From assembly GCA_963922205.1 (NCBI GenBank), contig CAWUHX010000235.1, forward strand, positions 289,918-353,917: DNA of 64,000 nt, in the 5' to 3' direction. Position 1 is the stretch's first letter, and each line of letters starts with the position of its first letter. This document shows, piece by piece, positions 1-64,000 of this stretch. The notes under the pieces are model-generated. The model saw nothing but the letters and a program-made list of their open reading frames with translations. It did no database searches and was not told the origin of the DNA. Position numbers and translations under genes: made by a program. The stretch is from Romanomermis culicivorax (lineage: Eukaryota > Nematoda > Enoplea > Mermithida > Mermithidae).

Positions 1-1002
1 TCCGGCCTAAGCATCTTGGGGGTGTAATCTCAAATGCTAATTTTTCTTTCTTTGAAATGTGGCCTCAATTCAATTATATGGTTGTCCAAAGTCCCGGAAA
101 ACGCCAAATTCCCCAATTTTGTTATATTATAATACTTATGGGTACAAAAAAAATAATTTTTTGCAGCATATTGCACTACTAATTTTTTTGCAGTTTCAAA
201 TAAACCTGTAGCCTTATTGGGATTTTGGGCTGCAAGGGTTTTCGACTATTGGGAATTTGATGGACGCAGTCACTTTACACGAAAAATTATCCCAGGTGTA
301 AACAAGCATATTTCCGTAATTTTTCAGTGGAGGGAGTTTTCGACTGTGGGGAATTCAATAGACGTCCTCACTTTACACAAATAAATTATCCATGGTGTAA
401 ACAAGCGTACTGCCATAATTTTCTTGTGGAGGGGATTTTCGACCATGAGGAATTCAATGAATGTGATCACTTTACACCAAAAAATATCCTGTGTGTAAAC
501 AAACGTATTTTCGGGATTTTTTGCTGGAAGGGGTTTTCAACCACGGGGAATTTAATGAATGCGATCACTTTACACAAAAACTTATCCCGGTTGTTAACAA
601 ACGTATTTTCGTGATTTCCCAGTTGGCAGGTAAACAAATGTATTTGTAAACAAATGTATTTCTGCGATTTTTGAGGGAAGATGTTTCTGATCATGGGGAA
701 TTCAATGGACAGAGTCAGTTTATACGAAAAAAGTTATTTGTGTAAACAAAGGTATTTCTGCCATTTTTTGGGTTGGAGGATTCTAAACCATGAGGAATTC
801 AGTAGATATGGTCACCTTTCAGTATCTTTGCAACGTTTTTTAAGTACTATGCGGTTTACACATCCTTTACTTTTGCCGGAGATGAGAATCCATTGCTTGA
901 AGTTTTTTTATTATTTTTTTGAAGTGCAGACGACCAAATTTAAAACTTCAATGTGCCTCTATGAAAGTTTTCATGCATGGTTGAGGCTCACTAAAAAGAG
1001 GT
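1..1002. repeat. Composite repeat, copy 1, left part
   Basis: Non-coding sequence that recurs at 29,464-30,866 and 61,150-62,316 in the same orientation. It starts inside the window edge, so its left boundary is not visible. The first ~225 bases match the pre-array segment of the other copies, then the ~97-bp tandem array follows, then a unique stretch leading into the long-TIR element at 1,003. Short ORFs here are translations of the repeat and carry no recognisable domain. Confidence 0.8.
228..840. repeat. Tandem array of a ~97-bp unit (copy 1)
   Basis: About six degenerate units. Each unit contains the landmarks TTTTCGACCA, GGGAATTT(G/A)ATGAATG, CACTTTACAC, TTATCC and GTGTAAACAAGCGTATTTTCG in that order. 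The same array recurs at 29,690-30,650 and 61,385-62,140, always ahead of the same TIR element, so array and TIR element appear to travel together. Confidence 0.8.
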
Positions 1003-1477
1003 GAACTAGTTTATTAGAAAATGCCCCGATGGGACAGAAAAACGGAGAATATACTTTCTTCAATAGTTGCCATGCTAGAAAAAGAAGTGGACTAGATTTT
1101 TGAGAACTTGGGTCAAAGTTGGAAAAAATTCACTTTCTTTATATTGGATTTTCATCCTTTCTGAAAAAAACTTTCCATGTCTGTGAAAAAGTATATTCTG
1201 CAGCATCGTGCATTTTGTCCTTCTCCTGGCATTAACTACAGCAAAATTTTTTGATATGAAAATTATATGCACATGATTTCAAATGTAAAAAATGGTAAAC
1301 CAATAGCTTTCTAACTCCTGACCAATTCAAAACTCCTGCCTAATGATGATTATTAAAGTTATAACCAGCCTGAAGCACTGAAAAATTTTGAGATTATGAA
1401 CTTCTAAAATGCACCAAAATGCATATTTTCTCTACCTTATCAAAAAAGATGGCTCTTAGTGACCCTTTTTCAACTAC

Positions 1478-4118
1478 CGAGGAATAAACGATGTTACGCC
1501 AAGTGACAAATTCCCAATCCCGCGCATTGACGATTATTTGGACGCGATGGGACAAGCAAAATTTTTCACTATCCTCGACCTAAAGGCCGGGTACTGGCAG
1601 ATACCCCTTGACAATGATTACCAGGACAAAACAACCTTTATCTGCCAAGAAAGTTTGTTTCGATTCAAAGTTTTGCCATTCGGTCTGAAGAACGCACCCG
1701 CCAAATTCCAATGCTTAATGGAAAGAATCCTCCGCCCGTACATCTGGGAAATTTGTCTTGTTTACATTGACGATATTATTGTTTTCTCGAATTCATTTGA
1801 AGAACATTTGGAACATCTACAAATCGTTTTGGACGCCCTCCGTGCAGCCAGTCTTACCCTTCGGCCTGATAAATGCGAATTCCTGCTGCCACAAGTCAAA
1901 TTTTTGGGACATCTTCTAAGCGCCTGTGGAATCGCTGCCGATCCAGAGAAAGTCAAAGCTATTCCCGAGTCTGTATTTCCGTGGACCAAAAAAGGTATGC
2001 AAAGTTTTTTAGGGTTAGTTCAGTGGTGCAAAAGATTTATCCCGAAATTGGCAACCTTGTCCAGTCCTTTGTATGGACTCTTATGAAAAGACGCCCAATA
2101 CATAGCCACGGAGGAACACCATGCCGCATTCAAAGGTATCAAGGAAGCCCTCACATCGTCACCTTTCCTCCGCTACCCGGTCTACAATGGAAAAGCTCAA
2201 TTTGTCATCCAAACTGACGCCAGTACGACCGCCATTGGAGCAATTTTATGCCAGGAAAACAACAATGATCAATAGGTCATCGCATACAACAGTCTCGTAC
2301 TCACCGATGCTGAAACTCGATACAGTACAACAGAGCCCGAATGCCTCGCCATTGTCAACAGCTTCAGGATGTACCGCCACTATGTTTATGGCCAAAAAGT
2401 TATTGTTCGCACCGACCACGAGCCCCTCGAATGGCTCAAAGATGAAAAACACCAAAATTCATGCCTCCAACGTTTTGCTATCAATCTCCAAGATTACGAT
2501 TACAAAGTTGAATACGTCAAAGGCAAAGACAATGCTTGCGCTGATTTTTTGTCCAGGAAAGATGACCGCGATAAAACATCGATCCCGAATACTGAAAACT
2601 TAACCACCAAGATTTTCCGTAAAGATTTTCACCCTGCTGGTGCATTGTTGGCCGCCCACTTAACTGTACCAGATATACTCACAGCAGCGGCCACACTGCC
2701 CATGGAAGTCGATGCAGACGTCAACCCTGTCACTGGGGCAATGGCAAAGAAACCCATCAATCAACCCACACTCTTCGATCACATGCCATTGGCCACTGAC
2801 TACGCGCCACCTCCGGTTGAAGCCATAACCATTGCCTCCTACAAGGAAGTCAAACAAGCGCAAGCTTCCGACCCTGCAGTCACCAAAATCATTGTCACCC
2901 TCCAAACTGGCAATGCGGTGAAACATCCACCCATCTTCTTCACCAAAGATGGTCTTTTGTATCGCCAGATCAAAGACAACCGCCAGCAAGTCGTCCCGGC
3001 ATCTATGGTTGACCAAATGTCACGCCAATTCAACGGCGCGAAAATTTTGAACCACCAAGGATCTAACCGAACGCTGGCAGCCATCAAAGCTCATTTTTGG
3101 TGGCCCCGTATGGAAGAAAACATCCGTGATTGGATCAAGTCCTGCAAAATTTATCAATTGACGTCACCACAAATGCCGCCGCTGCCACCCTTATTGCCGA
3201 TACAACCGACACACCCTTTCGAAATTGTTGCCACAGACATTGTCAATATTTCCCCAGTAGGTGAGAAATGCCCCTATGTTATTGTTTTTTAGGACTACTT
3301 CACAAAATGGGTTTCTGCGCACCCCATTCTGGATCAAAAGGCGTCAACCATTGTCCAATGCTTTGTGAACTATGTTGCCCTCGCCCATGGTAGCCCACTT
3401 GTCCTCCTTTCTGATCAAGGTGGATGCTTCACGTCGAAATTGATGCAAGAAATTTGGGAACTCCTAAAAGTTCGAAAAGTCAAAACAACTGCCTACCACC
3501 CACAATGCAATCGAATGGTTGAGCGCTTCAATCAAACACTTATCGCTCAACTGAAGAAATATACCGCCAATGATCCCGACAATTGGGAGCATTACCTACC
3601 ATATGCCCTCTTTGCCTACAATGCAACACCCCATACAGTAACGCCGTTCAAATTATTACGTGGTTAGGAGCCCCGAATTACATTTGACTATGATTGTGCT
3701 TGCTGTCTTACGCTACCCCTCAACTACGATGCCTACCAGCACATCTTGACGCAAGCGCAGCTCAAAATGTACGAATAGATCAAATTGAACTTCGATAAGG
3801 AATGCCAACCCCAGCAAGAAATACTATGACCAGAAAGTCCACAAAAGAGAAATTAGCATCTATGACCTCATCCTTTTGGTCAACAATAAAAAAGGTAACA
3901 AAATTCAACCAGATTTTATAGGCCCATTTATCGTCACTGACGTCAGTAATATTGATAACAATACGGTTACGATTGACGCTTTGGATACACCTGGTTGACC
4001 ACAGATTGTTGCTATTTCTCGATTGAAGCCTTTTATTCCATGCCCGGCCCGAGACACTTTCATCGCCGAAGCTGGTGGATCACAATGCCAACAAATTGAT
4101 GCCGCCCAGCAACATTAA
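1478..4118 (+). pseudogene. Gypsy pol remnant (RT, RNase H, integrase)
   Basis: RT is readable at 1,478-2,086: [16 protein letters not shown] and the catalytic YIDD are intact. Near 2,086 the frame shifts. RNase H continues (TDAST, then [10 protein letters not shown] at about 2,410) with a TAG at about 2,274 where Trp is expected. The integrase zinc finger (NHQGSN..., then CKIYQL in place of CxxC) has lost its second cysteine. A TAG at 3,290 interrupts just after VATDIV. The core resumes with LLSDQGG and MVERFNQTL (D and E of the DD35E triad), and another TAG follows at 3,665. An integrase C-terminal tail with frameshifts reaches about 4,118. It cannot make an active polyprotein. Confidence 0.85.
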
Positions 4119-5825
4119 TGTCAGAGTGCAAATTTTTGGTTGGAATGACCCTCTGGATTTTTATTCTTTCCCTTTTATTTTACTTCATTCTATCCTATTC
4201 TACAGCAATGCATAAATTGTTTGCGGATCCCGACTGCCACAACATCGATGCCTACAACAGACAATTTTTGTTTCAATTATTTTTCTTTGCATGCTAATTT
4301 TTTGTTTATTTATCCCGCCCCGACTTTTGCCCATGGCCTAGGTCATGCAACTTCCGACATCATGGTTCACCGCTGCCTCGACTGGTGCTGTAGACCTCCT
4401 TCTCGACGCCTTGCTCAAGGGGGACACTTGGAAATGGCAAGACCGCCCCAGTCTTGGTGAATTTTGTGCCCAATGTTACAGCTGCCTGAGTGAGGATATC
4501 ATTTTTACAATTTTTCAATCTATTTCCGTCAAAATTTTCTTTTCATTCTCAAATCAAAAATCCAGATTTCATTCCATTAGTGGGTGCAAAGTCCGCCCCA
4601 TAGTCTCCTTCTATGGTGTTGCACCGCTATTCTAATTTTTTCAATGCACTCTACTTTTGGTATATGACTACGGAGCTGGCTCGAGCTTTGGGCTTCTTTG
4701 CTGACTGTTCCCGCCACCTTTCCCCGATGACAGTTTGGACTCTGACCATTGATTTGAACCACCACAGTTTATTGGGCACCATTCTTTGTGACCAATCAAT
4801 CGTTTTTTGAGAAGCTCGGTTGGTTTCCGCCTCAGTCACTGCTTTATATCCACATCATTGATTCGATTCACCCCGCATCTCCTGCTGCCTAAATGCCACT
4901 TTGTGAAGTTGACCACCACTCAGTACCTGAAATTTGACTTGAGGCCCATAGGAAAGAAGAGATCGGCAACATGGAGCCGATCACAGTTTAGTTTTCCAAA
5001 AATTTACTTCTCAATTCAAAAAACTATTCTTATTCTTGGTCCAAATTCACTATCTAAATATAGCCTTTAAATCGCCCCAAAAAATTGTTCATCTGTTTAC
5101 TGTATAGTATACTTGTATTTCCCACTGTTTTCTTGTATATATCTTCCATTTGCTCCTTTGTTTTGTATCAATCATCTTCTCCAACGTCAATCCACTTCGA
5201 TGGACACCCACCCAATCGCAGCATGCAACTAGGATGTTCAACTTGGCTGGCTCTACCGCTTTCGATTTTCGATTTCCTCACAATGTCAGATCAACATAAC
5301 TTGGCTGGCTCTGCTATGGATGTTTAACTCCCATGGCACCGCTGCTTGGTTTTCATTGCCAGTCCAATTTCCCACTACAACTTTCTCATCTGACCCAGAA
5401 TGTTCTACCGCAAGCCGCCGCTGATAGTTTGTCCTTTTTGCCTGCCGTGTAATGTTTTTGCTATCTTCCATCCTCCCCGGGACTGGTCGGACCTTTGCTC
5501 TCCGAATCCCAAAGGTAGGGGCCGGCCTCACCCTCCCCTCCTCATGGACTCGTATGCTGGTGCACTCCAGTATATCGGTGGGGATGGAGTACTGACACTG
5601 GCCGCAGTGTTGCCGAATTTACAGTCTCCTTAGTTATGCACTGCATCAGGAGGTCTCACTCTACACGTCGCCAAATCGGCTCAAAACACTACACTGACTC
5701 TGTCGGCACCACTGTGCGCTGCCAATTTCATGTTCGGCTTCCCCGGTGATGGCCTGTAGTGGCGGAGTCCCTCCCCTTGTTAGTGTTGTTTGTTCACTTG
5801 ACGATCGCTTAAGGTGATCTACCGC
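4119..5825 (+). other. 3' internal region of the truncated Gypsy, no intact ORF
   Basis: About 1.7 kb between the end of pol and the polypurine tract, in the position where env or accessory genes sit. Only short open frames are present, without recognisable motifs. Its base composition is more C-rich than the surrounding AT-rich DNA. It may be a decayed third gene, but nothing in it can be matched to the accessory ORFs of the complete Gypsy element by eye. Confidence 0.4.
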
Positions 5826-5838
5826 AAGGGGGGAGGGG
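5826..5838 (+). promoter_or_regulatory. Polypurine tract of the truncated Gypsy
   Basis: An uninterrupted purine run AAGGGGGGAGGGG directly ahead of the LTR start TGTTGTA. This is the expected plus-strand primer position. Confidence 0.75.
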
Positions 5839-6438
5839 TGTTGTAGTGTGTTTCCGCGGATTTTTCAGGAATTTCTAATAGAGTTGTCAATTTGTAAAAA
5901 CGCCCACAAGTACAAAACATCCAACCATGCTGGACCTAGCCCAGGGCGACAGTTACTGTAGAAGATGAATTTTGTGAATTAGTTAGTGTTTTTACTATTG
6001 ATTATTCTCATGCGTCTCGCCTCTCATATTATAATTATCATTTCGCCTGTACATTACTCGCCTGGTTTTTATATTGGTAAGACGTCATGTTTTTTGGAAG
6101 GGGCGATTTTTAGGTAAGTTGTATAAATAAATGTTTAGTTAGAAAAGAGTTTTATTTGTGTCCAAAAAGTGTGTTACCTTGTCTGACTAGTTTTAGTCAG
6201 GCATTTCTTGGAAAGGTAGTATTCTGTTCTTGACTTCTGGCCCCTGTGTGAGGAGTCATTTTGAGGTTTAGGGCAGGCACAGGGAAGCACTGGCGTTAAG
6301 GTCGATCCCTGGCTATCTCTCCTGCACATCAATTCCCCTTGCCCATTTTACACCCCTTCCTCCGACCTGATGGATCAAGGAGGCAAGAAATCGGCCAGAG
6401 CCGCCCTGAAACGACCATCCAATTCTTCAAATACAACA
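5839..6438 (+). repeat. 3' LTR of the truncated Gypsy (about 600 bp)
   Basis: Bounded by 7-bp inverted termini TGTTGTA (5,839) and TACAACA (6,432-6,438). It follows the polypurine tract directly. Contains TATAAATAAA at about 6,122, which holds both a TATA-like and a polyadenylation-like signal. No second LTR copy is in the window, so the right border rests on the inverted termini only. Confidence 0.6.
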
Positions 6439-7119
6439 CAATTTCGTTTGCCCGAAAAAAATTTCATTTGCTTCCGGCAAAAAAGCCCTGAGTTGCACTA
6501 ACATTTTCGAATAATTTTCTTATCTCTAAAGTGAATAAATATTAAAATGTCTGCAATTTCCAAACGCGAAATCAAATCTCAGTATTAGTTAATCCTGAAG
6601 TGAGTATTGTTTGTGCACTGGAAGATAATAATTTGGACATTGCGATTAGCTCAAACTCTGGATCAGCAATTTAATCCCGATGTTGAGATTAGCCTCATGT
6701 TGGGTTAGTGCAACCAGCCTCAGGTTTCTTTATAGTTCTGAAAATGACTATAGTATGCCTGCCTCAGTATTTTTCAGCTAGTGTGAGAGGCAGGAGTTTC
6801 GAATCGGTGGGGAGTTAGAAAGCTATTGGTTTACCATTTCTTTACATTTGAAATCATGTGCATATAATTTTCATATAGAAAAATTTTGCTGTAGTTAATG
6901 CCAGGGGAAGGACAAAATGCTGCAGAATATACTTCTTCACAGACATAGAAAATTTTTTTGAGACAGAATGAAAATCCAATATAAATAAAGTGAATTTTTT
7001 CCAACTTTGACCCTCAAAAATCTAGTCCACTTCTTTTTCTGGCATGGCAACTATCGAAGCAAGTATATTCTCCTTTTTTCTGCCCCATCGGGCATTTTCT
7101 AATAAACTTCTTTACACTT

Positions 7120-7262
7120 ATTGTACGAGTATCAAGCAGAAAAAGCAGCCTACCTCCCGACAACTTTTTGTACGTTTTTTTGTACGAGTATCATGTACGA
7201 GTATTTGTACGAGTTTTATTGTACGAGTATCAAGCAGAAAAAGCAGCCTACCTCCCGACCGA
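7120..7262. repeat. Short tandem/duplicated GTACGAGTAT repeats
   Basis: Two copies of a ~39-base block starting GTACGAGTATCAAGCAG and ending CTACCTCCCGAC (about 7,125 and 7,221), separated by several extra GTACGAGT units. It lies just outside the right end of the TIR element. No coding or RNA signature seen. Confidence 0.6.
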
Positions 7263-8424
7263 TATTTTCTAACGCATAATCACATGTTATTTCAAAGCTG
7301 TTTTTCGTGGATACGTATAGCGTGTGTTCATGTTTCTACACCTATAAGTGCATCGAGTCTAGAAAACGCTAGTCTTTCTGTGTTTTTTTTATCGAAGAAT
7401 CGATTTCCAGCTAACAGCATCATGTCTGCCTATCTAAAGACGTCACCGTATAAGCGAAAACATTCCTCAAAACATTCCTGTGTGCAATTATTTGGAATAT
7501 TTCAGGTTCTAGTTTTAATTTTGACTCGTGAATCAGCCTGTTTTTTAAATGCTTGTAAAACAACAATGACAAAAATTAGCAGTGTCATCGACATCACTTT
7601 CACGAAGCTTTCACGATGTAATTTTCTGCTCGAAAAATTGTTAGTTTAGTTGCCTATGCCCACGGATTTTCAGTCCTACGTCACATATGGCTTAGTAGAA
7701 AATCATGGTCAAATGAATTTTAGACTCTTATTTCGTTGTCAAGTTTTCATGACTGGGAGAAAGGATAATTATAGCGCATCATATCAAAAGTGAGCATCAA
7801 TCATTGATCCATTGCTGTGAATGTAGTGCATAAGAATTTATATTTTGACAATGTTCAGCTGAATCCATTTATGAGCAATTGGACGAATGTGCTTTCTAAA
7901 AATGAGGAACATTGTGTCACTCCCCATTCACAGATAAACAACTTAATAATATTCTTGGAAAGCTGTAGGAAATGCGCCAGGTTTATCTATTGCATGGTTG
8001 CGAGTTTTTTAGACTGTATGTTTCTAGGAACATGGATGATGCTTCAAAACCAGATATTTTTTGTGTTCTCCAGCTGGAAATATACGCCTGGATTGCGGAA
8101 GAGCTATTTGTGGCGCTATTTCTGAGAGAATGTTTTCTTTATACGTCTCCGAAGCTTTATGAAGCTTTGTGAAAAAATTGCTCTTCGTCCTTCACGCATA
8201 TTATGAATTTAGAATTCGCTTCAATTAGATAGTCAATTCCTTTGACCTTCGATTCTGTCATAAAACAGATAAATTCTAAAGGTTGTTTTTTAGAAGTATG
8301 TTGAGTTTTCATCGGACAATGTTATTGTTTCAAGATTTGCCTTTTTCATTGTAGATCCCAATTACAATAGCTTGTCCGCCTATTTTGTATAGAAATTTTA
8401 AACTGTTTTATTAGCCATACTCCA

Positions 8425-8790
8425 TTCGTTCTAAAATGATCGATGCAGCGATCTCATGAAAGTAAGTTCAATACAGAAAAAAAACTAGGGAGGACGTTAC
8501 TGTAATCAGTCGAAAATTTTTCGTCAATGAGCGGCAAGCAGAACGGCTGAAAATTTCCTCCAGTAATTTCGTTAAGTAGTTAAAATTTCTCGAGTAGCCC
8601 TCAGGTATCGACGCACTTCAGTCCAAATGAATACTGAATAACCATGATATTTTTTCTATTCTCATGAAGAAATTTAATTTTTCTCTACAGTATAAAGTTT
8701 TCCACAAAGTGAAAGTTGAGTTTCAAATTGAACCTACCTTTTTGATTTCCACTGCGTTTCTCATTTTAAATTAAATGGGCTATAGTAAGT
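8425..8790 (+). repeat. Dispersed ~370-bp repeat, copy 1
   Basis: Shares the ordered landmarks GATGCAGCGA, GAAAATTTC, CTCAGGTATCGA, TACAGTATAAAGTTTTC and CAAATTGAACCTAC with 47,575-47,950 and 58,680-59,010. No coding potential. Probably a short non-autonomous element; the ends are not resolved. Confidence 0.6.
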
Positions 8791-9189
8791 TTATTACTAT
8801 AATCAATGAAAAAAAGCATGCCATCGGCAAACAGAACAACTGAAAAGTCATTCTATAGTTTAAAAATTAAACGAACACTCTGGTTTTTCCGTGATTTTGG
8901 TCTGCCCGTTGTAAGGACAAATAGTATTTCTCAGAAACTTATGTTTTGTCTTATTGTTCGTATTCCATTTATTTTCTTGAAGATAGCCCTAGCCAGAAAA
9001 TTCGACCCTTTACGGTCTAACTGCCTGGAGAATTTGACCTTACGCTTTGGAGCTCCTGAAAGTCCTTATTGTGTCGGGATGGAAACCAGTTTGGAACTCG
9101 TAAAAACTGCATGATAGGTTGCTTAGGGTGTGCGATCTACATTTGCAACACATATGATGCTGACTAGGAGACCTTTCCACGTACAGAGT

Positions 9190-9300
9190 TAAGCTACAGC
9201 TCGGCTCCAGCTCAACTTTCTCGATATGTTTTGTATGCATGAGTTAAGCTACAGCTTAAGCTGCAACTCAGCTGAAGCTTAAGTCTCTTCGATTAAACCG
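9190..9300. repeat. TTAAGCT-rich repeat end ending CCGGCCC
   Basis: Palindromic AGCTTAAGCT-like units followed by AAGTCTCTTCGATTAAACCGGCCC. The reverse complement of this end occurs at 56,812-56,880 (GGGCCGGTGTCATCAAAGAG). This suggests the terminus of a repeat family with a GGGCCGGT end. Confidence 0.5.
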
Positions 9301-9423
9301 GCCCTTATTCCATAACTATCTATAGGCAAAGGTTTTGTTGTTTATCTGACAGATATTTTTTTCTCATTTTAGTTCGTTAAGAGCTTACTAGTTATTATTT
9401 TAATACGCTAAAGTGAAATTGAA

Positions 9424-9725
9424 ATGGAAATGGAAAAGAGGACTCAACAACCGCAAGTAGTCACCTATGCAGCGCCCATAAGGTCGAAAGTTTCGGGCAT
9501 AAACGAAGACGATCCGCACTACAAATGCTGCTGTGGCGCCATGCATGTACGCACCGGGGTCATAGTTTTAGCCTTCGTTGAGCTTGTGTTCGCTGCATTG
9601 GGCGTTATAGGCGCCGTGTTGCGGGTTGGCCATTACAAGTCGGGTACGCGAGGCGCCTCGTTCTTAAACGGCGCGATGACCATCCTCGTTTGTTCGTTGA
9701 TGATTCACGGGCTGAGAAAAATGAG
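9424..9725 (+). CDS. Four-helix membrane protein (LAPTM4-like), exon 1
   Basis: First coding exon of a 201-residue protein. The ATG at 9,424 opens a charged N-terminus, then a CCCGAMHVRTG motif leads into helix 1 (VIVLAFVELVFAALG) and helix 2 (GAMTILVCSLMIHGL). The exon ends at ATGAG before donor GTAACT, leaving two bases that combine with the first base of the exon at 28,647 to give Arg. The cysteine cluster ahead of helix 1 and four helices in total resemble the nematode lysosome-associated transmembrane (LAPTM4-like) tetraspan proteins. That family call is from memory of the pattern and is moderate; the gene structure is firmer. Likely an endomembrane or lysosomal protein. Codon composition is clearly GC-richer than the intron that follows. 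Confidence 0.8.
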
Positions 9726-10268
9726 GTAACTTGCCGAGGGATTAAGGCAATGAGTAGAAATGTGACCCTATATCGGCGTAATAGTCATAAATCTGTAACA
9801 GGCTTTTTCGTAATTACGAGAAATTTTTATTTTTCAAAATGAAACAAGCCAGCCAAGAATCGCTAGATCATGTTGAGATCTATTTGAAGAAATTACCCAT
9901 ATTTTTGTATCTCTATTTTTGAGAGAGCTATAGGCGGTTGAAATTTGATAAAATTCTGGTTAATTTGCCTAAGACATTCCTTGCTGCCCATGTATGCATG
10001 TGAACCTGCGACCCGATTCAGTCTCTCAGTAAAATATGCATCTTCGGGGCGGAATATTTTTTTGGCAACAAATTTCAAAACTCAGCAAAGAAAATAGATA
10101 CTTTTCGATAGCTTATTACCTGCAATGATCAATGCAGATGAAAAAAGCAACGGGGAAGCAAGTTCAAGTAAAATAATGTAAGTTTCTTACTAATAAAAAA
10201 AGCAAATTGTTTCCAAATTTTTTACCAAAATCATCTACTTCCGCAGCAAAAATCACAAATTAGCCAAA

Positions 10269-12000
10269 TCCTAAGCCTAAAGGTCCTGTCATACTTCACC
10301 GCGGGGTACCGCGCGGCGCCGGTTGTTCTATCCATACTAAAAAGCGGCGCCGCGCGGTACCGCCTTTGAAGTATGAATAGGTTTTTGTAATTTTTGCGGC
10401 GTCGCCATCAAGTTTCAACTAAACCGAAATTTTCGAACAAGTTATGTGTTATAAAGTTGCAGCATATTGTTGTTGTAACATATCGTTGCACACTGTGACA
10501 TGTATACATGTAGTTGAATGATATTTTTCACTTGAATGCTGAATTCTGACACTTGTCAAATTATTTTACCAAATTGATTACTTAATTTTCAATGAAAATT
10601 TACTAAGAAGTTGATCACTCAATTTTCAGTGAAGACATTGTAATGTGTAAAAATTATGAATATGCAAAGTAGGTGTAAACATGTTCCTACAGCAAGTGCA
10701 CTCGCAGATTTGATTGTGTCTTTATTCCCCCAACGTCCCTTTTCGGCAAATATCCCGATTGTCCGAAAGTTCATATTCCCCGTAGGTCACAATTCCCCGA
10801 ATAATGAATAAATTTCCTATTTCCCCGAAAAATGGATTAGTCTCTATGATTGTGTTTTTATTCCCCGAACGTCCTCTTTCCCCGAACGTCCCGATTCCCC
10901 GAAAGTCCCTATTCCCCGAAGATCCCGATTCCCCGAATAATGAATAAAATTCCCTTTTCCTCGAACAATGCATTAGTACCTATTCCCCGAACGTCCCGAT
11001 TACCCGAATAGGATGGATCCACTTTTTTTGACTAAATCGAATCCGGATCTTAAAAAATTGTTTCGCCAAATCATGATCCAGATCTACATAGCTGCAGTTG
11101 CATGCTAGGGGTATAAAATTTGGCCCTTGTAAAGAAGCCAAGCAGAGCATTCTAATGCAGTAATCCGCGTTATAAAAGCTCCACCATTCAAAAGTTATGT
11201 AAGTCAGCACCGGTCGCCTTTTTTTGGCTCCATGTACATGATCTTGATCTGGTCGGATCTGCTGTTCAGGATCTTGATACAGATCCCACGACTGCAGCTA
11301 TCTAGATCTGGATCATGATTTGACGAAACAATTTTTTAAGATCCGGATTCGATTTAGTCAAAAAAAGTGGATCCGTCCTATTCGTGGAATCGGGACGTTC
11401 GGGGAATAGGTACTAATGCATTGTTCGAGGAAAAGAGAATTTTATTTATTATTCGGGGAATCGGGATCTTCGGGGAATAGGGACGTTCGGGAAAAGAGGA
11501 CGTTCGGGGAATAAGGACACAATCATAGAGACTAATCCATTTTTCGGGGAAATAGGAAATTTATTCATTATTCGGGGAATTGTGACCTACGGGGAATATG
11601 AACTTTCGGACAATCGGGATATTTGCCGAAAAGGGACGTTGGGGGAATAAAGACACAATCGAAATGGAGTACACTTGCTGTAGGAACATGTTTACACCTA
11701 CTTTGCATATTCATAATTTTTACAGATTACAATGTCTTCATTGCAAATTGAGTGATCAACTTCTTAGTAAATCTTCATTGAAAATTAAATAATCAATTTG
11801 CTCAAATAATTTGACAAGTGTCAGAATTCACCATTCAAGTGAAAAATATGATTCAACAACATGTATAGATGTCACAGTATGCAACAATATGTTACTACAA
11901 CAGTATGCTGCAACTAGAACACATAACTTGTTCGAAAATTTTGGTTCAGTTGAAACCTGATGGCGGCGCAAAAATTACAAAAACCTAGGGCCTTTACTTT
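10269..12000. mobile_element. Foldback element with ~0.8-kb arms and GC-rich hairpin end
   Basis: Left arm 10,269-11,100 and right arm about 11,288-12,000 are inverted complements; for example GGGGAATTGTGACCTACGGG at 11,574-11,593 has its complement near 10,780. Both arms carry serial CCCCGAA/TTCGGGG motifs with AATAATGAATAAA. The left end has its own hairpin: GGTACCGCGCGGCGCCG and its complement at 10,295-10,365. The loop (11,101-11,287) contains a piece of another element ending GGTCGCCTTTTTTTGGCTC. TTAGGC-type hexamers (CCTAAGCCTAAAG) sit at the left border. No ORF. Confidence 0.7.
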
Positions 12001-12284
12001 TGGATTTTGCTCTTGTCAAAAATGCGCATTGTTCGTCTTGACAAACACGAAATACAAAAAATGCGAAAAAATGAAAAAACGAAACAAATCGAAAAATAAA
12101 AAGCGCAAAAGAAAAATGAAATCAATCATTCCTACACGGTGCAGATAGAAGCTTGCAAAAAGTCTAGTCTAAAGATTATGGGCTCTTGCTTCAATTTGCT
12201 TCTCATTCCAACGATTAATAGCTCTTGAACTGCCGAGAAATATCAATTTTATATAAATTGATTTTGAAAAATTGAATATATAGG
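12001..12284. other. Intron DNA with no recognised feature
   Basis: AT-rich, includes a lysine-rich short open frame (11,960-12,148) that comes from A-rich sequence. No splice-bounded exon or repeat end recognised. Confidence 0.4.
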
Positions 12285-12973
12285 GCGAGCCAAAAAAAGG
12301 CGACCGGTGCCGACTTCCATAACTTTTGAACGGATGAAGTATTCATAACGTGGATCGCTGCGTTAGGAAACCCTGTTTGTCTTTGTTACAAGGCCCAAAT
12401 TTTATGCTCCCAGCATTGATGGATACTGTACAAACAGAACTTTAGTAAAAAAGATCGTTTTTCAAAACGTAAATGTTGTGAAATGAAAGTCACACAACAA
12501 TATTTTGAAAATCAGCCAGATTTGTAAGTTACACGTAATTTAAAGTCAGCAACTTCTTGTTTCAATATGATCAAAATTTCGCCAAAATCAAGAGCTTTTG
12601 TTATGAAATTGGAAAAAAAACAAAATTGAAGCAAAATCAACTCTGTCATTGACCAGATCGAAAAACGATTAAAATTATTCGTGAAACTGAAACTAGGACA
12701 CACTAAAGTGGCTCTCTTGTAGTTTCAAGCTGTTATATGGTTCTTATGATTGGATCTATTGTGCTTTTCTGCCGTGAAACATGTTGATTCTGTAAATTTT
12801 TAAATATTTATTATCAAAAAAATTAACGTTTAGTAATTTTGATTTTAGTCAGTCAAAATTCAAGAAATCTGACTGTAACTTTGCAGTCTTTATGCCAAAT
12901 GTTTTATCTATTGTTGACAGGGAACCGCACTAAAAAATATTCACCCGTTTGGAAGCTATAAAAGTCAGTACCG
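12285..12973. mobile_element. Small TIR element, left portion, interrupted by the 13.7-kb Gypsy
   Basis: Left end GAGCCAAAAAAAGGCGACCG (12,288 on) followed by ACTTCCATAACTTTTGAACGG. The inverted complement is the right end, CCGTTTGGAAGCTATAAAAG... at 12,945-12,973, which continues as ATCGCCTTTTTTGGCTC after the Gypsy (26,693-26,709). The intact element would be about 705 bp. A related right end is present uninterrupted at 11,190-11,240. No transposase. Confidence 0.65.
12970..12973. other. Target-site duplication ACCG (left)
   Basis: ACCG directly before LTR start TGTC; the second copy is at 26,689-26,692 directly after GACA. The uninterrupted paralogous site at 11,201-11,225 reads AAGTCAGCACCGGTCGCC with a single ACCG, confirming the duplication. 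Confidence 0.9.
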
Positions 12974-13811
12974 TGTCGTATATTGTGGTCGTATACCCTC
13001 TGCTACCTACCTGCGGTTCTTGAGAGATCCAGACTGGTACGGCCCCTGACGCTAACCCGGTACTAAATACAATCCTACTGCAGACAACTGAGACTTGGTG
13101 AACGAAGATATTTATTTTGAATAAACGAAAGTGTGAATACAACAGTGAAGGTAAGTGATAAACGAAATGCAAGTGCCAAAGTACGTGAACACAAACGCCG
13201 ATCTCCTCCCTGCTTCGCTGATCCTTCTATTCGTCCCGGTGCAGAGAGCCACAGGGACTTCAGGATATCTTAGTCCACGGCCTAAGCTGAAACTTGTCCG
13301 AAGACGAAAACAATCTACCTGACTCCAGAATAACAACTCACTAATTTCCTTGATCAAAATTGATTGTTGAAAACCTCCTCAGGCCGCGTAAATCCTCAAG
13401 GTTGAAACGCGACGCGAAATCTGAAACACACAATAAACAAAATGGCGAATGCGCCCTCGCTCCTTCCTGAGTCACCGCGGGTCTTTACACAAACCTCCAA
13501 TCCTTCGGATGGGACGAACACAATATGCAGAATGGAGACGCTTCTCCGAAGATGCAATAAAAACGACCAGGCGATAATAAAACGAATTATCAGAATGAAA
13601 AAACATACTGCAACGCGCCTAACATCAACTTGCTAGTTGCATGCAAAACATTCGCGCCCACCATTTATTTATTTTGGACCAAAAATGTATGTGACACAAA
13701 CCGTTTTACCAGTTTGTTTACCTAAGAATAAATGGAAACACTTTAACAACTTTAGGAAATGAAAGTGAGGTAATTAGAGGACCAAAGGTCAGAGGAATTG
13801 ACCCTCTGACA
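12974..13811 (-). repeat. 3' LTR of the 13.7-kb Gypsy (838 bp)
   Basis: Direct repeat of 25,843-26,688. In element sense it starts TGTCAGAGGG and ends ATATACGACA. The first 25 sense bases contain an inverted repeat (TCAGAGG...CCTCTGA). Confidence 0.95.
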
Positions 13812-13823
13812 TCCCTTCCCCCC
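13812..13823 (-). promoter_or_regulatory. Polypurine tract of the 13.7-kb Gypsy
   Basis: Element-sense sequence GGGGGGAAGGGA abuts the LTR start TGTCAGAGGG with no gap, the canonical plus-strand primer position. Confidence 0.9.
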
Positions 13824-14977
13824 AAAGACAAGACTTTTCCCGCCAGCGAAGGGAAAAGTCAGGAGGTCCCCCAAGGGCCCCAGACTCCCGATGCCGACGA
13901 CGGGCGACTCCAAATGTTCCAAAAACGACGCTACGCGCCGTTGACGCAATAAAATCAATAAAAATAAAATGCCCGTATCGAATGGTATCTTTACAACTAT
14001 GCTGCCGATGGCGCCGGATGCTACCCCCGACGCTAAAAGTTCACTAAAAAATGCCCCATGGGCCCGTTCACCGGAATAAAAAGAATAAAATGTTTGAACG
14101 AATAGCGTTCGCGGCACTCGGGCCGAATTTGACCAAAATAAAAATAAAATCGTTTAACCGGCGGCGACCCCCACGGTGCCCGAGTTAGGTTGTGGACTGC
14201 TCCCCACTGCCGTCGATGTGTTTGGTATCGGCGGCTCCTCCATCACCGATTGTGGCCTTCATCTCCGTCCTCTCCGGAGGGGGGGTTGTTGAATGTGGAG
14301 AGCCCACAAGACTTTCGAATTTTCCGCCACCGTTGTTCCTCTGGCCCCTTGGCCGGACACTGGCCCCCCCAACGCCTTTGGTATTATCTGCCCCCAGGGA
14401 AAAAGGATGCCCGAAGACCAAATCCTCTGGCCCTTTGGCTGTCTAGATTTTGAACCAAAAATATTTAGGGTATTTGTTGTTAAAGTGAATCTGCCTTATT
14501 AAAAGGTAAACTTAAACCAATAACACGGTCTGTGCCACAAAAAAAAGTTTGAAGTGAAAATATGTTTTGGAAAAAAGATAAAGAAAAATATAGAAATGGT
14601 TGCGCGAAAGTGCCTACAACCTGCACGATGTTAGTTGGTGACTGCTTTGGAAGGAAAAGAATGGTCAAAATTTACGAAAATACAAAAATTGGATTATAAT
14701 TTACAAATTCACCGAAAAAGAGGTACAAGATATCTTCGTGCAGATTCGAATAAAACAAAACACAGACGAAAAAATAAACGAAACAAATTACTGAGATTAG
14801 TACAAGAGGCAATTTTAAGGCAAAATTTAAAGTGGCACAACCGGTTTTCCATTTTGTAATACTAACGCTCGGAAAAGAAAAAATAAGTGACCTTTGAAAT
14901 ATCAGAAAAGTTTACAGAGTGAAATAATTACTTTTATGGTGACCTCACAAAGAGCGGGGTCATTCTTAACAAAAAAT
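13824..14977 (-). other. 3' untranslated region of the 13.7-kb Gypsy
   Basis: About 1.15 kb between the last accessory ORF and the polypurine tract. Contains several AATAAAA runs on the + strand (13,945-14,150) and a GC-rich block (14,160-14,420) in which short ORFs are open on both strands. None shows a motif. The - strand frame 14,421-14,185 (78 residues, Gly/Pro-rich) cannot be excluded as a small protein. Confidence 0.5.
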
Positions 14978-17869
14978 TTACTTTTGTCTATGACTACTGT
15001 GGTCCCGCCCAGGCTGACCAATACCGTGTTCTCTTTTCAACGGCAATATGTAATCGGGGTTTCCCGTCGACGGCGGTCCTTGGGGGGGTTGTGTACCCAT
15101 CGAAGTCCCCGGAATGTCCATTCTTTCTTCACCTTGTACATTACGTATCGGCGGAATTATCGTGGGTGGCGGCATTTGAAGGCTGGGCGGAACCAAGAAT
15201 TGGTGATAATATTGTGGTTGCCCCGGCTGGAATTGCAAAACCGGAAATTGCGGTACTTGAAACTGCGGTGGAGGAGGTATCATCATATTGGGCAATACTT
15301 GGCCTGAAAAAAGAGGGCGATTCATACAATCAACTCCTACCATAGGCAGTCCCGGGTAGTTCGGCAGCATATATGGTAATTGTTGCTGCTGCGCTTGCAT
15401 CATTGCGTTCGGATCGGCCATCGATACTCCTTGTTGACTCGTTTCGTTGGCTCTAGGCCTATCCAGTGAAGCCGTTCGACTGGAGTAGGACACGTCCGAC
15501 CAATCATCGTGTTGGTAATATCCCGGTGTCCTCTTTCGGCTTCGAGACTTTCGGCTCCCTTTTCGTTCTTCCGATTCTGTCTTTTCTTTTTCCCTTCGTT
15601 CGAACTTTTCTTCATACTCTTCAATTTCTTTGCACCAGCTTTCTTCTTCATTTTCTCATCGTCTCTTTTCTCTAGACATCGATTTTTCATGACGACTTTC
15701 ATCTCGGTGCCGACTTTCGTATCTCCTTTTCCTTTCCTTCTCTGGTGTCGCCGATTTTTCTCTCTTTCGTTCATCATCATCTTTTCTAGTCCAATGTTTG
15801 GATACCTTACCTGCCGCAGGCCTACTGTGGGCGTGCTTAACTCGGTATCCGATTTTCTTTTTCAAACTTTTTTTGACTTCCAAAATATCGTGAGCCTTCT
15901 TTCTATCGATTACCTCCCAAAAGCGTATGCGGGGATCAGTGTTGTTGGTTTCTTTCTTCCATACCTGAATATTGGCATATTTCGGTTCTGGATCTTTCTT
16001 ATCCTGCAGGATGGCCTTAGCAATCGTATACGCTAATCCCGCTGCCTTAGACTGGCAAGAGGCGTATAACGTATGAAAATTACTGCCTGCTCCTTCTTGT
16101 CTGGCATTAAATTCGCGGCGTAGTTTCATAGTAACGTAAGCGTGAGCCTGATAATGGAATCCGGTGAAATTCTGTGGAATTCTGCCCAACTGCGACAATT
16201 TCATGAATAAGCAGGCGCAAGCCCATACAGGGGCTTCGTATGCTTTCCCCGGAGGCCTAGTTGTAGTCCATTCGGCCAGTTGAAGTTCGAAAATGTTCCA
16301 CAAATTTTCGGGTAAATTTGCCTGCAGCACGTGAAACTGCAGTTCATAGTAGCGTATTGTTTCTATTTCGATTCCTGCTTCATCGTAGATACGATTTATC
16401 AAGTCCGTTGTCATAAGAGCTACCTCTTCGTCCAAAGCGGGATCCATGTGCGCGAGATATTTCTGAATACACGGATTTGACAGAGATACTCTACCATATT
16501 GGAAATCTACGACGTATTTTCCTTCTTTCAACGCTTTATTCAGGACTTGCCCGCGTTTCCCGAGGCCTCGTCGATACTTGATTTTGTCATTTGGATTTCC
16601 TGCCGGTTGTTGGAATTTTCCACTTTTCACTTTGTCCAATTTGGCTTTGTTCTCCTCTTGCGTTATTCGTTTCTCTTTCTCTTGTCTCTTGTTGTACATT
16701 ACTCTCGCAAATTTTTCGGGGTTCGTTATGTTTTCTACATTTTGCCCACCGGCCTTAGCGTATACCGGCGGCGCGGGCAAAACATTAGTTTCAGGTGTTT
16801 CGTCATCACTCCCGATTTCGGAAACGACTTCCACGTATGGTTCCTCGCTTGTTCCTTCTTCTTCGGCGTTAACATTCTCTAATTGCTTTGCCAGTTCGAT
16901 CGCAGCCTTTCCGTATGTCTCTTTTTCCAATGTTTCTATCTTTTCTTTCATTTCTTTTATTTGCTCGGTCAGCTTTTCCAAATCGGGTTGTATTTCACTT
17001 TCGGGCTCGACTATTTCCATTAATTTTTTCTCCTCTGCGACACCTTTACTCCCAACGGTGGGTGTATCGGCGGTAGGGGGATCCGTGATGATTACCTCTA
17101 CGGACTTTTCTTGTTCCATTTCGGTACCTGAAGCATTCAAATTATCGATTTTAGAGGGTATAATTTCCGTCTGTTCCTTCGAAGTTTTTTCTATAGGACC
17201 CTGGCTAGCCGGGACCACAACTTCTACTTGAGGAATCAGATCGGAGTCGTCCCACTTAGTCACAGACTTAAAGGTTGTGGAAGTGCTAGGGACCCATAGG
17301 TCCTTAGCCTCGAATATAGAGGCGGAAACATTCCAATAAATGAGATTTTTGCTAGCCCCGTGAATATGCAAAAAGTGAAACACGTTATAAAAGTTATAAT
17401 TCATAAAATAAATAGAATTTTCGCGTAAATTCGTTTCTATTTCTTCTGCGGGCTCTTTTATTGAACGCGGTATCGATTTTATTGGTAGAACGCAAAAAAT
17501 ATTTTGAATCGATTTCTGGGTACGCACGTTTGGATATCGTTCTATCATCCGTTCCATTTGCTCGGTTATTCTGTTGTTAAAAAGATCTTGTCCCATCCAT
17601 TTCATGAATTCAATTCGTTCTTGTTCGTTTCTCCACATGGAGGACCACATACCCGACGTAAATCCTGGAACCCAAGATCTCCATTCTTGCGCCGAATGAG
17701 GCCACAAGAAATAAATGAGGGGATTTACGTTCTTTTCATATAGTTCCTTGACTACAGGGACAATCGATCGATTGATTTTCGGATGGTAGTAGTCCCTAAG
17801 CAGCGATGCTTGTTCTCGTATATTATTTGTGAAGTGGATCACTCCCTTCGGCCATTTTCCTTGTTTCAT
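14978..17869 (-). CDS. Accessory ORF of the Gypsy: large unknown protein (coiled coil, RS-like tract, Pro/Gln-rich tail)
   Basis: ATG at 17,869, 45 bases after the exonuclease ORF. The frame runs 964 codons to 14,978 with one internal TGA at 15,656-15,658 (after MSREKRR); downstream codons stay in the same frame. Visible parts are an N-terminal Trp-rich region (residues about 50-90), an acidic linker, a likely coiled coil at about 295-335 (LEKLTEQIKEMKEKIETLEK), a globular-looking region at about 430-640, an Arg/Ser/Glu-rich tract at about 690-800 resembling RS domains, and a Pro/Gln-rich tail from about 830. I recognise no family. Position after integrase is that of env, but no signal peptide or membrane helix is seen. 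It could be an RNA-binding or structural protein; that is inference. Confidence 0.75.
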
Positions 17870-17914
17870 TTCGGTTTCTTTTGGTTCTAACGGCCGTCCG
17901 AATTGCCGTGCAGA

Positions 17915-18988
17915 TTATATATCTTCCAAATCCCAATCATTGATGGGCCCTTCTTCTGAGTCTTCCATATCTTTCCTTTTCCGTGACGCTTTTACCTTTC
18001 TTTCCACCCACGGGTACCAACCGCGGGGTACTGGTTGCGGGTCAATGGCGCTATTCAAAAAATGCGGAGGACAATAAAAATTCCCTGGGGCTTGCTCTTC
18101 CGATAATTTATAGGTTGCGATTGCTTCTCCACGCATCATAAAATATAATGCGTTGATATTGCCCGTCATTTCTTCTACTCCATATGCGCGTTTCCATTGT
18201 GGATCTGTATATTTATCTTCGAACGTTTCTCGAAATCTTCAGGCTAAATCGGCAACCAATTCTGGTTCCATCGTATCATGCGGATACAACTTGAAACAAT
18301 TTTGTACATCAGTGGCGAATCCGTACCGAAGCAACGCTAAGAAACATAGAAGGGATCCGCGCGCGTCGAGCGTCGCGTATCGCAAAACTTCTATATTAAG
18401 TTTGTCCGCTTCCATAAGTTGTCCAAATTCTAAGGAGCTCAATTGCCCCCATGAAATTTTGTAAGCATCAGCCCAGAGGAATAAAACTTCCGTCATAAGA
18501 GCCTTTAAGCTCGGGGCTTCTGGGCTAATTCCGATCATTCTTGTCTTTGATTTATCCTTCATTTCCGCCAATACGATCTCCAAATCGTAAACGCAACATG
18601 ATAAAATATAGTCAATATTATCACGCCTTTTCCGAGCTAGCTCTCTCTCCTGATCTAAATAGCCGAACTTAGTCAGGACTAGGGTGATATCTTCGCGAAT
18701 GTGAAAGCCAACGATGATATTTTCTTGGCGAAAAATTGTCCCGTATATTTTATGAAAATGCTCCTTGTCCCAAAACTTCAAGTCTATTATGAAATTCTTT
18801 TCACACATAGTCGAAATCGTTAGGAGCCTCAACGCGTCGCTGGGTTTCGAACCTGGTGTTTTCGGTTTTCTTCCACTTTCGGTATCCAATGCAATAACTA
18901 TTTGTCCTCTGAATTTGGATTGATTTATGGCCTTATTAAACGCTTTGATATTTTCGGGCGCAAGGAACATAGGTTCTTCGATGGCCAT
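17915..18988 (-). CDS. Accessory ORF of the Gypsy: DEDDy 3'-5' exonuclease-like protein (RNase D/WRN/MUT-7 type)
   Basis: The frame is open from 19,054 (GTG); the first ATG is at 18,988 and is taken as the start. From that ATG: Exo I motif ALDTES (D35, E37); a RLLTIS...FIIDL strand; Exo II VGFHIREDITL (D100); a DLEIVL...SLKALMTEVL...KISW block; Exo III RYATLDARGSLL (Y204, D208). The order and spacing match the 3'-5' exonuclease domain family, and the YxxxD third motif makes it DEDDy. All four acidic residues are present. A TGA at 18,239-18,241 interrupts after residue 249; the same frame continues 107 residues to 17,915 (HFLNSAIDPQPVPRGWYPWV region), probably a CGA-to-TGA change. Intronless, same sense as pol, inside the LTRs. 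The role is unknown; replication-intermediate trimming or interference with small RNAs are possibilities only. Confidence 0.8.
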
Positions 18989-19753
18989 GTGTGGCCCACC
19001 GAACAACGATGTAAAATAATTAAAAATGTCTGTGGACCGCACCAATCTTCGCACGTTATAATCTTAAAATTTTCACACAATTTTTTACCTATTCCTTTTG
19101 ATAATAACTCCGAAACAAGAATGACTCAAATGCTCAAGAATAAATTTGGACATAGGCGAGTTGATCAGTCTCTCAAATACCCAAAATCCTCAGCATATAA
19201 ATTGCCGCGCGGTCAATTTAGAGTCCCATTTCGAATAAAAAATTTACCACATATTTTACCCTTTTTACAACTTACTACTAATTTGGAAATTGGTATTATC
19301 TTGGCGGTCTTGTGGCTGCCCGAAACTATTATCTACTTCGAGGATATTGGACGTAGCCATAGCATGTTCGGATTTGAACTTTGCGAATTCTCTAATCGAC
19401 GAAAATAATCACTATAGTAATATTTTGCAAATTAAATCTAAAAAACAGCTCCTTAACACCTCGAAGTTATGGGATCTATAACTCGGGGAGGATTTTCTGG
19501 GGACTTATAAACATTTTGATTTCTTCACACCGAGCGTGTGAAAAAATATAATTTTGCCCATTAAAATTTTTCCAGCGTCATAATTTTTTAATAAATGCCT
19601 AAAACTGCCATAAAATTGCCAAAAATAAGTTAGAACGATTAAAAATTTAAAGGGAAAAAGGGGAAAAATGGGAAAGGTATAATACATGGAACATTAAAAA
19701 GGACACATAAAACAAAATTTGAACACAACGCACAAATAAAACGATAAAATGAA
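18989..19753 (-). other. Spacer between integrase and accessory ORFs
   Basis: About 765 bases, very AT-rich, without ORFs of note. It could hold the promoter or splice acceptor used to express the downstream accessory ORFs, but no specific signal can be defended. Confidence 0.4.
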
Positions 19754-21256
19754 TTATAAGCTACAGTAAAAATCGGGTGTCCGCGTAACAAAAGGCATTA
19801 CGCGATTTATGGAAACTATTTGTACTCGCGAATCTGGTTTCCCAGCGCGGCATATTTTTATGACATTTTTGTCTAAATTCTGTCTCTCTATCACTTCATA
19901 GGGACCGTCATTCGTTGTGTCGGCTTTCCCTTTTATGATTCCTTTTTGGTAGAGCACGAGTTCACCAATTTGGAATGTTTTCTCGCGAGCCTTCTTGCCG
20001 TACTGTAATTTTCGTTCGGCGGCCGATTTTCTGTGATTTTCGTTTATAATTTTGTACGTGTTAAGGAGATGTTCCATTAACATGTATTTATGAGTCTCGT
20101 AATTGTTTTGAACAATTATTGGCCTTGCAATGTCATTATCTATCTGAAATTTCGCCTCGTGGCCGTACAATAAACTATGAGGGGAGCTTTTTGTGGTTTT
20201 GTGGGGCGTAATCCGATAAGCAAATAAAATCTGCTCCAGATAATGAGGCCAATCATCTGGGTCGGTTATCGCCACTCTCCTAATTTGCTCAATTAGAGTC
20301 CTATTGAATCTTTCCACCATACCATTGCATTGCGGGTGGTATGGTGTCATATTTATCTTCTTTATTTTCAGAAGATCGCACACATTGCGCATCAATTGAG
20401 ACATATATGCTGAGCCCTGGTCGCTCAGCAAGTGTTTTGGCGTCCCGTGGGTATAAATTACTTTCTCCATAAATGCCTTTACTATGGTATCGGCTTTCTG
20501 GTTGGGAATACTTTTGGCTTCTACCCATTTCGTGAAATAATCCATAAATACAATAACGTATGGTCTCTTTTCCCGTAGAGGCGAAATACTAACCACATCC
20601 GTAGCAACTATTTCCCAAGGGTAGGATACAGGTATGGGATTAAGAGGTTGAATGGGGTTCGATATAGGGCGACATAATTGGCATACGACGCAGGATTTTA
20701 TCCACTTGATAATGTCGTCTTCCATATTCGACCACCAAAATTTATTTCCAATTGCGGCGATAATTCTATCTATTCCTTGGTGTCCCATTAAGGTATCGCC
20801 GTGGTATTGATGTAAAACAAGGTGTCTAAGCTTCGAGGGGATTTCTAATTGATTTCTTCCGTGGATATTTTCTCGGTATAATACTTCGTTTTCTAAGTGA
20901 AAACTGTTAAAGTTTTTTTTGGAACTATTTTGGCCAATATTCCGAAAAATATCCATCAGTTTGGAGTCTGATCGCTGTTGTTTCTTAATCAATTCCAGGG
21001 AAAATAGTTCGGACTCCTTTTTCACTTCTTCTGGCGTTTGGTCTATTTCTTGTTGAGTCGGCGGTGGTAGGTCGATAAATGTTTCCTGTGTCTCGGGCTC
21101 AAGCATCTGTTTGGTCATGGCTCGCGTTACTGCCATGCATTCGGGTTCCGTATTCACATTTTTGTCCTCAATTTCTTCGTTACTTTCTCGTTTTTTGTTT
21201 CGAATCTTTTCTTTCTCCTTGGATCTTGATAAAAAAATCTGCAAAGGCATTTTCAC
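19754..21256 (-). CDS. Gypsy integrase (C-terminal part of pol)
   Basis: 500-codon frame. It contains an HHCC zinc finger (H152, H159, C189, C192), then the DD35E core: VATDVV (D220), LLSDQGSAY (D279) and NGMVERFNRTL (E315), with 35 residues between the last two. A Gypsy-type C-terminal region follows, including the GPYEVIERQ segment near the end. All catalytic residues are intact. This frame is offset from the RNase H frame by one base. The switch lies at an A7 run on the + strand (21,231-21,237), where ADFLSRS is expected, so it is a single-base indel or sequencing error rather than a designed frameshift. Confidence 0.92.
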   Translation of the reverse strand: MKMPLQIFLSRSKEKEKIRNKKRESNEEIEDKNVNTEPECMAVTRAMTKQMLEPETQETFIDLPPPTQQEIDQTPEEVKKESELFSLELIKKQQRSDSKLMDIFRNIGQNSSKKNFNSFHLENEVLYRENIHGRNQLEIPSKLRHLVLHQYHGDTLMGHQGIDRIIAAIGNKFWWSNMEDDIIKWIKSCVVCQLCRPISNPIQPLNPIPVSYPWEIVATDVVSISPLREKRPYVIVFMDYFTKWVEAKSIPNQKADTIVKAFMEKVIYTHGTPKHLLSDQGSAYMSQLMRNVCDLLKIKKINMTPYHPQCNGMVERFNRTLIEQIRRVAITDPDDWPHYLEQILFAYRITPHKTTKSSPHSLLYGHEAKFQIDNDIARPIIVQNNYETHKYMLMEHLLNTYKIINENHRKSAAERKLQYGKKAREKTFQIGELVLYQKGIIKGKADTTNDGPYEVIERQNLDKNVIKICRAGKPDSRVQIVSINRVMPFVTRTPDFYCSL

Positions 21257-21395
21257 GTCCAGCTACATATTCAAATGTATAGTTAAACTGTCCAAGATAT
21301 AAGGCCCATTTCAATAACCTTTGATTTTGTTGTTTTTCTGCGGAGAGCCACGTAAGTGGTTTATGATCTGTTCTGATTGTGACCCTGAACCCCAT
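21180..21395 (-). CDS. Gypsy RNase H C-terminal part
   Basis: Continues in frame with the RT ORF after the TGA at 21,405-21,407. It shows the RNase H landmarks VTIRTDHKPLTWL and YVAGRENAFADF. The Arg codon found at the equivalent place in the truncated Gypsy (MYRHYVYG, about 2,370) is TGA here (QY*HYVMG). The frame is lost at the A7 homopolymer at 21,231-21,237, after which the integrase frame takes over. Confidence 0.88.
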   Translation of the reverse strand: MGFRVTIRTDHKPLTWLSAEKQQNQRLLKWALYLGQFNYTFEYVAGRENAFADFFIKIQGERKDSKQKTRK

Positions 21396-21404
21396 AACGT
21401 AATG

Positions 21405-22628
21405 TCAGTATTGCTTGAACCCATAGACTACGGCTAGACATTCTCTTTCCGTTGTGGAATATCTTGTTTCGGCGTCGTTTAAAACTCTACTCGAATAGGC
21501 TATCGTCCAGCGATTGTTTTCCGTTTCTTGGTACAAAATCGCACCTATCGCTGTCCCCGAGGCATCAGTTTGAATCACAAATTTCGCCGATCCATCAAAT
21601 ACTGGGTACCGAAGGAAGGGTGCCGTCATTAGGGCGTTTTCTACACCTTCAAAAGCGGTTAACTGTTCTTCCGAAAGTTCGAACTTCTCCTTCCTATTCT
21701 TCTTTACGAGGGCTTTAAATAAAGGCTGGGCGATGAAAGCTAAATTATGTGTGAACCGTTTGGACCATTGTACTAATCCCAAAAATTTTTGTAGCTGCTT
21801 GATGGATTTAGGTACTTCAAAGTTTTTAACCGCTTCTATTTTCTGTGGATCAACCGACATTCCATTTTTATCCAATATGTGGCCTAAAAATTTTACACTG
21901 ACTGGCATAAAGGAACATTTGTCAGGTTTCAATGTGAGGTTCGCATTTGTCAGGCATCGAAAAATGGTCTCTATATTTTCTAAATGCTCCTCGACGGTTT
22001 TTGAGAAAATTATCACATCGTCGATATATACTAAACATATTTTCCATACATATGGATACAGAATTCGTTCCATGAGACGCTGAAATTCTGCGGGAGCATT
22101 TTTAAGCCCGAATGGCATTACTTTGAATTGGAAAAGTCCGTCTTGGCATATAAATGCCGTCTTTTCCTTTGATTCAGAGTGCATTGGCACCTGCCAGTAA
22201 CCAGACTTCAGATCCAAAGTCGAAAAGTATCGTGCACCTCCTAATGGGTCTAAATAGTCGTCAATTCGTGGTATCGGAAATTTATCATCTTTCATTACTT
22301 GATCGATTCCCCTAGAATCGACTACTGGTCTCCACGTGCCATCTTTCTTACCCACTAAAAACAATGGTGCAGCCCAAGGGCTTCTAGAGGGCTCAATGAC
22401 ACCTTTTTCCATCATATCCTTTACATGTTCACGGATGATATCTCTTCGCATGATGGGAGCTCTCCAGTAGTGTTTTTGGACCCGTAATGCGTCTCCTGTA
22501 TCGATTTTATGCTGTGCCTCATGGGTCATTGTTAAAGGGTCGTTTTTCATACTAAAGGCATGCCTATGTTTAAGTAGGACATTCATAAGTTGCTGTTGCC
22601 CTTCTCGATCGATACTCGATTCTTTCAC
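21405..22628 (-). CDS. Gypsy reverse transcriptase and N-terminal RNase H
   Basis: 407 residues. RT motifs in order are [36 protein letters not shown] (catalytic D139), [18 protein letters not shown] (D203, D204) and [10 protein letters not shown]. RNase H starts with [16 protein letters not shown] and [14 protein letters not shown]. All RT aspartates are intact. The frame is continuous with the upstream protease ORF apart from a TAG at 22,704-22,706, and ends at a TGA (21,405-21,407) where Arg is expected. Confidence 0.95.
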
Positions 22629-22703
22629 TAGTTGTGTTACAATTTTGATGAATTCTGGTTCGCTCTGCTGTTGGATTTGACGTTCTGTCTGAAGTTGATG
22701 TAT

Positions 22704-24449
22704 CTATTCGTCAAATTCTGGCCCCACGAATTTCGTTTTGGATTTCGCTATCAACTCATTGCTACGCAATTTTTTCCCTTTGTTCATTTCGTTTATAAGT
22801 AGAATTCGGAAATTATTATTTCTGGCGTCCACAATTGAGGCATCGACGTGGAATAAAGTATCCTTCCCCGTTTCTTCTACCACTATAGGACCCTTTGTCC
22901 AATCTTTCTGTGGCCAAACCACAGTTTGCACAAAAGAAGTGGTATTTGGGGGAATATATGTCCCCTTTTTTGTCCAAATAAAAGTTTCTTCATTCATTTT
23001 GGTAATTCGCATTACTTGTTCTTGATCATCGTCGCTTTCTAATTCAGGCAGATCTTCTTCCTTAATTTCCTCCTTTATAGGTACATAATCCAAAACCATC
23101 GGATTTGTAGGAATTGGCAACCGCGACGGTATTTGCGTCGAATAATTGTCGAATAATGTTTCACTAATTATCTGTCTTTCTACATTCGCTAGACGTATGT
23201 GGCCTTTTCGAAAATCAATAGACGCCTGTATACTAGGATGGGTTAGAAAATCTAGACCCAATATAATACCTTCGTTCAGGTTATCTAGCAATGCGAATCT
23301 AGCAAGAAAATTTCCAAAACCGGTTCCAACGTATATAAATGTAGGACCATATGTTGTTACGCGTTTTCCAACCGCTGTTACTACTGAATTTAAGATAGGA
23401 AATTTTGTCTTCGGTATATTCAGTAGTCTCGACGCTGTATCTGTCCTCATAAAGCTAGATTGTGCTCCCCTATCAATTAGGGCTTTGAATTCTTCTCCAC
23501 GTATTTTAACGGGTATTAATAATGGTTGGCATTTGCGAAAATTTTCCAAAAATAGATATTCGTTATCGTTGGCGAGTCTAGGTTTTGCTTCTGGGGTAGA
23601 ATTGATAACATTCGCCAAACTTAACTCATAATTTTCTATAACAACTCCATCTAAGGCTATAATTTCCAGTTTATCTTGTTTTTTAGCCTCTTGTGAATTT
23701 ATGACATTTATGGAATTATTCGGAGGATTGTTGATTGGTTGCGATGATGTTGACGGTACGATATTTGGTGGTGGCTGCGGGACATTATTTTGACAATAAT
23801 AATATGCCACATTTGAATTCTGTTCCGCATTGTTATTATGATATGGCGCCCGTTGACCGAAATTAGCAAAACCAGCTCGTGTACAATTTACAAAGCCAGC
23901 ACGATGGTCGAAATTCCGATTATAAAAATTGTTACCGCGATTCCACGACCTCCCCTGATCCGTTGGTTGAATCAATTCAGGATGAAGAATAAAACAATTT
24001 TCAGATGAGTGGCTATTCGATTTATGGTATGAACAATATGGTCGACGATATGGATTTCCCAAAACTCGATCAGGTAAATTATTGTATTGAACATTATTAG
24101 GATTACTATTGACTCCCCAACGATTAAGAACTGGAGGGCCCTGATTCCTAATTGCATCATTGACCATTTTCATAATATCTTGTTGCGATACAGGGTTTTG
24201 AAATGCTGGTGGCGGTGGAAAAATTTGCTGAGGCCTTGCAATTTGTTGTTGTTGACCTATACTGCTATCTTGCTGACAAATTTGCAAATTATTAAATCTT
24301 CTATTTTTATAGACTCGATTCAACCGATCGTCTTCGCTGTCTTCTTGTTCTTCGCTAAATTCCTTCCAGGCCGTCGTATCGGCTTTCAATTTGTTTACGA
24401 ATTCTGCCAAAGAGGGGATATTTTTAAATTCGTGAAGCCGACCTTCCAT
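22704..24449 (-). CDS. Gypsy gag C-terminus (zinc knuckle variant) and aspartic protease
   Basis: 581 residues in the same frame as the gag ORF above it (TGA at 24,507-24,509 separates them by 19 codons). A C-X2-H-X4-H-X4-C knuckle at residues 139-152 differs from the usual CCHC by His for the second Cys. The retropepsin region has [12 protein letters not shown] at 323-334 and IILGLDFL further on. The catalytic triad reads D-R-G instead of D-T/S-G, which should inactivate it. The frame ends at TAG 22,704-22,706 but 25 open codons link it to RT, so gag-pol was probably one long frame. Confidence 0.88.
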
Positions 24450-24506
24450 TCGAGTTTGAACGTATACTGGAGCCTTGTGAAAATATGTTTCAATAACAAT
24501 TCTATT

Positions 24507-25796
24507 TCATTCATTTTCCGTTTTTTCGTAGTTCAATAAATGCACATAAGTCTTTATTCGTGGCAAAAAATCTTTTGTAGTCTCCCCTTTTCGTTTTTTC
24601 ATATCATGTAACTCCCTTCTGAGTGCAGGAGTGTCCATTTTGGGGGCAATCATTCTAATCACGCTTGCTTTTCCTTCTTCATAGCTACCATTCTTATCCA
24701 CATAGGTCGACGTTTCCAAATCGCAACATCGCCAGAGTACTTCAATTCTTAGGTCTTCTGTGTCTTCAGGCTTGAATGTGCCTTCCAAACAGGCGAAAAA
24801 ATTTAGTATTTCTGCGGCCTCCATTTTATCGGATATTTCTTTATTTTTCATTCGACTTAGGATTATCTTCATTCTTTTTTCGGGATCTTCACAATATCGT
24901 CCATACTCTAGCCGATTTCGAGGGCTGCCTCCAGATGTGGGTTGTTCTCTTCCATGGTTCCATGAGGTCGTTCGTATTTCATCTTCAATCATTCGATGTT
25001 GGGCACCTTGAGCCTGGGCCTGAGCCAAATGGTTTTCAAACCAATTTAATTTTCTTTCTAAACTCCTGTCTAAATGGTCTTTAACCGGTTCAGACTGAAG
25101 TATTTCCATATCTCCAGGATTGTATATTCTTTCGTCGGGTTTCGTATTCATTTTCTTCATCAATTCCCACATTTGCTTTTCAACTTCTTCCCTGATCTTT
25201 CTTGAGTTTTGTTGCTCTTGTTCCCGAAATTTTTCTTCCCATAATTTACGTTCTGCTCTTTCTCTCGTTAATTGCTCGAGTATTTCTTGTTCCCGAAGTG
25301 CTGCTTTCGTTCTTTCTACATTAACGGCATTCGTCGATTTGTCAACTGCTCTTTGCATTGATTCCAGGATGGCTAAAGTGGCCACATCCTGTAAATTTCC
25401 GTTCGTTACCCTTTGGTTTTCATTTTTCGGTTTTGCTTCCATATCGATCTTCGCGTCAATTTTTGGTATTGTAGGCATATATCTTGAATTATAAAATGAT
25501 ACCGCATTCGTTTCTGTAGGTAAACTAATTTTCTCGAAGGATGATACTGAATCAGAGGACATCTGTATCCCCTGATCCGCATAATCATATACTTCCGCAT
25601 CAATAGTTTGATCTTTATCACTATCATCGGGTAAACTCCCGAATTTCTTTGCTACTTGTTCCATGGTTGCTTCCATATTTGCCATTCGTTCGGCGTGATC
25701 TTCTTTGGTCACTTCGGCTTGTGATAATGTTACTTTCCGTCGTCGTCCAGGTTGCTTCCGCACCGTTAATTTCGGTTTCGATACTTTCTTCATCAT
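24507..25796 (-). CDS. Gypsy gag polyprotein, N-terminal part
   Basis: 429 residues starting 46 bases inside the 5' LTR border (ATG ATG at 25,794-25,796). The basic N-terminus is followed by a long Glu/Arg/Gln helical stretch (about 130-215; [19 protein letters not shown]) and a capsid-like segment that ends [20 protein letters not shown], the signature seen near the end of Gypsy capsid domains. Stops at TGA 24,507-24,509; the frame continues into the knuckle/protease ORF. Confidence 0.88.
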
Positions 25797-25826
25797 TTAC
25801 CATTTACCTTTACATTTACCATTTAC

Positions 25827-25842
25827 CTGTACATGTCACCAA
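25827..25842 (-). promoter_or_regulatory. Primer-binding-site-like sequence
   Basis: In element sense the LTR end CGACA is followed by TTGGTGACATGTACAGG. TGG one base after the LTR would pair with a tRNA CCA end. The tRNA was not identified. Confidence 0.6.
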
Positions 25843-26688
25843 TGTCGTATATTGTGGTCGTATACCCTCGGCTACCTACCTGCAGTTCTTGGGAGATCCA
25901 AACTGGTACGGCCCCTGACGCTAACCCGGTACTAAATACAATCCTACTGCAGACAACTGAGACTTGGTGAACGAAGATATTTATTTTGAATAAACGAAAG
26001 TGTGAATACAACAGTGAAGGTAAGTGATAAACGAAATGCAAGTGCCAAAGTACGTGAACACAAAGGCCGATCTCCTCCCTTCTTCGCTGATCCTTCTATT
26101 CGTCACGGTGCAGAGAGCCACAGGGACTTCAGGATATCTTAGTCCATGGCCTAAGCTGAAACTTGTCCGAAGACGAAAACAATCTACCTGACTCCAGAAC
26201 AACAACTCACTAATTTCCTTGATCAAAATTGAACGTCGAAAACCTCCTCAGGCCGAGTAAATCATCAAGGTTGAAACGCGATGCGAAATCTGAAACACAC
26301 AATAAACAAAACGGCGAATGCGCCCTCGCTCCTTCCTGAGTCACCGCGGGTCTTTACACAAACGTCCAATCCTTTGGATGGGATGAACACAATATGCAGA
26401 ATGGAGATGCTTCTCCGAAGATGCAATAAAAATGACCAGGCGATAATAAAACGAATTATCAGAATGAAAAAACATACTGTAACACGCCTAACATCAACTT
26501 GCTAGTTGCATGCAAAACATTCGCGCCCATCATTTATTTATTTTGGACCAAAAATGTATGTGACACAAACTGTTTTACCGGTTTGTTTACCTAAGAATAA
26601 ATGGAAACACTTTAACATTAAAGAAACTTTAGGAAATGAAAGTGAGGTAATTAGAGGACCAATGGTCAGAGGAATTGACCCTCTGACA
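25843..26688 (-). repeat. 5' LTR of the 13.7-kb Gypsy (846 bp)
   Basis: Direct repeat of 12,974-13,811, differing by scattered substitutions and an 8-bp longer segment near 26,615. It should carry the promoter for the - strand transcript. Ends TGTC/GACA; followed by TSD ACCG (26,689-26,692). Confidence 0.95.
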
Positions 26689-26692
26689 ACCG

Positions 26693-27396
26693 ATCGCCTT
26701 TTTTGGCTCACCACACAATTATTCATACAGATATGTGCTATATTCAGGATCCAGATCTGATCTGGGTCCGGTCGGACCTGCTGTGTAGGACCCAGATTCA
26801 AAGTGGATCCATCCTTTCCCTAGTATTTGGGAAATCGGGACGTTCATGGAATAGGGGCTAATGCGTTTTTCGGGGAAATGGGAAATTTATTCATTATTCG
26901 GGGAATTGTGACCTACGGGGAATATGAACTTTCGGACAATTGGGATATTTGCGGAAAAGGTACATTGGGGGAATAAAGACACAATCAAATCTGCGAGTGC
27001 ACTTGCTGTAGGAACATGTTTACACCTACTTTGCATATTCATAATTTTCACACATTAATGTCTTCATTGCAAATTGAGTGACCAACTTCTTAGTAAATCT
27101 TCATTGAAAATTAAGTAATCAATTTGGTAAAATAATTTGACAAGTGTCAGAATTCAGCTTTCAAGTGAAAAATATCATTCAACTACATGTATAGATGTCA
27201 CAGTATGCAACAATATGTTATAACAACAGTATGCCGCAACTTTAGAATACACAACTTATTCGAAAATTTCGGTTCAGTTAAAATCTGATGGAGGCGCCAC
27301 ACGGCCGCGCGGCGCCGCAAAAATGACAAAATCTATTCATACTTCAAAGGTGGTACTGCGTGGTGCTGCGTGGTACCACGCAGTGAAGTATAACTG
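26693..27396. mobile_element. Right end of the small TIR element, then half copy of the foldback element
   Basis: 26,693-26,709 completes the TIR element interrupted by the Gypsy. From about 26,740 the sequence matches the right arm of the foldback at 11,240-12,000 (GGATCC/GATCTG segment, TTCGGGG runs, TTTACACCTACTTTGCATAT) and extends into the hairpin end, with CGGCCGCGCGGCGCCG and GGTACCACGCAGTGAAGTAT at 27,300-27,392. Only one arm is present, so it is a half element. Confidence 0.7.
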
Positions 27397-27517
27397 GGCC
27401 TAAAGTCTAAGCCTAAGCCTAAGCCTAATCCTAAGCCTAAGCCTAATCCTAAACCTAAGCTTAAGCCTAAGCCTAAGCCTAAGCCTAAGCCTAAGCCTAA
27501 GCCTAAACCTAAGACTG
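27397..27517. repeat. Interstitial telomere-type repeat (TTAGGC)n
   Basis: About 19 units of GCCTAA (TTAGGC on the - strand) with a few TCCTAA, ACCTAA and GCTTAA variants. TTAGGC is the telomere repeat of nematodes. It directly abuts the hairpin end of the foldback half copy. Long GLGLGL/SLSL open frames over it are artefacts of the hexamer. Confidence 0.9.
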
Positions 27518-28646
27518 AACCAGTTTCGTGGTGTTGCCTAAAGTTACGCGTCATAACCAGTTACTGCAAGTATTTTTTGCACCTTTTGCATTGCACACGT
27601 TATAAGATGGGTGGTCACCAGGCGCACCATTACCGAGAGAATTGGCTTACATGAAAAATTTGAGGTCAGGACTTCACAATTTTGATGACATTATTTTATA
27701 ACATTAAGAATGTTAGCTTTTGTAAATACTGTATGGAAATTTTTTTCTCAAAAATGGTTCCAAACGTGAAGTAGTCAGATATATAACCATATATGGCCAC
27801 CTCTGGCTTCCCGTTTGGACCCATTTTTTAGGAATAAAAAAGAGATTTTAAGATATTTTTGCAAGTACTTCTACCCATTACCTATAGCCGGAAAATCAGG
27901 CTCAACAGGACTATAGGGTCATATAAGTGAGAGGCACTCTTTGGGTCCTCTTTACCACCTAGTAGAGTCTGCATTTCACAGGATGGCGTCCACTTTCGGC
28001 TACCTACCTCGTAATGAAATCGGCCCACCTCTTCATTCGCTGCACTATCACCAAGATGCAAACTGGGCTTAGTAGACCCCGGCAAGTAATGTTCCAAGCT
28101 TGCCTGCACAATTTATCTACCCCGAAAGAATAAAGGGCTATTTCTGCCTTGGCCAGCTACCAGAAATTCAATTTCGGGTTACACCTGAAATCGAACCTGG
28201 TTCTTGGGACTTGTAGCCAGAGGCGATAACCAGTAGATGGCCATATAAGTAAGAACCAGAAAAAGGAAATTGGGGAAAAGTCAGAGTAGATTGCATAAAT
28301 TTTGGTTTTGCATATATTACAATTATTCCGTGATCACTTTGTGTACTGGAGCTCAAAAAAGATGATGAAAAAATTGGAAAATTATTTTGTTAAAATCAGA
28401 AAAATTCGTTGGGATCAACCGATAAGTGCAAAAAGCGATTAATCTTTGGAACCTTTGGAACTCATGAGCACTTAGGACATGAATAGGTGCATATCAAATA
28501 AGCAGATAAATCATCAACTGCTGAACTCTTCAGCGAATTGATTTGAACTCTTAATACTCATTGAAATCATTCATTACATATGTCCAAAAAGTTTGAACTT
28601 GAGGAATTGCGCCTTTCTCCTTTTTAATGAATAATTTTCTTTCTAG
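27518..28646. other. Intron 1 distal part, no recognised feature
   Basis: AT-rich DNA without recognisable repeats or exons apart from the pyrimidine-rich acceptor TTTCTTTCTAG at its end. Confidence 0.4.
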
Positions 28647-28764
28647 GCGTTATTTTCTCGTTCCACACATGATTTTTCAAGTTCTGGCGATTATCCCTTG
28701 TTTCGTCGTTGTTGTTCTATTTCTTTTCGGTGTCATCGAAGATGGAGCAGTGGATAACAATTTC
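28647..28764 (+). CDS. Four-helix membrane protein, exon 2
   Basis: 118 bases between TTTCTTTCTAG and GTGAGT. The first base completes the AG left by exon 1 (Arg), then RYFLVPH and helix 3 (MIFQVLAIIPCFVVVVLFLF), ending DGAVDNNF in phase 0. Only this frame continues exon 1. Confidence 0.82.
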
Positions 28765-29204
28765 GTGAGTTTGATATGCGAAAGTTTTAAGAACCATTGC
28801 CAAAGATGGCAAAAAATTGTGGTGCTGTGGATTTCCCCATGAAAATTATCAGGGAAAGCATGTACTAAAAATGAACCTAAATTAAAAATTTTGCAGTTGA
28901 AACACAAAAATTTTGAACTTGGAATCACGCAGAAAGTTTGATTCATGACAGGTATCACGTTTTGCTTTTTTGTGCTTCATGGCACGATATAGGTACTTCG
29001 CCGCAATCCTACATGGAATAGTAAAGGATTTGATGCACAGTATCTATTATTATCGGGTAATATGTTCTTGGTGTGTCTTCAATATAGCAAGTGCGATTTG
29101 GGAAAACATGATAATGATCTTTAGAACGAAACTGGTCACATTAAGCTCAATCATTATATGAGAATTATTGATAGAATTCCATGATGTCAACATCATAGGT
29201 GGCT

Positions 29205-30866
29205 CGACAGCGTCAACCTATAATATACTTGGCCCTCAAATTTCATGTCCCCCCCTCTAGAGCCAAAACGGTAAGAGCTAGAACCTTCGGGTTTTTTGCA
29301 TAATATCGGGCACAGGGGCAAACTATGGGGTGCTTTTTGTCATTTCGCCTTTATCTGCAAGTGGTGCTTGGTGGCGCTCCAAAAACAGGTAAAAAACGCA
29401 CTTTTTAAGGCCCTCCAGTTCCACCATGCCCAGCAATCGGTGTGCCATATCCAACCTCCATACTTCGGCCTAAGCATCTTGGGGGTGTAATCTCAAATGC
29501 GAATTTTTTTTTCTTTGAAATATGGCCTCAATTCAATTATATGGTTGACCAAAGTCCGGGAAAACGCCAAATTCTCCAATTTTGTTATATAATACTTATG
29601 GCTTCAAAAAAATAATTTTTTGCCGCATAATGCACTACTAATTTTTTTGCAGTTTCAATTGAACTTGTAGCCTTATTGGGATTTTTGGGCTGCAAGGGTT
29701 TTCGACCATTGGGAATTTGATGGACGCGGTCACTTTACACAAAAAAATTATCCCCGGTGTAAACAAGCGTATTTTCGTGATTTTTCAGCGGAGGGAGTTT
29801 TCGACCGCGGGGATTCAATAGATGTGGTCACTTTACACAAAAAATTATCCATTGTGTAAACAAGCGTATTTTAGTGATTTTTTGCTGGAAGGGGTTTTCG
29901 ACCACGAGGAATTTGATGAATGTGATCATCTTACATAAAAGAACTAGCCCGGGTGTAAACAAGCGTAGTTTTGTGATTTTCTATGGAAGGGATTTTTGAC
30001 TGCGGGGAATTCAATGGATGCTTCACTTTACACAAAAAAGTTATCCAGGCTGTAAACATGCGTATTGCCGTGATTTTCTTGTGGAGGGGATTTTCGACCA
30101 CAATGAATTCCATGAATGTGAGCACTTTACACAAAAAATTATCCCGTGAGTAAACAGGCGTATTTTAGAGATTTTCCAGTGGAAGGGGTTTTCGACCATG
30201 GGGAATTTGATGAATGCGGTCATCTTACATATAAAACTATTCCGGGTGTAAACAAGTGTATTTTCGTTATTTTTTGTGGAAGGGGTTTTCGACTGCGGAA
30301 AATTCAATGGATACGTCATCATACACGAAAATCTATCTGGGGTGTAAAACAAGCATATTTTTGTGATTTTCTATGGGAGGGGTTTTCGACTGTGGGGAAT
30401 TCAATGGATGCGTCACTTCACACAAAAATATTATTCTGGATTTAACCAAGCCTATTTTCGTAATTTTTTTATGGAAGGGGTTTTCGATCATTAGGAATTT
30501 AATGGATGTGATCACTTTACGCAAAAAAATTTCTTTGGGAGGGGTTTTCGATCACCAAGAATTTAATGAATGTGATTACTTTACACACTAATTCATATCG
30601 AGTGTAAACAAAGGTATTTCTGCGATTTTTTGGGTTTAAGGATTCTAGACCATGAGGAATTCAATAGGTGTGGTCATTTTTCAGTCTGTTTACAATGTTT
30701 TTTAGTACTATGCAGTTTACACATCTTTTACTTTTGCCGGAAGTGAGAATTCGTAGCTTGAAGATGGTTTTTTATTGTTTTTTTGACATGAAGATGACCA
30801 AATTCAAAACTTCAATGTGCTTCTATGAAGGTTTTCGTGCATGGTTGAGGCCCACTAAAAAGAGGT
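29205..30866. repeat. Composite repeat copy 2: pre-array segment and ~97-bp tandem array
   Basis: Starts with GCGTCAACCTATAATATACT, shared with copy 3 at about 60,920, then the segment seen at window start, then about ten ~97-bp units (29,690-30,650). Leads into the TIR element at 30,868. The left border is set by loss of similarity to copy 3. Confidence 0.8.
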
Positions 30867-30867
30867 G

Positions 30868-32574
30868 AACTAGTTTATTAGAAAATGCCTTGATGGGGCA
30901 GAAAAAAAGGAGAATATACTTGCTTCGACAGTTGCCATGGTAGAAAAAGAAGTGGACTAGATTTTTGAGAACTTGGGTCAAAGTTGGAAAAAATTCACTT
31001 CCTTTATATTGGATTTTCATTCTTTCTCAAAAAATTTGTCTATGTCTGCGAAAAAGTATATTCTGCAGCTAAGTGCATCAACACACTTTCCAACCAAATA
31101 TGTGCATCTCTAAAATTTTTAGGAGGGTACAGAGGTGGATCTTGGTTTTATGGCGTTTTTTAGACAAAAAACTCAAAAAAAAATTGACCAAAAAATTTTT
31201 TGCATAACAAATTTTCCAGTTCCAAAACCCTTGTGGAAGCTTGTGCCCCAATGTCCCCTCTCACACATAATTGCTTCCAACTGTGTTGAACTTTATGACT
31301 GAATTTGGTGTCAACAAAAGAAATCTACTGTGGGAAAGTGGCACATAAAATCACATTCAGCTTTATTAGAAAAAAAGCTACAACACAAAGTCTTCTAAGA
31401 ACTAAACCGATTGTGCCCGATAGGTTTCATTCACTCCATTTTATATATTATATAACATATCATATAAAATTCACTCCATAAGTTCTACTGATTACAAGCT
31501 ATAAACAAATTTATTCTCTTTTATTTAACTATGCAACAAAATAGCATCATTAACAGTTTTTGGATTTAAACTGAAATTGCAGAAAGAGCGCTTTTTACGG
31601 GCTTCCAGATGGGAAGCAATTTCGCCCATCCCTGTCGCTCCCGTCCTGCTTTTAAAAAAGTCGTTTTGTTTTGCCATGGGAGTGCCAGTAGAGTCGAGGA
31701 GAACACCCTAATATCTAATATAACAACAACCCTAATATAGGCACGGCTGAATCCCATTTGCAGATCAGTGCCCAATGACTGTAAATAAGGCCCAGTTGCA
31801 CAAAAGGGGTCTAAGCTCCAGTGCAAAGTAATCTCGAACAAAAAGGCGAATCAGTTTGATCTCGAGTCCGGTATAAATTGAATGCCATCAGGATTATAAC
31901 GAGCTCAATGTCGAAATTATCCCCAGCTCGAGCTGTCGGGTTGCACTAACATTTTCGCATAATTTTCTTATCTCTAAAGCAAATAAATATAAAAATTTCT
32001 GCAATTCCCAAACTCGAACTTAAACCTCAGTATTAGTTAATCCTGAAGTGAGTGTTGTTTGTGCATTGGACGAGAATAATTTGAACATTGTGATTAGCTC
32101 AACCTCAGGATCCTCAATTTAATCCCGATGTTGAGATTATCCTCATGTTGGGTTAGTGCAACCACCCCAGGTTTCTTTATAGTTCTGAAAATGACTATAA
32201 TATGCCTCCCGCACTATTTTCCAGCTAGTGTGAGAGGCAGGAGCTTTGAATTGGTCGGGAGTTAGAATGCTATTGATTTACCATTTCTTTACATTTGAAA
32301 TCATGCGCATATAATTCTCTTATAGAAAAATTTGATTGTAGTTGATGCCAGGGGAAGGACAAAATGCACGATGCTGCAGAATATACTTTTTCACAGACAT
32401 GGAAAATTTTTTTGAGAAAGAATGAAAATCCAATATAAAAAAAGTGAATTTTTTCCAACTTTGACCCAAGTTCTCAAAAATCTAGTCCACTTTTTTTTCT
32501 ACCATGGCAACTGTCGAAGCAAGTATATTCTCCTTTTTTTCTGCCCCATTGGGGCATTTTCTAATAAACTAGTT
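30868..32574. mobile_element. Long-TIR non-autonomous element, copy 2
   Basis: About 1.7 kb. Left end AACTAGTTTATTAGAAAATG and right end CATTTTCTAATAAACTAGTT are inverted complements, and inverted similarity extends about 190 bases. The interior (31,080-32,270) matches copy 3 (62,515-63,700) and contains no transposase. A nested segment bounded by AGGCCCAGTTGCAC and GTTAGTGCAACC (about 31,790-32,165) may be a further small insertion. Confidence 0.75.
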
Positions 32575-32949
32575 ACAAAATGTGCCAAATCCATAAGAGT
32601 CTGCTAACAAACGGATTGAGCTAATTTCACTGAAGAGGAAAGATCTTCGGCTCTAAATTCTAAATATTTGAATGTTATGGATACAGCACATTCCATTGCC
32701 TACAAGCATGTGAGAAATTTCGCTCGTGGGGTCTATTTACACTTGGTTGAGTAGCGGGTGGCCAACTGTGCCATCTGGCCGACTGTAGCGGCTGGCCAAC
32801 CGTAGCGGCTGGCCGACTGTACCATGTGACCAAAAGCACATGGCGGACTGTACCGGGTTGCCGAATTCAATTTGAAATAGTTTATATGTAAGTCGAACAT
32901 TATGTAAAACGTTTTTGCGTGGAATTTGAATTAAATGTTGCTAAATATA

Positions 32950-33166
32950 TATAATCTGTTTTTTCTAAATGCTTCCAAATAGAAAAATGACACAAATCAG
33001 TAATGTCGTCAAATTCTTTTACATAGGGCTGTTAGGTTAGGTCATTATGCTTACAAATTTCCAGTCCTATATGATATATTGTTTATCAGAAAATCGTGAA
33101 AATTTAAAATACTACTTGCTTTCCACTTTCATTATTGAGAAACATTTCAAGAAAAACAGACTATAG
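32950..33166. mobile_element. MITE with TATA(A/G)TCTGTTTTT ends
   Basis: 217 bp with terminal inverted repeats TATAATCTGTTTTTTCTAAA and its degenerate complement TTTCAAGAAAAACAGACTATA. The right arm of the host element lacks it, giving an empty-site comparison: TTGCTAAAT joins directly to TTTCAATG there. Related copies lie at 46,012-46,476, 56,508-56,730 and 60,038-60,254. Confidence 0.7.
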
Positions 33167-33854
33167 ATTTCAATGCACAAGATATCATCGAAAAATGCAA
33201 GAGTGACGCAAAAATATGCTAGTCAAGTGAATCATAATTTTTTAATTCATTATAAAAGCCTAGATTGATTGATTCTATTGATTTTTTCTAATATTTTTGT
33301 AGAAAAAAAAACTATGAATAAAATATGTTTTAACTTGGCAAAAAATAAAATTTTCAAGAAAGAAAGAACAACAATGACGGAATTTCGTCTTTACGTGAGT
33401 AAATTATCTAAGGATCCTACTGTGGAATGTCTCTGACTCATTACTTTTCTCGATATATGGGTTTAGCTGTGGTAAAAACCATCGTGCCTTCACATTTATG
33501 GAACATCAGCATGGTGCCAATATTTGAAAAGAATATTGATGAATTTTTTGCATTTTTTGTTCATGAAAATTGAAGACAAGTACTTCAAAATCAAGATTTT
33601 TTTGTATATATATGCCAAGTACTACCCTGAATCAAAATAGTTTCTATAAAACGAACCATCAAATTCTCATTTTTGGCTGTTTGCTTTTTGGCCTGTACAA
33701 CTGCATAAAAATTGTGAAACTTATTATAATACACGATAACACACAATATAACACAACAATACAAAATATGTAACAGAACAATATGGATGAGCGATGTTTC
33801 GGCAGTAATCCTACTACCTTCCTCAGGCTTTCTACTTTTTTTACGAAATTTTGA

Positions 33855-33925
33855 CTGGAGCGAGGTTTGAACTGTGAGCTTCGAGTTTGTGACTCAAGAG
33901 CGCTATCCACTGGGCCATCTGGGCC
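33855..33925 (-). other. tRNA-like sequence (minus strand)
   Basis: Box A-like TGGCCCAGTGGATAGCGC and box B-like AGTTCAAACCTCG at correct spacing. The anticodon arm TTGAG/CTCGA closes a 7-base loop with ACA in the anticodon position. The acceptor and T stems pair poorly, so a tRNA-derived (SINE-type) sequence or tRNA pseudogene is more likely than a functional tRNA. Confidence 0.55.
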
Positions 33926-34049
33926 CATTTTCTTAACACTGGTGGCCCTTGAGGGTCCATCAAACTCGAGGTCGGAGGGATGTTGAGAGTGGCCAAAGCA
34001 GCCACCTCAACTACGAATTGTTGCAAAAAGAGAGCGCCTTTCCTGCTGC

Positions 34050-34120
34050 TCCGTTGGCTCAGTTGGTTAGAGCATGCGGATGGTAGCCACAAGGTCCCAG
34101 GTTCAATGTCAGGACTGAGC
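34050..34120 (+). other. tRNA-like sequence (plus strand)
   Basis: Box A TGGCTCAGTTGGTTAGAGC (34,055 on) and box B GGTTCAATGTC (34,100-34,110) at tRNA spacing. The anticodon stem does not fold cleanly and the box B departs from GGTTCRANTCC. Probably a SINE head or tRNA pseudogene. Confidence 0.55.
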
Positions 34121-34181
34121 CTAATTTTTACTGAAGCCCCGAGTAGCGGGAAAAGGTTGCCTTAACATATGGCTATATTTT

Positions 34182-36345
34182 CTATATATCTAGCTGGGTA
34201 GTGTGGTGGTTTTCCCTGCCTATAGCGCATGTGATGAAACTGCTGTTCCATATATGACCAATTTCTATGCTTTTGATGCCTACATTTCTAGGGCCTACTG
34301 CTTCCATTTCCATTGTCTCTCTGATTTTTCTCTTGAAGTTGTTGCTTTCCTGAGCCAATATCTTGGTTTTTTCAAAGGCTGGAGCACATCCACACTTCAG
34401 ACAATGTTCAGCTACCCCACTTCTTTCTTCCTTGTGATTCTTCAGGACATTTTTATGTTCCGATATTCTTGTTTTCAATGTTCATCCTGTTTCGCCAACG
34501 TAGAACTTCTGGCATGGTTCCATTGGTATGCTGTACACTACACCCTGCTTTTCTTCTTTCTCCCTGGTAGGGGCCACTGTGCTGGTGCATGTTCGGATAG
34601 TGTCTTTGCTGGTAGCCACCAATCTAACTTTATATTTCTTACACATCCGTTTTACCTCCTGAGTAAGGTGTCCACTGTAAGGGACCTTGATTGTGCATTT
34701 ATATTCAGTTTCTTCCTTTTCAGTTCTGGTTGGTATCTGAGCCTTCCTGATTATGGTTTGAGGGTATCCATTCTTCTTGAAGGCCATTGCTATATTCCTT
34801 GTTTCTTTGAATTTATCCTCCTCTCTTAGGCAGATGTTGTTTGCCCTGACGATCATGCCTTTGACTATTCCAAGCTTCGTATTTGTTGGATGATTTGATT
34901 TGAAGTTTAGATACTGGTCAATGTGTGTTGGTTTTCTATACACTCCGGTTTTTAGCCTATTTCTGCGTTTGGACACTAATACATCTATCAAGGGTAATTT
35001 CTCATTATTTTCCACTTCCATTGTAAATTTAATGGCTGGGTTCTGATTATTTATGTGATCCAAGAAATTTTTCAAGGAATCATCATTTCCATCCCACAAT
35101 ATGAAGGTATTGTTGACATATTGAAGCCACAGAGCTGGTTTTTGTGGGCAGTTTGCGAGAGCCATCATTTCTAGGTTATCCATAAAGAGGTTACACATCA
35201 CTGGAGATAATGGTGAACCCAAAGCCATTCCATCCTCCTGCTTGTAAAATTTGTCCTTGTACTGGAATACAGTATTATTCAAACAATAGTCTGTCAGCTG
35301 TACAATTTGCTGGGCATTCATTGATGTTTTTTCATTTAATGTAGAATCCTGTTCAAGACAGGCTTGTCGGTGTCTGATGGCTTCAGCAATAGGTACACGT
35401 GTGAAGAGACTTACTACATCTAAGCTGACTAATTTCGTGTCTCGAGTGATGGGAAAGTCTTTGATTTTATTAACAATGTCCTTACTATTTGTTACATTTG
35501 TCGTATATGTGGTCCTATGCCCTCGGCTACCTAGCTGCGGTTCTCGGGAGATCCAATCTGGTACAGCCCCTGACGCTAACCCGGTACTAGATGCAGTCCT
35601 ACTGCAGGTCACAGAGACTTGAGGAACAAATATATTTATTTTGGAACTGACCAAAGTGCAAATAGAACTGTGAGCAAGTGATAAATGGAATACAAAATGC
35701 CAAAGTATGCACACGATGCTGATTTCCTCCCTAAGTCGCTGACCCTTCTTTCTGTCCCTGTACACAGAGCCCCAGGGACTTTCGGGTGTCTTAATCCACG
35801 ACCTAAGCTGAAAGCTTAACAAAACAGTCTACCTAACTGCTGAACAACCACTCACTACTCTCCTCGATCAAGATTGAACGTCGGAAAATCCTCTCAGGTC
35901 GCGGGGGATCCTCTAGACGAGTCCGCGACGCGAAATCGACACACACACAATAATACGAACAGTAAATGCGTCCTCGATCCTTCCACAGTCGCCACGAGTC
36001 TTCTTCGAAGACGCAAAAGGGACGCGACCAGGTGACAATAAAACGTAAAAAATAATAATAATGAAACAAACTGCAACGCGTCTAACATCGACTTGCCAGA
36101 TGCATGCAAAACATTCATGTCACCATTTATGTATTTTTGAACCAAAAATGTATGTGACACAAACCGTTTTACCGGTTTGTTTACCTAAGAATAAATGAAA
36201 TCACTTTAACGACAAAGGAACTTTAGAAAATGAAAGTGAGGTAGTTAGAGGACCAAAGGTCAGAGGAATTGACCCTCTGACACATTGGACTTTATGCTTG
36301 ACTGTAATGGGTTCAGAATAGTTATTACAATCAGTGGCAACTAAC
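34182..36345 (-). pseudogene. Penelope-like retroelement ORF (RT plus GIY-YIG endonuclease), split by a solo LTR
   Basis: On the - strand, 36,345-36,283 encodes ILNPLQSSIKS and the frame resumes directly after the LTR as NVTNSKDIVNKIKDF. It continues through RT motifs KLVSLDVVSLFTRVP, DGMALGSPLSP and a degraded catalytic box LQYVNNTF (normally YVDD), then a Penelope-type linker. The GIY-YIG domain reads VVYSIPMEPCQKFYVGETG, a TGA at 34,482-34,484 where Arg is normal, then TLKTRISEHKN and VAEHC. The frame ends at 34,182. 5' truncated, so telomere-type or full-length features are missing. Inactive. Confidence 0.88.
35495..36286 (-). mobile_element. Solo LTR of the 13.7-kb Gypsy family with TSD CATT
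   Basis: LTR 35,499-36,282 (TGTC...GACA) is a diverged relative of the LTRs at 12,974 and 25,843. CATT precedes and follows it (35,495-35,498 and 36,283-36,286). No internal region remains, as expected after LTR-LTR recombination. Removing it restores the Penelope-like reading frame. The N-terminal part of the open frame that ends at 35,822 is LTR sequence read by chance. Confidence 0.9.
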
Positions 36346-37201
36346 ATTTAGACAATTGTCATCAAATCCTTGTTCAGTTTTGTTTTGTTTGAAAGGCCAG
36401 AAATGATTGGGATTTGTGTTTCATACTTGACCAACGTCGAATTTCCATGAACTGTAAACAGATATTCTGCAGCCCCAAAATCATTTTCATTCATTTTTAT
36501 AACAAATATACTCAACGAAGTGAACGGATATAAGGGGAAAAATTTCTTACAAAATGGAAGACTTTTCAATTCAAATAGGTATCCTTGTGTGCTTTTACAA
36601 AATTAGCATATTTTCGCGTTGCTCTTGCATTTTTTGATGGCATCTTGTACATTGAAACCAAATTTAGCAACATTTTATTCACATTTCGTGCAAAAGCACT
36701 TTAAATATAGGTTAGACTTAAATATATAAACTATTGTAGATTGAATTCGGCCACCTGGTACAGTCGGCCAGCCGCTACAGTCGACCAGAAGATAGAGTCG
36801 GCCACGCGGTCTGCAACGTTTACACTTAATTTGCGTGAGTTCAAATAGAAATCTGATTTTGAGCTTTCAAACAATTGCTTGTGCCTTGTAAAATGAATTT
36901 TTACTACAGAACTAATTTTTGTAATCTTACGATTTAGAAGGATCATGTAAAAAATTGCTTTTCTTGAAATGTTTCTAAATTACATGTAGAAAGCATGTGA
37001 TATTTCATGTTTTTACGATTTTGGGCTATTGGACTTGGGATTTGTGAACGTACTTAGGTAGTCTAGAACTTTTCAAGTAAACAATTGTACTGTAAAAAAT
37101 TTCTGTAAACAATTTTAACAAGAGTACTGATTTTTGAGATTTTTGAATTTAGAAGCGTCTTTTTAACAGCAAGCTATAGTAGACGATTTCTACTTTCACA
37201 G

Positions 37202-37387
37202 CAATACGGTCATTACCGCAGCGATGTATACATGGGCCCCGTCATTTTGGGCATTTGCGCCGCGATTTTTGCCTTACAAATTTGGTTCTTTTTGGTCGTC
37301 CTAGGCGCTTTCCGTTACTTACACGACAAAGAAATTATCGGCATCCATGGCGATCAGATGGTCAAGTACGCGGGTGGTAATGTGTGA
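37202..37387 (+). CDS. Four-helix membrane protein, exon 3 (C-terminus)
   Basis: Follows TTTCACAG in phase 0 and encodes QYGHYRSDVYM, helix 4 (GPVILGICAAIFALQIWFFL), a basic/acidic tail FRYLHDKEIIG and KYAGGNV before TGA at 37,385. Total with exons 1 and 2 is 606 bases (201 residues plus stop). A short cytosolic tail after helix 4 fits the tetraspan layout. Confidence 0.82.
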   Translation, partial: QYGHYRSDVYMGPVILGICAAIFALQIWFFLVVLGAFRYLHDKEIIGIHGDQMVKYAGGNV

Positions 37388-40300
37388 CCGGAACAAAAGA
37401 TTGGAAAAATGTTTAACGAGGGCTTTTTGTCTCGATGCGGCATTTTCTTTCGCAGTTGTTTTTCACATTTGTAAATGTATATGTCACTTTTTTGCAAACT
37501 TTAGAATAACTGGATTATTGCGACATGATTTAATCAGAATTTATAGGAACATAGCAGCATGATCCCAAATGCGAAATCGGAAGCTGTGGAGGCTGACATC
37601 TCTTCACCCAATGCATCTACAAAAATGAGACAAATAGTTCTTGATAGAGGATTGACGAACTTACAAAATCTATTAAAAATTAGAATTTTGAGCCGTACCG
37701 TACGATTCATTCACAGCTTACGATAAAAAAAACTGAAACTTATTCTATGTGGCGTTTGATGCGTAATTTTCCACCCTGGCTGAGCCCATCAATGTTGACA
37801 GCAATTCTTTCAACATTGTGCTCTTTCATGCTTTCTGTCGCTTAAATTTGATTCATGTTATTGTTACTTATTTCTCAGAATCAATTACTGATTGAAGTTT
37901 GAAAATGATTCAACAAGCTCAAGAAATCATGAATACTGTTGACATTTTCGAATACGGTGAAAAATTTGATTTTTTTCGTCAATTTTCTAAAATTCTTCTT
38001 CAGAAAAATATAGGAACGAGATGATGATGTCAAAATAATCATTGTCGTGGCTTTTCTATGCGTAGTTAATTTTCAGGTCATCAAGTTTCAGCATTTTTAT
38101 AGTAAGATTTGAATTTTGCTTTTCAGACGAAATTTCAATGTTCTCTGTGTGTGTTTTGTTTTTTGTTTGTATGTATGACTTTTTGTATTTGTATTGTATT
38201 ATGATTTTTATATTTTGTATTTTGGCATTATGAAGTTTTTGTATGACTGAATATTCATGATCTGCATAATCAGTATACAATGTTGCACATATGCGATTAT
38301 GATTTTATGTGTACCGAAAACATAGGAACTGTTTCACTATTTTTGCAAACAATATGAAGAAAAAAATTTTGTACCGGATTTGGAATTTATTATAGGGACT
38401 TGTAACCTTGATATCGCACAATATACGCTGTGGTGCCAGGATTTCGCTGCGTTTATAAGATCAATGCACATTTTACTCAACATTTTTCGACTGTACAAAA
38501 AAGTCGACTGTAAAAAGTTTTTTCTACATGTACGCTGTTTCGAAACATTTACGCAACGGGCGCGAATTTATTTGATTTTTTCCGACCTATAAACTTTTGT
38601 CGTGTTTGTTTTAAGATTCGTATTATTGAGAAATTTGATACATTCGAATAAATTCGACCTAGATTTCATTTTCCCATTGTTGTACCTTCGAAATCGACGG
38701 TTTCAATAATTCGTGTGTGTACAAGAACAAGTGGGCATGTTTTCGGGCAGGTAACGACTTGTTTTATGGTACATTAACGCCTCAATGGTCAGTTTTTATA
38801 CTGTATCGACCTTTTTTGTACAAAATAATAGAAATAACTCTTTTTTTCACATTTTTATTCATCATAAAAGTACGTGGTTCCTGGTAATTAAAGCGACAAC
38901 AAAACAGAAAACTATTTCGACATTCAACAACCACGAGAATACTGCAATAATAAACGATAATAATATAACTGCAAATTTTTACGATTTTTTGCTGAAATTT
39001 GCAAGCCATGACTCGAAAATTGTGATCCTAACTCAACTATTCTTCCAGAATTTTTTGAGCTAAAAATTTTACAGTGAAAACTTTGTTTATACGATTTTGA
39101 TGACAGTAGAAAATTTTCTATAATTTTCTAATTATTTGAAAATATTTCATAAAAAACAGGCTGTATAAATTTATTTTAGATTTTGAAATTAAGTCAAATT
39201 TCACAAAATTTCCGTAATTTATTTACTAAACTAAACTTTTGAGCTTATATACAGGGTTGTCCATCAAATTTATCCATTCCACTCGTCTCAATGTCTTCTG
39301 AACCAGGAGCTCTAACAAATCATAGCCATAAAGGTCAATATCTACGAATCACAATAAGAAAATCTTGATTTGTTGAAATGATATTTCTTCATTAGTTGAA
39401 TTTTTGATTTACTCTAAATTTCTGATTTGTTGAATACAGCAATTTTGTGGAAAAATGATGTGATCATTTTTCCGATCCATGTTTCACATCACTCAGCATC
39501 TTGAAAACAAGAAAGTTAATGAAAGTTCGACAACTTTTGAAGGTTCTGTTTGCGAAAAGTCGTGGTTGCTATTTTTTACTAAACCATGGGTATTGGGAAT
39601 AACGGCTTATTAAGTTTTTTACATTTTTTCGACCATCCTGTAACCTACTATTGACCGAGTCTATTTGATTTTTAAAAATGAATTATTTTATACATTCAAG
39701 CCGACAGAGACTATTTCAAGGTTTCTTGAGAATGTTCAGAAGTTTTCGTTCTAATGTGATATGTGGTTCAGCAGAGAATCAAAAGAGATATAGTACCTGT
39801 TTTCTAAGTTCGGAATCATGTCAAGAAAACACTGCAATTACGCCGGTAATGAAAAATGAATACGTGGTTTTTTTATTCAGAGGAATTTTGAATCATTTTT
39901 CTATGCAGTTAATCTACCGTCCTGAGATTTAGTCCAGTGAATTTTATGCGCGATGTGCTATTGTAACCTCAACAGGGGTGACGTTTTCGCCATTGATGTT
40001 TAGGAAAGTGCGCATGTACAATAATGAAACTCATGAATAAAAACATATATGCGTCTTACACTTTGTAGAGCCTAGCGTCATCTAAGTCATGTTTTAGTTA
40101 TTTTTATCCATGAGGTTATTTCTGCCCTAAAATTTGCATAAATAGGATTGTCCCGCGAAGAGTTCGACTGTAATATCTTAAACATCATTATCAGGATGTG
40201 AGAAGCTTGTGTCTGTATCAGACACATTTTCCCATATGAGGTATTGGGAAAGATACAGTTGTTTGAAACACTTTGAAACCTTTGAAAGTTGCAGTCTGAA

Positions 40301-40405
40301 TGAACACTTTCTGAAAAATTGTGGAGACATGAAAAAACGGAATTTAAATTCGAGTAATTTTGAAAAAGGAAACCTTATTAGATGTAAAAAATGAGTATAA
40401 TGGTT
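37388..40405. other. Intergenic DNA
   Basis: About 3 kb, AT-rich. Only MITE-like pieces are seen (for example CATAAAAAACAGGCTGTATAA at about 39,150 and the segment 39,680-39,930). No splice-bounded exon can be supported on either strand. Confidence 0.5.
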
Positions 40406-40780
40406 GTGTCTCATTACCTCTAACGTCCCATTACCTCGAATAATGATTTGTAGGTGTGATTATAAAATTCTATTATATCCTGTTACATGAACTGGTTATA
40501 GGTCAGTAATAATTTTGTGTAATTTCAAAATATCATTTTCGCCCTTAGGCTATGGCTTATGCTTAGGCTTAGGCTCAGGGTCAAGCCTAGGCTTAGGCTT
40601 AGACTCAGGCTTAAGCTTAGGCTCAGGCTCAAGCTTAGACTTGAGCTTAATTGTGTATTCGGGGTAATGGGACAGTTAGTATAAAAATTGTTTTGATCAA
40701 AAATAACATTGTTCGAGGTAACGGAGATTTTATGCATTATTCGAGGTAACTGAACGTTCGAGGTATCGGGTCGCAATCAG
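40406..40780. repeat. Diverged foldback-like element with degenerate TTAGGC core
   Basis: Left side has serial CATTACCTCGAATAATG motifs and the right side the inverted CATTATTCGAGGTAAC and GTTCGAGGTAT motifs, relatives of the CCCCGAATAATGAAT motifs of the foldback at 10,269-12,000. Between them, 40,544-40,652 is a degenerate array of TTAGGC/TCAGGC/TTAAGC hexamers. Confidence 0.6.
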
Positions 40781-40796
40781 TATAATTAGCATCAAC

Positions 40797-41042
40797 ATGA
40801 AAAATTTTCTCCATTTTTTACAATTTTCTCCTTTTATTTGTTACAGTAAATTCGGCGTTTTGATTATTTCGTTGGTGGCCTTTATTCTACCAAATCGTCC
40901 AGTTAATTGTTACGACGATTTGGAGAAAAATTGCCAAAGCGGCGAAAAAATCGGCTCGTTCAAACGCGATTCGACCGACAACGAAAATGGTCGTTTGTCT
41001 TTCGAGTGTCAACAATTGCAACCGTCGTCGGAAGCCGTAAAA
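40797..41042 (+). CDS. Secreted 11-cysteine protein of unknown family, exon 1 (or 2)
   Basis: The ATG at 40,797 opens a frame whose hydrophobic stretch FGVLIISLVAFIL ends at RPVNC, a plausible signal-peptide cleavage area. A strong acceptor TTTATTTGTTACAG at 40,847 could instead mean that the exon starts at 40,848 after an unseen upstream exon. The mature part begins CYDDLEKNCQSGEK and ends AVK at donor GTAAGA in phase 0. Joined to exons at 43,181, 43,443 and 46,577 it gives 246 residues with 11 cysteines after the signal region and a Pro-rich C-terminus. All four junctions are in phase. I do not recognise the family; extracellular location is inferred from signal and cysteines. Confidence 0.75.
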
Positions 41043-43180
41043 GTAAGAAAAGTTGTTTTTTGAAATCTTTTGCGAGATTCCAATCTTTTTTTTGTTTTGT
41101 TTGATATGCATCGGCGTCGAAAGTTTGTCTTATGACTGATCGTATCGGCATAAAAATGTGCCAGAGGACAATTTTTAAACCGCTATAACTCTGTGATAAC
41201 ACAAGGATGAGCATAAAAAACAATGTTTTTTAATAAATCTATGCAAGACTTACCAATTGGTACTGATTTGATCAAGAGTTGAGACAGGACCCAAAATTTC
41301 ACGGTGAGCCACTGTGAGTCATTTTAATTTTTTGTCACAAAGCTTAACTTTATTGAAGTTCTCTGGTTATTCATGATGACATTGAATTTCCACTTCTGTG
41401 AACTTCTGTGCGTTGGCTTAAGGCCCATCTATACTTTTTTTGCTAAAAAACATACGCAAGCGATTTGCTCTTCAAGTATTGGGGAAATTTCAGTATATAA
41501 TACATCGCAAGGTAGATATTGAAATTTCCGATCGAAAGATACCCAACACCTTCAACATGTATCTGTTGAGCGCTTTAAATCAAGCTTTGACGCAAGAAAC
41601 GTAAGAAACGAAAGATGCTTACAAAATAGCTGATTTCTGCCACATTATGCAAATTTTTTTGCAAAAAAATACTTTACTGGATAGAACTCGTCAACATCAT
41701 TCTTGAGCACAGAGAAACTGAAGGATTCGTTCAATTTTGACAGTTGCAATCACTTGCGGCAGATTTTCGAGAAAAAAGTATAAATGGGCCTTTACGCTCC
41801 AGAAATATGATTCCACTTTCTGAGGATAAGAAATCATCTATTTATTTGATTTATTTGAGTGTATAAAATTGTGCTTTTGTGAGGCGCGACAAATTATTTT
41901 TCGTGAAATATTGACAACGCCGACAGAACTATAATTTTCGATTTTTTCAAAATTCTATATAGAAGTGAAACGGATTGAAAATCCAGTACTATTTAAAATT
42001 TTTGTAATTTCCTGCAAAATCACGGGTCATGTAGAATTGTAAGCTTGCCGATCCAACATAAATGACACTAAACGATTTTTGTAGGTCCTACAGTAGAAGT
42101 CTCGAGCAAACGATTTTGAAGACCATTCTTTTTTTTGCCGTTTTTAATTTGATGATTAGACTATAATTTTTATTCTGAAGAGGAATATGTAACTTCTGGA
42201 ATCGAAGTTGCTGATTTTGTAACTGGTTACAGTTTCAGAATTAAAAAAAAATTTTGGATGAGTGACACATCTTTTCAAAGTATCAACTTGAGACGTTGGT
42301 GGAGGGAACAGTACAACCATGGGGAATCAGGTTAGATCATGTTCAGGTTTATAAACTCGCAATTTTTAATGGAATGATTTTGCTGAGTTTAAAAATGTGA
42401 CATGGATCAAATTTAGGATCTTTCAGAAATTCATTGGAGTGAGTCTATGCACTTCGGTAGTATTATCTAACAATATTTTTAGAATCCGTTGAGCATTTTA
42501 TAATTTTCTACAGAAACTGCGACTTCTATGATTATCAGTGCATTTGTACTCCATAAATTCGTACAATGGCAATATGGGTATGGTCTAAAAAATCGTCCAC
42601 CTAAAGGAACTACTAAAAACAGTAGTTTACTAAAGATGAGCACAGCTCATTATATACTGGAGATATACATACGAAATTTTATGGCGAGAAATTAGAATAG
42701 ATAGGCTATTTGGTGAACACTTTAGCTTACAGGCATTTCGGGTTAGTCACTTTTTTGACTTCCCTGCGCACCTGATTTTTTATAAACTACCACATTTAGT
42801 CTGTTAGGTCTACGATGGATGCGGCGATAACCGAAAAAAGACCCAAGTTGATATACCAATTTCACCGAGTGTACTGTAGAAGAAAGCGAAATCTCGTCCT
42901 GACAGTTAAAAGTCTAAAATCATGAATACCACCATGCTTGTCCGTTTTGATTTTGATATGACTGTGTCTGACGCCAGAGACTCGAGAAATTTTGACCATT
43001 CAACGAGGTTATGGAAGGAAAATTTCAATTGTTTTGTTAACCGCTCACCGACGAGAAATTTTCTGCCTTTATTACAGTAATAAGTTTTACTAATTTTTCC
43101 ATGTTGAACACTTCCATGAGATCGATGCATCGATCGTTTCATTGTTTCGTTACTCTTAACTTAAACACAAAGATTTTCAG
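41043..43180 (+). other. Intron of the 11-cysteine gene
   Basis: GTAAGA to TTTTCAG. Contains the TTA-flanked MITE at 41,421-41,791; otherwise featureless AT-rich DNA. Confidence 0.6.
41418..41794. mobile_element. 371-bp MITE with TTA target duplication
   Basis: Element 41,421-41,791 has inverted ends AGGCCCATCTATACTTTTTT and AAAAAGTATAAATGGGCCT, flanked by TTA on both sides. A 3-bp TTA/TWA duplication and GGCCC-type ends fit the PIF/Harbinger group. No ORF. Confidence 0.75.
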
Positions 43181-43302
43181 GAACCAAAATGCGAACAAGT
43201 CAAGCCCTTCATATGTAACGGCCAGGTGACTGGTTGCCCTCAAGGAACGTGGTTGGCCGGCGTCACGTCCTATCAATTGGACACCTCGGGAACGCCAGAC
43301 TT
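43181..43302 (+). CDS. 11-cysteine secreted protein, exon 2
   Basis: 122 bases after TTTTCAG. Encodes EPKCEQVKPFICNGQVTGC and PQGTWLAGVTSYQLDTSGTP, ending in phase 2 at donor GTAATG. The three cysteines, the CPQGTW motif and GC-rich codons mark it as real coding sequence. It has no ATG of its own. Confidence 0.78.
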
Positions 43303-43442
43303 GTAATGAATTTTTTCAATACTGACGTGAAAAAGTGAAGTTGATGTTAGCATCGTATCAAGATGCGAAAATTTTATTGTATTCTACAGTAGGATTTTTA
43401 GAGATGTCAAAGATGCATGCCCAGTAGAATTCTTCGTTTTAG

Positions 43443-43610
43443 ATTAGTGCCGACGTGCTGCAGCGCCGAAAATGTCAAAATCGAAGATTGCGTCGATCGA
43501 AGACTGAATTCGGTGAATTCTAGAATCGATAATACTCTCAACGATGACGAAATCTATCAAAGTTTCACATGCCTACCGTTGGTGAAATCAAGCCGGCAAG
43601 GCGATGCAAA
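43443..43610 (+). CDS. 11-cysteine secreted protein, exon 3
   Basis: 168 bases after CGTTTTAG; phase matches exon 2 (TT+A gives Leu). Encodes VPTCCSAENVKIEDCVDRRL and SRIDNTLNDDEIYQSFTCLP, ending at donor GTAAAT in phase 2. Read without splicing it would stop at the TAA inside the donor. Confidence 0.78.
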
Positions 43611-45057
43611 GTAAATAAATTTTGTAGACAAAAACCCTAACTTTCTGTGAGAGTCATTGATTTGAGCAGGGGGTCGGGGTGATCTGACCTCAGGAAAATG
43701 GTGGACATTCCCTCGAAAACTCAATGAATTGAGTATCAATTGATAGTTTTGCTGAAATCTATTCAGAAAGATTATTTAAAATGGAGTACCCTCCTTTTTG
43801 ACGGATGTACGAACGGTTAAAATTTTTGCTGAACTTTCGATCACATCCGCAAGATTTTCATTGCTGTCAATATATGGTGAGAACCCTATTTGTGGAGGAA
43901 TCTCACCCATAATGTGTTTGACCTATGTTGAGGATTGCTGCTCAAGTGCAGTTAATTGAACATTTCACCTGTTGTATCTTATTTTTGACCAAGATAAAAA
44001 TTTGGCCGAAATCTGCTTGACCCAGTCTTTTTTCAGCGCGACGCCAATTAAGTTGGGCCTACTGAGCTGATGAAAATTTTAGCCTTGCTAAGAAACACTA
44101 ATGCATATTAAGGAAAATTATCGGCTGCGTTAATGGAGATGCCTCTAAAAAATTGTGCCACTAATATATTTCGCATCCTACAGATATATGACAAAACCCA
44201 CCACCATCGGTAAAACTCGCGTCCATTGAGGTTTTCAAATTGGAGTTCTATAGTTAGTTGCCTTGAAAATGCTCTAAGCCTTTAAGCCGTGCGCATGTTT
44301 TGGTCATGCACTAGAAAATTTTTTGAATGGGGTTTTGTATGTAATTTTTTTCCAATAGTGTTTTTCATGACATTTTCAGAAAAATCTTTTCAACAGGATT
44401 CGAATACTTAAGATGAAGATATGACTGTTCAAATATTTCGGATATGCAAATTAGGTTTAAACACGATCCAAGTGTCAGGCGTTGTGATATGCAACTGTGA
44501 GAAACATGCATGCCATGATATGAAAGAGACCGTAAAGAGCTGAACATTGTTCATGAATATGAGACAAGTAATTCCCTACAACCACTGAGGATTCTAAACC
44601 TCAAGTGCAATTTGGGTCAAAAAGAAGGGCACTGGAAAATTTTTGAATTAAAAACAAAGGTAACGGAAATTTGTAATTAAGGTTAACAACCGAAAGTTGC
44701 ATGTACCTTATCTCTAACTGTAACAGATAGATAAACAGAAAACTACACTTGACCAAATTCACTGACATCAGAAAGTTTCTGGCGGGAAAGCTATCTGATC
44801 TCGCACCATTTACGATTTATTAGCTCTTGAACTTTGTCAAACTTCAGAACTATATGTAGGCTATTTTTTAGATTCATCTAAAAGACACGTTTGTAACTCT
44901 CGCAATGCATACATCACCATTTCATAAACTTCCTCCGTGTCTGTCATCGGATGCAGGTTACATCGATTATTTAGTGCGTTCATGCAGACTATTTTGTAAA
45001 GAAGGCCCTATAGACAGAAGTACATAGTGTAACTGTTTTCATGTTGTTGTGGGCTAC

Positions 45058-45440
45058 CATTCATGGACAGCATAGAAATTCTGCTGGGGTCAGCCAGGAC
45101 AGGGGGTGGAATGCAAATTTGTTTTTCGTTCTTCATAACGAAAAGGAGGCCTGAGATAGGTCTTCTAACATCCAAGCAGCATATTCTTCAATTTATAATA
45201 GTCAGATATGAGAAATTAATTGCCTGTATTGCACTTTTTAAAATTTTAATGTTACTTTTTTGGACTTCAAGTATGCTTTGTTTACAAAAATTGTTAAACT
45301 GCAGCATCATTTCTATTTTTATGACGACTTTCTCTTCCCTCTTGCTCATTTTCCTTCGTCATCTTCTCGATCATTGTTGGGGTAGTCAAATCTGCTGGTG
45401 GTCAAAACCCTCCAACCCCCCACATGCATGTATGCGGGCT
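45058..45440 (+). repeat. Single arm of the palindromic repeat
   Basis: Matches the left arm of the palindrome at 59,022-59,862: CATAGAAATTCTGCTGGGG, AGCCAGGACAGGGGGTGG, CTTCTAACATCCAAGCAGCA and TTTTATGACGACTTTCTCTT in order, ending near the GTCAAATCTGCTGGTGG centre. The opposite arm is absent here. Confidence 0.7.
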
Positions 45441-46011
45441 ACTCTTTGGACTGTGAACAGAAAAATGTTGGTTTTTCCCGTGGGTCTACTCTAGAAACAA
45501 ATTTGCATAAATGTGCAAAACAATATTAAGTTGACCTGTACTTGATCAAAGGAACCATAAAAGATATAAATATGTCGCACTTGATGGAACCATCTGATAT
45601 CAAAGAAGTCCCTCGTATGACGAAAGACTTACTTTACACAGTTACAGAGCTATAACATTTTAAACTTTACGGAATTCAAAACTGTATAATTAAGAAACTT
45701 TTAGACGTCGATGATAATAGTCATACGGGCCTTTCAGCAGTTTTCAAAAAGATCTATCGAACACATGCATCGTCATTACATATGCTTCGGTTGCTGAGAT
45801 CGTGTATAGGCAAATTTTTCATTGTTTATAATGTTCATGCTAATGTGAGTGTAAAGAAGGCGCACGGAGAAAAATTGTTAGGGTTGCATTACTCCATTTG
45901 AGGTGAGCTATCGAATGCACTATATCGCATGAATTTCATGTCAAAAGTTAGATTTGGATTTCGTGAGCTACACAGTTTGTTATCATTCATGAAAGCAAAA
46001 ATGAAACCTTA

Positions 46012-46476
46012 CAGTCTGTTTTCCTTGAAATGCTTCTTAATAATGAAAGTGTAAAGCAAGTAGTATTTGATATTTTCACGATGTTCTGATAACAAACATG
46101 TCATTTATAATTGGGAATTTATGACCTTACTGAATTAACCTTAAAAACTTTTCAAATGAAAAATCTTGATGTGAGAGCTCAATTTAAACGATTTCAACGA
46201 CAGTAACAATTTATATCATCTTTCAATTTGGAAGCATTTTTTATAAAATGCTTCCAAATAAAAAAGTTACACAAATCAGCACTGTCGCCAAAATCGTTTA
46301 CATAGCGCTTTTATTGTTAAATTTTTCACTACAAAAATTGTTGAAAGTTAGGTCATTAAGTTCAGAAACTTTCAGTCCTATTAGGTTTATTGTAAATCAG
46401 GAAATCGTGAAAATCTGGAATACTACTTGCTTTCCACTTTCATCATTTAGAAGCATTTCCAGAAAAACAAACTATA
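46012..46476. mobile_element. Two adjoining MITE copies (TCTGTTTTT family)
   Basis: One copy starts ACAGTCTGTTTTCCTTGAAA (about 46,012). A second ends CCAGAAAAACAAACTATAG (46,476) and matches the MITE at 32,950-33,166 closely (GCTTCCAAATA, CAGTCCTAT, ATACTACTTGCTTTCCACTT). Confidence 0.6.
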
Positions 46477-46576
46477 GATTAATACCTAGCCCGACCGGCC
46501 CTGAATTTTACTAATTCATTCGATCGTGTGCTTTCAAAGTACTCTGCTCATAATTGCATTGTTTTCAATTTTACAG

Positions 46577-46781
46577 CAAACGCTTGTCCGAAATTTTGTA
46601 CAAAGCTTCGATTTGCAAATATACGGTGGACGTACCGCGCACCGAACCGCCGACGCCGCCCAAATTTGACGTCGAAACGTCGCCGCAGCGGCCGGCTATC
46701 GCCAGCCCCGGTTTGGATAGTCGACCGGGTATTGGTAATGGAAATAACTTCGGTTTACCGACTCGAGGTCCCAGACTATGA
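46577..46781 (+). CDS. 11-cysteine secreted protein, exon 4 (C-terminus)
   Basis: 205 bases after TTTTACAG, phase matched to exon 3 (AA+C gives Asn). Encodes KRLSEILYKASICKYTVDVP, then a Pro-rich and Gly/Asn-rich tail (TEPPTPPKF, PGIGNGNNFGLP) ending at TGA 46,779. An AATAAA polyadenylation signal lies at 46,890-46,895, about 110 bases on, which supports this as the last exon. Confidence 0.78.
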
Positions 46782-48380
46782 AATGGGGGCGCCATTCGTT
46801 TTCAGGGAGTTTATATATTTTTCTCTGTTTCTGCATAAGTTTAGTGCCTTTCGAAATTGTCAGATAATGGATTTGTGATGCCCGTACATAATAAATGACA
46901 ATCGAAAACTAATAGGACGTTCATATTCATATTAACGATCCCTGGAATGCACGACCTCAAAATATGCACGTTTCGAAACCCTGTCATTTTGCAAGTTTTG
47001 ATCAGGAAGTTATGCGGTTTGTTTGTTTGGCGCAGAAATGCGTAAGGCGCGAGTGGCTTTTTCACGGAATCTTCTGTCCGAGGATAAAACAAATATTTAT
47101 TTCGAAATATGAATTTTGCGAGAAATTTTGCTTTAAAATTAACAATTATATGTCTTTTGTGAATCATTCAAAGCGTTTTGCAGCATTCTGAATCAAAATT
47201 TTTGAATTATAACTATCTAAAAATTTGGCTGTGACATTCTTTCGCAAATTTAATAAATTAGATAAGGAATTTTAGTGTTTTGTGACTGTTTTAATACCAG
47301 ATTTGGCGTTATTTGGTTTTTTTAATTTGACTGTTTTTCAATTTTGCCCGGCGCTATAACGTGGTGATATCTTGCTTCTCAATTAATCGACCTGTCTCTA
47401 ACATTTTTCACATTGGTGATTTGAAGAAAAAAATTCGTTCTTTAACTACTTAGGATTCATGAGACGCCGGCCGAATGTGCTCTCAGGTCATGACCTCGTG
47501 CATTTGGGGATGCATGAGGTTCTTCCCGTCGATCTTTTTTACTCGAAGATTGTTTAAAATTGCTCGATTCAATTTATTTTAAAATGATTGATGCAGCGAC
47601 CACAGTAACTTCAACACGGAAAAACTAGTAAACCCATTTTGCAGTAATGAATGAAGAAAATTTCTCGTCCACGAGCCGTGAAAATAACAGTGAAAAATTC
47701 CTCCCATAACCTTGTCAAATGGTAAAAATTTCTCCAGTAACACTCAGGTATCGATCATAGTTCTATCCAAATTAGAAGTGGATAAGCAGCGTGCTATTTC
47801 CATGATTTTGGCATTCCCATTGTTACAGAAAAATTTGGCATTTTCCTACAGTATAAAGTTTTCGACACCGTAAAAATTGCGTATCAAATTGGACCTACTT
47901 TTTGGGTTTTGGTTCTTGCAACGTCTGTCATTCCAAAGCAAATTCCGTGGTTTAGGAGAAAATGACAAAAGTAAGCGGCAGTTTTTGCTTCCCAGTTTCA
48001 TTATTTGTATGTACCTCTCGAATCAATAATTATTATTTAAAATCTAAAACTACTCCAGTCGTTTGTATGAAGTGTAAATTTCCGGTTTTATGCACTTTGG
48101 TATTAAACGTTCAATGCCATTTTCTTTAAAAAAGGGAAAATGTAGACAATGGCGCGACCACGCAAAGTAGTTTGAACACTTTTTACCAAGTGACTTGGGA
48201 TGATCATATGCCGGTACGATTTGGCTGGGAACTAGCAAATAAGTTCAAAATCCCACGTCTAAGTGGGCAGTTTTCTATATTCAGGATTTGTGACCTTTTC
48301 CCAATATATATTGGGCAATAATTTACTAGATTCTTCACTTGTTATACATTATTCAAGATTTAATCCACGAAATATTAAAA
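46782..48380. other. Intergenic DNA with dispersed repeat copy 2
   Basis: Contains the ~370-bp dispersed repeat at about 47,575-47,950 (GATGCAGCGA, CTCAGGTATCGA, CAGTATAAAGTTTTCGACA). No supportable exon; short ORFs lack splice context. Confidence 0.5.
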
Positions 48381-48440
48381 ATGAAGGCTACTCTTTTATG
48401 CGCAATTTTTGCATTGCTTTTCGTCACAGTTGAATGCGAG
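48381..48440 (+). CDS. Small secreted peptide precursor A, exon 1 (signal peptide)
   Basis: The ATG at 48,381 encodes MKATLLCAIFALLFVTVECE, a textbook signal peptide with cleavage likely at VEC/E, ending in phase 0 at donor GTAAGA. It joins in frame to 49,586-49,765 to give a 79-residue precursor. The gene is the first of a tandem pair with 51,400-52,804. Confidence 0.78.
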
Positions 48441-49585
48441 GTAAGAGTGAGTACTATTACTGTATCTGAAGAAAAACCTTTCCACTGGTGATTCCAAATG
48501 GGGCATACGTTGAGCGATGTAAATCTTACCGGTCGCTTTGCTATTTGATCCTTTTTAACGCGGAGATTTACATAAAAACATTCAACAATAATAATTTTTC
48601 TATTACACGATTACAATTGATATGAATATTAAGAAAAATGTATCGGTAGAAATCAATAATATCTAAGACAGGTACAAATCTCACATCGTTTTCAATATGC
48701 AAGTGTTCAACATTCGCTGGAACTCATAGCCGTGTCAGGTTTCATCAAAAATATAAAACCTTTTAAAAAGGTCCGTTGACCAAATTAATTTTTTACCATA
48801 CTTAACAAAATTCTAGTCTAAATACGGCTAAATGATGGCCATGGAAGGAGATGAAACTCTTCTCGAGAAAGCAGTGAAAACTTTTTAATCTATCGACAAA
48901 CTTCATAAAGTCCGTTATCGGTAATATTCACACTTCTATAGTAAGAGTATCAGATAAAGAAATTCATACTGTAGTTCAAACCTCGAAATTCTCTGATATG
49001 ATTTTTACAAAGCTTGAAATTCGAAGATGTTATCTGCTTTAAGCTTTCCTGTATCATGTGATGATTTTTTCATTCATGGTGATCTTGACAGGAAGGTGAG
49101 TTCGTTGTATTCCACTCTAAGTATTTTCTGCATGATAGAGAAACCAATTTTTTCGTGTGTTCGTTATGAAAACCACAACGAAATCCACACTTCCTTCGAA
49201 AATGAGATTTTTCGTTTTCTTCATCCTTTTTGTTCTATTCGTAACCTTATTTTGAATGATTCTTCTAAAAATGACAAAGAAATTAGTGTAGAATTTTTTA
49301 CTCAATAAATTGTTGAATGCTAGTTGAGTATGGTCGTAAATTCATGGTCCTATGTCATACACGGTTCAGGAGAAAATTTAAATGTAAATTAAATTTCATT
49401 TAGAAGCATTTTAAGAAAAATATACTGAACTTTCACCATGTCGAGGTGGTAAATATTGATCCAGATTTTCCTGAATAGTTTGATCAATCTATGAATTCTC
49501 ACAGCAGAGTTCAATTGGTCAATTTTTTTGAGAACGACTTTGCTGCAAACTGTGGACAAATGATTATATTCCAATGTTTCTTCAG

Positions 49586-49765
49586 TCCTATCATCACTTG
49601 ATGAAACGTGACTGCTCGAGCCAAGCTCAAAGCCGTCGAAGAGACGAAGATAACCGTCGACGAAATTTCGATCAACAGCAAAGGACCCGGCAACAAACTG
49701 AGAACAAAAGGAGGTCCGACTGGGAGAGGACCTTCGAACAATGGCAAAGACAATGTAGAAATTAG
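49586..49765 (+). CDS. Small secreted peptide precursor A, exon 2 (mature peptide)
   Basis: Follows TTTCTTCAG in phase 0. A short propeptide ends HHLMKR, a Lys-Arg site typical of kexin/furin-type processing, followed by a 51-residue peptide that starts DC and ends QCRN. The peptide is dominated by Arg, Gln, Asp and Glu (RRRDEDNRRRNF) with Trp at two places, and has only two cysteines, at positions 2 and 49, which could form one disulfide. By eye 30 of 51 positions equal paralogue B. No known family recognised. An AATAAA follows at 49,824. Function is unknown; a hormone-like, defence or surface-active role is speculation. Confidence 0.78.
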   Translation, partial: SYHHLMKRDCSSQAQSRRRDEDNRRRNFDQQQRTRQQTENKRRSDWERTFEQWQRQCRN

Positions 49766-51399
49766 AAATTTTTGAACAGGACTAAAATACACGGAAGTGG
49801 AACAGAGCTTATCGTTTTATGAAAATAAAAAAAAATTTCCTGTTGTAGGCTTCATATTTTTAAAAAACGGGTCGTTTCTAATGTTTGCGAGATGCAGAGC
49901 AACAGATGAAGATATCTCCTATTTTGTTACAGCCTATTTTGGGGCATTACTGACTTCTATTCTTTTAAATTTCCAAAGTTTAAACATTCAGTGCAAGCTA
50001 TTGACTGTTGGAAATCTTCAAACCCGTTTAAAACAGTATGCTAATCATTATGACGACATAACAGGCCGAAATATCCGTGTGACTGTCTCGATTGCGAATA
50101 GATTAAAAACTATAACAAGCTTGATTGACACTCAGTGCAATGAGAGTGATTAGGTAGTATCATAAATTACCTTACACCTTACATTATGTTTATCATGGAT
50201 GTAAAAAATGCAATCCCGTGACATGATGTTGCACCGATACCATCCATAGTGGAGAATTTTTGTGGTACATTCCTTGCTCTCTATATTTTAATCACAATAA
50301 AATACAACCTCCATTTTTTTCAATTGTTTTGGAATTCAAAATATTATAAAACGGACTGTTATTACTATACTTTATATTTTCCACCCACATACGAGTAATT
50401 GTTAAACTTCGGTTGAGTGTGCTGAAAAATTTTCAGTCCTTGTTCCTACTGTAGCTGCACCAATCAGTATCTTACTGTAGGATCTTTGAAGAGTTCCGAC
50501 TTAAGCAGGAAATCGTCAAAATACACAATATTGCTTTCTTTCGGGTTTTATTATTTACAATTATTTAAACATGCCAACGCTATTGTCACCAGTCTGCAGT
50601 GATGCAATAAGAAAGTTGCAGGAAATGAGATATAAGCTATCAAATCTACTCGTATTACAATGTGTGGGGTATGCGCTGAATTTACTCTAGAGGCAGCCCA
50701 TGTATGCTTTTGTAAAAAAGGTGTGTGCATCAATGCAAAACTTTAATGGATGTTCCAAGTACACTGTAGATGGTTTTGCTTCAAAACGGCCTGTTTTTCT
50801 TAAATGTTTGTAAATCATGGGATCGAAACGAAGTACTATTCCATACTTTCCTTATTTTATGCAAATTCAAGTATTGTACTGAAAACATAAATATTTGTGT
50901 GCCGAGTCATATTAACATCCGAAACTTTTGGAAAGAAAAATTCGGCAGTAAAAGCATTCAGACAAAAAACGATTCACCGGTCCGATGGTTCTTCCCGTCG
51001 GTACCTTAAGCCTTCCTAAGCCGAACAAAGCACACCTAATCAACACTGATAGGGTTTTGGAAGTGACATATTTAAACGTTATGCATTTGAATGTTGTGCG
51101 GAAGCAAGAGTTTGTATGGTTTAGCTTATCACGTTGTACCTTATATATTCAAAACCCAGAAATGTGTGAAAGATGGGCCCGTTTTCCTAATGAATAAAAC
51201 AGGTTGTGCTCCAACGACACGTGAAAACTGTCAGTGAATTGGTTGATCAGGTGCTGGTACTATTAGGAACAAAACGTTGAACAATTCACGAGTTTTAGTT
51301 CAACATTAGAACGTTGTGTTTATATAAAAGATCGAGTGAAAATTCACTAAAGCGTTAATTTATAATTTTTTGCTGCCCTTTCCAATTATAACGTTAGAA
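49766..51399. other. Intergenic DNA between the peptide genes
   Basis: AT-rich. A 118-codon frame at 49,797-50,153 is open but starts GTG, has no recognisable motif and lies across the polyadenylation signal of precursor A. No exon supported. Confidence 0.45.
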
Positions 51400-51456
51400 A
51401 TGAAATTGATTTTTACTGCTATTGTACTAGCATTATTTATCTCAGACATTTTTGTG
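51400..51456 (+). CDS. Small secreted peptide precursor B, exon 1 (signal peptide)
   Basis: The ATG at 51,400 encodes MKLIFTAIVLALFISDIFV, a signal peptide, ending in phase 0 at donor GTAAGT. It joins in frame to 52,607-52,804, giving an 84-residue precursor. Exon-intron layout is identical to precursor A. Confidence 0.8.
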
Positions 51457-52606
51457 GTAAGTTGAATGATAGCTGATAATTCTAATGAGCCAAGTTTCAG
51501 CAAAAGAATTTTCAATTCTGGAACAAAGTTTGTGTTTAATTGATGAATGAACTGCAGCATGGTTCATTGTTTTTTGTGTAAACAAATTTTGGTACACGAA
51601 AACTTCAGAGTTGAGGCCGAAAAAGTAAATTCCCCTGCGTTTTCAGAATTCAAAAAGGTCACCTCATTTTTATATATGCTGCTTGTAAATGGAACCTGTC
51701 CATGAAGAAAGCTAAAGTTATTCGTTTACAAAAGTTGAATATTGCTTTGTACTGTACCTAGAGAGCAATAATCAAGAAACTGTATAGTTAGTTATTAATA
51801 TACTTAATTTTTTAATAGTCAGACGTCAGAAAGATGAATTTAGAATTTTCTAGAGGCGTAAAATTTTTTCCATTGAATTTTGAGCGTTTATGAGTTTGAC
51901 TACAAATCAATTTTCGGATCACATGCATCTAGATTTAACCCTCGTATCATACTTGATATTTTTCATTTGTGCCCTCAGTTGCTCAAATTTATGGAAAACT
52001 TTAATGTATTCGGTTGTTGTGGGAACTGTATATTATTTTTCAAAGCCTCGAGAAGCGAACAAAACAATGTTGTGCATTCCTAATTGAGATTGTACTTTTT
52101 ATTCTCCATCAGATAGCCAATATAATTCAATTTCTTTTTTCAATATTAAGAGTGGAATACTAGAAATATTTCATATTTTTATCATTTCCTTCTAAACCAT
52201 ATGTCGCATAGGATTGCAAAGTCGTGGGCCTACTTTTTTAGCCCCTTACTATTTTTGAGAGAAAATCCTACTGTAATAGTTTTGTGTAAAAAACTTGGGC
52301 TTTGCACTATTTTTGTGATTTTCAGATTTTCAATTTACAAGCATTTTATACATAATAAAGAGATAATAGGCAGATTTCTATCATACATCATACAATTTGA
52401 AGTTTCCGCGTCTGGTAAATGGTCTGATGTAGTGCACAAAGCACTATCCTACACATGACCAGGCTTAAACTCGACTCTACTGATCTTACATGAGACTGAT
52501 GTGCAGATCTTAACTAAGGGCAAACCGTACAACAGATATAATGTTGGCGATACAATAAAAAAAACAGTGCTGACCTGAAACCGCCAATTCGTCATTTCAT
52601 TCGCAG

Positions 52607-52804
52607 ACAGCATCGGACGAACCGTTCGTTCATAAGTTGGTAAAACGCGATTGTCGCAGCGACGCCGAAAATCGCCGCCGCGACGAAGATAATCGACGCC
52701 GTAATTTCGAGCGAGATCAACAAAATAGCCAACGAAACGAAGATCAACGGCGCGAAAATTGGGAGCGAGACTTCCGCCGATGGGAATCACAGTGCAGGAA
52801 TTGA
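52607..52804 (+). CDS. Small secreted peptide precursor B, exon 2 (mature peptide)
   Basis: Follows CATTCGCAG in phase 0. The propeptide TASDEPFVHKLVKR ends with Lys-Arg, then a 51-residue peptide of exactly the same length as in precursor A, again with cysteines at 2 and 49 and the shared core RRRDEDNRRRNF, a WER motif and the C-terminus QCRN. There is no ATG in the exon. Codons are GC-rich (CGC, CGA, GAC) against an AT-rich background. Conservation of length, cysteines and the dibasic site across paralogues argues that both are real genes. Confidence 0.82.
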   Translation, partial: TASDEPFVHKLVKRDCRSDAENRRRDEDNRRRNFERDQQNSQRNEDQRRENWERDFRRWESQCRN

Positions 52805-55442
52805 TGCAATCGATGAGAAAAGTCGCATACGATGACACAATTTTTAAGTTTTGGGATTTTGAATGTGAAAGCTTGAACTGAATCTATGGAATCCGCTAAA
52901 TTCCTAAGTAAATTTGATATTTCGCAAAAGAAACTATGCCAAAAATTTTTTATAGTTTGATCCCAATTGGGACTACCCGTTCACCAACAATTGTTTTAGT
53001 TGTGTGATTAATGTCCAATCCACGAAAGATTCTTTCGTGGGATGAAAGTGCAGAAATCACTTGATAGATCACCGAAAAATCTACACACCATGCTCTTCGC
53101 AGAGAAATTTTCCATGCAACATTTTGCATGTTCTACAAGAAATGACGAAGACAGGTACTCGATCTCAAGGTCGTTTATGCAACGCTTTACTGTAAGACTT
53201 TTTACTTGGCAACTTGGTGATAGCTAGTTGAGTAATCTCATTTATAAGCATCGATTTATTTTCGTCTGGCTACAGTCACTGAGTGTGAAACAGTGTGTTT
53301 CCAGCTTAGACTACCTTTTTACAGAGACAACAAGCTCCTACTTTATAACATAAAACTCGCAACTTGAAGTTTTTTCAAGGAAGAGAAAATTTTTGTATAG
53401 TATCTCAATGGTTGAACCCTATTACGCAATCCATACCAGTATTTCAAACCCACATCTTCTGTTAGCTCGTGAATGCATCCAATATTTCTCATATTATCTC
53501 GTTGATGATATATTTAATGTTGTTGATCACCATTTTTACACGAATTTGCAACGAGTACAAACATTTACAGCTCCCTAAACGTAAGAAAATCTTATTGAAA
53601 CTTTAACACGATACTCTTTGATTTTTTTACAAAAATTAAAAAAAAAATTCAGTGAAATTCCATGCGAAGGTGCCAAAAAAAGTTCCGAATGACTTTTTCG
53701 GCTTTTTATCATCACTTCGGTTTTAGACACTTTGAAGCATGAAAAGTTTAAGGTACAGGATTAGAAAAAGTGGCTAAAAAAGTTACAAGCTTTGGGGTAC
53801 AACAAGCAGCAGTTCGAGTTTTGACTCATGCAGGTTGAAGTACGCCCACCATGAAATACGTGAAGGGCCACTTGTAAAAAATCGTTACCTCTTGAAAAAG
53901 CATTTTTTGAAGAAGCAACCCAAAAATTTCGCCAAAAAATTAAGATGTAAGAGTTTTTCGATGTGTGGCTTTCTTTTCCAGTACATCGTAATTTTTACGT
54001 GTATAGCATTTTTTCAAGATAATCTTGAAAGAAAATCAAAATGAAGCTTTCTGAAACTAGTCAATCAAAGACGTTGCTCGGCCTCCTATGTTATACTGGA
54101 ACACCTCAAAGTGAATTTCTGAGTTCAGGACCTGCTGGCGGCTGCTGCCCTTGGATTTTACCTCGGGCGTAAGGGGGGAGGTTATTTGCACGGAGAATCC
54201 GATGAACGTATTGGTTTTTCACAAAATTCTAATTTTTTAGAGATGTTTGGGAAAAAATGTTATGAACGCTTGTTTTTCACTCAAAATGCAGTAAATTCAG
54301 AATATGACGCGAATTTTCGTTTCTTTTTCGGGTTCTAGAAGATCGTGAATGGCAATCGAACAGCTGATGAAAACTAAGCGCGCCCTTCGTCAACAAGCCC
54401 TGACCTCAAAAGTCCACTTTGAAAGGCTCCAGTATACATAAACATAGGAGGTAGAGCGACGCCATTGGTTGGCTAGTTTCAGAAATTTTCATCTCGATAA
54501 TACCCATCTTGATTTTTTTCAAGATGAAAGCGAGAATTTTTTTAATTATTTTGAAAAAATGCGACGCAGCTAAAAAATTGTCATGCACTAAAAACAAGGT
54601 CAAACATTGAAAAATCCTCACATCTTGATTTTTTGCGATGCGTTTTGAAAAAACAGTGTGCATTATGTTCGAGGGTAACGATTTGTCTAGGGTGGTAACA
54701 ATTGTTTCAAATGGCCCTCCTCGTAATTCCGTCAAATACATCACGTTTTGAGATATTAATTTTCATTTTATCATAGTTTTTTCTAAAATGCCTGCAAACG
54801 AAAAATGATAAAAGCAAACGCCGCCCTGAAAATCATACCTGTAAGAGGTCCGACCAGTTGGGGGGGGGGGGTGAAAAAAGTCGAAATTTTTCCCAAAAAA
54901 GGCCAAAAAAGCGCTTTTTACCAATGGGGGGGGGGGGGTACCCCCAGCCCCTCCCATTTACAGGTATGCTGAAAATGGATTACTTATACTGTAGAATCTT
55001 TTATTCAAAAAAAACTGTAAGGATTTGGCTCTCAAATTTTTAGTCCTATGCGATACGTAGCTGAAAATTACAAAAATAAGTTTAAGTCAACCCTTTCAAA
55101 AAACAGACTGTAAGTCAACGTAACACAAGGCCGAATTTCTCAAGAGGAAATGCTTTCTACGTTCAAAAGCAGGTGCTTCAATGCAATCTATAGCAAATGT
55201 GAGTAATGTTACACTAATCAATTTTTTACAATGTTCAACACACGAGGAGTTGAAAACGATCTTATTACGCAGGTAAGCTCGAGGCCGGAAAGTATACTAC
55301 AATGATTTACTGTATGTGAAAGATCCGCAAAAAATGTTAGTAATCGTTACAAAATCGACAAAAATAATATGAAGACAAGTTTGCTTCTATGATCCGAAAA
55401 TGAAACCACTAATCGATACGCAGGCAACAAAGTCCACTGTCG
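52805..55442. other. Intergenic DNA
   Basis: AT-rich, no exon supported. Holds a small palindrome with two long G runs at 54,836-54,967 (separate entry). The short ORFs have no splice context or motifs. Confidence 0.45.
54836..54967. repeat. Inverted-repeat segment with two poly-G runs
   Basis: Bounded by TACCTGTAAGAGG and CCTCCCATTTACAGGTA, an imperfect inverted repeat. Inside are two uninterrupted G runs of 11-13 bases, separated by A/C-rich DNA with CCAAAAAAGGCC. Could be a tiny mobile element; G runs may form quadruplex structures. Confidence 0.4.
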
Positions 55443-55660
55443 TCAAACCATGATTTCCTTCTTGGACTTTTTGGATTTCTTTGATTTTTTGGATTTTTTC
55501 GACTTGCCTTTCTTGGACTTTTTCGATTTGCCGCTCTTTTTCGACTTTTTCGATTTGTCTTTCTTTGATTTCTTCGACTTTTTGGATTTCTTCGATTTTT
55601 TGGATTTCTTGGATTTTTTGGACTTCTTCGATTTGTTCTTCATTTCACCTACAGGCGCAC
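55443..55660 (-). CDS. Membrane-anchored Lys/Ser-rich protein, exon 3 (C-terminus)
   Basis: 218 bases after acceptor TTTTTTCAAG on the - strand, phase matched to exon 2 (G+GT gives Gly). Encodes GAPVGEMKNK, then about a dozen SKK triplets broken by KDKS, SGKS and KGKS, and ends EIMV before TGA. More than half of the residues are lysine. Confidence 0.75.
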
Positions 55661-55898
55661 CTTGAAAAAAATTGAATGATAGTCAAGCTACTGTAATTTT
55701 TGTACTGATGACCAGCAATGACATTTTATGCATTTGATTCTTGACATCATGCTTCATGATTTCGGGTCAGACTTGGGACACATTAAACTTTTTAAGCCAG
55801 ATACTAGCACAAATAATTGAATCCTGGTCGGATTATAGTATGGCAACAATAAAACTTTTTAGGATGACTATGCATATGAAAGCGTGAAAAAATCCTAC

Positions 55899-56463
55899 CA
55901 TCGGGTCCCAATTCGCCGCCTTCCACTTTCTCTTTGTTCGACTTCTTACTCTTTTTCGATCCTTTGCTTTTCTTCGACTTCTTACTCTTTTTCGACTTTT
56001 TGCTCCCGCCCTTTGCTTTTTTCGATTTTTTACCTTTCTTCGACTTCTTCTTCGTCGATCTTTTCGATTTTTTCTTCTTCTTACTCCCTCCGCCGGCCCC
56101 TTCGGCTCCGCCCCCTTCGGGTGCCGCCCCGCCTCCTTCGGGTGTCGCGCCGCCTCCACCCGCAGCTCCTCCTTCGCCTTCGGGTTGTTTGTCGTCTTTG
56201 TCTTTTTTCGACTTCTTCTTGCTGCTCTTCCTGCTACTCTTTTTCGATTTTTTCTTGCTGCTCTTTTTGCTACCTTTCTTCGACTTTTTCTTCTTCGATT
56301 TTCTGCTCTTTTTCTTTTTGCTCTCCGTGCCTTCGGCCGGCGCCGCGGGCGCTGCGTCGGCGGCGCCGCCGCCTTCACCTTCGCCGGCGGCCGGCGCTCC
56401 GGCTTCTTGGGGCGCCGCTCCTTCGACCGCTGGAGCTTGTTGAGATGCGTCGGCAGGTGGAGG
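55899..56463 (-). CDS. Membrane-anchored Lys/Ser-rich protein, exon 2
   Basis: 565 bases between acceptor TTATTTAAG and donor GTAGGA. In the frame set by exon 1 it encodes an Ala/Pro/Glu/Gly-rich segment (PPPADASQQAP...), a Lys/Ser tract, a second Gly/Pro/Glu segment (ATPEGGGAAPEGGG) and another Lys/Ser tract ending GGELGPDG. Other frames are also open because of the repeat composition. The Lys/Ser frame is chosen because it alone is in phase with exons 1 and 3. Confidence 0.75.
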
Positions 56464-56507
56464 CTTAAATTATTGTCGATTTTATTTCGAAATGACTAAT
56501 GCGGCTA

Positions 56508-56730
56508 TAATATGTTTTTCTTGAAATACTTCTGAATAATGAGGTGGAAAGCAAGTACGGGTACATATTCTTAGGATTTTCTGCTATACCATAGATCACA
56601 TAGGTCTGAAAAATTGTAAGAATGTTCGAATGACGTTTAACAATTTTTTGAGTGAAAAACCTTTGTGTAAAAGTTTTGTGTTTAACGACTTTTTGGACAG
56701 TACTGATTTCAGTGATTTTTCAACTTTGGG
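56508..56730. mobile_element. MITE copy (TTTTTCTTGAAAT family)
   Basis: GGCTATAATATGTTTTTCTTGAAATACTTC start, GGAAAGCAAGTA, CACATAGGTCTGAAAA and AACAATTTTTTGAGTGAAAAAC in the order seen at 60,038-60,254. Lies just upstream of exon 2 within intron 1 of the Lys/Ser-rich gene. Confidence 0.5.
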
Positions 56731-56811
56731 AGTAGTTTTCAAAATTATGGATAACTCATTGACCCTATTCAATAAATTTTCTTGGTGATGTGAATGAGAG
56801 CCCTGGGGCCG

Positions 56812-56880
56812 GTGTCATCAAAGAGACTTAAGCTCCAGCTGAGCTGCAGCTTAAGCTGTACCAATGCCGTTAAGCTGTTT
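56812..56880. repeat. GGGCCGGT / TTAAGCT repeat end
   Basis: Reverse-complement relative of 9,241-9,300: GGGCCGGTGTCATCAAAGAG then ACTTAAGCTCCAGCTGAGCT and AGCTTAAGCTGTACC. Confidence 0.5.
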
Positions 56881-57204
56881 ACTCTCCTTCCTGAAAAATT
56901 CTTGCTGATCATGTCTCCTTCCAATTACCTAAATAGAATAGTAGAACCGGAATATGTTTCTGAGCGGAAATGATTCGGGGATCACTATAAACCATAAGAT
57001 AGCGAAGGCTTCAAAGTTGTATTCGTTCATTTTCGAAGAAGGGCACTTGTTGCTCGAAAAATTGTCACTGGTGAAAACTCACCTCAATCCCAACAGTAAT
57101 CCCGGACGTGAAGCAAAAATATATGCATTTCCATAATCATACCTAATGGTCATCTTGAGAAATACGATGCTCTTAGAAAGTGAAAAACAAATTTCTAAAC
57201 TTAC

Positions 57205-57315
57205 GGGATATTCGACGGGTGGCGCCGCGCCTTCCATCAATTTTTCTTTGTTCAAAATGGCGAACGCCGCTACGGCCAATATCAAAATGACGATTATGAT
57301 CAATTCGATGCCCAT
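57205..57315 (-). CDS. Membrane-anchored Lys/Ser-rich protein, exon 1
   Basis: The ATG at 57,315 gives MGIELIIIVILILAVAAFAI, a single N-terminal helix or signal anchor, then NKEKLMEGAAPPVEYP to donor GTAAGT in phase 0. With exons 2 and 3 it makes 297 residues. The frame stays open 26 codons upstream of the ATG (ERIFRRRVALDQQRQK) to a TAG at 57,395 that is part of an acceptor-like TTTTGGTAG, so an additional upstream exon is possible. A helix followed by long polycationic SKK repeats suggests an inside- or outside-facing, nucleic-acid- or polyanion-binding tail. I recognise no family. Confidence 0.72.
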
Positions 57316-57397
57316 TTTTTGTCGTTGTTGGTCAAGGGCAACGCGACGACGAAAAATTCGCTCGTCGTACGACGATAAAAAAGTCGACGGTCGACTA

Positions 57398-58482
57398 CCA
57401 AAATGTACGCGGTGTAGATTGCGCTATGTACGCCGAATTATAGAATTTCGTGAAGGTCGTACGGAGGATCAATAAGAACCGACTTTTCTCGAGCTTGAAA
57501 AAATTGAAAATAAGAAGCTGACGTCTTAAAATGTAAAGTAATCAGGCCAGTGTAAACACAGAAATTACCTACGATTCGGTAAAAATGAATGACTCACGAT
57601 GCGTGATCATATACGAAAATTGACAACAATCCAGGAAACCAATGAATTTACAATATTCCACCACAAGATTTTTGTAAACTGAAAAAAATGACAAAAAATT
57701 TTAGAACACCGTTTACACTATGATGTCAAAAAATAACTGCATAGCTACGAATTGAATTGTTGGATCCCGAATCCAAGTGTAAATTCTGAAATTGCATACG
57801 TGATAGGGAAATAGTAGTGCTTTCATTTCGCGGTCGAGCTGCTTTACGCTGAAATTTGCCTAAATGTGCAAAAAATTAAAAGTTAACCTAAATTTCAACT
57901 GAGACCATCTGATAAAATACTGATTTTACACTGCTGCGGGTATTGCTTTTTCAAACACCATGAGAATTCAGAATTTAGTTTTTTTCAGAAACAATTTCAG
58001 AGTCACATGAGCATTATTTCAGTGATTTATTAGATCAAGTATAAGCTCACTTTCTATTTTTTTGCACAGTTATACAAATTTCGGTGTAAAGAAGGCAGAA
58101 TTAAATGTCAGAATTTACATTCGTCCCGTTGTCGTTTTTATGGGCTATCCGATGTATTTACAAGATTGATTATTTCAAAATTTACAGTTGAAGATTTTCA
58201 CTCCATAAGATATTATTTTAATGAAAAAATACCAACTTTTGTTCGTCATAGTGTAAGTGTTTTTGAAATTTGGAGCACGTCTTTTGAAACGATTACAAAG
58301 AATTTTAATGACTCATCTCCAGTTCCATTTTCTTATCTTTCATTCTATATGGTAATTCATCACAACCTGAAGTTTTAATCTCAACTGCATCAGAATGTAC
58401 AATAAATTCGAATTTCGCAACTGGTAGTGAAACACTTGGAACATTTTTCTGCACTATCAACGTTCTGTGGGTGACATAAAAT
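57398..58482. other. Intergenic DNA between divergent genes
   Basis: Divergent promoter region between the - strand Lys/Ser-rich gene and the + strand astacin-like gene. No repeat or extra exon can be supported; the immediate upstream DNA of the - strand gene (57,316-57,475) is GC-rich and may be 5' UTR or another exon. Confidence 0.4.
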
Positions 58483-58524
58483 ATGCTACTTCCCTTTTTG
58501 CTAGCTTTGTTACTTCCAAGCAAG
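58483..58524 (+). CDS. Astacin-like metalloprotease, exon 1 (signal peptide), tentative
   Basis: ATG at 58,483 encodes MLLPFLLALLLPSK, a hydrophobic signal-peptide start, ending in phase 0 at GTAAAA. It joins in phase to the exon at 60,673. Link between the two exons is inferred from phase, strand and position only. Confidence 0.55.
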
Positions 58525-58679
58525 GTAAAATGATGTCTTATTTGTTAGACCATGTCCACACATTTCAATACCATTGACAGTAGAGTCCGATTTAATTCAG
58601 TATGACTAATAACTTTTTTGGTAGGTTCATTGCGGTTACTGTAAGATTTCGGAATTTAGTTTTTCTCAATACATTACGT

Positions 58680-59010
58680 ATTGTGAAATAGTAGATGCAG
58701 CGCTCCATGAGAGTGAGTTCAATAGTGTTGCTTAATATTGTTATCAAGGGGAAAAATTATCCTTTTCTTGAATACAACAACAGAAAATTTCCTTCAATAA
58801 CCTGATTAAAGGTCAAAATTTTTCGAGTAGCACTCCCATGTGCATATAGTTGTCACTAAACCGAATATGGATAGACATGATTTCATTTATATGATTTCGA
58901 TTTCCCCGTTGTCAGAAAGAAAATCTGCATCTTTTTACAGTATAAGGTTAACGTGAAAATTGCGCATCAAATTGAACCTCCTTTTTTGGGTTGTCGCCTG
59001 CGCTTGTCAT
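58680..59010 (+). repeat. Dispersed ~370-bp repeat, copy 3
   Basis: GATGCAGCGC, GAAAATTTCC, TTTTTACAGTATAAGGTTAA and CAAATTGAACCTCC line up with copies at 8,425 and 47,575. Confidence 0.6.
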
Positions 59011-59021
59011 TTCAAGGGACA

Positions 59022-59862
59022 TGGCCGCGACCATACATGCACGTGGGGAGAGGGGTTGGGGGGAGTTGACCATACATGCACAGCACAGAAATTCTGCTGG
59101 GGGTCAGCCAGGACAGGGGGTGGTATACAAAAATTTTTTCGTTCTTGATAACGAAAAGAAAGGTCTCAGAAAGTCTTCTAACATCCAAGCAGCATATTTT
59201 TCAACGTATATTAGTCACATATGTTAAATTACTTGCTTAGACAGCACTATTTCAAGTTTTCATGTTACTTTATTTTAATCAAGTATGACTTGTTTAGAAA
59301 AATTGTCAAACTACAGCATCATTTTCATTTTTATGACGACTTTCTCTTCTCTCTCGCTCATTTTCCTTCGTCATCTTCTCAACAATTGCTGGAAAATTCA
59401 AATCCGCTGGGGGTCAGCAAGAATCTGCTGGGGGTCAATAAAAATCTGCTAGGGGTCAATCCCCCCTAAACCCCCCGCCCACGTGCATGTATGGAGTTGA
59501 CTCCCTGCAGATTCTTGCTGAATCCAACAGATTTAGAGAAGACGACGAAGGAAAATGCGCAAGAGAGAACAGAAAGCCGTCATAAAAATGGGAATGATGC
59601 TACAGTTTCACAATTTTTCTAAACAAAGCATACTTGATTTCAAAAAAAGTAACATTAAAACTTTATAAAAGTGCAGTCTAAGCAAATTTTTTTACATATC
59701 TGAATGATATAAGTTGAAGAATATGCTGCTTGAATATTAGAAGACCTACTTAAGACCTTTTTTCATTATCAAGAACGAAAAAAATTTTGTATTTCACCCC
59801 CTGTCCTGGCTGACCCCCAGCAGAATTTCTATGCTGTGGATGTATGGCCGCGACCCTGTGTT
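59022..59862. repeat. ~0.84-kb palindrome (foldback repeat)
   Basis: Arms of about 360 bases: left CAGAAATTCTGCTGGGGGTC...CATCCAAGCAGCA...TTTTATGACGACTTTCTCTT, right its inverted complement ending GACCCCCAGCAGAATTTCTA. The centre (59,400-59,475) has three copies of TCTGCTGGGGGTCA-type units and a CCCCCC run. Termini read GCGACCATACATGC and ATGTATGGCCGCGAC. Confidence 0.8.
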
Positions 59863-60037
59863 TAGGGAAAGTAGTTGTCCAACAGGCCTAAGCAAACACT
59901 TTTCGAGAATGTTTTGGTCTATCGCATTCATTGTTTGTGTGATCTATGCAAACTATTCGATATTTCTGGCACAAATCTTATTTTAGAAAGCAGTCGTAAA
60001 ATTTTTCATACTAAAATCATACTTGCAAATTTGACTA

Positions 60038-60254
60038 AGTAGTCTGTCTTTCTTGAAATGCTTGTAAATAACAACATTGGAAAGCAACTACAATTTCTGT
60101 CAAACCAAATGTCACATAGGATTGAGAATTTGTGACTAAATAATTGTCTGAGTAAAAAACTCTGCAGTCAAAGTGCATGTTAACTATGTCGACGACAGCG
60201 CTATTTTTTTGTCATTTTTTGATTTTCAATAATTCATAAAAAACAGGCTATAAT
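60038..60254. mobile_element. MITE copy with (T)CTGT/ACAGGCTATA ends
   Basis: About 215 bp from TCTGTCTTTCTTGAAATGC to TTCATAAAAAACAGGCTATA. Inverted ends and internal order match the family at 32,950-33,166. Confidence 0.65.
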
Positions 60255-60672
60255 CTGGTCAACATCAAATATGTCGGTACGAAGAAAATCTATGGAACGA
60301 TATCTAGTTTGTTGCATTTTGGAGGAGAAAATAAGGATTTTAAACAACTATATTTGTCTCGATCCAAACATTTATGTAGGAGAGATTAAACACTTTTTGT
60401 GTAAGGTCAAACTCTCAACTACACACATGACGTATGGTTAAAACACTTCACAAGTTTTGACGTATGATCATTCTAACCTCATGTACATAAGGATGTGCGG
60501 TGAAACATGTATGCAATAATCACATCATGCAACTTATATGGATGTTATAAGAAGCAATGGAATGTTAAATTATTTGTGTGGCTCTAAGCATCTTCACAAG
60601 TTGGAACTTCAGCTAGTCCCATAACGGACTAATGGATCAGAGCAGCATTTGATAAGTTCAGCTGTTTTTCAG

Positions 60673-60845
60673 AACTACGGTTCACTTCCGGAAAGCAATC
60701 GAATCTTCATTGTTCCGCACAGATTCGCGTATTGGCCGTCAACCGATATTCCATTCGAAATTGACCGCTCACTTCAAAAAAATTCCAAATTTATGACTCA
60801 TTTAATCGAAGGAACAAGAGAAATAGAACAAAGAACATGCATTAA
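60673..60845 (+). CDS. Astacin-like metalloprotease, exon at the start of the catalytic domain
   Basis: 173 bases between CTGTTTTTCAG and donor GTAGGC. Encodes NYGSLPESNRIFIVPHRFAY, then WPSTDIPFEID at the usual mature start of astacins (WPNGVIPYEI type), a helix (SKFMTHLIEGTREIEQ) and RTCIK, matching the conserved first cysteine region IE..TCIRF. Ends in phase 2. The HExxH zinc-binding exon is not in the window; the next 3 kb are composite repeat copy 3, so the gene either has a long intron or is truncated. No FxGD cysteine-switch motif is visible ahead of it, so the propeptide would be very short. Astacins are secreted zinc endopeptidases. Confidence 0.7.
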
Positions 60846-60909
60846 GTAGGCTCTTCAATGACAAAGAGCATTGCAGTCATGATTCGAGTTCTTATTCCAT
60901 CAGTTTTAG

Positions 60910-62316
60910 GTGGCGCAATAGCGTCAACCTATAATATACTCGTACTTGGCCCCCAAATTTCATGTCCCCCCCACCCTAGAGCCAAAACAGAGTTTTTTCA
61001 TGATTTCGGGCATAAGGGCAAAATATGGGGTGCCTTCTGTCATTTCGCCTCTATCTGCAAGTTGTGCTCGGTGGGACCCCAAAAATATGCAAAAAACGCA
61101 CTTTTTAAGGGCTCCCAGTCCCACCATGCCCCACAATGGATCTACCATATCCAAGCTACACTTCGGCCTGAGCATTTAGGGGTGCAATCTCAAATGCGAT
61201 TTTTCATTTTTTTAAAAGATGGCCTTAATTCAACTATATGGTGGTCCAAAGTCCCGGAAAACGCCGAATTCCCCAATTTCGTTATATAATACTTACGGCT
61301 TCCAAAAAATAATTTTTTGCAGCATAATGCACTACTAATTTTTTGCAGTTTCAATTGAACCGGTAGCCTTATTGGGATTTTTGATCTGTAAGGGTTTTGA
61401 CCATTGGGAATTCGATGGACGCGGTCACTTTACACAAAAAATTATCCCGGGTGTAAACAAGCGTATTTACGTGATTTTCTTGTGGAGGGAGTTTTTGACC
61501 ACGGGAAATTTGATGAATGCGATCACTCAACACAAAAACTTATCCCGTGTGTAAAAAAACGTATTTTCGTGATTTTCGATGGAAGGGGTTTTCGACCACG
61601 GGGAATTTGATGAATGCGATCATCTTACATAAAAAACTATCCCGGGTGTGAACAAGTGTATTTTCGTGATTTTTGGTGGAAGGGGTTTTCGACTGCGGAA
61701 AATTCAATGGATACGTCTTTTTACACAAAAAACTATCTGGGGTGTAAACAAGCATATTTTTATGATTTTTTTGTGGAAGGGGTTTTCGACTGCGGGGAAT
61801 GCAATGGATGCGTCACTTTACACAAAAAAATTGTATCGGATTTAACCGAGCCTATTTTCGTGATTTTTTTGAGGAAAAGGTTTTCGACGACGGGGAATTT
61901 AATAAATGCGATCACTTTCCGCAAAAAATTATCCCTCGTGTAAATTTTTCTTCGGAAGGGGTTTTCGATCACGGAGAATTTAATGAATGTAATCATTTTA
62001 CACACAAAACCATATTGAATGTGAACAGTTGCATTTGTGCGATTTTTGAGAGAATATGTTTCTGACCATGAGGAATTCAATGGACGCAGTCAGTTTACAC
62101 GAAAAATAGTCATTTGTGTAAACAAAGGTATTTCTGCGATTTTTTTGGGTTGAGGGTACTATGCGGTTTATACATCTTTTACTTTTACCGAAAGCGAGAA
62201 TTCGTTGCTTGAAGATTGTTTTTTATTGTTTTTTGACGTGAACATGACCAAATTTAAAACTTCAATGTGCTTCTATGAAAGTTTTCGTGCATGGTGGAGG
62301 CCCACTAAAAAGAGGT
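60910..62316. repeat. Composite repeat copy 3: pre-array segment and ~97-bp tandem array
   Basis: Same order as copy 2: GCGTCAACCTATAATATACT, CCAAATTTCATGTCCCCCC, a segment matching window start, then about eight ~97-bp units (61,385-62,140). Leads into the TIR element at 62,317. Confidence 0.8.
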
Positions 62317-64000
62317 GAACTAGTTTATCAGAAAATGCCCCGATGGGGCAGAAAAAAGAATATGCTTGCTTCTGTAGTTGCCATGCTAGGAAAAATAGTG
62401 GACTAGATTTTTGAGAAATTGGGCCAAAGTTGGAAAAAGTTCACTTTCTTTATATTGGATTTTCATTCTTTCTCAAAAAAAAAATTTCCAAGTCTGTGAA
62501 AAAGTATATTTTGCAGCTGAGTGCATCAACACACTTTCCAACCAAACATGTGCATCTCTGATATTTTGAGGAGGGTACAGGGGTGGACCTTGGTTTTTTG
62601 GCGTTTTTTGAGACAAAAAATTCACAAAAAAAATGTTAACCAAAAAATTGTTTGCATAACAAATTTCCCAGTTTCAAACCCCGTGTGGAAGTTTGTGCCC
62701 TCATGATCTCTCTCACACATGTTTGCTTCCAACTGTGTTAAACATTTTTACTGAATTTGGTGTCAACAAAAGGAATCAACTGTGGGAAAGTGGCACATAA
62801 AATCCCATTCAGCTTTTTTAGAAAAAAAGCTACAGCACAGTCTTCTGAGAACTAAATGGATTGTGCAAGATACGTTTATTCACTCATTTTATATAACATA
62901 TCGTATAGAATTCAATCCGTAAGTTCTACTGATTACAAATGATAAACAAATTTATTCTCTTTTATTCAACTATTCAACAAAATGGCATCACTCACATCAG
63001 TTTTAGGATTTAAACTGAAATTGCAGAAAGAGCGTTTTTTGCGGGATTGCAGACGGGAAGAAATTTCACCCATCCCTGTCGCTTCCATTTTGCTTTCAAA
63101 AAAGTCGTACCGTTGCCGTGGGAGTGCCAGTAGAGTCGGGAAGAACCGAGTACGGGATTTGGCGCACACCCCTAATATAGGCGCGGCTGAATCCCACTTG
63201 CAGATCGGTGCCCAATGACTGTAACTAAGGCCCAGTTACACTAAAGGGATCTGAGCTCGAGCTCAAGATAATCTCGAACAAAAAGGCGACTCGGTTTGAT
63301 CTCTAGCCCGGTATAATTTGAATGTCATCAGGATTATAACGAGCTTAATGTTGAGATTATCCCCAGCTCGAGCTGTCGGGTTGCACTAACATTTTCGCAT
63401 AATTTTATCATCTCTAAAGCAAGTAAATATATAAAAATATCTGCAATTCTCAAACTCGAACTTACACCTCAGTAGTAGTTAATCCTGAAGTGAGTCTTTT
63501 TTGTGCATTGGAAGAGAATAATTTGGACATTGCGATAAGCTCAACCTCAGGATCATCAATTTAATTTCGATGTTGAAATTTTATTCATGTTGGATTAGTG
63601 CACCCAGCCTCAGGTTTCTTTATAATTCTGAAAATGACTATAATATGCCTCCTTCACTATTTTTCAGCTAGTGTGAGATGCAGGAGTCTTTTAATTGGTC
63701 GGGAGTTAGAATGCTATTGGTTTACCATTTTTTTACATTTGAAATCATGTGCATATAATTTTCATATAGAAAAACTTTACCTTAGTTGTTGCCGGAGGAA
63801 GGAAAAAATGCTCGATGCTGCAGAATATACTTTTTCACAGACACGGAAAATTTTTTTGAGAAAGAATGATAATCCAATATAAAGAAAGTGGAATTTTTCC
63901 AACTTTAACCCAAGTTCTCAAAAATCTAGTCCACTTCTTTTTCTAGCATGGCAGCTATCGAGGCAAGTACATTCTTCTTTTTTCTGCCCCATCGGGGCAT
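62317..64000. mobile_element. Long-TIR non-autonomous element, copy 3, cut by window end
   Basis: Left end AACTAGTTTATCAGAAAATG; the right arm reaches CTGCCCCATCGGGGCAT at 64,000 where the window ends. Interior matches copy 2. No transposase. Confidence 0.75.

What the first reader, a model, noticed from the sequence alone, without database searches (positions are those of the whole stretch)
17915..19054. LTR retrotransposon carries its own DEDDy 3'-5' exonuclease-like gene
The ORF lies between integrase and the 3' LTR, in the same sense and without introns, inside an LTR- and TSD-bounded element. It shows all three Exo motifs in order (ALDTE, VGFHIRED, YATLD) plus the helical block typical of RNase D/WRN/MUT-7 exonucleases. 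From established knowledge, a MUT-7-type exonuclease is needed for small-RNA silencing of transposons in nematodes, and DEDD exonucleases of this class are not a standard Gypsy domain. Inference: the element captured a host exonuclease and may use it to process its RNA/DNA or to blunt silencing.
Basis: partly seen in the sequence, partly recalled or inferred. Interest (0 to 1): 0.88.

Follow-up and report, generated by a model that had tools for sequence, protein, structure and literature searches.

The report
Retrotransposon ORF3 with DEDDy exonuclease domain
A multi-copy jumping gene of a mosquito-parasitic worm carries, beside its usual genes, a large extra gene that begins with a probable 3'-5' exonuclease domain kept by natural selection about as strictly as the element's own integrase.

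Summary
The window is Romanomermis culicivorax DNA. A Ty3-like element lies on the minus strand (LTRs 12974-13811, 25843-26688; TSD ACCG). Other copies keep it open (48 of 146 scored matches lie in frames of at least 1300 codons). The exonuclease is thus the front domain of a ~1,390-codon ORF3. 'Without introns' is wrong: a short first exon and a 209-231-nt intron recur in 28 unique copies. All five DEDDy residues are present and align in register with RNase D, but formal homology is weak (no Pfam hit, no usable model; HMM score reached by 6 of 2000 shuffles, or 0 with family 2 in the HMM). Of 148 integrase matches chosen blind to the exonuclease, 122 have it downstream, 119 at 721-752 nt. Its pN/pS (0.08) is like integrase's (0.09). 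A second LTR lineage in this genome carries a Pfam-recognised DEDDy ORF in the same place. Precedent: bdelloid rotifer LTR elements (PMC5408684). MUT-7 kinship, host capture and anti-silencing are not supported. Most likely role: 3'-end processing in the element's own cycle (inferred).

The parts
25843..26688 (-). 5' LTR of the element
   Evidence: blastn 95.9% to the other LTR over 846 columns; 27 substitutions in 838 aligned sites
12974..13811 (-). 3' LTR of the element
12970..12973 (.). target-site duplication ACCG, left copy (partner 26689-26692)
   Evidence: flanks printed
24507..25796 (-). gag-like part of the gag-pol frame, 429 codons
   Evidence: position; no significant Pfam hit; same frame as 22704-24506
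22704..24506 (-). aspartic protease region
   Evidence: PF09668 E=4.8e-6
21405..22703 (-). reverse transcriptase and RNase H
   Evidence: PF00078 E=2.3e-39, PF17919 E=7.3e-25
19754..21262 (-). integrase
   Evidence: PF17921 E=2.4e-19, PF00665 E=1.7e-14
19276..19360 (-). ORF3 exon 1, 85 nt, begins with ATG
   Evidence: same reading in other copies; joined form in gene models such as P0002, P0003, P0006
19063..19275 (-). ORF3 intron, GTAAGT...TTTTAAG
   Evidence: GTAAGT in 28 of 28 and TTTTAAG in 27 of 28 unique copies; length 209-231
18242..19062 (-). DEDDy 3'-5' exonuclease-like domain, N-terminal part of ORF3 (D60, E62, D125, Y229, D233 of the 274-aa frame)
   Evidence: motifs; unguided alignments with RNase D in register; HMM against shuffles; selection
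18239..18241 (-). in-frame stop in this decayed copy
   Evidence: gene models P0009, P0040 and P0041 read on through this stretch
14978..18238 (-). rest of ORF3, same frame, with further in-frame stops at 17915 and 15656 (frame ends at 14978): coiled-coil-like acidic part, K/R/S-rich part, P/Q-rich tail by eye; no known domain
   Evidence: no Pfam hit; frames of 1357-1361 codons in other copies

Best explanation
A Ty3/gypsy-type LTR retrotransposon family of Romanomermis culicivorax encodes, besides gag-pol, a third ORF of about 1,390 codons in two exons. Its first ~270 residues are a divergent DEDDy-type 3'-5' exonuclease domain, followed by a long acidic/coiled-coil-like part and a basic, SR-like tail. 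Shown here: position, linkage across copies, splice signals, single long frame, catalytic residues, purifying selection similar to integrase. Inferred: the protein is made from a spliced subgenomic RNA while genomic RNA keeps the intron (as for retroviral env and Cer1 CERV); the tail binds the element's RNA or RNP; the exonuclease trims or removes 3' ends of the element's own nucleic acids (genomic RNA ends or unprocessed/abortive cDNA ends) during replication.
For: Exo downstream of 122 of 148 integrase matches found by integrase alone, 119 of them at 721-752 nt. 48 of 146 scored exo matches lie in frames of at least 1300 codons; 123 of 146 have no stop inside the match. Exo pN/pS 0.081, integrase C-terminus 0.091, next ORF3 blocks 0.153 and 0.271; in pairs with pS 0.15-0.5 these are 0.100, 0.096, 0.174 and 0.216 (28 unique copies). 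Active-site residues D 28/28, E 24/28, D 28/28, Y 28/28, D 28/28. Splice signals in 27-28 of 28. hhalign, unguided, places DTE, HIRED and YATLD on RNase D's motifs over 164 columns; 2 of 300 column shuffles reach that score and none that length. A second LTR lineage has a PF01612 ORF (E=1.3e-10) in the same place, residues D 30/30, E 27/30, D 29/30, Y 30/30, D 30/30 in 30 unique copies. DEDDy ORF3s are on record in rotifer LTR elements (PMC5408684).
Against: Homology to DEDDy enzymes is not significant by standard tools: no exonuclease in Pfam, PDB, NCBIfam or PHROGs; hhalign probability 1.5%; no match to E. coli RNase D alone or to family 2. The AlphaFold model is unusable (pLDDT 43). The catalytic Glu is replaced in 4 of 28 unique copies, below the mean column conservation of 0.94, and 152 of 261 columns are invariant anyway. 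In the gene-model proteins the five positions are no better kept than other columns (percentiles 0.24-0.79); leaving out P0022, which is not exo and aligned by chance, D(I) is kept in 8/8, E(I) 7/8, D(II) 16/16, Y 11/12, D(III) 9/12. No activity, transcript or protein is shown.
Confidence: 0.62

Rival explanations
1. The domain keeps the DEDDy fold but works mainly as an RNA-binding module (like the catalytically inactive DEDD derivatives Maelstrom and EXD1), with ORF3 acting as a genomic-RNA export or packaging factor comparable to Cer1 CERV.
For: ORF3 has an intron and sits where Cer1's CERV ORF sits; basic SR-like tail; PMC5408684 names EXD1/Maelstrom as inactive derivatives (passage); Glu replaced in 4 of 28 copies.
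Against: D60, D125, Y229 and D233 are kept in 28 of 28 unique copies, more than a pure binding role would need, though many other columns are invariant too; no sequence link to CERV was tested.
Confidence: 0.2
2. Anti-silencing: the exonuclease trims or destroys host small RNAs or their precursors aimed at the element.
For: In Trichinella, also clade I, endo-siRNAs target transposons, and clade I has an RRF-3-type RdRP (PMC4323106 passages).
Against: In R. culicivorax itself 5'-triphosphate small RNAs were not detected and PRG-1/Piwi is said to be absent (PMC4323106 passages); no kinship to MUT-7 found; the selection seen fits any role in the life cycle.
Confidence: 0.1
3. The resemblance to DEDDy exonucleases is convergent or spurious; ORF3 is an unrelated conserved protein.
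For: No significant profile hit and no confident fold.
Against: The five catalytic residues fall in register in two unguided alignments, a Trp and a Leu landmark also; HMM score reached by 6 or 0 of 2000 shuffles; a source names 2 of the 36 homologues '3'-5' exonuclease domain-containing protein'.
Confidence: 0.12
4. A host exonuclease gene landed once in one copy of the element (one-off insertion).
For: None found.
Against: 122 of 148 integrase-selected matches have it at near-constant distance; synonymous sites are near saturation between deep copies.
Confidence: 0.01

Closest known systems
DEDDy-type ORF3 of bdelloid rotifer LTR retrotransposons (Juno1/2, Vesta2/5) and Athena/Terminon elements (PMC5408684: abstract, passages, section 3.6; PMC6431247: passages)
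   Same: DEDDy exonuclease-like ORF3 between integrase and 3' LTR of an LTR element, present in separate retroelement lineages of one genome
   Different: Here a nematode; exo is the N-terminal domain of a ~1,390-codon two-exon ORF3; DEDD is kept (rotifers: changed to DEED, passage); selection is measured on the exonuclease here, whereas section 3.6 there sequenced env and GDSL ORFs only and found mostly neutral variation. Direct sequence comparison not made: rotifer sequences were not at hand
DnaQ-like 3'-5' exonuclease as accessory domain of LTR-transposon polyproteins (PMC6338049, one passage, citing Novikova 2008, Rodriguez 2017, Ustyantsev 2017)
   Same: Exonuclease domain in an LTR element
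   Different: The cited papers other than Rodriguez 2017 were not seen, so position and kind there are unknown to me
Cer1 CERV of C. elegans (PMC10309623: abstract, introduction, background section)
   Same: Large ORF between pol and 3' LTR of a nematode Ty3/gypsy element, part of a protein made from a spliced mRNA
   Different: CERV is described as a gRNA export factor; no exonuclease is mentioned in what I read; no sequence comparison made
PF01612 (DNA_pol_A_exo1; RNase D, WRN, Rrp6, MUT-7)
   Same: Catalytic D-x-E, D, Y-x3-D in order and in register with RNase D
   Different: Below Pfam detection; about 18 extra residues after Exo II and about 12 before Exo III relative to RNase D
Family 2 of this genome (L002-L009, L040-L071)
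   Same: Same genome, LTR element, DEDDy ORF after integrase, charged tail
   Different: Pfam-positive exo, 601-codon ORF in one frame, integrase only 24% identical, no significant exo similarity to family 1

Membership tests
Ty3/gypsy-type LTR retrotransposon | LTR pair with TG..CA ends and 4-6 bp TSD | tested here: met
Ty3/gypsy-type LTR retrotransposon | pol order protease-RT-RNase H-integrase | tested here: met
   Pfam; order by coordinates. No RT phylogeny was made
DEDDy 3'-5' exonuclease (PF01612) | Pfam gathering cut-off reached | tested here: not met
   for the window family; met by family 2
DEDDy 3'-5' exonuclease (PF01612) | Exo I D-x-E, Exo II D, Exo III Y-x3-D in order | tested here: met
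   window copy; 28 unique copies, Glu in 24 of 28, the rest 28 of 28
DEDDy 3'-5' exonuclease (PF01612) | RNase H-like DEDDy fold | tested here: inconclusive
   pLDDT 43.4, pTM 0.28; tool then switched off
DEDDy 3'-5' exonuclease (PF01612) | metal-dependent 3'-5' nuclease activity | not testable with these tools
   needs the bench
MUT-7 exonucleases | closer to MUT-7/Nibbler than to other DEDDy groups | tested here: inconclusive
   no match of the window family to any PDB exonuclease, mut-7 homologues included; family 2 matches several DEDDy groups weakly, mut-7 homologue E=0.076 behind an RNase D-like protein and WRN
MUT-7 exonucleases | Mut7-C RNase domain at the C-terminus (recalled) | tested here: not met
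   Pfam finds nothing at E<=1 in the two long pieces of the rest of ORF3
Bdelloid DEDDy ORF3 group | clusters with Juno/Vesta/Athena DEDDy ORFs by sequence | not tested
   rotifer sequences were not at hand
Bdelloid DEDDy ORF3 group | DEDDy-like ORF downstream of pol in an LTR element | tested here: met

The most novel reading that the evidence does not exclude
A 3'-5' exonuclease is a core, selection-maintained enzyme of some LTR retrotransposons, as constrained as integrase, and has been taken up separately by at least two LTR lineages in one nematode and by rotifer elements. That would point to an unrecognised 3'-end-processing or cDNA-clearing step in their replication, supplied by the element itself where HIV-1 makes use of host TREX1.
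Probability: 0.35. Interest if true: 0.8.

Novelty: new variant of a known kind. Interest (0 to 1): 0.56.

Why it matters
DEDDy ORF3s were known from rotifers, but whether they do anything for the element was left open there. Here the domain is found in well over a hundred places (146 scored matches), is part of a long two-exon ORF, and is held by selection about as tightly as integrase. That makes a question testable: what does an LTR element need a 3'-5' exonuclease for? Host exonuclease TREX1 is reported to aid HIV-1 integration by degrading unprocessed viral DNA ends (PMC11259700, abstract), so an element with its own exonuclease would be an informative counterpart.

Tried and rejected
Rejected: one-off insertion; intronless separate gene; MUT-7 type as a finding. 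Host capture is neither shown nor excluded.

Led nowhere: AlphaFold on A2 (pLDDT 43; no fold search was run on it); a second job on the rest of ORF3 (tool switched off); hhalign of family 1 against family 2 and RNase D alone; NCBIfam and PHROGs; the search for related loci in viral contigs (alignment not conserved enough). The hmmsearch part was spoiled by a naming error of mine (all residues became X); one search replaces it. The first motif table used patterns that presuppose some of the residues; searches are the counts to use.

Bias to keep in mind: the copies behind the selection figures were the 30 best by exo similarity to the window (28 unique, the window copy among them; of 146 scored, of 2542 first-look candidates), which lowers exo pN somewhat. 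Third-position divergence near 0.5 beside second-position divergence of about 0.05 between deep copies cannot arise from that alone. For family 2 the 30 best of 77 matches were used.

Full report
What is there. The window lies in a 359,112,060-base, 595-contig assembly, the figures given for Romanomermis culicivorax v2 (359.1 Mb, 595 scaffolds; passages of PMC10879605). All 36 homologues of the domain found at E<=10 are R. culicivorax proteins, as are all 6 of the next ORF piece; that search only reaches relatives sharing short words. On the minus strand lies a 13.7-kb LTR element: LTRs 12974-13811 and 25843-26688, 27 substitutions in 838 aligned sites, TG..CA ends, ACCG on both sides and a purine tract before the 3' LTR. 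Pfam finds protease, RT, RNase H and integrase in Ty3 order.

The reading frame. The finding's interval is not one ORF. From 19063 down to 14978 there is a single frame of 1362 codons, broken here by in-frame stops at 18239, 17915 and 15656. Gene models from other copies run through the first two stop sites (P0009, P0041; P0040 through the first, P0023 through the second). In the genome, 48 of 146 scored exo matches sit in frames of at least 1300 codons, typically 1357-1361, and 44 of those 48 have no stop inside the match. The exonuclease is thus the front domain of a large ORF3. The two long pieces of the rest of ORF3 have no Pfam domain: an acidic coiled-coil-like stretch, a K/R/S-rich stretch and a P/Q-rich tail, by eye.

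The intron. Upstream of the domain lies MATSNILEVDNSFGQ...FQIS, then an intron of 213 nt from GTAAGT to TTTTAAG, and the frame resumes as NYNVRR. In 28 unique copies, the window's included, the donor GTAAGT is present in 28, the acceptor TTTTAAG in 27, exon 1 is 85 nt in 27 (84 in one; one more has a stop in it), and intron length runs from 209 to 231 nt. Six gene models show the joined form (P0002, P0003, P0005, P0006, P0012, P0037). Genomic copies keep the intron, so the RNA that is reverse transcribed is unspliced; ORF3 would come from a spliced message. That last step is inferred, by analogy with retroviral env and with Cer1 CERV (PMC10309623, introduction).

Is it a DEDDy exonuclease? The order IALDTES, VGFHIREDI, RYATLDA fits Exo I, II and III of the DEDDy class (motif definitions recalled). 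Formal evidence is weak. Pfam finds nothing at E<=10 for the window ORF and no exonuclease in 10 homologues at E<=1. PDB sequences give nothing for the single sequence and one irrelevant weak hit for the profile. AlphaFold gave pLDDT 43. Against that: hhalign, unguided, lays the family over 164 columns of a profile of 13 bacterial or PDB-derived DEDDy sequences plus family 2, with all catalytic residues in register (probability only 1.5%); 2 of 300 column-shuffled versions reach its score and none its length, and the reversed family gets about half the score. A DEDDy HMM without family 2 gives the window copy 3.3 bits (6 of 2000 shuffles reach it); with family 2, 6.3 bits (0 of 2000). MAFFT gives the same register. 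A source names 2 of the 36 homologues '3'-5' exonuclease domain-containing protein'. I put the DEDDy assignment at about 0.85.

Linkage and selection. Of the 148 scored integrase matches, found without regard to the exonuclease (7018 first-look candidates), 122 have an exo match downstream on the same strand, 119 of them at 721-752 nt (for the matches taken the exo start was set by a fixed offset). Seen from the other side, 105 of 146 exo matches have a listed integrase upstream. For the 26 integrase matches without one, the exo may be absent or merely outside my capped lists; a search meant to settle this did not complete. Across 28 unique copies the five catalytic residues are kept 28/28, 24/28, 28/28, 28/28 and 28/28; but 152 of 261 columns are invariant in that set, and Glu is kept less well than the average column. 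In the gene-model proteins the five positions are no better kept than others. Pairwise pN/pS is 0.081 for the exo, 0.091 for the integrase C-terminus, then 0.153 and 0.271 along ORF3; in pairs with pS between 0.15 and 0.5 the figures are 0.100, 0.096, 0.174 and 0.216. The exo is therefore constrained about like integrase. The sample leans towards copies similar to the window exo, but the codon-position pattern (L010 against L023: 0.077, 0.042 and 0.502 at positions 1, 2 and 3) is not explained by that.

A second family. PF01612 has 80 matches in this genome; some may be host genes. The eight fetched, L002-L009, all match one ORF family; its 601-codon member in L009 finds 77 matches. It carries LDAEF, SNCDL and EYAALDA, with residues kept in 30/30, 27/30, 29/30, 30/30 and 30/30 of the 30 best copies, pN/pS 0.13 for the exo and 0.25 for the tail. 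Of these 30, 27 have the same integrase upstream within the stretch held. One element, at C69, has LTRs 99.84% identical over 620 aligned bases and probably a GGTG duplication at its ends; inside are a CCHC knuckle, RNase H, an integrase zinc-binding domain and the exo ORF, but no RT core was found within the LTRs. Its integrase is 24% identical to the window's and the two exo families show no significant similarity. So two separate LTR lineages in one genome hold a DEDDy-type ORF in the same place.

How it works. Best reading: ORF3 is made from a spliced RNA, its tail holds it on the element's RNP, and the exonuclease trims or clears 3' ends of the element's RNA or cDNA. Constraint like that on integrase says that the domain matters for spread; it does not say which substrate. 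Rodriguez et al. proposed 3'-end processing of retrotransposon RNA for the rotifer ORFs (PMC5408684, passage). Host TREX1 aiding HIV-1 integration by degrading unprocessed DNA (PMC11259700, abstract) is a parallel on the DNA side. The anti-silencing idea is weakened because 5'-triphosphate small RNAs were not detected in this species and Piwi is said to be absent (PMC4323106, passages).

What is known. I searched for DEDDy or DnaQ-like exonucleases in retrotransposons, nematode Ty3 extra ORFs, Romanomermis retrotransposons and mermithid retroelements (where none of the 8 of 303 papers listed holds the word mermithid). The listings show the rotifer paper, the giant-transposon review (PMC6431247, passages) and PMC6338049 (one passage); I saw no title or abstract start on a nematode DEDDy ORF3. 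The library holds open-licence PMC papers only and the listings were partly capped. Section 3.6 of the rotifer paper sequenced env and GDSL ORFs and found their variation mostly neutral. New here, as far as those searches go: the nematode occurrence, the long two-exon ORF3, and selection on the exonuclease.

Noticed in passing
window 24507, 22704, between 21405 and 21262: The gag-pol frame of this copy is also broken (two in-frame stops and a frame change), while many other integrase matches lie in frames of 2010-2011 codons: this copy is dead, the family is not all dead.
   Followed up: partly
window 19063-19275 and L010-L039: Third codon positions of the exo (mean pairwise 0.33) diverge much more than the element's intron (0.11) or the spacer before exon 1 (0.13). 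Either the intron and spacer are constrained RNA, or synonymous sites change unusually fast.
   Followed up: partly
G000:C69 ~273025-280551 (L070, L071): Family 2 element without a detectable RT core yet with nearly identical LTRs and an open 1155-codon frame (CCHC, RNase H, integrase) plus the exonuclease ORF: possibly a non-autonomous but recently mobile element that kept its exonuclease.
   Followed up: partly
window ~1430-3799, + strand: Another Ty3-like RT/integrase, 57% and 42% identical to this element's, with no match to the exonuclease after it at E<=1e-5.
   Followed up: partly
window 35499-36282: A solo LTR-like stretch, about 78-86% identical to the element's LTRs.
   Followed up: no
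window 10378-11987 and 26851-27298: A nested inverted-repeat cluster on one side of the element has further copies just beyond its other end, about 92% identical.
   Followed up: no
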